A stretch of DNA of 36,001 nt from Streptomyces celluloflavus (GTDB taxonomy: Bacteria; Actinomycetota; Actinomycetes; Streptomycetales; Streptomycetaceae): assembly GCA_000720995.1 (NCBI GenBank), contig JOEL01000059.1, positions 1 to 36,001 on the forward strand, given 5' to 3'. Made by a program: the position numbers and the translations under genes. Positions within the stretch are counted from its first letter, which is position 1; each line of letters opens with the position of its first letter. The notes under the pieces were generated by a model. That model was not told where the DNA came from and did no database searches. It saw nothing but the letters and a program-made list of their open reading frames with translations. This document shows positions 1 through 36,001 of this stretch, one piece after another.

Positions 1-57
1 CGCTCGCCCCGCTCGCCCCATTCACCCAACGATGGCCCCACCCACAGCCCCACCCCC

Positions 58-101
58 GACCTCTCCCCGACCTCTCCCCGACCTCTCCCCGACCTCTCCC
101 C
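58..101. repeat. Four tandem copies of an 11-bp unit
   Basis: The unit GACCTCTCCCC is repeated four times without mismatch, upstream of the thioesterase gene. The 11-bp period equals the spacing of direct repeats bound by SARP-family activators, so it could be a regulatory site. It could equally be slippage in C-rich DNA, because the whole left part of the window is low-complexity. Confidence 0.8.
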
Positions 102-211
102 AAACGCCGCCACCAGCCGCAGCAGAGGGCACACCGTCACCGGCCGTACGGGAGTACCCGTACGGGCCACAGCAGACACAAGAACCACACACCCGACGAA
201 GGGACGACCAC

Positions 212-289
212 ATGCTCAGGCACAGCCACACCACCACACACCTCAGCCACACCCCAGCAGCGGACAACTGCGGGCAGGAGAACAGCTGA
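212..289 (+). CDS. Possible 25-aa leader peptide coupled to the thioesterase gene
   Basis: A 25-codon ORF starts at ATG 212, eight bases after a plausible ribosome-binding site (AAGGGA, about 199-204). It ends in a TGA whose last base is the first base of the thioesterase ATG (TGATG), the usual geometry for translational coupling. The peptide is rich in His and Thr and has one Cys near its end (NCGQENS). I recognise no family. The frame is open further upstream to about position 32, but that part is Pro-rich low-complexity sequence. It may be a coupling leader rather than a functional peptide. Confidence 0.3.
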   Translation: MLRHSHTTTHLSHTPAADNCGQENS

Positions 290-1041
290 TGACCGAAACC
301 TCGGTACGACTGTTCTGTCTGCCCTACGCGGGCGCCTCGGCAAGCATCTACCTGCCCTGGAGCCGTCACCTGGGGCGCTCCGTCATCGTGACCCCCGTCG
401 AACTGCCCGGACGCGGCAGCCGCATACGGGAAAAGCCCCACAGCCGACTCGAACCGCTGCTGCACGACCTGGTACCCGCCGTGGCACGGATGTGCGACCG
501 GCCCTTCGCGATCTTCGGCCACAGCCTCGGCGCGCTACTGGCCTTCGAAATCGCCGCCAGACTGGAATGGGACCACGACCTCGTAGCCGAACGGCTCTAC
601 GTGTCCGGACACGGAGCACCCCACCACCCGCGCCGCGAAGCACCCGTCAGCCACCTGCCGGACGACGAGTTCCTCGCCCGGATCCGCGAGCACTACAACA
701 CACCCGAAGAAGCCTTCGCCGACCCCCGCCTCACCAAAATGCTCCTGCCGATGATGCGCGCCGACTTCACCCTCGCCGAATCCTACGAACAGGGCCTCGA
801 CAACGTCCTGCACTGCCCCATCACCGCCATGGGAGGACTGAACGACCCCGGCGTGAAAGGCCCGGAACTGGCCGGCTGGCGCGAGTACACCCGCCGGTTC
901 TTCAAAGTACGGACGTTCCCCGGCGACCACTTCTTCCTGCGCACCGCACAAAAACAACTGCTCAACGCATTCACCGAAGACCTCACCCGCCAATACGCCT
1001 CACACCGCCGCTTCCACCCCATATCCGAAAGAACATTCTGA
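289..1041 (+). CDS. Type II thioesterase (GrsT/TEII family)
   Basis: A 250-residue alpha/beta-hydrolase of the size expected for stand-alone thioesterases of NRPS and PKS clusters. These enzymes remove stalled or wrong acyl groups from carrier-protein phosphopantetheine arms in the cytoplasm. The N-terminal block LFCLPYAGASAS is typical. The catalytic triad is visible: Ser79 in GHSLG (77-81), Asp186 in GLNDP and His214 in PGDHFF. The ATG overlaps the stop of a short upstream ORF. No synthetase is in the window, so the partner megasynthase, if any, lies to the left. Codon choice is skewed to C and A on this strand (many GAA, ACA, CCA-type codons), like the surrounding non-coding DNA. Family assignment is firm; the pathway is unknown. 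Confidence 0.9.
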   Translation: MTETSVRLFCLPYAGASASIYLPWSRHLGRSVIVTPVELPGRGSRIREKPHSRLEPLLHDLVPAVARMCDRPFAIFGHSLGALLAFEIAARLEWDHDLVAERLYVSGHGAPHHPRREAPVSHLPDDEFLARIREHYNTPEEAFADPRLTKMLLPMMRADFTLAESYEQGLDNVLHCPITAMGGLNDPGVKGPELAGWREYTRRFFKVRTFPGDHFFLRTAQKQLLNAFTEDLTRQYASHRRFHPISERTF

Positions 1042-1729
1042 CCACCCAAACCCCACCCTCCACACCACCAAGAAAACACCCCCGCACCAACACCACACCA
1101 AGCACAACGACCAGATGCCCAGCGAGCACAACGACGAATGCCCCACGAATACGACAACAAGCACACAGCCACACACCAGCCCACCCACAACGAACAGACA
1201 CCACCACCAACAAACCAGCCACCCCACCCCGCCCACCCAGCACCAACCTTCGCACCAGCCCACACCGTCCAACACAAACCTGCACACCGGCCCACACCGT
1301 GCCACCACGGACACCTGGCCACCACACACGCCAGGCACTCCGCACCCCGACCAGCAACCAGCACGAACGCCGGCCACTGGCGAGCAACGACCGACGACCA
1401 GTACATAAACCGACACCGACGCAAAGACCAGCGGCCGGCACAGGGACGCCTTCCCGACGACCGGCACACAAACCGGCATCCGCTACCGAAGCCCGGCATG
1501 CGCTACGCAAGCCGACGCCCGGCACGGACGCCGGCAGGCGTGCCGGACACCGGCTGCAGTAGAACGCGATGACCGCAGCCGGTACACGTACGAACCAAAC
1601 AGCCACAGCCAGTACGCGATACGGACGCGACGGGCACAGCGGCACGTGGTACGGACGGGGCAACACCCAGCCGTCACTGCCACCATCGCAGCAGCCGCCG
1701 CCGTCACAGCAACCATGACCTCCGCGGAG

Positions 1730-1765
1730 GCCGTGGAAGCCGTGGAAGCCGTGGAAGCCGTGAAC
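1730..1765. repeat. 9-bp tandem repeat
   Basis: GCCGTGGAA occurs three times perfectly (1730-1756), followed by a degenerate fourth copy (GCCGTGAAC). The 9-bp period would encode a Val-Glu-Ala repeat if read, but no credible gene contains it. Confidence 0.75.
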
Positions 1766-1985
1766 GAGCGTCACAACTCCCGTTGGCCACAAGGGATGTT
1801 GGGCCACAATGCGGAAGCCGCCCGATGCCGTGCAGAACCGGGCGGCCGGCCCCGACCCGCCACCAACCTCCCCGCCCACTCCTGCGCTCCCCTTCTTCCG
1901 CCCTCCCCCACCACACCCCTCCCCGGACACATCACACCTCACAGACACCACAAGGCAACGCAAGGAGGCACGAGACGAGACCGCG

Positions 1986-2065
1986 CGGGATGAGACGACG
2001 CGGGGCGGGACGAGATGAGTCGAGGCGGGGTGAGACGACGCGAGACGGAGCAAGATGAGACGGGT
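1986..2065. repeat. Two imperfect 40-bp direct repeats, purine-rich
   Basis: CGGGATGAGACGACGCG at 1986 recurs as CGGGGTGAGACGACGCG at 2026. The similarity continues with substitutions (GACGAGATGAG against GAGCAAGATGAG). The tract lies downstream of the minus-strand methyltransferase gene. Function unknown. Confidence 0.6.
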
Positions 2066-2167
2066 GAGCGCGGCCGCCCCTTGGCCGGCACGCGAGCGGC
2101 GGCACCGGAGCTTTGACCAGGGTTCCGGGTCAGGGGCAGGCAGCGCGGGCTACAGGGGTGCTGCGGG

Positions 2168-3052
2168 TCAGGCCGCGGGACAAGCGCGGGCGGTATGGAC
2201 AGTGGTAGCGGCCAGATAGAAAGCATCAGGGCGCCAGAGAATCCCCGTACAGGCATCCCCGTCCACCAGACGCTCCAACGTGGTGCGGTCCTCGTCGTCG
2301 AGACGGTCACCGACCAGGGTGTACAGCCGGGTCAGATGAGCGTGCAGGTGCTCGCGAGCCGGCAGCCCCAACGGGGCGGGCAGGTCGGTGAGGAAGGTCC
2401 GCGTCCCGGTAGGAATGAGACCTGCCCGCGCGAGCATCGCGGGCCAGTCCTCAACCGTCGGTTCCGAACCGGGAAGTTGATCCCTTATGGCGGTGAAGCG
2501 ATCCTCCATCGCAGCATCCAGACGGGCCTGGAGACCGGGACGGCCCATCCCGATATCGCGCGGCAGGAAGCGGGGCGCCAACCCGCGTTCGACGACAGCG
2601 AGCATGCCACCGGTCCGCAAAGACCCGGCCAGCGCATCCAGCGCCGCCTGCTGATCACCGAGGTGATGGACAACGTGACTGGTCCAGATCAGGTCCGCCG
2701 GACTGAGCGTGTCGAACTCCTCCGGCAGATCAGCCTGCTGGGTGATCACCCGGCCGCTCAGATGCTGCTTGGCCGCACGCATCCGCGCCCGCTCCAGCAG
2801 CCCGGCAGTCTGATCGACGGCGACAGTCTCGGCATGCGGGAAGAAACGGGCGAGCAGGCAGGTAGCCACCCCCGGCCCGCTGCCCACATCCAGGACACGA
2901 TGGATACGGGTGTGGGCGCCGTCACCTGCGCCCAGCAGATCCCGCAGCCAGCCCGCCGCCTTCTCCAAAAAGGGGGTGTGCAGTTCGGCTTCACGTTCCA
3001 GTTGAGCACCCAGGGCATCCCAATCGATGTCCTCGGTGTGGTGTACGTTCAT
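2168..3052 (-). CDS. Class I SAM-dependent methyltransferase
   Basis: A 294-residue protein with a Rossmann-fold methyltransferase domain. SAM-binding motif I is VLDVGSGPG (about 53-61), followed by an acidic strand (VAVDQT) and the segment DLIWTSHVVHHL, typical of Methyltransf_12/25 small-molecule enzymes. I chose ATG 3052 (MNVHHTED) because AGGAAA precedes it closely; a longer frame starts at 3124 but adds a sequence of non-coding character. It lies 78 bp downstream of the thioredoxin gene on the same strand, so the two may be co-transcribed. With a thioredoxin and a CPYC-type oxidoreductase nearby, a thiol substrate is possible (inference only). The substrate cannot be read from the sequence. 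Confidence 0.85.
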   Translation of the reverse strand: MNVHHTEDIDWDALGAQLEREAELHTPFLEKAAGWLRDLLGAGDGAHTRIHRVLDVGSGPGVATCLLARFFPHAETVAVDQTAGLLERARMRAAKQHLSGRVITQQADLPEEFDTLSPADLIWTSHVVHHLGDQQAALDALAGSLRTGGMLAVVERGLAPRFLPRDIGMGRPGLQARLDAAMEDRFTAIRDQLPGSEPTVEDWPAMLARAGLIPTGTRTFLTDLPAPLGLPAREHLHAHLTRLYTLVGDRLDDEDRTTLERLVDGDACTGILWRPDAFYLAATTVHTARACPAA

Positions 3053-3130
3053 GGCTTTTCCTGTTCCGGGCAGGAGAGGGGGCGGGCGGGCCAAACAGAT
3101 GGTGCAGGTGCTACCGGCGCTCAAGAGCGG

Positions 3131-3463
3131 TCAGCGAAGGTACGGCGCGAGAGTGCGCTCCAAAACAGGCTTGGGAGCGGCACCCACCCACGACTTCTTC
3201 TGCAGACCGTCGGCGATGACAACGAAGGCAGGGATCGAAGACACCCCATGCTGAATGGCCAGGGCAGGCTCCTCGTCAACGTTGACCTTGACCACATCCA
3301 GCACATCAGCGTGCTCAGCGGCAATCTGCTCAACGATCGGCGTGACCATGCGGCACGGCGCACACCACGGGGCCCAGAACTGGATCAGGACAGGAATCTT
3401 CGACTCCAGCACCCGGGCAGGAAACGTCTGCTCGGTAATGCTGTCAACGGGAGCTGCAGGCAT
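3131..3463 (-). CDS. Thioredoxin
   Basis: A 110-residue single-domain thioredoxin that reduces protein or small-molecule disulfides in the cytoplasm. The active-site segment is FWAPWCAPCRM, with CAPC in place of the commoner CGPC. The cis-proline lies in SSIPAF and the family segment VVKVNVDEEP is present. The start is ATG 3463 (MPAAPVDS), preceded by a strong AAGGAGAT site seven bases away; an upstream ATG at 3484 lacks this. Length is normal. The methyltransferase follows in the same direction. The only reductase-like gene nearby is the CPYC flavoprotein at 5725-6693, which could be its partner or could act on another substrate. Confidence 0.93.
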   Translation of the reverse strand: MPAAPVDSITEQTFPARVLESKIPVLIQFWAPWCAPCRMVTPIVEQIAAEHADVLDVVKVNVDEEPALAIQHGVSSIPAFVVIADGLQKKSWVGAAPKPVLERTLAPYLR

Positions 3464-5724
3464 GACGGGTATCTCCTTGTTCATGACAGTCCAGGATGAG
3501 TTCGCAACGGACCGGGCACACAACCCGGCAAACGACGACGGAGTCCGCACCAACCCCTCAAGGACCACGGACCCACACCGGCCCACCCCCCGACAACAAA
3601 CACGCCACCTCCCCAACAACACCCCACAACACCCAAAACCACACCCACAACACCAACCACACCCGCCACAACAACCAAGAAACAAAACACCCAACACCCA
3701 AAAACCCAACACCCGAAAGCCGGGCCCCCAAAGACCGACAGCTCAAAAACCGGCGACCGGCACATCGCAGACCGGGACGCCGACGACCGGCACTTCGAGA
3801 GCCCGGAATTCGGCAACCGGGACGCCGGTCACCGGCACTTCGGCGACTGGCGCTTCGCAGACCGGGACTTCGCAGACCAGAGAGCCGGACACCGGAACCG
3901 GAAGGGCCGGCAAGCCGGATACCCGAACCTGAACGACAGGCAAAACGGACACCAGAGCCAGGAAAACCAACGAACCAGACACCAGGGCCCGGAGAACCAG
4001 CGAGCGAGACACCGAAACCAGAAAAACCGACGGGCCGGACACCGGAGCCAGGAAGACCGACGAGCCCGACACCGGAAATCTGAGAGGCGAGGGAGCAAGA
4101 AACCAACAGCCGCACCGAGTACCGCTCCGCACCACCCCAGACACCACACGACAGACCACCACACCCACCACCCCAGCAATCACCGCACCCACAACAGCAA
4201 GGTCCGCACTCCCCCGGCAGCCACACCACAACACCCCGCCGCCACAACACGACCGGACCAGCCACCACAACACCCCCAACCCCACCCACAAAGACAACCC
4301 CGGACGCAAAGACAACCCCAGCCCCGGCACCGGCACCGGCACCGGCACCAGAGACACCCCCAGACGCAGAGACAGACCCAACCCCGAAAACGACCCCAGC
4401 CCCGGCGCCGAAGGAACCCCCGGGTGAGGAGACAACCCCAGCCCCAGAAGCCCCAGGTGCGAAGGCATCCCCAGCCCCGGAGGCCCCCCCGAGCGCAGAA
4501 ACAAATCCAGCCCTGGAAACGACCCCAACCCCGGCACCAGCACCGGCCTCGACACCGGAGACAGCCCCGACCCCGACCTCGGCCTCGGCCTCGAAGACGG
4601 CCCCCCTCACGACGGCCATGACACCACCCGCCGAACCGACCCGACACGAGGCACACGCACAACGAACCAAACTGCCCCTACACACCCCCGGAGCAAGGCG
4701 CCGGCCGACAACAACACCCACCCCACCCGCATCGGAACCAGCACCAGTACGGGGCCTCGGACACCGGTGACACCACGGCCAGAACCAACCGACAGCACAC
4801 ACGCAACAACAGCAGCGCCCACCACCAGCCCCACACCAATACCCCAACCCATCCCAAACCCACCGGCCCCCAACCCACCCACGCCGGACCGGCCACCCGC
4901 CGCTCCCTCCGCCACCCCCACCACAACCCCTGCGACCACCACAGCCACCGCGACCAGCCCAACCACCGAAAGCAGCCCGACCACCACGCCCGGCAACAAC
5001 AGGCCAACAAGGCACCGCCCACACAAAACCGGCCTCAGACCAGCGCGGTAACGCACACCACAGCCAACACCGGCACCGTCACCACGGGCGGCAAGAGCCT
5101 GCGCGGTAAGGGCCTGCGCGGTAACGCGGTCTACGAAAGCAGCGAGCATGAGAGGTCTTCCATTGACGAGTCCGGGCATACATCCGAACGGACAGCAAAC
5201 AAGCAGCCAAGCCGGCCGCAGACGGGCACCATGTCCCACATCAAGCGACACACCGCGCCCCCACAAGGCAACCGGGCCCCCAGACGAACGAGCGAACGGC
5301 CGGCACAACAACAACCGACAACCCAACCAACCGGGCCGACCCGCCGGGACAACAACCCACCCGGCCAGATCAGCCCAGCCAATCAAATCGCCCCACCCGG
5401 CCAGACCGGCCCGGCCAGCCAGGTCGACCCGCTCGGCCAGGTCGGCCCGGCCAACCGATCGGCCCGCCCAGACCACCGGACCACCCCGCCCGGTCCCGGC
5501 GGAGCGGTCCAGCCCAGCGGCACCCGGACAGAGCAACGCAGCAACGGTAGGGACAGTCCGACAGGGCGGCAACACACAGAGGCCACACGGCCGGCAGGCG
5601 ACGACACGGACAGGAAACCGCGCGGCCAACCGGCAGAGTGGCGATACGGACAGGGAGCCGCGCGGCCGACCGACAGAGTCGGCGATACGGACGAAGTGGC
5701 CGCGCGGCAAACTGACAGGCTGCT
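3464..5724. other. 2.2-kb gene-poor low-complexity desert
   Basis: No gene can be supported over 2.2 kb. From 3601 to 3720 the plus strand has only 1 T and 5 G in 120 bases. Several degenerate short-period arrays follow. At 3730-4080 motifs such as ACCGGCACTTCG and GGACACCGGAGCCAGGA recur irregularly. At 4323-4350 there is a perfect hexanucleotide run of CCGGCA. At 5095-5130 TGCGCGGTAA recurs. At 5380-5460 CCGGCCAG/CCAGGTCG blocks recur. Long frames are open on both strands but encode only Pro/Thr/Ala-rich or Gly/Trp/Cys-rich filler, and the most protein-like one (4084-4770, plus) has no usable start codon near its beginning. Confidence 0.65.
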
Positions 5725-6693
5725 CTAACGCACGGCGGACGGGTCCGCGGTAGCCGCCGCGCGATACTCCTCGACGGCACGCTCGACGTCCTCGTCCACC
5801 AAATCGTGATTGAGGGCAAACGCGGCCGCCGCTCCCTTGCCGGCCGCAGTCACCACCAACGCCCGCGGATCAGCGACATTACCGACCGCCCACACCCCGA
5901 ACATGCTGGTCCGCCCGACAGCATCGGTCGTCACCCAGCCCCGCTCATCCCTCTCACAACCCAGATCACTCAACAACGCATCCCGAGGCACCATGCGCGG
6001 GAAGACGAACACCGCACTACGCGGCACCACCGCACCCTCAGCCAACTCCACCCCCCGCAGCCGGTCATCCTCCACCACCAGCCACTTGACCGTGCCGTCG
6101 GCTATATACACATCACGGGCCAGCAACCGCTCACGCTGCTCATCAGCCAGCTCCTGCGTGTGCGGGAAATACACCACATCCCCCGACCACTGCCGCAACA
6201 ACAAAGCCTGATCCACCGCACCCGGATGCGTACCAAGCACCCCCACCGGCTGATCACGCACCTCATAACCATGACAGTACGGACAATGCAGCAAATCCCT
6301 GCCCCACCGCTCCCGCACACCAGGAATCTCAGGCAACTCATCCCGCAACCCCGTAGCCACCAACACCCGACGAGCCTTCAGCACCGGACCACCATCCAAA
6401 TGCACAAAAAACCCCGGATCAATATGATCCACCCGACCCTCAATCAACTCCACACCATAACCAGCAACCTCCTTCCGACCCACCTCCAACAACGCCGCCG
6501 GAGACATCCCCTCACGAGACAAAAACCCCTGCATACGCGCAGCCGGAGCATTCCGCGGCTCCCCCGCATCCACCACCACCACCCGCCGACGCGCCCGCGC
6601 CAACACCAACGCCGCATTCAACCCAGCAGCACCCCCACCCACCACCACCACGTCAAACACATCACCCACTGCGCTGCCCGATGCACCGCTCAT
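5725..6693 (-). CDS. FAD-dependent thioredoxin-reductase-like dithiol oxidase/disulfide oxidoreductase
   Basis: A 322-residue two-domain flavoprotein. The N-terminal FAD motif is VVVGGGAAGLNAAL (about 17-30) and the redox site is CPYC (137-140) in LHCPYCHGYEVRD. A C-terminal GVWAVGNVADPRA segment binds FAD. The CPYCHG signature is shared by dithiol oxidases of disulfide natural products (HlmI, GliT and DepH types) and by uncharacterised actinobacterial homologues, and differs from the CATC or CAVC of house-keeping thioredoxin reductases. The start is ATG 6693, preceded by an excellent GGAGGTGAT site; the longer upstream frame is spurious. Coding-strand codons are unusually G/T-rich, mirroring the C/A bias of the plus strand. 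Likely role: oxidising a dithiol to a disulfide, or reducing a partner thioredoxin. Confidence 0.8.
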   Translation of the reverse strand: MSGASGSAVGDVFDVVVVGGGAAGLNAALVLARARRRVVVVDAGEPRNAPAARMQGFLSREGMSPAALLEVGRKEVAGYGVELIEGRVDHIDPGFFVHLDGGPVLKARRVLVATGLRDELPEIPGVRERWGRDLLHCPYCHGYEVRDQPVGVLGTHPGAVDQALLLRQWSGDVVYFPHTQELADEQRERLLARDVYIADGTVKWLVVEDDRLRGVELAEGAVVPRSAVFVFPRMVPRDALLSDLGCERDERGWVTTDAVGRTSMFGVWAVGNVADPRALVVTAAGKGAAAAFALNHDLVDEDVERAVEEYRAAATADPSAVR

Positions 6694-6735
6694 GACGATC
6701 ACCTCCACCACCACCCTGCAACCACCACCCCACAA

Positions 6736-6750
6736 CAACAATATTTGTTG
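6736..6750. promoter_or_regulatory. Perfect inverted repeat upstream of the CPYC oxidoreductase gene
   Basis: CAACAA-TAT-TTGTTG is a perfect palindrome with 6-bp arms and a 3-bp centre, the only AT-rich spot in its surroundings. It lies 43 bp upstream of the oxidoreductase start. It is a candidate operator; no regulator gene is adjacent. Confidence 0.4.
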
Positions 6751-6996
6751 CCAAACCAGGAACAACCCCAACCCAACAACCACCCACACACACCACCGCA
6801 CCCACCCACCCGACGCCGGGGTTCAACCCGGACGAACCGGCCGGCTATCCGGCTCATCAGGCCCTCGATCGTTTCCTGCCAGCGAGCAGGGTCCACGCTG
6901 TGACCTGCGGTCATCGCAAGATCGTCAGTCTTCACGCACCAATGATCAGCGGTGGTCGCAGCCTTCCCGCAGTCAACCCACGAGCAAGATCGAGGG

Positions 6997-7491
6997 CTAT
7001 GACTGGAGGTCGCGCTGGTACCAAGTGCCTGACTTGCCGCCGAGATCTGCCGGGGTGGCAGGGCCAACCGAGACGAACCCGGCCTTGGCCAAGACTTTCT
7101 GGGACGCGGTGTTGTCGTGGGAGGTGGCCGCCCGCAGTGTGAGCAGGCCGTACATCACTGTCGCCATCCGGCACAGCTCCCGGACGGTCGCGGTCGCCAC
7201 GCCGCGGCCGGCGACCCGCTCCGCGACCCGGTAGCCGAGTCTGGCAGTGCCGTCCTCCAAGTCGTACAGGTTGAACCTGCCGAGTACCGAGCCGTCCTCG
7301 GCGACGAGCACGTAGAAGGCGCAGATGCCGGCCTCCTGCTCGGTCAGCGAGGCGTTGTACCGATCGGTGAACTGGTCGAAGAAGTCGTCGCCACGGTCGG
7401 AGATCGAAGCAGCGAAGTAGGTACGGTTCGCCAGCTCGAAGGCCAGGACCGCCGGGGCGTGGCCGGCATGCAGCCGCTTCAGCTCGGGCAT
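6997..7491 (-). CDS. GNAT-family N-acetyltransferase (RimJ-like)
   Basis: A 164-residue protein of the Acetyltransf_3 type, which transfers acetyl from acetyl-CoA to an amine. The acetyl-CoA loop is seen as RVAGRGVATATVRELC, preceded by the beta-strand ARLGYRV and followed by LRAATSHDNTASQKVLAKAGF, the classic asparagine-containing motif. Length is normal. The ATG at 7491 has no Shine-Dalgarno sequence, but a promoter whose -10 box ends six bases before it predicts a leaderless mRNA. The acceptor is unknown. The gene is outside the C/A-rich zone and has ordinary codon use. Confidence 0.88.
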   Translation of the reverse strand: MPELKRLHAGHAPAVLAFELANRTYFAASISDRGDDFFDQFTDRYNASLTEQEAGICAFYVLVAEDGSVLGRFNLYDLEDGTARLGYRVAERVAGRGVATATVRELCRMATVMYGLLTLRAATSHDNTASQKVLAKAGFVSVGPATPADLGGKSGTWYQRDLQS

Positions 7492-7497
7492 TGCCCG

Positions 7498-7526
7498 ACC
7501 CTACCCAGATCGTGCGCCGAGGTCAC
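7498..7526 (-). promoter_or_regulatory. Leaderless sigma-70-type promoter of the GNAT gene
   Basis: Read on the minus strand, a -35-like GTGACC (7526-7521) and a -10 TAGGGT (7503-7498) are separated by 17 bp. The -10 box ends 6 bp before the ATG, so transcription would begin at or next to the start codon. Confidence 0.5.
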
Positions 7527-7740
7527 CTGAGTTTCCACCCGTGGCAGACAGCTCCAAGACCAGGGAACACAACGATCTGCGGCTGAAGTACAAAGCGGCA
7601 ACAGAGGCTCGATCAGCATCCACAAGTCGTCATTCACGATGCAGGGTCGAGTACTCGCACCATCCCGAACGGCCGAATCGACACACCGGTCACCCCTGAC
7701 CAGGGCATCTCACCAAGATCCTGTTACGAGCTCTTAGGGA

Positions 7741-8838
7741 TCAACGTTCCCGTTGCCGTCGTTCGTGAAAGATTTCCGTGAAGACGGCGACCTTTGCCCG
7801 TAGGGCCCAGGGGTCAAACGGCTTGGCGATGTAATCCACGGCCCCTGCGGAATATGCGCGGGCAGAATGTTCGGAGTCGATGCTCATCGCGGTAAGGAAG
7901 ATGATCGGCAGGTCCCTGTGACGGGCGCGCCGTTTGATTTGGGCTGCAGTCTCGTAGCCGTCCATCTCGGGCATTTGGACGTCCAGCAGCAGGACGGCGA
8001 AGTCGTCGTGGTCGAGGAGCGCTTTGAGTGCCTCCCGACCACTCGAGACAGCGACGATCTCCTGGTCCAAGCCGTCCAGCACTGCTGTCATGGCGAGCAG
8101 GTTCTCCGGCTGATCGTCGACCACCAGCACTTTAGGAAGGCAGGGCGAGTTGGGTTCACCAGCGGTGGTCTCAAGGGGATCCTGCCGCTGTTCCTCGATA
8201 GTGTCGATCTGCCGTTCCAACAGCTTGCAGCGTTCCTCCGCTTGGCTGTGTCGAACCTGGACCGCTTCCAGCTCGTTCGTAAGCCTGGTGACTTCGGAGC
8301 TCAGAGCGTCGCGTTCACGCAGCAGGTTGGCGATATCGGGAGCATTGGCCTCCAGAGCGTCAGCACGTGCTCGCTCCGCGCTCCACTCGGACTCCAGGTG
8401 TGTGAGGCGGACCTCGAGGTCGGCGATGCGGTGCTGACGGTCCAGCAGCGCTTCACCGATGACGTCGCTGTGAGCCGTTGTGCTGCGCGCCGTGCGGTCC
8501 GCGTCCGCGAGCTGCCTCTCGAGGATCTCCACCGCGTGCTTGGGGGAAGATGTGGTGGCGATGGCTGCCTGGTGCAAGCGGCGCAGCAGGTCCATTGCCT
8601 CTTGTGTGGCCGGCTTGCCGCGGTGTTCGGCGAGGTCGGCGAGCAGGTCCATGACCACGTCCCAGGGAGGGACGGCTCGGCCGCTGAAGTAGCGCGAGAA
8701 GGTGGCCGCGTTGCGGTGCCGTCTGCTGGAATAGCGGCGCAGGGAGACGTTCAGCCCTTGGAAGAGCTCCCGTAGTGCGATTGCCAGAGCTCGCGCTTCG
8801 TCGCTCAGCTCTTCTGGAAGCGGGTTCATCTCAGACAT
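7741..8838 (-). CDS. Response regulator with N-terminal HTH, central coiled coil and C-terminal receiver
   Basis: A 365-residue protein with unusual domain order. Residues about 13-70 (ALAIALRELF...TFSRYFSGRAVPPW) resemble the XRE-like helix-turn-helix of many streptomycete regulators. Residues about 100-220 form a long heptad-rich coiled coil. Residues 236-355 are a CheY-like receiver with Asp241/Asp242, phospho-acceptor Asp286 (LLLDVQMPEMDG), Thr316 and Lys339, so all key residues are present. Start ATG 8838 follows AGAGG; a longer frame to 8913 is unlikely because 8838 overlaps the preceding gene's stop (ATGTCTGA). No histidine kinase is adjacent. It may be phosphorylated by an orphan kinase, with dimerisation through the coiled coil. 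Confidence 0.85.
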   Translation of the reverse strand: MSEMNPLPEELSDEARALAIALRELFQGLNVSLRRYSSRRHRNAATFSRYFSGRAVPPWDVVMDLLADLAEHRGKPATQEAMDLLRRLHQAAIATTSSPKHAVEILERQLADADRTARSTTAHSDVIGEALLDRQHRIADLEVRLTHLESEWSAERARADALEANAPDIANLLRERDALSSEVTRLTNELEAVQVRHSQAEERCKLLERQIDTIEEQRQDPLETTAGEPNSPCLPKVLVVDDQPENLLAMTAVLDGLDQEIVAVSSGREALKALLDHDDFAVLLLDVQMPEMDGYETAAQIKRRARHRDLPIIFLTAMSIDSEHSARAYSAGAVDYIAKPFDPWALRAKVAVFTEIFHERRQRER

Positions 8839-9079
8839 GACGGTGAACCTCTTCGGACCCGTCGGCTTGAGGTAGTACGCTCTGAGCTGCGCAGTTCGCT
8901 TCGGTCTCCACAATGCGATCGAGGAGGGCGATCATTCCGCCTGCACCTGCCACTCCGCCCAGCAGGCTCTCAGCTATTGCGTGACCGGCCAGGAGCAATA
9001 GGGCCACGGTCACGACACCGCCCACCATGCCGAGGGATAGCAGCACGACCGCTCTCAGCGACAGCAACGACGGTTTCAC
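8831..9079 (-). CDS. Small membrane protein, two predicted TM segments
   Basis: An 82-residue protein with hydrophobic segments at about 9-35 (VVLLSLGMVGGVVTVALLLLAG) and 38-57 (SLLGGVAGAGGMIALL), ending in a short charged tail. The start is GTG 9079, preceded by AAAGGGG seven bases away. Its TGA overlaps the start of the receiver-domain regulator by eight bases, so the two are translationally coupled. I know no function. The pairing suggests a membrane anchor or input for the regulator (inference). Confidence 0.7.
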   Translation of the reverse strand: MKPSLLSLRAVVLLSLGMVGGVVTVALLLLAGHAIAESLLGGVAGAGGMIALLDRIVETEANCAAQSVLPQADGSEEVHRHV

Positions 9080-9825
9080 ATCGGGCCCCTTTGGCTATGA
9101 CCGCGTGATGCGGTGCTGGGCCGGCGCCATGCCGGCGAGCCCAGCATGGCGGCTGACGAACCGTTGCGATGCCGTTGCGGGAGCCACGTGGCGTTGCCTT
9201 CTCACTACAGGAGCGAATCGAACGCCAAAAGCCCAGTTGAAGCGCCAGCTGTTCCCATGCCGTGCCCGACATTGCAAGAGCAAGCTGCAACACCACGGGT
9301 GTTGCAGAGGAACGATTCCAGAGCGCGGTCCGCCGGCTCAGCGCGCGTCGTGAACGGCGTGATCGATACCAGAGGCGCTCATGGCCAAATCGCTTTGCAT
9401 GCATACCTTCTGGACCGCCAACGGTCGGGTGCCAGGCAGCGGGAGAACGTCAGGGCGCTGCAGCAGTGGACAAGCAGCAAGGGCCGGGTGTAGCCCGGCT
9501 GCCGTACGGGACCCGGCCAGCTGTCGCGAAGCCCCCGAAGCTGGTGTAGCCGGCCTCACGAGGGCGGGCCTCTCGCGTCGCGCAGCGGTTGAGTGCGCGC
9601 CGTGTCGACGGCGGCGAGAGCCACTCCGCCCTGATCATTCTTGACGATCGCCACCCCGCCCGTTGTGCCCTCCTCGACAGCCCGCTCGAAGCGGTCCGGC
9701 GAGGTGTTGAGCTTGCCTTGCGGAGCGACCATGAGCTTCGTCAGGCGTACCGCGTCTGGCACAGCACGGCGCGGTGCTCGTCCCGTTCTCCTCGGTCCGC
9801 CGAGCGATTGCCCTCCGGGTTACGC
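9080..9825. other. Intergenic stretch without a supported gene
   Basis: About 750 bp with no recognisable protein. A minus-strand frame at 9556-9762 (68 codons, MPDAVRLTKLMVAPQG start) has plausible amino-acid composition but no ribosome-binding site or family I can name; it might be a small hypothetical gene or part of the adjacent IS relic. A strong palindrome at 9286-9306 is listed separately. Confidence 0.5.
9286..9306. promoter_or_regulatory. Perfect 9-bp-arm palindrome, candidate operator
   Basis: TGCAACACC and GGTGTTGCA flank the 3-bp centre ACG. The symmetry is perfect over 18 positions and there is no T-run, so it looks like a protein-binding site rather than a terminator. It lies about 207 bp upstream of the small membrane protein gene, on the 5' side of that operon. 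Confidence 0.45.
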
Positions 9826-10005
9826 CAGCCGGCGTCCCTCCAGACCCGCAAGCGGCCATAGACCGTCGGCGACAAACCGTCGACCAGAGACCGAACTCGC
9901 AGTGCACCTCCCGCCACTGAGCAGCGGACCGGAACCGCCACACCACCCCCTCAAACTGCTACCGCAGCCGCTCAAGGTCGCCGATCGGCAGGTAGGGCGA
10001 TGAAC
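9826..10005 (-). pseudogene. Relic of an IS5-like transposase (N-terminal part)
   Basis: Reading the minus strand across frames gives YLPIGDLERLR, stop (9959-9961), QFEGVVWRFRSAAQWREV, then TVYGRLRVWRDAG after a frameshift near 9870. This matches the conserved N-terminal block of IS5-family transposases (V-x-R-T-G-x-QWR, then TVY-R-W). There is no catalytic domain: only about 60 codons survive, with a stop and at least one frameshift. Ends of the element are not identifiable. Confidence 0.6.
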
Positions 10006-10094
10006 TTCCCTTGTGCGTCGGTGAGTTGCCTGCGCGTCCCGTCCAGCGTTCTACCGGGTTCCGCCCCCGAGCAGGGGCGGAACCCGACGATTCA

Positions 10095-10784
10095 TCACGG
10101 CCTCGCGTCTGCCTGGACCTGGCGGCCTGCTGCGGAGGCGAAGCCGAGCCAGGTGTGCCGGTTGCCCGCCCAGCACCAGCCGACCTTGGGGGCGTTACGG
10201 CGCTCGCGGCCGTCCCGCCCGGTGCCGTTGCTGATCCAGATCGCCGGGGTACGGGCGTCCAGGGCGCCGTTGGCCTTGCGCAGCCGGGAACCAATGGTCA
10301 TGAAGCAGTGGTTGCGCTCCAGGACGGCGGGCTGCTGGAGCACCCAGTAGAGGCCTTCAGTGATCACCAACGGGGTGCGGGTTTGTGCGGTGAGGGCGGG
10401 CAGCGCCTCGTCCGGACTCCAGTTGGCCATCTGGTCGCCACGGTCGAGGCCGGTGAGGAGGTAGAGGGGTGCATCGGGCAGCGCGACCGTTTCGAGCGGG
10501 GCGAAGAGGTCGACGTCGGTCATGTCGGTGACGACGAAACCCGGCTTGCCGTCGCGGCGGAGCAGCGGCGCGAGGGCGGAGGCAGGGGCCTGGTCCGGGT
10601 GAACAGCGAGCAGTGCACCATCGCCGACCGCAGAAACCTCGGCGGTCTCGGCGAAAGTACGCAGCTCGGCGGCGGGCAGTCCGGCGATCTCGTGCACCCC
10701 CAGCTCGATCAGACGCTCGGCCTGCACGCTCAAGGATGGGAGTACCGGGAGAACGGTGGAGGTAACGGACGTGGTTTCGGGCAC
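10095..10784 (-). CDS. DUF5701-like conserved protein
   Basis: A 229-residue protein matching my memory of the DUF5701 family of Streptomyces. Blocks that look conserved are LSVQAERLIELGVHEIAGL near the N-terminus, FVVTDMTDVD, PLYLLTGLDRG, MANWSPDEALP, LLQQPAVLERNHCF and the C-terminal block WISNGTGRDG...GWCWAGNRHTWLGFASA. No catalytic motif is obvious. I chose GTG 10784, which has GGGAG just upstream; the frame remains open to 10910, but the extra 42 residues are Gly/Pro-rich and look non-coding. No operon partner is visible. Function unknown. Confidence 0.75.
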   Translation of the reverse strand: MPETTSVTSTVLPVLPSLSVQAERLIELGVHEIAGLPAAELRTFAETAEVSAVGDGALLAVHPDQAPASALAPLLRRDGKPGFVVTDMTDVDLFAPLETVALPDAPLYLLTGLDRGDQMANWSPDEALPALTAQTRTPLVITEGLYWVLQQPAVLERNHCFMTIGSRLRKANGALDARTPAIWISNGTGRDGRERRNAPKVGWCWAGNRHTWLGFASAAGRQVQADARP

Positions 10785-11180
10785 GACGCTCCCAGGGAAG
10801 GACTCGACGGGTCCAGGGAGAACGAGGCGGCCCGCCGGAACATTCCCGCCGCTGCCGCTTCCGTCTTTCCCGACAGACTCGGCTTCACCACGCAGACGAT
10901 CCGCCGCCATGCCAGCATGGGCGACCGGAAGAACGTGCCGAAGTGGAGGTCCTGCCCTCGCGTGGCAGGAGGCACTGAAGAATGAGCGCTGCTGGGCGGG
11001 CCTGAAGAATTACGAGGAGCGCGCAGGCCCGTTCTCTGGCCTGCCTTCAGCCACCCGATCCGCAGAGCCTGGCGCCTTTCTGCCTCCCAGGGCACGCCAG
11101 CTGCCCGTCTCGTGGAAATGTTCGCCGCACTTGCCACGGTCGGTGCTCTCGCCGTTCCCGGGGAGCGTCAGGTGGGGCCG
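10785..11180. other. Intergenic stretch, nothing recognised
   Basis: About 400 bp between the DUF5701 gene and the end of the MFS gene. Open frames here are composition-driven. I see no RNA, repeat or convincing promoter. Confidence 0.5.
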
Positions 11181-12494
11181 TCAATGACGAGGCAGGACCG
11201 GCTCGCCGTCGGGATCCAGCGGAAGTTTCGCATTACTCGCCGGCCGACGGGTCGTCGGCAGGTCCCGGGACCGCCGGATCGGGGAGAAGAACAGGATCAG
11301 CGCGGCGAGCGGCACTCCCGCCGTTGTTATCCACATCGCTGTGCGGATGCCGAGCGCGGTGCCGAGCGCGCCGCCGAGAACTGCCCCGAGGGGGATGGTG
11401 CCGTAGTTGAGGAATGCTGTGCTTGCAGTGAGGCGGCCGAGTAGTTCTGGTGGGCAGTAGCGTTGTTGGAAGCTTGACTTGATGACATTGCCGGCCACGA
11501 CGCCGGCGGAGACGCAGAAGCCGCCCGCGACGTAGAGCAGTATCCCGGCTCCGCCGGCGGTCAGCGGGATGAGCAGCGCGAATATCGGAAGACCCAGTTC
11601 GAACAGCAGCATCGCGCGGGCCGTGCCGACTCTGCTTGCGACCCGGCGTGCGACGAAGGCCCCGACAACACCCCCGGTGCTGGCAGCCGCGATGAGTGCA
11701 CCGACCGTCCCGGAGGGCAGACCGACGTTCCGGACCAGGAAGATGACCAGGATCGATTGGTATCCCATGAGGGCAAGGTTGGAAGCGGCCCCGAAGGCTG
11801 TCAGCGTGCGGAGCCACGGGTCGTCGACAACCAATCGCAGACCCTCGCCGACCTCGCTGAACAGTGCTCTGGGGCGGCGTTCGGCCTTGGTGACGCGTGG
11901 CTCGCGGTGCCGGATACCGGCCAGGCAGAGGAGGGCGACGAAGAACGTCGCGGCGTTGGCGAACATCCCGTTGACCGCGCCCGCCAACTGTGCGATCAGA
12001 CCACCGGAGCCGAGCCCGGCGATCTGGGCGGCGGACGCGCTGCCGTGCAGTTTGGCGTTGCCCTCGGGCTGGTCCGCGGGTTCCAGAATGCTGGGGAGAT
12101 AGGCGCTGTAGGCGGTCTGGAAGAACACCGCTGCCGTGCCGGTCAGCAGGGCGACGGTCAGCAGCAGTCCGATACTCAACCGGCCGAACCACGCGGCGAC
12201 CGGGAGGCCGGCGAAGAGCAGGAAAGAGATTGCGGCAGCGGCCAGCATGATCGGCCTGCGCCGCAACCGGTCCACCCAGACACCGACGGGCAGACCGACG
12301 ATCAGCCAAGGGGCCCAGGCGGCGGCGCTCAGCAGACCGACTTCGAACGTTCCGGCGTGCAAGGTGGAGACGGCAACCAGCGGCATCGCCACCCCGGTGA
12401 CGGACGCGCCGAACTTGCCGGCGGTCTCGCCGCACCACAGCAGCCGGAAGTCGCGGTGGCGACGCAGGAGGCCACCGCCTGTGCCCTGGCTCAT
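11181..12494 (-). CDS. MFS transporter (MFS_3, EntS-like exporter)
   Basis: A 437-residue membrane protein with about 12 hydrophobic helices, normal length for this family. It begins with the typical LLRRHRDFRLLWCGETAGKFG segment; the loop after helix 2 carries VGVWVDRLRRRP, the MFS motif A region. A second-half segment FQQRYCPPELLGRLTAS is characteristic of MFS_3 proteins that export siderophores, macrolides or other small molecules by proton antiport. Its ATG overlaps the stop of the upstream ArsR-like regulator gene (ATGA), so the pair forms an operon probably controlled by that regulator. The substrate is unknown. Confidence 0.9.
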   Translation of the reverse strand: MSQGTGGGLLRRHRDFRLLWCGETAGKFGASVTGVAMPLVAVSTLHAGTFEVGLLSAAAWAPWLIVGLPVGVWVDRLRRRPIMLAAAAISFLLFAGLPVAAWFGRLSIGLLLTVALLTGTAAVFFQTAYSAYLPSILEPADQPEGNAKLHGSASAAQIAGLGSGGLIAQLAGAVNGMFANAATFFVALLCLAGIRHREPRVTKAERRPRALFSEVGEGLRLVVDDPWLRTLTAFGAASNLALMGYQSILVIFLVRNVGLPSGTVGALIAAASTGGVVGAFVARRVASRVGTARAMLLFELGLPIFALLIPLTAGGAGILLYVAGGFCVSAGVVAGNVIKSSFQQRYCPPELLGRLTASTAFLNYGTIPLGAVLGGALGTALGIRTAMWITTAGVPLAALILFFSPIRRSRDLPTTRRPASNAKLPLDPDGEPVLPRH

Positions 12495-13099
12495 GCGGTG
12501 CCCCGCTCCTTGCGTGGGAAGGACTGGAGCTGCACAACGACAGGGAGCGACTCCGGGTCGGGCTCGACGTCCGGGGCAGGAGTATGGCGTGCGAGGACGG
12601 CCATCAGCTCCGCGTTGAGTGCCGCCAGCTGATGGGGTGTCATCCGCAGGTCACGCCAGTCCGAGACGGTACCGACGTTTCGCCATTCCTCGTCCCAGTC
12701 CTCGCTGAGGTAGTCCGTGACTCGGCTGAAGTACTGCTGCACCAGTTCGTGCATGTAGACCGACAACGCACCCCGGGTGTCGGGGTCGTCGTGGAAATCG
12801 GCGCTTTTCAGCACGTACGTGGCGCTCACTCTTCTCCACCAGCGTTCGCGTTTTGTGCCCCGCCCGGTCTCCTCCTCGATGAAGCCGTGTTCGGCGAGGT
12901 GGCGCAGGTGCCAGCTGACGGTGCCGGTGTTCGCCCCGAGGCGTTCGGAAAGCCCGGTGGCGGTGGCGGGGCCGTCGAGACTGAGCAGTTCGAAAATCTT
13001 CATCCGCAGCGGATGGGCCAGCCCTCGCAAGCTTCGGGCATCGATGCGCCGGGTGGGTTTGGCGGCGGACTGCGGTACGCGTTCGGGCTCATCAGGCAT
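12491..13099 (-). CDS. ArsR-type winged-helix regulator (HTH_20)
   Basis: A 202-residue transcription factor. The N-terminal winged helix starts at LRGLAHPLRMKIFELLSLDGPATATGLSERLGA and continues with TGTVSWHLRHLAEHGFIEE, the usual ArsR recognition helix and wing. The C-terminal 100 residues (YMHELVQQYFSRVTDYLSEDW...) resemble the helical extension of streptomycete ArsR/HTH_20 regulators paired with MFS genes. There is no metal-binding cysteine cluster, so a small-molecule ligand is more likely than a metal. The mRNA may be leaderless: a TATACG box lies 8 bp before the ATG. Two identical spaced palindromes sit at this promoter, suggesting autoregulation of the regulator-transporter operon. 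Confidence 0.9.
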   Translation of the reverse strand: MPDEPERVPQSAAKPTRRIDARSLRGLAHPLRMKIFELLSLDGPATATGLSERLGANTGTVSWHLRHLAEHGFIEEETGRGTKRERWWRRVSATYVLKSADFHDDPDTRGALSVYMHELVQQYFSRVTDYLSEDWDEEWRNVGTVSDWRDLRMTPHQLAALNAELMAVLARHTPAPDVEPDPESLPVVVQLQSFPRKERGTA

Positions 13100-13107
13100 G
13101 TCGGCAT

Positions 13108-13113
13108 CGTATA
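13108..13113 (-). promoter_or_regulatory. Candidate -10 box of the ArsR-MFS operon
   Basis: TATACG on the minus strand, 8 bp upstream of the ATG, is the best -10 candidate. Its spacer and -35 zone are occupied by the two palindromes. The predicted transcript is leaderless or nearly so. Confidence 0.4.
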
Positions 13114-13114
13114 G

Positions 13115-13132
13115 TGCAGAGGCTTCTCTGCA
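13115..13132. promoter_or_regulatory. Operator copy 1: TGCAGAG-N4-CTCTGCA
   Basis: Perfect inverted repeat with 7-bp arms and spacer GCTT, lying just upstream of the candidate -10 box. Identical arms and spacer length recur 28 bp further upstream. Confidence 0.75.
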
Positions 13133-13142
13133 TATGGCTCTC

Positions 13143-13160
13143 TGCAGAGAAAACTCTGCA
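13143..13160. promoter_or_regulatory. Operator copy 2: TGCAGAG-N4-CTCTGCA
   Basis: Second perfect copy of the palindrome, with spacer AAAA. Centre-to-centre distance to copy 1 is 28 bp, which is compatible with cooperative binding of two dimers. Confidence 0.75.
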
Positions 13161-13300
13161 AACTACGGGCAGCTTCCCCGGGAGTTGCATAGCGCCTCGA
13201 TCCGGCCGAAGGCCGAAGAGCCAGGAGACCGACCCGGCGGCGCTGCCGTGCACCAGGCCGAAGGCGGCGGCACGGTCCGGGCGCCGACGCCGGTCTCTGC

Positions 13301-14263
13301 TCAGTCCGTCGCGGTCGCGCGCAGGAGACGGTGCGCCGCGGCGGAGACGTGGTCGCGGAAGTCGTCGGGTTCTTCGATGGTGCACTCAATGCCGGTGAGC
13401 ACCAGGACGAGCGTGAGCCACTCGTAGGAGTCGACGTGCGCGATGTAGCGGCATCGGTTCTCGGTGAGCGGTTCGAGTACTCCGTCGATGCGGTACAGGC
13501 GTGATGCCGCGTCGGGGGCGCTCGTATGGAGGATGAGCACGACGCGGTGCAGGCTGTCGCTGCCGTGGAAGTGGTCTCGCAGATAGCCTACGAGGTCCTC
13601 CGCGGGCGCGTGCCTCGGGACGAATGTCGAGGTCGTGACCGCGGTATCGGTGATCCGATCGAGTCTGAACGTGCGCCAGTCCTCCCGGTCGCGGTCCCAG
13701 GCGAAGAGGTACCAGCGTCGGCTCATACGCACCAGACGCACCGGTTCGACCGTGCGATGCCGCGTGCCTCGCTTGCCGGTGTGGGTGAAGGTGAGGCGCC
13801 GATGCGTCGAGATGGCTTCGGCGAGAGAGCCCACCTGTTCAGGCGTGGGCTGGGGATAGTCGGCGCTGCCCACTTCGACGGCTGCAAGGACCTGGTCGGT
13901 CCTGCGCGTCAGCCGCGCGGGAAGGATGCGTCGGAGTTTGCTGACCGCGCGTTGGGCCGCTTCGGTGGTGACGTCGGTGCCGGTGCTGTCGGCGGCGGCG
14001 AGTTTGAGACCGAGGATCGCGGCGATCGCTTCGTCGTCTTCCAGCATCAGTGGGGGCAGGGCCTGGCCCGCGACGAGCTGGTAGTGGCCGCCCGGTCCCC
14101 GGACGCTCTGGACGGGATACCCCATCTCGCGCAGGTGCTCGATGTCGCGACGGAGCGTCCGGCCGGTCGTCTCCATGGCGGCGGCGAGTTCGCCTGCCGG
14201 CCAGCGCCGGCCGCTCTGCAACAGCGACAACAGCCGGAGCATCCGTTCTCTGGGTGCCGGCAC
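13301..14263 (-). CDS. WYL-domain transcriptional regulator (YafY/DeoR-like)
   Basis: A 320-residue regulator with an N-terminal HTH_11 domain (RMLRLLSLLQSGRRWPAGELAAAM...TLRRDIEHLREMGYPVQSVRGPGGHYQL) and a central WYL domain with RRWYLFAWDRDREDWRTFRLDRI, where the W-Y-L triad is intact. A C-terminal WCX-like region follows. The start is GTG 14263, preceded by GAGGAG about nine bases away. It is divergent from the UvrA-like resistance gene 76 bp away, a pairing often seen in actinobacteria. It probably controls that gene and itself from the shared intergenic region. The ligand is unknown; WYL domains bind nucleic acids or small effectors. Confidence 0.88.
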   Translation of the reverse strand: MPAPRERMLRLLSLLQSGRRWPAGELAAAMETTGRTLRRDIEHLREMGYPVQSVRGPGGHYQLVAGQALPPLMLEDDEAIAAILGLKLAAADSTGTDVTTEAAQRAVSKLRRILPARLTRRTDQVLAAVEVGSADYPQPTPEQVGSLAEAISTHRRLTFTHTGKRGTRHRTVEPVRLVRMSRRWYLFAWDRDREDWRTFRLDRITDTAVTTSTFVPRHAPAEDLVGYLRDHFHGSDSLHRVVLILHTSAPDAASRLYRIDGVLEPLTENRCRYIAHVDSYEWLTLVLVLTGIECTIEEPDDFRDHVSAAAHRLLRATATD

Positions 14264-14339
14264 AGCGCTTTCTCCTCACCCTGGAGCGACGGGAAATTGT
14301 GGCCATTATCGGTCCACATCTCATCGTAGCGTGGAGAGC

Positions 14340-15439
14340 ATGACGACCACCGCGGCAACGGATGAGCCCCAGGACAGAGAGCAGTGGATCAGGATCGAAG
14401 GGGCCCGGACGAACAACCTGCGCGATGTCTCGGTGCGGGTGCCGAAACACCGGATCACGGTGTTCACCGGCGTATCCGGATCGGGTAAGTCATCGCTGGC
14501 GTTCGGCACGATCGCGACCGAGGCGCAGCGTCTGGTGTCCGACACCTATCCGCTGTTCGTCCGCAACCGGCTGCCTCACGGGAGAGCGGCCGACGTCGAC
14601 CGGCTCGATGGGCTGATGTTCACCACGATCGTGGACCAGCGTCCGTTCACCGGCAACGCGCGCTCGACCGTGGGCACCGCGAGCGATATCGCCCCCTTGT
14701 TGCGCTTGCTGTTCTCGCGCATCGGCAGCCCGGTGGCGGGATTCTCCCCGGCGTACTCCTTCAACGACCCCGGCGGGATGTGCCCACGGTGCGAAGGTCT
14801 CGGTGTCGTGGACGATATCGACCTGGACCTGCTGCTCGATCGGAGACGGAGCCTGCGCGAGGGCGCGATTCGGTTCCCGACGTTCGCGCCGGGAACCTAC
14901 CGCTGGAAACGCATGGTCCACTCCGGGCTCGTCGACCCCGACCAGCCGTTGGCCGCACTCCCGGCGGCCGGTCTGGACACGCTGCTCCACGCGGAAGGGC
15001 TTCGCCTCTCCGATCCCGATCCGGAATACCCGAAAGCCGGGAGGTTCGACGGTGTCGTCCCCCGACTGCGTACCAGCTACCTGCGCAAGACTCCCTCTCG
15101 GCTCACCGACGAGGAGAAGACCGCTCTCGACCGCGTCGTCACCCGCTCCACGTGCCCGGAATGCGGCGGAACGCGGCTCAACGCAACAGCCAGGGCCAGC
15201 CTGATCGACGGCCGGTCCATCGCGGACTGGACGGCCACACCCATCGGTGAACTGCGCCGGATCGTCGCTGCCCTTCGGTTCCCGTCCGTCGCACCGCTCG
15301 TCCGGACGATTCGGGAGCGGCTCGACGCGATGAAATCGGTGGGGCTGGGCTACCTCAGCCTCGATCGCGCCTCGAACACCCTCTCCGGTGGCGAGGCCCA
15401 GCGGGTCAAGATCGTCCGGCATCTCGGCAGTGCTCTGAG
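14340..15439 (+). pseudogene. UvrA-like drug-resistance ATPase (DrrC type), 5' part, interrupted
   Basis: The first 366 codons of a UvrA-family protein lacking the full DNA-repair architecture, as in DrrC, which protects DNA from intercalating antibiotics. Visible are Walker A (GVSGSGKSS), a zinc-finger region (CPRCEGLG and CPECGG) and the ABC signature (NTLSGGEAQRVKIV). The gene breaks directly after the signature, at 15439, where element A begins; read-through adds only about 20 foreign residues to a stop at 15500. The rest resumes at 21914. The start is ATG 14340 with GGAGAG upstream. The N-terminal nucleotide-binding domain has lost its Walker B in this fragment, so the product should be inactive. 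The mutation looks recent because both halves are otherwise intact. Confidence 0.9.
15435..15439. repeat. Target-site copy 1 (CTGAG), left of element A
   Basis: The pentamer CTGAG is the last UvrA-coding sequence before element A. The same pentamer follows element A at 17459 and element B at 21909. Confidence 0.75.
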
Positions 15440-15447
15440 CTTGATCT

Positions 15448-16904
15448 TTAACCTGTGCGCCGTGGGCGAGGGGTGGCTGACGGCTTCTTCTTCCGTTTAA
15501 CAGTGTCCCTTTTGCGGACTGTGTGGACGTCGTGACGTGGGGTGGGGCGGGCGTTCTTGCGGCCTGGTGGCCGCCCCGGTCCTGGGCTGGTGGGTTTCGG
15601 TGCGCCGGCGGGGCATGCGGCCTTGGGTCGGAGGTGCCGGAAGTCGCGGCGGACGCGGCTAGGGGTGAGTTTGTGCGGTTCGCTGGGCTTCTCCCAGGGG
15701 CGGCGTAGATCGGCTGCCAGCGGCCGGGCGAGTCGGAGCTGGGCATAGACCGCGAGGATCAGCCAGGTCCATCGATCTGCGGCCTCGGGAGTGCGGATCT
15801 TCGGACAGGTCCAGCCCAGGGTCTGTTTGAAGAACCGGAAGGTGTGCTCGATGTCGAAGCGCCGCAGGAATGCCTGCCAGAGCCGGTCGACGTCCTCGCT
15901 GGTGGCACCGGTGCCCGACCACCACAGCCATACCGGCTTCGGGGTTGCTCCGCTGGGCAGCCGCTGGACCTTGAGATGGATCACAGTGCCCTCGATGACC
16001 GGGAGGGTGCCCAACTGGGCGGTCCAGGCGGAGCGGTGGGTCAGCCGCGGGTGGAGTCGATCCCATGCCTGTGCGCTGGCCTTCCCGTAGAGGCGGGTCT
16101 CCGCCACCGTCTCGGTGTCAGGTCTGCCCCAGGTGGCCGGGTCCCCGAAGACGAACTCGCCGCCGTGACGCGGCGGGCGGCCCATGGTGTGGGTCTCGCG
16201 GGGTGGTGCGGCCCGGCGCAGGACACGGTCCGAGCGCATCCGTCCCAGCACCTGCACCGGCAGGTCTTTGAGGAGGAAGGCCAGACGCGGTACGTCATAG
16301 CCGGCGTCGACCACGATGAGGATGTCCGGGTCGCCCTGACTCCATTGTCCTGATTCGATGAGGCGCTCGATGAGCTCGCGCATCTGCCGCGCGGTCACTG
16401 TGGCACCGTCATCACCCGGCGCGAGCCGCAGCGCGTCCAGCGGCGCGGTCCAGGAGTGCGGCCCGTCTCCAGCGCGCAGATCACCGAGTACGGCCAGCCC
16501 GGAACGGGGATGTGCTGGTCCTTGCCACGGCCATAGGTGTGGCACAGGACCCGCTCGGGCGAGGTATGCGCATCCGGTCGCAGCCAGCAGGTGATGTCGG
16601 CGGCCAGCACCAGGCGGCCGTCGGCCGCCCGTGGCAAGGGCACCCCGGCCACGGCCCGCCGCAGTCGGGACACGTCCGCCCGACCGGCGGCCAGGGCGGC
16701 GTACAGGCTGCCGTGCCCGCGGCGATGCTCGCCCACCAGCGACAACTCGACCAGCGACCTAACGGGTCCGTCCGCACACAACACCGCATCCGCCAGCTCG
16801 AACAGCGCGTCCGCACGCGAGACCAGACACGAATAGAACTCGCTCCGGAAGCGTGACAGTTCCGCGAACGGCTCCACCAGAGCGGCGTTGTGCAACAGAC
16901 TCAT
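15448..16904 (-). pseudogene. DDE transposase of element A, single-base frameshift
   Basis: Starting at ATG 16904 (MSLLHNAALVEPFAEL) the frame runs to about 16457, where GGCCGCAC seems to have lost one C. The conserved continuation (HSWTAPLDALRLAPGDD) follows in the next frame to the TAA at 15448. Restoring one base gives a 485-residue transposase. Catalytic-type blocks are LVLAADITCWLRPDA, ILIVVDAGYDVPRLAFLL and the glutamate in FDIEHTFRFFKQTLGWTCPKIR. The C-terminal tail is Arg/Lys-rich. If the deletion is real the element cannot move on its own; it could also be a sequencing error in a C-run. Confidence 0.85.
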
Positions 16905-16998
16905 GCCACGGCCTTCGTGCTGAACATGCGTGTCCTTGGTCGGAGCACATGATCAACCGAAGGCGACTTCCCCGACCGGCGAATGCCCGTCCGGGCGA

Positions 16999-17406
16999 TC
17001 AAGTTCGGAGCGACGTTCGAGGCCAGTCCATGGGCATCGGTCCTACGCAGCACGCAGCACACGGTGCCGGTTCGGGGCGCAGATATCGGCCCCAGACCTG
17101 GGCCTTTCGGTATGGCCCGGCCCCGTCACAGTCGTATTGCGGGGCGTCGAAGGTGACCCAGTACGCCAACTCGCCGTCGTGTGCACGTACGTGCTCTACG
17201 GGCTCGGGGGCACCCATCGCGTCAATCATCCCCGTGAACTCGATCTGCCAGGGTCCGTCCCACTCCGGATCACGGACCACTGTGACCCGGCTGCCTGCGG
17301 GCAACGCCTTCGTGGGCCACTCCTCAAGCAGGGAACAGCCCTTGACGAGTTCGACAGCCAGCCGATCACGCGAGGTCGACGAGTCGGAAGAGGGAGAAAC
17401 GGTCAC
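16999..17406 (-). CDS. Passenger protein of element A (annotated in relatives as FeoA-like)
   Basis: A 135-residue protein starting at GTG 17406, between the transposase gene and the right end of the IS. The core GSRVTVVRDPEWDGPWQIEFTG is a small beta-barrel-like segment, followed by ELAYWVTFDAPQYDCDGAGPYRKAQVWGRYL. I recall homologues carrying the label ferrous iron transport protein A, probably from weak SH3-barrel similarity; a real iron-transport role is doubtful. Lying inside the terminal repeats, it moves with the IS and may be an accessory transposition or regulatory protein (inference). Confidence 0.65.
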   Translation of the reverse strand: MTVSPSSDSSTSRDRLAVELVKGCSLLEEWPTKALPAGSRVTVVRDPEWDGPWQIEFTGMIDAMGAPEPVEHVRAHDGELAYWVTFDAPQYDCDGAGPYRKAQVWGRYLRPEPAPCAACCVGPMPMDWPRTSLRT

Positions 17407-17458
17407 GCACCTCAGCTTCCCTGCAAAGCAACCTCACCGCCACAGGTTAAATGCCAAG

Positions 17459-17463
17459 CTGAG
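17459..17463. repeat. Target-site copy 2 (CTGAG), between elements A and B
   Basis: This pentamer is shared by the right flank of element A and the left flank of element B. The two elements are separated by nothing else. Confidence 0.75.
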
Positions 17464-17582
17464 TACGTGTTTCTCAACTCGGAGCGTCGAAGATGCGTGG
17501 CGGGCGGCAGTGGGCGTTAGGCAGGAGAATGTGACGGATAGCCACGCGGACGCCGGCGGGGGCACGAAGGTGCGCGGTGGTA

Positions 17583-18326
17583 TCAGCCGCGGTCGCGTAT
17601 CAGGGCGAGGGCGCCGCTGCGGCGGCCGTGCACCGTTACGAGGGTCTGTGCCATGCCCAGCAGGACGACCAGCACCACGACACCCAGCGAGGGCACGCTG
17701 TCGATGGGGAGCGTGTAGGCCATTACCACGCGGGCGATGGCGTCGATGAGGAAGGCAATTCCCCATGCCGCACTGGCCACTTGCATCCATCGGCGGACGA
17801 CGGGGGTGCTGTGCCAAAGACCGTTTAGGCGTTGCGCCGTGCCAGTCGGAGTGACTTTGATGGCCACGTCCAGGAGGAAGGGGCGGGCCATCGCCAGGGA
17901 GCCGAGGATCCACAGGCCCAGCGCCGCGGTGACCCAGCTCTCCCGTGCCAGCAGTGCTCGGGGGTCACCGGTGACCATGGCGACGAGTACCGAGAGCATC
18001 ATCGCAGCGATCACGAACATTGCGGTCGGATCCGCGCGCCGCTGTCGCACCCACGTCATGAGGACGCTGGCAAGCGGGGCTATGCCCGCGAGAACCAACG
18101 ACAGCCACTGATCGATCCCCGCGGCCCGGCTCCCGTAGAACACCGCGAGCGGAATCGCCACATCAAGCGCCAGCGCCGTCCATGCTTGTGCCCCTGACGG
18201 TTCCGACCCCTCGGGGCGCCCGTGGGTGGCGGTGGTGCCACCATGGTGATCGTTGTTCGCGCCACCTGTTCCGTGCACTCTTAACTCCCCCTTGGCTGGT
18301 TCGGTGTCGTCGACGTGCGGGCTCAC
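17583..18326 (-). CDS. VC0807-like integral membrane protein
   Basis: A 247-residue protein with a hydrophilic His/Gly-rich N-terminus (1-45) and about six hydrophobic segments, beginning ALDVAIPLAVFYGSRAAG. Segments such as SWVTAALGLWILGSLAMARPFLLDVAIK match the VC0807 group of putative membrane proteins as I remember it. The start is GTG 18326, whose GTGA overlaps the stop of the TetR gene, so the two are one operon. It may be an efflux or intermembrane protein repressed by the TetR regulator; the substrate is unknown. Confidence 0.7.
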   Translation of the reverse strand: MSPHVDDTEPAKGELRVHGTGGANNDHHGGTTATHGRPEGSEPSGAQAWTALALDVAIPLAVFYGSRAAGIDQWLSLVLAGIAPLASVLMTWVRQRRADPTAMFVIAAMMLSVLVAMVTGDPRALLARESWVTAALGLWILGSLAMARPFLLDVAIKVTPTGTAQRLNGLWHSTPVVRRWMQVASAAWGIAFLIDAIARVVMAYTLPIDSVPSLGVVVLVVLLGMAQTLVTVHGRRSGALALIRDRG

Positions 18327-18961
18327 GCCCGCACCCTCGCCGTTGCTCGGTCGAACAGCTCCACCAGATCGCGGGCGTAGCCGTCCAGGTCGAGGTCGCC
18401 AATCGCGTTCAGTTGCGGTCCGATCGCGTCGATCGCCGCGCGGATCGACATGGCCATGGTGCGGGTGTTGAACTCGACGAACTGGCCCTGCTCCTGGCCG
18501 CGTTGCAGGATGTCCTGCAGCGGGGCGAGGCTGTCGCCGTAGACCGACGCGTCGAGCGGCAGAAGCCGGGAGCGGCCGTCCTCGTCGGTGAAGTTCATCG
18601 CGATCGCCACCAGCGCCTTGACCCGCTCGCGGTGACTGCCGATGTATTCGACATTGGCCTCGATGTACGCCCGCAACTCATCAGCAGGTGTGTGCTCTTG
18701 GCGTGATCGCGCGGCCATGAACTCCGCCCCTTGCTTCGTGACCACGGCGAGGACCTCATGGATCAACGCGTCACGCGTGGCGAAGTGGTAGAAGATCGCC
18801 TGCTTGGTGATCCCCGCCCGCCGCGCGATCTCGGCCAGCGACGCCCGGTGCAACCCCACGTCCGCGATGGCCTCGATCGCACAGTCCACCAACTGCGCCC
18901 GCCGCGCCTCTTCGATGAAGGTTCTCTCTTGTTTACCGCTTGCTCGATTTTTTGACCGCAC
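18323..18961 (-). CDS. TetR-family transcriptional regulator
   Basis: A 212-residue regulator with the TetR_N domain at about 20-65: AQLVDCAIEAIADVGLHRASLAEIARRAGITKQAIFYHFATRDALIHEV. A variable C-terminal ligand domain follows. I chose GTG 18961 (VRSKNRAS); a longer frame to 19012 lacks support. The start lies inside an inverted repeat and is preceded by TACGTT at -10 distance, so the mRNA may be leaderless and self-repressed. It probably controls itself and the coupled membrane protein. The nested IS5-like element begins only about 70 bp upstream. Confidence 0.85.
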   Translation of the reverse strand: MRSKNRASGKQERTFIEEARRAQLVDCAIEAIADVGLHRASLAEIARRAGITKQAIFYHFATRDALIHEVLAVVTKQGAEFMAARSRQEHTPADELRAYIEANVEYIGSHRERVKALVAIAMNFTDEDGRSRLLPLDASVYGDSLAPLQDILQRGQEQGQFVEFNTRTMAMSIRAAIDAIGPQLNAIGDLDLDGYARDLVELFDRATARVRA

Positions 18962-18968
18962 GGTAAAA
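18951..18968. promoter_or_regulatory. Candidate TetR operator over the tetR start
   Basis: TTTGACCG-CA-CGGTAAAA is an inverted repeat with 7 of 8 paired positions. A further half-site TTTACCG lies at 18932-18938 inside the gene. Its location over the start codon and next to the TACGTT box fits autorepression. Confidence 0.5.
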
Positions 18969-19029
18969 ACGTAGCATGCGCGCTCCAGCTTTGCGACGGA
19001 TCCACATAGCATCGCGGCGTTCGAACGCG

Positions 19030-19905
19030 TCTAACCGCCGGCCGGCGCCGGGTTCCTTGGCCAGCTGGGGGTGGCGCCTTTCCGGGCGAGGCGCCTGGTC
19101 ATGAGGGTGATGGCTGCCCAGGTGATCAGCGTCTCGGAGTGTTGAACGAGCCGTTCGTAGTCCCGGGCGTGTCGGCGCGCGTGCATCATCCACGCAAGAC
19201 TGCGTTCGACGACCCACCGACGAGGGAGTACGACGAAGCCGGAGGCGTCCTTGGGTCGGCTGACCGGCTTGATCGTGAGGTTGAGGTGCTGTTTCGCCCA
19301 GTCGACGAGCTTGCCGGCATAGGCGGAGTCGGCCCAGACGATGGTGATCTCGGGGTGCATGAGGCGGAGGCGGAAGAGGACTTCCTTGGCGGCGGCGCTG
19401 TCGTGCAGGTCGGCCGGGGTGACCATGACCAGCAGCGGCAGGCCGCGGGTGTCGACGACGATGTGGCGCTTGCGGCCGTTGATCTTCTTGCCCGCGTCGT
19501 AGCCGCGGGAGTCGCGGCCGACGGTCTCGGCTGCCTTGACCGACTGGGAGTCGATGACGGTGGCGACCGCGCGGGGGCCTTTGCCCATCTCGCGGCGGAT
19601 CCGGCTGGCCAGCGCGTCGCGGATCTGCCCGATGACGCCGGCGGCGGCCCACCGGGCCATGAAGCCCCAGACTGTGCGTCATGGCGGGAAGTCCGCGGGG
19701 AGGGCCCGCCATTTGCAGCCGGTGTCCACGACGTAGCGGATGGCGTCGACGATCTCGCGTCGCGGGTGCTTCTCCGGCCGTCCGCCCGCGAGCGTCTCGC
19801 AGGCTGGGGTCGGCAACAGCGGTTCGATCAGGGCCCATTCGGCGTTGGTGGTGTCGGAGGGATAGCGGCGCTTGCGCATGGCGGGCTCCCTCCGGTGGCG
19901 GTTGG
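19030..19905. mobile_element. IS5-like insertion nested in element B (ends approximate)
   Basis: About 0.88 kb holding a single transposase gene. Possible terminal repeats are CTAACCGCCGGCCGG at the left and CCAACCGCCACCGG read inward from the right, but they are short and imperfect and I cannot see a target duplication. It lies between the tetR promoter and the racP terminator, where insertion would be harmless. Confidence 0.5.
19031..19879 (-). pseudogene. IS5-family transposase with an internal stop codon
   Basis: ATG 19879 starts MRKRRYPSDTTNAEWALIEPLLP, the standard IS5 N-terminus. After CKWRALPADFPP a TGA (19681-19679) stands where Trp (TGG) is expected before RTVWGFMARW. The frame then continues unchanged to a TAG at 19031. 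The catalytic domain is present: DSQSVKAAETVG, GRKRHIVVDTRGLPLLVMVTPADLHD (second Asp) and VVERSLAWMMHARR (Glu). One substitution therefore inactivates an otherwise complete 282-codon gene. It is not the obvious mover of element B, since its own ends lie inside it. Confidence 0.85.
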
Positions 19906-19941
19906 GGCGGGGCGCCCGGCCCTTGGCCGGGCGCCCCGCCC
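19905..19941 (-). terminator. Strong hairpin terminator after racP
   Basis: GGGCGGGGCGCCCGGCC and its exact complement form a 17-bp perfect stem with a 3-nt loop (CTT). It begins 9 bp past the racP stop codon on the minus strand. There is no U-run, as is common for streptomycete terminators. Confidence 0.75.
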
Positions 19942-19949
19942 GTTGGTGG

Positions 19950-20368
19950 TCAGGAAGAGACGACGAGGTCGAGGGTGGACTCGATCGAGTTGAGCTGGGC
20001 GATGATGTGCTTCACCCACTTGTCGCTCGGGTGGGCGGCAGCGTGCGGAGCAACGGTGCCGGTGATGAACCGGCGGAACTCGGTGAGCTTCTCGGTGAGC
20101 ACGGCCCTCTCGTATGCCTGAAGGGCGGCCAACTCCGCGCCGAGCTGATAGCCATCGGCCCTGGTCCAGATCAGCGGGGCCAGCCGTTGGCGGCGATGAT
20201 GTCGCGGAAGGCCGCAAGCCCGGAGCGGACCTGGCTGGGGGACAGTCCGCTGGCGCGGACCAGCTGAGGGAACAGCAGCCCGGCGGGCCGGGCCTCGAAC
20301 AGCACGAACCGAAGGGTGTCCGCATGCCGCTGGGCGGCCTCGCCCCGTCGCCGTGAGGCGCGGGGCAT
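19950..20368 (-). pseudogene. racP: racP-like gene with a one-base deletion
   Basis: ATG 20368 opens MPRASRRRG..AAQRHADTLRFVLF, followed by FPQLVRASGLSPSQVRSGLAAFRDII, a winged-helix-like block. The frame stops at NGWPR, but shifting by one base at the four-C run (20176-20179 on the plus strand) restores LIWTRADGYQLGAELAAL and the tail KLTEFRRFITGTVAPHAA...KWVKHIIAQLNSIESTLDLVVSS, ending at 19950. Adding one base gives 139 residues, which fits RacP proteins of Streptomyces as I remember them. The start is 2 bp past the DUF6192 stop, so the two genes are coupled. The deletion could be real or a sequencing error. Function unknown; DNA binding is likely. Confidence 0.75.
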
Positions 20369-20370
20369 CC

Positions 20371-21381
20371 TCACTCGCCTCGCAGCATGCGGGCGAGCTC
20401 GCCGTCCATGTCGACCTTGCCGGTGTCGACCGCAGTCTCGATCCAGTCCAGCGTCGCTCGGACCTTGGCGATGTTCTCGTGCACGATGGTGCGTTCGTCC
20501 TCGCCCAGTGTGCGGTCCCGCAGGCCGGGAACGGCCCGGCCGGCCGCGGTCACGAAGGAGTGGCAGGCGGTGACCAGGTCCAAGAACTCCACACTGCGGT
20601 CGATGTGACGGACTGCTGGCGCGACCGGGCTGGTGTCCTCGAAGTGCTCGCGGGCCTGTCGGCCCCGCTCGACCTGGGCATGGTTGACCTGGAGCCGGGC
20701 GGTGTCGTCGCTCATCGCTTTGAACGCGACGTCTGGACGCCGCAGCAGGCCGGTGGTCACCTGGGCGGCGACGTGGTCGTCCCGGGTGAACTCCTCCACC
20801 ACTCGGACCCTGTCCTCCGGCTTGACCTGGGCGGCGACCGCTGGCCGCCTCAGGAAGTCGGTGGTGACCACCGCGGCGACTTCCTCGTCCCGGGCCAAGG
20901 TGTGGATCGCGGTGATCTTCTCCTGCGGTGAGGTGGGGTTCTCCACCTGTCGGCCGACGCGCCGGTTGGCGTCGTCGACCGTCCACCGCTTCTTGCCCTC
21001 CGGCGGGGTCTTGATCGAGGCGAACCGCTCTTCCTCGCCAGGAATGCTGCCCAGGACCCGGTGAACGGTGAACGACACCCCGGCCTGACGATGTTCCTTC
21101 GGCCAACGCGACGCTGTCCACCGCGCGTTCTCCACCGTGGTGCGGCGCAACCCGATGTCCTCCGCCAGCCGGGTCAGGGCCTGCCGGACGGTGAACAGGT
21201 CCCGTCCCGGCAAGGCTTCCCGGCCGTCGTCGGCCCCACGCATCGGTTCGATCTCCAAGGCGCGATCGCCGATCGTGAACTGTCCCTGAGTCTGCTGTTC
21301 AACCACTTGCCGCAGCTCGGCCACGATCTGCTCGTAACGCTGGTGGCTGACGTTTCCGACCTTCTCGGTTTCCTCCGACAT
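20371..21381 (-). CDS. DUF6192-family protein
   Basis: A 336-residue protein starting at ATG 21381 (MSEETEKVGNVSHQRYEQIVAEL), preceded by AGGGTGG; an alternative GTG at 21393 adds four residues. Segments are QFTIGDRALEIEPM, then a helix-turn-helix-like block FTVRQALTRLAEDIGLRRTTVENARWTASRWP. A region with twice-repeated VAAxVTTxxLRRPxVA (about 165-220) follows, and the C-terminal block is IAKVRATLDWIETAVDTG..DMDGELARMLRGE. The fold of the first part is reminiscent of ParB/KorB-type DNA-binding proteins, but that is only an impression. It is coupled to racP and ends in a strong terminator, so the pair is a closed two-gene operon in element B. Confidence 0.8.
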   Translation of the reverse strand: MSEETEKVGNVSHQRYEQIVAELRQVVEQQTQGQFTIGDRALEIEPMRGADDGREALPGRDLFTVRQALTRLAEDIGLRRTTVENARWTASRWPKEHRQAGVSFTVHRVLGSIPGEEERFASIKTPPEGKKRWTVDDANRRVGRQVENPTSPQEKITAIHTLARDEEVAAVVTTDFLRRPAVAAQVKPEDRVRVVEEFTRDDHVAAQVTTGLLRRPDVAFKAMSDDTARLQVNHAQVERGRQAREHFEDTSPVAPAVRHIDRSVEFLDLVTACHSFVTAAGRAVPGLRDRTLGEDERTIVHENIAKVRATLDWIETAVDTGKVDMDGELARMLRGE

Positions 21382-21544
21382 GGTGTTCACCACCCTGCGG
21401 GCCGCCGCACGGTCCCGAAGTCCATGACGTGGACACGACCCGCTTGAAACCGAGAGTCAAACCGCAAATCGGAAGATCGCAACGAGTGATTGCAAATGAC
21501 CGAATGGTGAACGAAATTGGCTCTCGGAGGCGTTCGTTCAGTGG

Positions 21545-21859
21545 TTACTGTGACCGTTCGGCGAACGATTCCTTCCGCCGCCTCCAGGACCTCACGACGC
21601 ACTGCCGCGAGTAGAACACGGCGTCCGAGCGGCGGTCGACGCCGGCCACCCAACGAGCCCCGCACTCGGGACACTCGACCTCACCGACACCGCCCTGTAC
21701 GGCTGCCAGCCGCTTCCGCAACCGCCGTTCCGTACGCCACTGCCTGGCACGACATGCCGACGAACAGAACGACGCATCAGGCCGGGCGCTCGGCCGAAGG
21801 CGTTCACCACAAGCCCGACAGTTCCTCTCCCCGGCCCGCCCGGTGCCCTTGAACACCAC
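21545..21859 (-). CDS. Small protein with two zinc-finger-like motifs
   Basis: A 104-residue basic protein starting at GTG 21859. It has CRACGERL followed 14 residues on by CSSACRARQWR, and later CPECGARW followed by CVVRSWRRR. The first set has the form C-x2-C...C-x3-C, typical of DNA-binding zinc ribbons; the second set lacks one ligand. Both halves end in Arg-rich helices. It lies just inside the right end of element B, upstream of and in the same direction as the DUF6192-racP operon. It could bind the element's end or its promoter (inference). Confidence 0.6.
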   Translation of the reverse strand: MVFKGTGRAGERNCRACGERLRPSARPDASFCSSACRARQWRTERRLRKRLAAVQGGVGEVECPECGARWVAGVDRRSDAVFYSRQCVVRSWRRRKESFAERSQ

Positions 21860-21908
21860 GCCAGCGTAGGACCCAAGGCTACTCGGAACCGGGCATCAGA
21901 AACACGTA

Positions 21909-21913
21909 CTGAG
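21909..21913. repeat. Target-site copy 3 (CTGAG), right of element B
   Basis: Third copy of CTGAG. The following base completes codon AGC, and the UvrA-like reading frame resumes. Confidence 0.75.
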
Positions 21914-23117
21914 CGATGTCTGCTACGTGTTCGACGAGCCGAGCGCCGGTCTGCATCCGCACGACGTCCACCGTCTGCTCACTCTGCTCACGCAGTTGCG
22001 CGACGCACACAACACGGTGCTCGTCGTCGAGCACCACCCGGCCGTCATCGCCGCCGCCGACCACATCATCGACCTCGGCCCCGGCGCGGGCACCGACGGC
22101 GGGCTCATCCAGTTCGAGGGCACACCCGCCGAGATCGGCGCGACACGCACGGCAACAGGCCGGATGCTGCACACCCGCATCCGGGTCAACGACCGCCCGC
22201 GCACCGCGCGCGAGGTGGTGACGATCAGCCACGCCACCGCGCACAATCTCCACGGCATCACCGTGGACGTCCCACTCCGAGTGCTCACCGCGGTCACGGG
22301 TGTCGCCGGCTCGGGCAAGAGCACCCTGATCGCCTCGGAGCTGCCGCGCCAACACCCCGGCTTCACGGTCATCGGGCAGGTGCCGCTGCACGGTGGAATC
22401 CGATCGACGCCGGCGACCGTGCTCGACATCGCCGAGCCGGTTCGCGAGGCATTCAGCTACGCCACGGGGCTGCACCCCTCGTGGTTCAGCGCCAATTCGC
22501 GAGGCGCCTGCCCCGTGTGCAAGGGCAGAGGCATCGTCGTCACGGACCTGGCCTTCCTCGACGACGTGCGAACAACCTGCGAAGCCTGCGACGGCAGCCG
22601 CTTCAACCCCACTACCCTCGCCGCCGGACTCCACGGCCACACCATTGCCCAAACCCTGTCGATGAACGCCAGCCGGGCCAAGGACCTCTTCTCCGACCAC
22701 CCCGAGATCACCCGGCGACTCGCCTGGCTCGACCAGGTCGGGCTCGGCTACCTCACCATCGGACAGAGCCTCGACACCCTTTCCGGAGGAGAACGGCAAC
22801 GCCTCCTCCTCGCACGGCACCTCTCGACCACCGAGTCGGCTCACCAGCGGATCGTGCTCGACGAACCCACCGCAGGACTCCACGGAAACGACGTCGACGA
22901 CCTGCTGACGCTGCTCGACCGACTCGTCGACTCCGGCGCCACCGTCATCGCCATCGAACACAACCAGCGCGTCATCGCCCACGCCGACCATGTCATCGAC
23001 CTCGGCCCCGGCGCAGGCGCCGACGGCGGGCGCATCCTCTATCAGGGGCCACCTGCCGGCCTGATCGCCAGCCCCCACTCCCTGACCGGCCGGCACTTGC
23101 GCGACTTCGTGAGGTAG
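21914..23117 (+). pseudogene. UvrA-like drug-resistance ATPase (DrrC type), 3' part
   Basis: This resumes exactly where 15439 stops: joining the two gives 2304 bases, 767 residues plus stop. It carries Walker B of the first domain (YVFDEPSAGLHPHD) and the complete second ATPase: GVAGSGKSTLIAS, a zinc motif CPVCKGRG..CEACDGSRF, signature DTLSGGERQRLLLARHL and Walker B IVLDEPTAGLHGND. The fragment has no start codon or promoter of its own, although an internal GTG (21927 region) could in principle be used. No internal stops or frameshifts are seen, so separation from the 5' part appears recent. Confidence 0.9.
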
Positions 23118-23651
23118 GAGAGACAAGGGCGCAGCCCGTCCGGCCCGAGCACCACCGGCCCCGCGGGCTGCCGACCCGTCACCCCGGGCGTGGAGGCGGT
23201 GGGGCCACCGAGGCACGCGGTACCCCCGGAGAACGCCGCGAACTCCAACAACCGCCTGCGTCCGAACCGTTGCCCATGGGGACACCGGCGTTCCTCCCGT
23301 CCGGCCCGAAGCCGATCGCCTTGCCGGCGGCCGGTCTGGGCGTCCTCGCCGGCAGGACGGTGGAATCGCGCCGGTACGGGTGACACCGGCCGGTCCGGAG
23401 CGGGCGGTTCGGGGGCCGCTCGACGGACCGGTCGACAGCGGTGCGGAGGCCGGATCGAAGGGCGGTCCGAAGGACGGATCGAGACTGTCAGGGAGCCTGA
23501 CAAAGACGTCATTAGCGCTTCTAAGCTCGAAGAAGTCAAGGGCCCAGCGCATCTGACTTTCCCCCGCCCTGTCCCGGAACCGAGCCGGCCGGTCCGGGCG
23601 TGGGCCGTGCCCCCCCCTGATCCGCCCCCATGAACCCCGTACGGGAGAACC
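23118..23651. other. Regulatory intergenic region upstream of the drrAB-like operon
   Basis: No gene is supported over about 530 bp. The right half holds a palindrome (23486-23502) and, overlapping it, a plausible promoter: -35 CTGACA (23497-23502) and an AT-rich TCTAAGCT stretch about 18 bp on. This leaves a leader of about 125 bp before the ABC ATPase start. Confidence 0.5.
23486..23502. promoter_or_regulatory. Operator-like palindrome TGTCAGG-GAG-CCTGACA
   Basis: Perfect 7-bp arms with a 3-bp centre, overlapping the candidate -35 box of the drug-exporter operon. TetR- or MarR-type repressors of drug exporters commonly bind such sites; the MarR gene at 27128 or the TetR gene in element B are conceivable but unproven regulators. 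Confidence 0.5.
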
Positions 23652-24641
<990 letters not shown>

Positions 24642-24643
24642 CC

Positions 24644-25417
24644 ATGAAGGTGCTCAACGACACCCGCACCGCGTTCGCCCGCGAGCTGGGGCCCGAACTG
24701 CGCCAGCCGGTCGGCCTCCTCTTCACGATGCTGCTGCCCTTCCTCTTCCTCGCCCTCTTCGCTCCCCTGCTCCCCGGCATGAGCCCGGCGGGCGGGGACA
24801 CGGGCGCGGGCTCCCGCTGGCAGTGGTTCGCGCCCGGCATGCTCGTCCTGCTGGCACTCTCCGCCACCGCGGGAGCCGGGGCCTCCCTGCTCAACGAGAT
24901 GTCCTCGGGGACCTTCGAGCGGATGCTCGTGACCCCGCTCAACCGGGCCGCGATGCTCGTGGGGCGGGCCCTCAAAGAGGTCGTGATCCTGGTGACGCAA
25001 GCCCTGTTGATCCTCGCCCTGCTGCTGCCGACCGACTTCCGGCTCCGCCCGCTCGGCGCCCTGGCGGGCCTGGCGCTGCTGACCGTCTTCGGGATCGGGA
25101 TCGGCACGCTCTCCTTCACCCTGGCGCTCCACTCCCGTAAACAGCAGACCCTGTTCTACGGAGTGCAGCAGATGATCTTCTTCCCCCTGCTGCTGCTCTC
25201 CGGCGTCCTGCTACCCATCATCCAGACCTCGGCCCCCACCTGGCTCTACGTCCTGAGCCGGATCAATCCCGCGACCTATGTGGTCGAGGCCGAACGCGCC
25301 CTGTTCGACGGCCGGTTCGCCGAGACGAACGTGCTGTACGGGATCCTCGCGGCCATGGCCATCGCGGTGCTGGGGGTCGTCGCGGGCATCCGCGGTATGC
25401 GCAACGCCTCCGTGTGA
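24644..25417 (+). CDS. ABC-2 type permease (DrrB type)
   Basis: A 257-residue membrane protein with about six hydrophobic segments, starting MKVLNDTRTAFARELGPELRQPVGLLFTMLLPFLFLALF. The ABC-2 region includes MSSGTFERMLVTPLNRAAMLVGRALKE, the cytoplasmic coupling loop typical of DrrB/NodJ-like permeases, and the segment FPLLLLSGVLLPI. The gene follows the ATPase by 2 bp (TGACCATG), so they are co-translated. Together they should export a hydrophobic antibiotic across the cytoplasmic membrane. Confidence 0.92.
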   Translation: MKVLNDTRTAFARELGPELRQPVGLLFTMLLPFLFLALFAPLLPGMSPAGGDTGAGSRWQWFAPGMLVLLALSATAGAGASLLNEMSSGTFERMLVTPLNRAAMLVGRALKEVVILVTQALLILALLLPTDFRLRPLGALAGLALLTVFGIGIGTLSFTLALHSRKQQTLFYGVQQMIFFPLLLLSGVLLPIIQTSAPTWLYVLSRINPATYVVEAERALFDGRFAETNVLYGILAAMAIAVLGVVAGIRGMRNASV

Positions 25418-25478
25418 AACGCCGGCCCCCGAACCCACCCGCCGCCGCCCGAATCCGTACGCGAAGGAGCACCGCACC

Positions 25479-26174
25479 ATGACAGCCGAAGACCTCCGGA
25501 ACGCCCCGCGTCCCGGAGCCCGCACCGTGGACGTCTGGTTCGACCCCGCCTGCCCCTACACCTGGCTGACCGCCCGCTGGCTGCGGGAGGCCGCCCGGGT
25601 CCGCCCGCTGCAACTGCGCTGGCACCTGATGAGCCTGGCCCTCCTCAACGAGGGCAGCGACGACGACCCCGAGGGTGACCCCGACGGGTACCTGATGGTG
25701 CCGGTGCGGATCGGCACCGCCGTGCGGCGTCACCACGGGCAGGAGGCCCTGGGCCGCTTCCACGCCTCGCTGTGGGCCGACCTCGACTCCCCCGGGGAAC
25801 GCGGGAACAGCAGAAAGTGGATCAACGATCCGGCCCTGGCCCTGACCGACGCGGGCCTGCCGACGGAACTGGCCGCGGCCGGGACCTCCACCGCGTACGA
25901 CGGGGAACTACGGGTCTCGCACGCGGAAGCCGTGCGGATCCTGGGCCCGCGGCCCGGGACGCCGGTGGTGACCGTCGGAGAGCCGGCGGAGCCGCACCGC
26001 CCCCCGTTGGCCTTCTTCGGGCCGGTCATCTCCCGCGTACCGAAGGGGGAGGAGGCGGGGCGGCTGTGGGACGGGACGCTGCTCGTGGCGGGTACGCCCG
26101 GTTTTCACGAGCTCAGGGGAAGGCCCGCCGACCCGGACCCGGACGTGACCGGACGGGACGTCGGTCCGGCGTGA
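25479..26174 (+). CDS. DsbA-family protein (mycothiol-dependent nitroreductase Rv2466c type)
   Basis: A 231-residue thioredoxin-fold protein starting at ATG 25479 behind AAGGAG. The active-site region is VDVWFDPACPYTW, so the CxxC of classical DsbA is CPYT and only the first cysteine is kept, as in many actinobacterial relatives of Rv2466c. LRWHLMSLALLNEG, then FFGPVISRVPKGEEAGRLWDG near the C-terminus, are family-typical. Rv2466c-type enzymes use mycothiol to reduce substrates including nitro prodrugs. It lies 61 bp past the permease gene and may be co-transcribed, suggesting a detoxification role beside the exporter (inference). Confidence 0.8.
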   Translation: MTAEDLRNAPRPGARTVDVWFDPACPYTWLTARWLREAARVRPLQLRWHLMSLALLNEGSDDDPEGDPDGYLMVPVRIGTAVRRHHGQEALGRFHASLWADLDSPGERGNSRKWINDPALALTDAGLPTELAAAGTSTAYDGELRVSHAEAVRILGPRPGTPVVTVGEPAEPHRPPLAFFGPVISRVPKGEEAGRLWDGTLLVAGTPGFHELRGRPADPDPDVTGRDVGPA

Positions 26175-26236
26175 CCGGACCCGCGCCGGCGGGCCGTCGA
26201 ACGGGACGTGCGGGAGCCTCCGGACTCGCGGGGCGG

Positions 26237-26603
26237 GTGTGGACGACGTTGAGCCACGGCTCGTCCGTCAGCCCGGCGGCGGGGACGCCCGCGTTGCGCC
26301 CTGTGTTGCCGACGGGGGCGTCGATCGGGCCGTGCCGGTCGACGGCTGCGTGCACGAAGGTGGCCACCGGCTCGGTGGAGCGGACGTCGCAGGTCCGCCC
26401 GTCGGCATCCATGCCCTTCTCGCGCAGGAGTTGACGGTCACGGCGTACGCGTCGGCGTCCCACGCGCAGAGGAGGGTCTGCGGGCCGTCCCTGCCGAGCG
26501 AGCGGGCCACGATGAGGCCGATCCAGCCGGTCGCCCCGGTGAGGACGGCGCCCGTCCTCCGGTTTCCTGTCCTGGTCCCTCCCGGATCGCGACATCGGAT
26601 GGA
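26237..26603 (-). pseudogene. Relic of an actIII-like SDR ketoreductase
   Basis: In one minus-strand frame TGAVLTGATGWIGLIVARSLG gives the NADPH-binding TGxxxGIG block (one Gly changed to Trp). After a frameshift near 26440 the next frame reads LLREKGMDADGRTCDVRST, FVHAAVDRHGPIDAPVGNTGRNAG (the normal NNAG is now NTGRNAG) and LTDEPWLNVVHT. This matches type II polyketide ketoreductases such as ActIII over about the first 120 residues. The rest, including the Ser-Tyr-Lys catalytic region, is missing. It is truncated, frameshifted and has lost key residues, so it is non-functional. Confidence 0.75.
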
Positions 26604-27127
26604 CGTACGCAGACCGGGGTGGCAACCGGCGCTCGACGGGCGGTGGATGGGCCGCGTTCACTGCGGGTCGAGCCATTCGGGAGAACGGACGGGAAACGTC
26701 GGCAGGTCCGGGGCCGGGACGTCCGGGCCCGCCGAACAGGAGTTGGTGTACGTGATCCGCGCCCCCTTCGACGCGGTCCGCAGCATCCCGGTGCACGAGG
26801 CGAAGAGCGGCACTTCGCCGTCCTGCCCACAGTGCGCGACGAACCGATCCGCGTGGTCGGGAACGACTCCGCGCGGTGCGCTCCCGGGGGACCTGCACGG
26901 CGCAGGCACTGATCCGCCGACTCTAAGGAGGCTGGCAGACTCCTGCCGGAGCTCGACGCCTCGGCGGCCCGGGTACGCACCGAGACACTCGTGACGCCGA
27001 CGCCCGCCGGAACCGTCCCGGTCCTCGAACGTCCGGCGAGCGCCCATCGGTTCCCGCGCGGAAGCGGCTCATGACATACGGTCCGAGCAAGAAGATCACG
27101 GTCTCCGAAGGTTGAGGTGAAGCCGTT
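26604..27127. other. Probable decayed coding DNA, unidentified
   Basis: About 520 bp with protein-like fragments switching frame on the plus strand (HFAVLPTVRDEPIRVVGND near 26812-26870; LLPELDASAARVRTETLVTPTPAGTVPVLERPA near 26943-27040), suggesting another broken gene I cannot name. The last 60 bp contain the ribosome-binding region of the MarR gene. Confidence 0.35.
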
Positions 27128-27565
27128 TTGAGGACACACATCCCCTATCTCTTGGCCGTGGCGAGCACCGTCGCGTCGCGCCGGATGGACCAGCGGCTGG
27201 CGGCCTACGACTTGACGGTGCGCCAGTATGGCCTGCTCGCCCAGCTCTCGCTGGAACCCGAGCTGACCATGGCCGAGCTGGCCCGCCAGCTCGGCATCGC
27301 CCGGCAGTCGGTGCACCAGCTCGTCAACGAACTCGTCGAGGTCGGCCATGTGCGCCGGCGTCCTGGCGCCGACGACCGCTCGCGCCGGCTGGAGATCACC
27401 GACACCGCGCACTACCTGCTGACCCGGATCGACGGGCCGCTGGAGCGGGCGGAAGCGGAGCTGCTCGGCGATCTCGCTCCTGACGAAGCCGAGACCCTGC
27501 GCGCCCTCCTGCAGCGCGTCCTGGCCCATGCCACCGACGACGAGACCTGGCTGCCCACCCGCTGA
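27128..27565 (+). CDS. MarR-family transcriptional regulator
   Basis: A 145-residue winged-helix protein: LTVRQYGLLAQLSLEPELTMAELARQLGIARQSVHQLVNELVEVGHVRRRPGADDRSRRLEITD contains the recognition helix and the Asp-Arg wing typical of MarR. The start is a TTG at 27128 after GAGGTG, with the normal N-terminus MRTHIPYLLAVAS. It is intact, although both flanks are decayed genes. It may regulate the exporter operon upstream; the palindrome at 23486 is a possible target (inference). Confidence 0.88.
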   Translation: MRTHIPYLLAVASTVASRRMDQRLAAYDLTVRQYGLLAQLSLEPELTMAELARQLGIARQSVHQLVNELVEVGHVRRRPGADDRSRRLEITDTAHYLLTRIDGPLERAEAELLGDLAPDEAETLRALLQRVLAHATDDETWLPTR

Positions 27566-27816
27566 CGTCGGCCCGGTGCGTACCGGCGCGAGGCGCGAGG
27601 CGTGTCCGACGGCCCGCGTATCAACGGAAGTCGAGGCCGTGCCGAGCTCCGGTCCCTGGCCCCGCCGCCATGCGTGTGCCGTCCGGAACCCTGGCCGCGC
27701 GGAGCGGCCGCCGCCCGCGCCTCCGGAGCCGCCCACGCTCGTCTGCTCCACGGACGCGACCTGGTGGGAACGATGCGGTAGCGGCACCTGGCCTCGCCCG
27801 GCCCCGGGAGCCGCGG

Positions 27817-28376
27817 GAGGACCCGCTCGCCGAATGCCTCGCCTGGACGGCGGCTCGCTACGGGGACTGGTTCACGCAAGATCCGGTGACCGTCCGGTGG
27901 GCCATTGACCCCGCCCCGGCCTCGCTGCGTCCGCCCACGGGCCTGCTGTGGGTCCCCGTCCGCTACGTCCCCTAAAACGGGCGGTTCGTGGTGCCGGAGT
28001 GGCGGCACGATCCACCCGCCCGGCGCCGGGTCCATCTCACCCTCGGGCTTTCCTTACGCGAGGTGATGGGGGCGGCCAGACCTCCTTACCGACGCTTCTG
28101 GGGGCGCTGGGCGAGTTGGACGCCGAGGTGATGGCCACCCTCCACGCCGGGCAGCCGGCCGAGGCCGGGAAGGTTCCCGCGAACGTGCGGGTGGTGGACT
28201 TCATCCCGCTGGACGCGCTGCTGCCATCCTGCTCGGCGATCGTGCACCCAGGCAGCTTCGGCACCGCGCAGAACGCGCTGGTGCACAACGCCCCACAAGT
28301 CGTCGTCCCCAACGACCTGTGGGATTTCCATCCCCGGGCAGAACTGATCTCCCCTGACCCGCTGTTGGGCCGATAG
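27817..28376 (+). pseudogene. Relic of an activator-dependent antibiotic glycosyltransferase
   Basis: The first segment reads EDPLAECLAWTAARYGDWFT...VRWAIDPAPASLRPPTGLLWVPVRYVP, then a TAA (27973-27975) where Tyr is expected. It continues NGRFVVPEWRHDPPARRRVHLTLGLSLREVMG. After a shift at a G-run near 28070 the next frame gives LLGALGELDAEVMATL, VRVVDFIPLDALLPSCSAIVHPGSFGTAQNAL and VPNDLWD. This corresponds to the middle and C-terminal domain of DesVII/DnrS-type glycosyltransferases, which attach deoxysugars to macrolides or anthracyclines. The first half and the last few dozen residues are missing; the HxGG-type motif now reads HPGSFGT. Confidence 0.75.
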
Positions 28377-28504
28377 CCATGGGATACCGGTCCCGGAGCG
28401 GAACCCGGCGCGGGGAAGGACCGCGTACCACCTGCGTTGTCCGCGTCGCCGGGCACAGGGCACAGGACGCACTGTCACATGCCGCGTCCCGCGTTCCTCT
28501 CATC

Positions 28505-29410
28505 TCAGCTGTGTGTCCGGTACTTCTTGCCTGCCGATGCCACGTACTCCGACCAGCTGGCGACGTCCTTGCGGTCGGGCGCCTTGATCTTGGGGTCCAC
28601 GCCGTAGTCCGAGAACTCCTCGGTGATCCGCTCGTCGCCCTTGGGAGTCCTCCCCTTTTCTTCCTCCTTGACGATGAGGCCGTCCTCGTCGACCCATACG
28701 TCGATCTGCGCCTTGTCCATGCCGGACTTCTTGGTCTGCAGCAGGTACAGGTCCCGGTAGTCCTTCGTCATGGCCGGGCCCTCGTAGCGCTCCAGGTCGG
28801 CGAGAACGACCGTGCCCCGGTAGTGGTCGGCGGCACGGCTGCCCACCGTTTCACGGCCGATGTGCCGGAGATCCTTGGAGACGGCCAGCAGCGCGCTGAC
28901 CCACTTCTTCATGGCTCCCTGGACACGCCGCTCGGGGTTCTCCTTCGGCTTTTCCCTGGACTTCCCCTGGGACGGGGCCGACGGCTTCGGGGCAGAGTCG
29001 AGATCTTCCATGGTGTACCAGGACTTGCCCGGTACGTCGCTCGTGGCCAGGTACAACACCCCGCCGACGGACAGGATATGAGTACCACCGGAAGCGGCGC
29101 CCTTCGACTTCCCGCCGAAGGTCTTGGTCTCGGTGGCCTCAGGCTCGTTCTGGAACGTCATCTCGGCACGGGACTCAGGCTCGCTACCGGTCTTGCCCGT
29201 CTCGACCGTCCGGTACGAGTTCTGCTGCGCCATCTTCTCCAGGGCCGCCTTCAACACGGCGGGGGCGTCGGCCCGCTTGCCGGTCGCGTCGCCGGGACGG
29301 CTGGAGGCGTCCTTGCCCTCCGACGACTTGGTGTCGCTGCCGCACGCCGTCAGGCCCATGATCAGAGCGGCGCTGGTCACCGCCATCGCGGTCTTCCGGA
29401 TCGTCTTCAC
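28505..29410 (-). CDS. Secreted lipoprotein (LppX/LprAFG-like)
   Basis: A 301-residue protein with a lipoprotein signal peptide: basic MKTIRKT, a hydrophobic core, and lipobox LTAC with the lipidated Cys at 23. A low-complexity Ser/Lys/Asp linker follows to about residue 50. The body (VLKAALEKMAQQNSYRT...) resembles streptomycete lipoproteins of the LppX/LolA-like fold, with TKKSGMDKAQIDVWVDEDGLIVKEE as the typical beta-strand region. Start GTG 29410 follows AAAGGA. It should sit on the outer face of the membrane; the ligand is unknown. No operon partner is seen. Confidence 0.82.
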   Translation of the reverse strand: MKTIRKTAMAVTSAALIMGLTACGSDTKSSEGKDASSRPGDATGKRADAPAVLKAALEKMAQQNSYRTVETGKTGSEPESRAEMTFQNEPEATETKTFGGKSKGAASGGTHILSVGGVLYLATSDVPGKSWYTMEDLDSAPKPSAPSQGKSREKPKENPERRVQGAMKKWVSALLAVSKDLRHIGRETVGSRAADHYRGTVVLADLERYEGPAMTKDYRDLYLLQTKKSGMDKAQIDVWVDEDGLIVKEEEKGRTPKGDERITEEFSDYGVDPKIKAPDRKDVASWSEYVASAGKKYRTHS

Positions 29411-29955
29411 AGCTTTTGCTGTCCTTTGTCAGACATGAAGGAAACGGATGGAGACTACATGCTTTCGCCGCACATGTTCGATTTATTTACCCACGGGGCT
29501 GATCGACCGCGGCGCAGACTGATGGGGCACTGTCACCGTGTGCGGCTCGTGCCACGCGGACGACGCCATCCGCGAACCTCGGATTCCCCCGGCGCGGGTC
29601 CAATCAAGGTGAGCGTGTTCTCACCGGGCAGTTTTGGCCCCGGTTGAAGCTCACGAAGAAGAAATTCCGGCAACTGACGGCGTTCGGGCTGGAGTGGGCA
29701 GCCTGACGGCGGTGGTGCAGAGCGGCCCCGGCCTCGCTCGTCCCATCATGGGGACCGTGAACTGTCCCGCACACTCCACACTGACGCGGGCCGAAATGGA
29801 GTCCGGTGCGTTGACAACGGAGTCCGGTGCGTTGACCACGAACCTTCACCGGGTGGAGTGACACTCTGCTATGAGTCGGGGGGCTTGTCCGCGGCCGGTT
29901 TCACACTCGATCTCGCATGGTCGGAATCGCGTGGGGCTCAGGCGAACCAGCTGTC
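29411..29955. other. Intergenic region with a short tandem repeat
   Basis: About 545 bp between two minus-strand genes. No convincing gene is seen. The start of the region is the upstream zone of the lipoprotein gene and is locally AT-rich (29482-29500). A 21-bp tandem repeat is listed separately. Confidence 0.5.
29799..29840. repeat. Two tandem copies of a 21-bp unit
   Basis: Each copy reads GGAGTCCGGTGCGTTGAC followed by AAC or CAC (20 of 21 identical). Each contains TTGAC, similar to a -35 box, but no matching -10 box is evident. Confidence 0.75.
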
Positions 29956-30387
29956 CTAGGCAGTGCTGTCCTGGGGCGGGTCCGGGAGCAGTTGATAAAA
30001 CTTCCATGCGTAGTCGTACGGATCGATGCATTCGGCGTATCGCTCGCCCCACGGTGCGTTGAGCGGGTCGGTGGTGACCGTGGCTCCGGCTGAGCGGCAG
30101 TAGTCCGCAATCGCGTCGACGTTGTCCACCTCGATACCGATGACAACGCCGAGGCCCCGCGGCCCGGTTCTCGTCATGTGTTCACGGTCGCTGTCAGGGA
30201 ACGGCATACCGGTCAAGGAATCGACGAGCAACTGAAGGTCACCACGTCTCAGGATCGCCATGATCGGCCGGCCGTCTGGACTTGATATCGACCCGGCCTG
30301 CTCGAACCCGAGCCCCGCGTAGAAGATGGCCGCCTCGGTCACGTCCTCGACACGCAGCCCTACCCGGAAGGGAGCTTCAGCGGCCAT
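29956..30387 (-). CDS. VOC-family (glyoxalase/bleomycin-resistance fold) protein
   Basis: A 143-residue protein with the beta-alpha-beta-beta-beta pattern: FRVGLRVEDVTEAAIFYAGLGFEQ...PIMAILRRGDLQLLVD, then GVVIGIEVDNVDAIADYCRSAGATVTTDPLNAPWGERYAECIDPYDYAWKFYQ. The final Asp-Pro-Tyr-Asp segment is where the metal-ligand Glu region of the family lies. Start ATG 30387 follows GGAG; an upstream in-frame ATG at 30423 is less likely. VOC proteins act as metalloenzymes or drug-sequestering resistance proteins; which applies here is not known. Confidence 0.85.
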   Translation of the reverse strand: MAAEAPFRVGLRVEDVTEAAIFYAGLGFEQAGSISSPDGRPIMAILRRGDLQLLVDSLTGMPFPDSDREHMTRTGPRGLGVVIGIEVDNVDAIADYCRSAGATVTTDPLNAPWGERYAECIDPYDYAWKFYQLLPDPPQDSTA

Positions 30388-30464
30388 TGCGTCTCCATTC
30401 GGCGAACGATCTCGGATAGGCACGATGCATCAGCGCAGGGAGCCGTGGCCAGTACAGGGGTTGG

Positions 30465-30960
30465 TCATGCGGTTTTGGATCGGGGGCGGCCGCCGGGCCC
30501 GCGGTCCCGGCGTTCGCTGCGGGTCTCGGCGCGTTCGTGGCGCGTTTGCGACGTGGCGCGGCCAGGACGTCGGAGTGGCGGGCGTTGGCGTTGCGCCACC
30601 GCAGGTAGCCCTGGAGCTTCCGGGCGAGCAAGGTGCGGTGGGGTGGTCGGAACCCGCCCATGACTCAAGTTACGCGAGGAACCGAACTGGGCCTCGATTG
30701 GATGGGCCCACGACGCTCTCTTCGGCGTCCGGCACAACTCGGCCATGTTCCTCTCCGCCCAGGTCCGTATCACCAGGGTCTTGTTCGCCGACACGCTGTC
30801 CGTGATCACGTAAATGGCGGCGGCGCCGTCGGGGCGGGCGGCCCGGATCGACTTCAGCGTCGCCAGGCTGTGACCCGCCGCCTTTGCGGCGGCGGGTCAC
30901 ACCCCACAGGCGGTCATCGTCCTTGACACCGAAGCCAGCCCTGGTAGCCCTTGTCACACA
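30465..30960 (-). pseudogene. Relic of an IS630-family transposase (C-terminal half)
   Basis: Minus-strand fragments in different frames line up with IS630 enzymes: DDRLWGVTRRRKGG, LATLKSIRAARPDGAAAIYVITDSVSANK (the second catalytic Asp, normally LDNLSAHK), VIRTWAERNMAELCRTPKRASWAHPIEAQFG (with the catalytic Glu) and LARKLQGYLRWRNANARHSDVLA. At least two frameshifts separate them and the N-terminal half is gone. A perfect 13-bp inverted repeat at 30870-30900 is part of the coding relic. Confidence 0.75.
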
Positions 30961-31080
30961 ACCCAGTCGACTGGCGGTCCAGGCCATGAACGAAGGCGAC
31001 AACTGTCACAGAGGCAGGCTTCTCGTCACCAAGATCTTCGGTCCCCGGCTGCGTTCCGTTGTCCTGCGTGTCAACGGGCC

Positions 31081-31491
31081 TCAAGAATCGAGCACTGCGG
31101 CGACGGCCTCGATCTCAACGAGCTGGTCGTTGTAACCGAGCACAGTGACGCCCATCAGGGTGCTGGGAACGTCGTGGTCACCGAACGCGTCCCGGACTAC
31201 CTTCCAGGCGGCCACCAAGTCCTCCTGACGGGCTGACGCGACGAGGACTCTTGTACTGATGACGTCCTGGAGTGACGCACCGGCTGCAGCGAGGGCAGCC
31301 TGCATGTTCTCGACGGCTTTCGCTGCCTGGCCCGGGTAGTCCCCGATCGCTGCCGTGGAACCGTCATCGTTCAGCGGACACGCCCCGGCAAGGAATATCA
31401 GGCGCGATTCAGCGGGCGCCGTGGCCGCGTAGGCGTACTCGGCGACGTCGGAGAGGGAATCCGACCGGATCAAAGTGATGGCACGAACCAC
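31081..31491 (-). CDS. RidA-family (YjgF/YER057c/UK114) protein
   Basis: A 136-residue protein of the RidA superfamily, which hydrolyses reactive enamine/imine intermediates or has related roles. Typical blocks are SRLIFLAGACPLNDDGSTAAIGDYPGQAAKAVENMQAALAAAGASLQDVISTRVLVAS and a C-terminal STLMGVTVLGYNDQLVEIEAVAAV. The catalytic Arg of true RidA (usually in the C-terminal RxxVxVxxLP region) is not present, so it is probably from another subfamily. I chose GTG 31491, which has AAAGGA nine bases upstream; the frame is open further but passes into unrelated DNA. Confidence 0.85.
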   Translation of the reverse strand: MVRAITLIRSDSLSDVAEYAYAATAPAESRLIFLAGACPLNDDGSTAAIGDYPGQAAKAVENMQAALAAAGASLQDVISTRVLVASARQEDLVAAWKVVRDAFGDHDVPSTLMGVTVLGYNDQLVEIEAVAAVLDS

Positions 31492-31661
31492 GGTTGTCTG
31501 GATCCTTTCGCGTCGGGCGGGGAGCGCGGACATTCTGCCCATGCCCCGTTGGAAACCGCCTCCCCTTTTCTCCGCCGGCCGTCCACACAATGACTGCCGA
31601 TGGAGATCGACCGCGAGCCGAGTGGTGGCGATGGCAGTCGCCTTGATTTCGCTCCTCGACC

Positions 31662-33197
31662 GTGAACATCGTGGTCGAGTCCGCTGTGGCGAATGACGAG
31701 GCGATACGCATCGAGGCCCGGTGCACCGCCCCCGGCGCCCACTGCCCTGTGTGCGGTGACTGGTCGAGCCGACCCCACCCCTCCTACCTGCGTTCTTCTG
31801 CGGATCTTCCCTGTGTCGGGAGACAGTCCGCCGCGTGGTTGCGCGTCCGCCGCTTCCTCTGCGCGAACACGGGCTGCCCACGCCGGACGTTCATCGAGCA
31901 GGCACCGGGCCTGACCAGGCCACACGGCCGGACCACTGAACGTCTGCGCTCGACGATGGACACGCTGAGCCTCGCGCTGACTGGCCGGGCCGGAGCCCGT
32001 ATCGCCGCTCACATCGGCATCGCTACCCACCGCAACACCTTGCTGCGCCGTGTGATGGACCTGCCCGATCCGGCCCCCACGGAGCCCCGGGCGATCGGTG
32101 TGGACGACTTCACCCTGCACAGGGGCCACGTCTGCGACACGGTGATCACCGACGCCGTCACGCACCGAGTCCTGGATCTGCTGCCAAAGCGGGACGCCGC
32201 GACGTCGGCGCCGTGGCTGGCGGCGCATTCTGAGATCGAGGTGATCTGCCGCGACCGGGCCGGCGCCTACGTGGATGCCGCAGACGCGGCGGCATCCCAA
32301 GCCCAACAAGTCGCAGATTGCTTCCACTTGCGGCAGAACATAGCCAATTCGGTCAAGCGGACCGTCACCGGCCACCGTCCCTGTTTGTACGAACTCCCGC
32401 TACTGGAGCCGGAGTCCGTACCGGAGTGAGAAACGCCAGCCCCCGACGACGCCAAAGGCGAGGCCCTGCCCGACTCGACCAGGCGGATGGCCGACCGGCA
32501 CAGCGCCCATCGCGCCCCGGTCCACGAGTTCCCCGACCAGGGCATGAGGATGTGGGAGGCCGCCCGTCGCCTGAGCTGGGGCGCAGTACCGTACGCCGCT
32601 ATGCCCAGGCGAAGCGACGGCAGGACACGGTGAAGGGACATCGGCGCCGACGGCGGATCAAGCTCGGCCCGTTCAAGCCCTGTCTGACCCAGCGATGGGA
32701 GGAGACCGGCGGCCAGATCACTGGCCGAGCCCTGCACACCGAGATCACCGTCTGGGGCTCACCGGCGCCTACAGCCTGCTGTCCCAATGGAAGCGGCAGG
32801 ACCTGCTCCCGCCGGATAATGCGCCACCGCCTCCTCCTCCGTCCGTCCGGCAGGTCACCGGCTGGCTGACCCGCCGTAAGGCAGTTCTGGCCCACTGGCC
32901 CCGAGCTAGACGGACGCCACCGCCCGTCTGGTCACCTGGTTCGCCGGGATGCTCACCCTCCTGGAAGGCGAACGCCTCACCGACTGGATCACCGAGGCCA
33001 TGACCTCCAGCCCGACCGGCATCAGCACCTTCGCCCTCGGGCTGAACAGCGATTACAGCGCCGTTCACTCCGGTCTCACCACCCACTGGAAGTCCAGTCC
33101 CGTCGAGGGCGCTGTGAACCGAATCAAGGTGTTCAATTGGCAAGTTTCCGGCCGCGCTGGCTTGCCGTTTCCCCGCAAGCGCTTTCCTCTCGCCTGA
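31662..33197 (+). pseudogene. Degenerate ISL3-family transposase
   Basis: The first 255 codons (GTG 31662 to TGA 32429) keep the zinc-ribbon segment CPVCGDWSSRPHPSY...CANTGCPRRTF and the catalytic core IGVDDFTLHRGHVCDTVITDAVTHRVLDLLP...VICRDRAGAYVDAA...QVADCFHLRQNI (first and second Asp). After the stop, homologous pieces continue in shifting frames to 33197: an HTH-like RSTVRRYAQAKRR, YSLLSQWKRQDLLPP, and the C-terminal LNSDYSAVHSGLTTHWKSSPVEGAVNRIKVFNWQVSGRAGLPFPRKR block with the final Glu. It is inactive; the ends of the IS were not found. Confidence 0.8.
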
Positions 33198-33200
33198 CGC

Positions 33201-33541
33201 TCCGTAACCGGGCCACAGGACTTGGACCAAGCCCTCATACGAAAGCCAGGGTCCGGTGTGAACGAGGGCCGACGTCGGGCCATTCATGGTGTGGATGGAC
33301 TCGCTTGTGGCCGCCGGTCTTCGGTGAGATTGAGAGCCACCCTTGTCGGGTGACGTGTGCTGTGCGGCGCGAAGTATCCGGGATGTCCGGTGAGGTGGGG
33401 CGGACAGCTTGATGGCAGGGGACCTTCGGGGTACCTCCCTGACAGGCGTGGCTTGTAGGGCCCGGCCCTGTTGGTGAGGGCGGACCCCGGGCCGGTGGGT
33501 TGATCGGTCCGCGAGTCTTGATCGCTGCCGAGCCTGCTGGT
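33201..33541. other. Intergenic region before the second GNAT gene
   Basis: About 340 bp following the ISL3 relic. No gene or stable RNA structure is recognised. The last 30 bp contain the promoter of the GNAT gene. Confidence 0.5.
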
Positions 33542-33547
33542 TAGGTT
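33518..33547 (+). promoter_or_regulatory. Leaderless promoter of the GNAT gene at 33555
   Basis: TTGATC (33518-33523) and TAGGTT (33542-33547) are separated by 18 bp. The -10 box ends 7 bp before the ATG and there is no Shine-Dalgarno sequence, so transcription and translation probably start at the same base. Confidence 0.65.
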
Positions 33548-33554
33548 GGCCGGC

Positions 33555-34103
33555 ATGACTGAGCTCGGACCCGTCGCCTGGCCACCTGCTCCGATCAGGA
33601 CCGAGCGGCTCGTACTCCGCGAGTCCGAGGCCCGGGACCGTGCGGCGTTCATCGAGCTGTTCGCCTCGCCAGAGGTGGGCACCTACATCGGTGGCCCTCG
33701 ACCGCGCGATGAGCTCGAGCGCGCGATGCCCGAGGTGGCCGGGCGGCGTCCTGGCCTTTTCGTGGTCGATCTCGAGGGAACGATGATCGGCATGATCACG
33801 CTCGATCGGCGCGACGCGGAGCATCCGGGTCACATCCGTCCGGATGCCGGGGAGGCCGGGCTCGGCTACCTGTTCCTGCCGCAGGCGTGGGGACGCGGGT
33901 ACGCCGCCGAGGCGTGCGCAGCGGTACTCGACTGGTTCGCCGACGCGCTTCCCGGCGAGCAGGTGGTGCTCTGCACCCAGGCCGCCAACGACCGCGCGAT
34001 GCGCCTCGCGGCGAAGCTGGGGTTCACCGAGGTGGAGCGGTTCGAGGACTATGGCGCCGAGCAGTGGTTCGGCGTGCGGTCCTCGGTCACGCCGCCTGGT
34101 TGA
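33555..34103 (+). CDS. GNAT-family N-acetyltransferase
   Basis: A 182-residue Acetyltransf_3 protein: IRTERLVLRESEARDRAAFIELFASPEVGTYIGGPRPR is the RimJ/RimL-type N-terminus, GEAGLGYLFLPQAWGRGYAAEACAAVLDWF carries the acetyl-CoA-binding loop, and VVLCTQAANDRAMRLAAKLGFTEVERFEDYG is the C-terminal half. The ATG at 33555 fits a leaderless mRNA. The acceptor is unknown; related proteins acetylate ribosomal proteins or drugs. It stands alone between mobile-element debris and an exonuclease relic. Confidence 0.9.
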   Translation: MTELGPVAWPPAPIRTERLVLRESEARDRAAFIELFASPEVGTYIGGPRPRDELERAMPEVAGRRPGLFVVDLEGTMIGMITLDRRDAEHPGHIRPDAGEAGLGYLFLPQAWGRGYAAEACAAVLDWFADALPGEQVVLCTQAANDRAMRLAAKLGFTEVERFEDYGAEQWFGVRSSVTPPG

Positions 34104-34340
34104 GCTCGCGGGGCGGGTCTGGGCAACTCTGTCCCATCCGCCAGACGACGCGGCAGACGGCAAGGGCGTCGGCAGAGTGCGCTCCGCCGCGCTCTGCGCG
34201 GTAGCGGCCGGAGCAAGGTTTGATTGCGAGTTTCCTGCTGCCCTGGCAGAACTGGTCCACATGCTTGTCGAGGACGCGCGGGTCGACCACCCGCAGGGCG
34301 TCGGCGAGGTGTGGAAGTGCTTGGGGCCCGCAGTCCTTGG
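34104..34340 (-). pseudogene. Relic of a DEDDh 3'-5' exonuclease (C-terminal part)
   Basis: The minus strand reads VVDPRVLDKHVDQFCQGSRKL, then after degenerate sequence GGAHSADALAVCRVVWRMGQSCPDPPREL, ending in TGA at about 34102. This resembles the last third of DNA polymerase III epsilon-like exonucleases, where 'V-x-DPxVLDKxVD-x-YRKGSRKL' is followed by 'AHxAxxDALAxxRVxWR' containing the final catalytic His and Asp. The N-terminal DxE part is absent and the middle is altered. The mycosin-like gene starts in the opposite direction right next to it. Confidence 0.5.
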
Positions 34341-34378
34341 GCTGCGGGTTCCAGCGCTATAAGGAAAGGTGTTACAGC

Positions 34379-35716
34379 ATGAGGTTCACGCAGACGCTGC
34401 GTGCGGCGGGCAGCGCGGTAGTGGCGGGGGGACTTCTCTTCGGCGCCGCGCCGGTTGCTTCGGCAGATCAAGTACGGCACGACCAATGGCCGTTGAGGAA
34501 TTTTGATGCCGAAACGGTGTGGAAGATCTCGACCGGCAAAGGTGTCACAGTTGCTGTCATCGACGGCCCTGTGAATGGCCAGCACCCCGACCTCAAAGGG
34601 AACGTACTCCCGGGCAAAGACTTCACGACAGGTGGAACAGGAGATCAGGGCCAGGCCGAGGAAGGAGACCACGGTACCGCAATGGCAGGGCTGATCGCCG
34701 GTCACGGCCATGGACCTGGGGCATCTGATGGGGTGAAGGGGCTTGCGCCAGACGCGAAAGTCCTCCCAGTAGCGATCAACGTTAAAGACGGTAACAGTGT
34801 TCCTCAAATTGGAGAGAAGACTAAATACGCTGGTGCACTGAAGTACGCAGTTGATCAGGGAGCAACCGTGATCAACATGTCCTTTGGTGATGGCACGGTT
34901 GAACTGTCGGACGACGTGAAAGCGGCAATCTCCTACGCTCGTCAGCACGATGTGTTGATGGTTGCGGCAACTGGCAACAGCGGCGTCGGGAGTCCTCGGT
35001 ACCCTGCTTCTGCGCCTGGCGTCCTTGCTGTCGGAGCAGTCGACAAGAACCTCAACACCTGGAAATATTCCAACTACGGTCCGCACGTCAAGCTGACGGC
35101 ACCGGGTGTTTACATTAGGTCCGCCGGTACGGAGACCCCTTATCATCTGGCGAACGGCACCTCTGATGCCACAGCCTACGTCTCCGCAGCCGCCGCCCTC
35201 CTCCGTTCCAAATTCCCCGAACTGACTGCCGGCCAGATAGCGAACCGCCTGGTGAAGACCGCCGGCCTTCCGAAGGACAAGAAGGATCTCAAGCTCCCCG
35301 ATGCACGCTACGGCTACGGATTCATCAAGCCGTACAGCGCATTGACCAAGGACATTCCAGCGGGCCCCAAGAACGGTCCGCTGGAGGCATTGGCAGATGC
35401 CCCTTCCGCTGACTCCCCCAAGGAATCAGGTAATGACAACCAGCAGGCCAGGATCCAAGAAAAGGGCATGAGCACCGGCGCCGTCATCGGCCTTGCTGCG
35501 GGTGGCGTCGTCGCTCTTGTTGCCATCTTGTTCGTTGTCCTCGCAATTCGGAATAAAAACCGCCGCAACGGACCGCCTCCAGGCGGCGCCGGCGGCTTTG
35601 GGGGATCGAGGCGCGGCCCAAGTGGTCCTGACTTTGCACCGCAGCCGCCCAATCCTTACCAGCAGTGGCCTGGTTCGCATCCGTCGGGTCCGTCCGTGCA
35701 ACCACCAGGCCAATAG
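34379..35716 (+). CDS. Mycosin-like S8 serine protease, C-terminally membrane-anchored
   Basis: A 445-residue subtilase of the type VII secretion-associated (MycP) kind. A signal peptide covers 1-29 (cleavage after ASA). The triad is Asp62 in AVIDGPVNGQHPDL (usually D-S/T-G-V), His98 in GDHGTAMAGLIAG and Ser262 in NGTSDATAYVSAAAALL (usually GTSFATA/P). The oxyanion Asn200 lies in AATGNSG. A TM helix at 366-390 precedes a Gly/Pro-rich cytoplasmic tail. ATG 34379 follows GGAAAGG. Codon use is visibly less GC-biased than in neighbours (stretches such as GTTAAAGACGGTAACAGTGT), hinting at transfer. No EccC or WXG100 genes are present in the window, so it is an orphan here. Confidence 0.88.
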   Translation: MRFTQTLRAAGSAVVAGGLLFGAAPVASADQVRHDQWPLRNFDAETVWKISTGKGVTVAVIDGPVNGQHPDLKGNVLPGKDFTTGGTGDQGQAEEGDHGTAMAGLIAGHGHGPGASDGVKGLAPDAKVLPVAINVKDGNSVPQIGEKTKYAGALKYAVDQGATVINMSFGDGTVELSDDVKAAISYARQHDVLMVAATGNSGVGSPRYPASAPGVLAVGAVDKNLNTWKYSNYGPHVKLTAPGVYIRSAGTETPYHLANGTSDATAYVSAAAALLRSKFPELTAGQIANRLVKTAGLPKDKKDLKLPDARYGYGFIKPYSALTKDIPAGPKNGPLEALADAPSADSPKESGNDNQQARIQEKGMSTGAVIGLAAGGVVALVAILFVVLAIRNKNRRNGPPPGGAGGFGGSRRGPSGPDFAPQPPNPYQQWPGSHPSGPSVQPPGQ

Positions 35717-36001
35717 CGCAGAGGAAGTACAAAGGAATTACCTTCTCCGGCGTTCGGATTGCGGGGCCGCCATTCCGCGGACTGACGGCCCCGCTAACTG
35801 CTTTGTCCGGATGGCTAAGAGGACGTCTCACGTGGCTACTGAACTTGAATGCGTGATGTCGGTGCCGTCCAGAATTTCAGCTGTGCGGCTGTCGCGAACG
35901 TCCTAAGCGTTGTCCCGTAAATGATCTACGGCATGCTGCTTGAGCAGCTCATTTCTCCGTCATCCGGCCAGGGCGAGGTTGTGCAGGCGGGCGATGCCGA
36001 G
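35717..36001. other. Right edge: intergenic DNA and a probable IS end
   Basis: No complete gene. On the minus strand, the window edge shows the C-terminal end of a frame, LGIARLHNLALAG followed by TGA (about 35984-35982). Some 70 bp further on (about 35906-35927) the sequence GCGTTGTCCCGTAAATGATC resembles terminal repeats of streptomycete insertion sequences that end in ...GGGACAACGC. A minus-strand transposase gene probably continues beyond the window. This is a weak call. Confidence 0.35.

What the first reader, a model, noticed from the sequence alone, without database searches (positions are those of the whole stretch)
14340..23117. DrrC-type UvrA gene split by two adjacent elements that share one target pentamer
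The two halves join at codon AGC to give exactly 768 codons with no other damage when 15440-21913 is removed (element A, element B and two extra CTGAG copies). CTGAG occurs at 15435, 17459 and 21909. Element A and element B have unrelated ends, yet both appear to have used the same five bases in the same register. Either both prefer this site, or one was guided to the junction of the other, or they moved together. The break lies between the ABC signature and Walker B of the first ATPase, so resistance should be lost unless the insertion is reversible.
Basis: seen in the sequence. Interest (0 to 1): 0.8.

Follow-up and report, generated by a model that had tools for sequence, protein, structure and literature searches.

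The report
Two transposons sharing one landing site
A bacterial gene is split by two unrelated jumping elements that landed, one after the other, on the same five-letter site, and the same pairing recurs in dozens of related bacteria, which suggests that one kind of element uses the edge of the other as a landing pad.

Summary
CTGAG at 15435, 17459 and 21909 bounds element A (15440-17458) and element B (17464-21908) inside a UvrA-like gene. A is an NF041680 (IS701-related) element; B is a Tn4811/IS4811-type IS5 transposon. Both transposase genes look broken, so self-excision is unlikely.

The pairing is not a one-off. The pattern A-end|CTNAG|IS5-like end occurs 61 times (this locus included) in 46 of 392 same-genus genomes; the pattern read backwards occurs 0 times. 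I read 76 distinct junctions, 74 after merging look-alikes, some in trains of four or five abutting ends.

Shared preference alone does not explain it. 5 of 21 B ends found by their own sequence carry an A end at the flanking pentamer, against 0 of 75 other CTNAG sites within 1.5 kb of the remaining 16 (one-sided p = 3e-4).

Best reading: stepwise insertion, the second element drawn to the first one's target duplication by the adjoining terminus. Which came first is unresolved, and how the attraction works is inferred.

The parts
14340..15439 (+). left piece of UvrA-like host gene (366 whole codons), ending in target copy 1
15435..15439 (.). target pentamer copy 1, CTGAG
15440..17458 (-). element A: NF041680/IS701-related insertion element, 2019 bp, imperfect terminal repeats CTTGATCTTTAACCTGTG / CTTGGCATTTAACCTGTG
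15448..16904 (-). transposase of A in two overlapping frames (15448-16545 and 16395-16904), frameshifted
16999..17406 (-). passenger ORF of A (135 aa); the matches to A listed in other genomes stop before it; 67-72% identical over 72-79% of its length to proteins of four Streptomyces plasmids, three of them annotated 'ferrous iron transport protein A'
17459..17463 (.). target pentamer copy 2, CTGAG, shared by A and B
17464..21908 (-). element B: Tn4811/IS4811-type transposon, 4445 bp, terminal repeats TACGTGTTTCT
17583..18326 (-). cargo of B: VC0807-family protein
18323..19012 (-). cargo of B: TetR-family regulator
19037..19879 (-). IS5-family transposase of B with one in-frame stop; 92.5% identical over 281 aa to a plasmid relative (L044)
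20371..21393 (-). DUF6192 protein of B
21909..21913 (.). target pentamer copy 3, CTGAG
21914..23117 (+). right piece of UvrA-like host gene (400 residues plus stop)

Best explanation
Two separate insertions hit the same pentamer. Each element duplicates a CTNAG on insertion (the 5-bp staggered cut by its DDE transposase is inferred). The first insertion (inferred: B, a Tn4811/IS4811-type IS5 transposon) duplicated CTGAG in the UvrA-like gene. The second element (inferred: A, an NF041680 element) then inserted into one of B's two flanking copies, giving CTGAG-A-CTGAG-B-CTGAG. The second element did not pick that pentamer only because it is a CTNAG: a CTNAG that adjoins a terminus of the other family is used more often than other CTNAG sites, so the adjoining terminus, or a transposase bound to it, or the state of the DNA left by the first insertion, attracts the second element. 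Shown: boundaries, duplications, shared target, recurrence, excess over nearby sites. Inferred: the order of insertion and the molecular cause of the attraction.
For: Identical pentamers around both units. Exact 5-bp duplications in 13 of 18 A-type and 11 of 19 B-type elements with both ends read; the other 13 of 37 differ at one base (this set was partly chosen for junctions and, for plasmids, for pentamers alike at 3 or more letters; 4 of the 13 plasmid modules, L041, L047, L049 and L052, had no convincing left end and were left out). A ends found by their own sequence: 48 of 80 at CTNAG. Junction pattern: 18 contigs of genome contigs; a broader pattern, 61 places in 46 of 392 genomes, 0 for the pattern read backwards (this controls for composition, not for A ends with any neighbour). 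76 distinct junctions in 71 loci, 74 after merging those alike at 70% on both sides, so they are not copies of one event. B ends found by their own sequence (window's right end included): 5 of 21 abut an A end; around the other 16, 20 CTNAG sites outside and 55 inside within 1.5 kb have no A end (one-sided p = 3.3e-4; the model of the A end was fixed before this sample was drawn). A ends at CTNAG: 11 of 48 abut an IS5-like terminus motif, against 2 of 459 background CTNAG site-strands (p = 1.2e-10, but the motif was written after I had seen these flanks, so this p is too small). Trains: A-B-A-A in L067, IS5-A-IS5-A-IS5 in L245, A-B-A in L046, L053 and L187.
Against: No genome with only A or only B in this gene was found, so the order is not seen. 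Two-sided neighbours do not decide it: 5 of 25 IS5-like elements have A on both sides, 3 of 37 A elements have IS5-like ends on both sides (p = 0.25; distinct elements counted by hand, and some far ends called by the script are doubtful). At most junctions the partner is identified by its terminal repeat alone: of 10 B-side ORFs scanned from 8 junction loci none hit an IS5 transposase and one (L055) hit a DDE_3 transposase of another kind; of 7 A-side ORFs scanned 6 hit NF041680, 5 of them over the cut-off, and 1 (L071) hit nothing. IS5 transposases beside an A end were seen in the window, L046, L053, L174, L175 and L180. A's own close subfamily mostly targets 4 bp and showed no IS5-like end in 29 loci by the motif used, so A is atypical here. 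A-A junctions also exist (6 of 37 A elements next to a junction; 1 of 80 ends, L163, by eye), so the attraction may not be strictly between the two families. The A flanks without a neighbour (37) show no strong base preference outside the pentamer, though C is common at -1 (18) and -6 (20); this was not tested.
Confidence: 0.75

Rival explanations
1. Shared target only: both families cut at CTNAG, and the second landed on the first one's copy by chance.
For: Both families do use CTNAG.
Against: About 13,700 CTNAG sites per genome and about 1e-5 A ends per site and side cannot give 5 of 21; nearby CTNAG sites had an A end 0 of 75 times.
Confidence: 0.08
2. Survivorship: insertion next to a resident transposon is harmless, so only such insertions persist.
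For: Element edges are likely neutral ground in a compact genome (inference).
Against: CTNAG sites inside the resident elements and in their flanks should often be as harmless, yet 0 of 75 carried an A end. Insertions of A into the interior of IS5 elements were not searched for genome-wide.
Confidence: 0.1
3. A and B moved into the gene as one unit.
For: A-B-A units exist with two A copies of the same protein accession and, in pFRL4, outer pentamers that differ from the inner ones.
Against: Here there is one A copy, the outer ends belong to different families, and outer and inner pentamers are identical. L053 can also be explained by inversion between its two inverted A copies (inference).
Confidence: 0.07
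4. The order is the reverse: A first, and the IS5-type transposase of B is attracted to the duplicated pentamer of A.
For: The final structure is the same; three A elements are flanked by IS5-like ends on both sides (L176 and two in L245).
Against: Five IS5-like elements are flanked by A on both sides; the counts do not separate the two orders.
Confidence: 0.35

Closest known systems
Tn4811 / IS4811 (Streptomyces lividans, plasmid SLP2)
   Same: IS5-family transposase, DUF6192 gene, and a right terminal repeat at CTNAG; 2.8-kb module 79.4% identical.
   Different: Cargo is TetR plus VC0807 protein; beside the SLP2 module lie an AraC regulator and an SDR oxidoreductase. B's transposase has an in-frame stop. 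No convincing left end of the SLP2 copy was found with the motif used.
NF041680-family elements (IS701-related)
   Same: Same transposase family and terminal repeats of the form CTTGNNNTTTAWC.
   Different: Frameshifted transposase, passenger ORF, 5-bp CTGAG duplication where close relatives mostly have 4 bp.
IS4321/IS5075 (IS1111 group) at Tn21-family termini
   Same: Insertion elements that seek the end of another transposon (title of Partridge and Hall 2003, seen in a reference list).
   Different: By that title they target the terminal inverted repeats themselves, and IS1111/IS110 types use a DEDD transposase with a guide RNA (title, start of abstract and passages of PMC11187229). Here a DDE-type element uses the duplicated pentamer outside the repeat.
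IS231A at Tn4430 (recalled)
   Same: IS4-family element with a preference for a transposon end (recalled; no held paper has IS231A, Tn4430 and 'target' together; papers with IS231 and Tn4430 were listed and not read for this).
   Different: Duplications of 10-12 bp for the IS231 subgroup (Table 1 of PMC2266710, passages); no shared pentamer with its neighbour (recalled).

Membership tests
IS701 family (element A) | DDE_5-type transposase related to IS701 | tested here: met
   Pfam DDE_5 on both pieces; NF041680 best, IS701 models weaker and below cut-off
IS701 family (element A) | 4-bp target duplication in almost all members (PMC2266710, passages) | tested here: not met
   5-bp CTGAG around A; 16 of 25 close relatives have an exact 4-bp duplication
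IS701 family (element A) | typical size 1400-1550 bp (PMC2266710, Table 1) | tested here: not met
   2019 bp with a passenger ORF
NF041680 family (element A) | score above the curated cut-off of 440 bits over the whole protein | tested here: inconclusive
   two frameshifted pieces score 399.6 and 176.4 bits; 5 of 7 A-side ORFs at other junctions score 495-605, one 281, one nothing
Tn4811/IS4811 type (element B) | IS5-family transposase plus DUF6192 module and a shared terminal repeat | tested here: met
   IS5_3 122.2 bits against cut-off 110 for the longer open piece; DUF6192 406.5 bits; module match to SLP2; ends
Tn4811/IS4811 type (element B) | as defined in the original 1992 description | not testable with these tools
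   paper not held; only citations of it were seen
Composite transposon | two like copies flanking a passenger | tested here: not met
   one full A copy in this assembly; the other two matches are 37-43 bp
UvrA excinuclease (host gene) | score above the UvrA equivalog cut-off | tested here: inconclusive
   pieces scored apart: 231.1 and 374.6 bits against a whole-protein cut-off of 1147
DrrC-type drug resistance (host gene) | confers resistance | not testable with these tools
   name rests on similarity; a DrrB-like permease (79.1 bits, below its cut-off of 223) lies downstream

The most novel reading that the evidence does not exclude
The transposase of one family recognises the terminus of an unrelated family (or a protein bound there) and inserts into the target duplication beside it; because each insertion makes a new copy of the pentamer next to a terminus, the elements assemble into growing transposon trains in Streptomyces, each joined to the next by a single CTNAG.
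Probability: 0.45. Interest if true: 0.72.

Novelty: new variant of a known kind. Interest (0 to 1): 0.55.

Why it matters
Insertion elements that seek the ends of other transposons are known, but the best documented ones named here target the terminal repeat. A preference for the target duplication outside the repeat, shared by two unrelated transposase families, gives a simple route by which transposons stack into trains and composite units without further gene disruption. It also gives a testable system for how a transposase senses a neighbouring transposon end.

Tried and rejected
Chance use of a common pentamer: disfavoured. A base preference of A beyond the pentamer: 37 A flanks without a neighbour show no strong one, untested. 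Local clustering of mobile elements: disfavoured. One inherited junction counted many times: rejected. Deciding the order from two-sided neighbours: inconclusive. Finding the empty site in a close relative: best gene 59% identical among 199 genomes.

Literature (one named library only; search listings unless said): IS231A with Tn4430 and target (none), IS701 family with target site duplication, Streptomyces and IS5 family (none), CTNAG (17 papers with two of three terms, none of the 10 listed has CTNAG), adjacent or tandem insertion in Streptomyces (none with four terms), NF041680 (none), IS4811 (two papers unrelated by title), Tn4811 (eight; passages of two read, citations and one mention only). 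Searches gave background papers; passages were read of PMC11187229 and PMC2266710.
Full report
WHAT IS THERE. The window lies in an 8.68-Mb assembly (G000, contig C59). Its genus is very probably Streptomyces: a genome of the same genus, G311, has a contig C761 with the same length (30,388) and the same junction sequence as the named S. glaucescens contig behind L062. CTGAG occurs at 15435-15439, 17459-17463 and 21909-21913. Between the first and second lies element A (2019 bp), between the second and third element B (4445 bp). Each has its own inverted terminal repeats and each is flanked by identical pentamers.

HOST GENE. The pieces on either side resemble UvrA (231.1 and 374.6 bits, scored apart, against a whole-protein cut-off of 1147). 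One search covered 199 genomes (193 with a match) and returned 20 loci, one of them the window; in the other 19 exactly one codon separates the ends of the two pieces (for minus-strand loci read by hand from the coordinates, as the script printed the gap wrongly there). The best relatives are 59% identical, too distant to show the original pentamer. Drug resistance was not tested; a DrrB-like permease, below its family cut-off, lies at 24644-25417.

ELEMENT A is an NF041680-family element, related to IS701. Its transposase is split over two overlapping frames, whereas four relatives have one frame of 486-495 residues. A 135-aa passenger ORF fills its right part; the matches listed in other genomes stop before it, and four plasmids carry a protein 67-72% identical over 72-79% of it, annotated 'ferrous iron transport protein A' in three. 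Of 25 close relatives of A with a right end found, 16 have an identical 4-bp duplication (CTAG or TTAG), one has CTTAG (5 bp) and 8 have no exact one. The wider family more often uses CTNAG: 48 of 80 ends found by their own sequence.

ELEMENT B matches a module of IS5 transposase, RacP and DUF6192 genes found on many Streptomyces plasmids, including the Tn4811/IS4811 copy on SLP2. Its cargo, a TetR regulator and a VC0807-family protein, has only short matches in the plasmid collection (7 records, at most 13% of the stretch). Its transposase has one in-frame stop. Of 19 B-type elements with both ends read, 11 have identical pentamers and 8 differ at one base. Of the 13 plasmid modules, 4 (L041, L047, L049, L052) had no convincing left end and are not in that count.

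RECURRENCE. In at least 2 of 13 B-type modules fetched from plasmids, NF041680 elements occupy the pentamer on both sides of B. In L046 all four pentamers are CTCAG; in L053 (pFRL4) the outer pair is CTGAG and the inner pair CTCAG, with the A copies inverted. A scan of genome contigs for the junction gave 18 contigs, from Streptomyces, Kutzneria, Micromonospora, Nonomuraea and Actinacidiphila. A broader pattern, whose IS5 side is loosely defined, gave 61 places, this locus included, in 46 of 392 same-genus genomes; the pattern read backwards gave 0. I read 76 distinct junctions in 71 loci; merging those alike at 70% on both sides leaves 74. Trains, judged by abutting ends: A-B-A-A in L067 and IS5-A-IS5-A-IS5 in L245.

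IS IT MORE THAN A SHARED TARGET? (1) B ends found by their own sequence: 22 places in 19 of 295 genomes, 21 distinct, the window's right end among them; 5 abut an A-type end. Around the other 16 there are 20 CTNAG sites outside and 55 inside within 1.5 kb; none has an A end (one-sided p = 3.3e-4). The A-end model was fixed before this sample. (2) A ends found by their own sequence in 150 genomes: 84 rows, one of them a doubled row. I fetched 80 stretches, leaving out the window's two ends, the doubled row and one place (G325). 81 ends were read, 80 with enough flank. Of 48 at CTNAG, 11 abut the motif AACRNNNW of an IS5-like terminus; of 459 background CTNAG site-strands (window and L012-L040) 2 do (p = 1.2e-10). 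That motif was written after seeing the flanks, so the second p overstates the case; the first sample carries the argument. Two flanks of the 4-bp subfamily (L127, L167) look like IS5-type ends but miss the motif.

HOW SURE IS THE PARTNER? IS5 transposases beside an A end were seen in the window, L046, L053, L174, L175 and L180. At most other junctions the partner is named by its terminal repeat: of 10 B-side ORFs from 8 junction loci none hit an IS5 transposase; the hits were an adenylate kinase (L067), a Tectonin domain (L066), a MerR regulator (L056) and a DDE_3 transposase (L055). On the A side 6 of 7 ORFs hit NF041680, 5 over the cut-off; L071 hit nothing.

ORDER. The final structure is the same whichever came first. 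5 of 25 IS5-like elements have A on both sides, 3 of 37 A elements have IS5-like ends on both sides (p = 0.25; elements counted by hand, some far ends doubtful). I favour B first, because A belongs to a subfamily that mostly uses 4 bp and here sits at B's pentamer, but this is weak.

AGAINST MY READING. A-A junctions occur too (6 of 37). Pentamers differ at one base in 13 of 37 elements, and in L174 all three differ, so some junctions may have been remade. A's own subfamily showed no IS5-like neighbour in 29 loci by the motif used.

VERDICT. The locus itself is an ordinary double insertion. The recurrent use of the neighbour's target duplication by unrelated families was not found in the library searched and is best called a new variant of the known habit of some insertion elements to seek transposon ends.

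Noticed in passing
L245 (G064:C15:140400-158000), 6018-11508: Train of abutting ends IS5-A-IS5-A-IS5, joined by single CTNAG pentamers.
   Followed up: partly
L192, 8347-8616 and L187, 4047-4679: Short units of 270 and 633 bp with B-type ends and CTNAG or TTCAG flanks, MITE-like.
   Followed up: no
L067, 1369-4444 and L066, 3981-6036: B-type elements carrying an adenylate kinase gene (L067) or a Tectonin-domain gene (L066); no transposase among the two ORFs scanned in each.
   Followed up: no
L050, 231-8852: A B-type element whose two outer flanks are inverted copies of an IS5-like terminus, as if inserted between two abutting ends.
   Followed up: no
window 34220-35716: Mycosin-type serine protease gene (type VII secretion-associated), TIGR03921 just above cut-off.
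   Followed up: no
L053 (pFRL4), 3359-10441: A-B-A unit with inverted A copies and outer pentamers that are the reverse complement of the inner ones: a move as a unit or an inversion between the A copies.
   Followed up: partly
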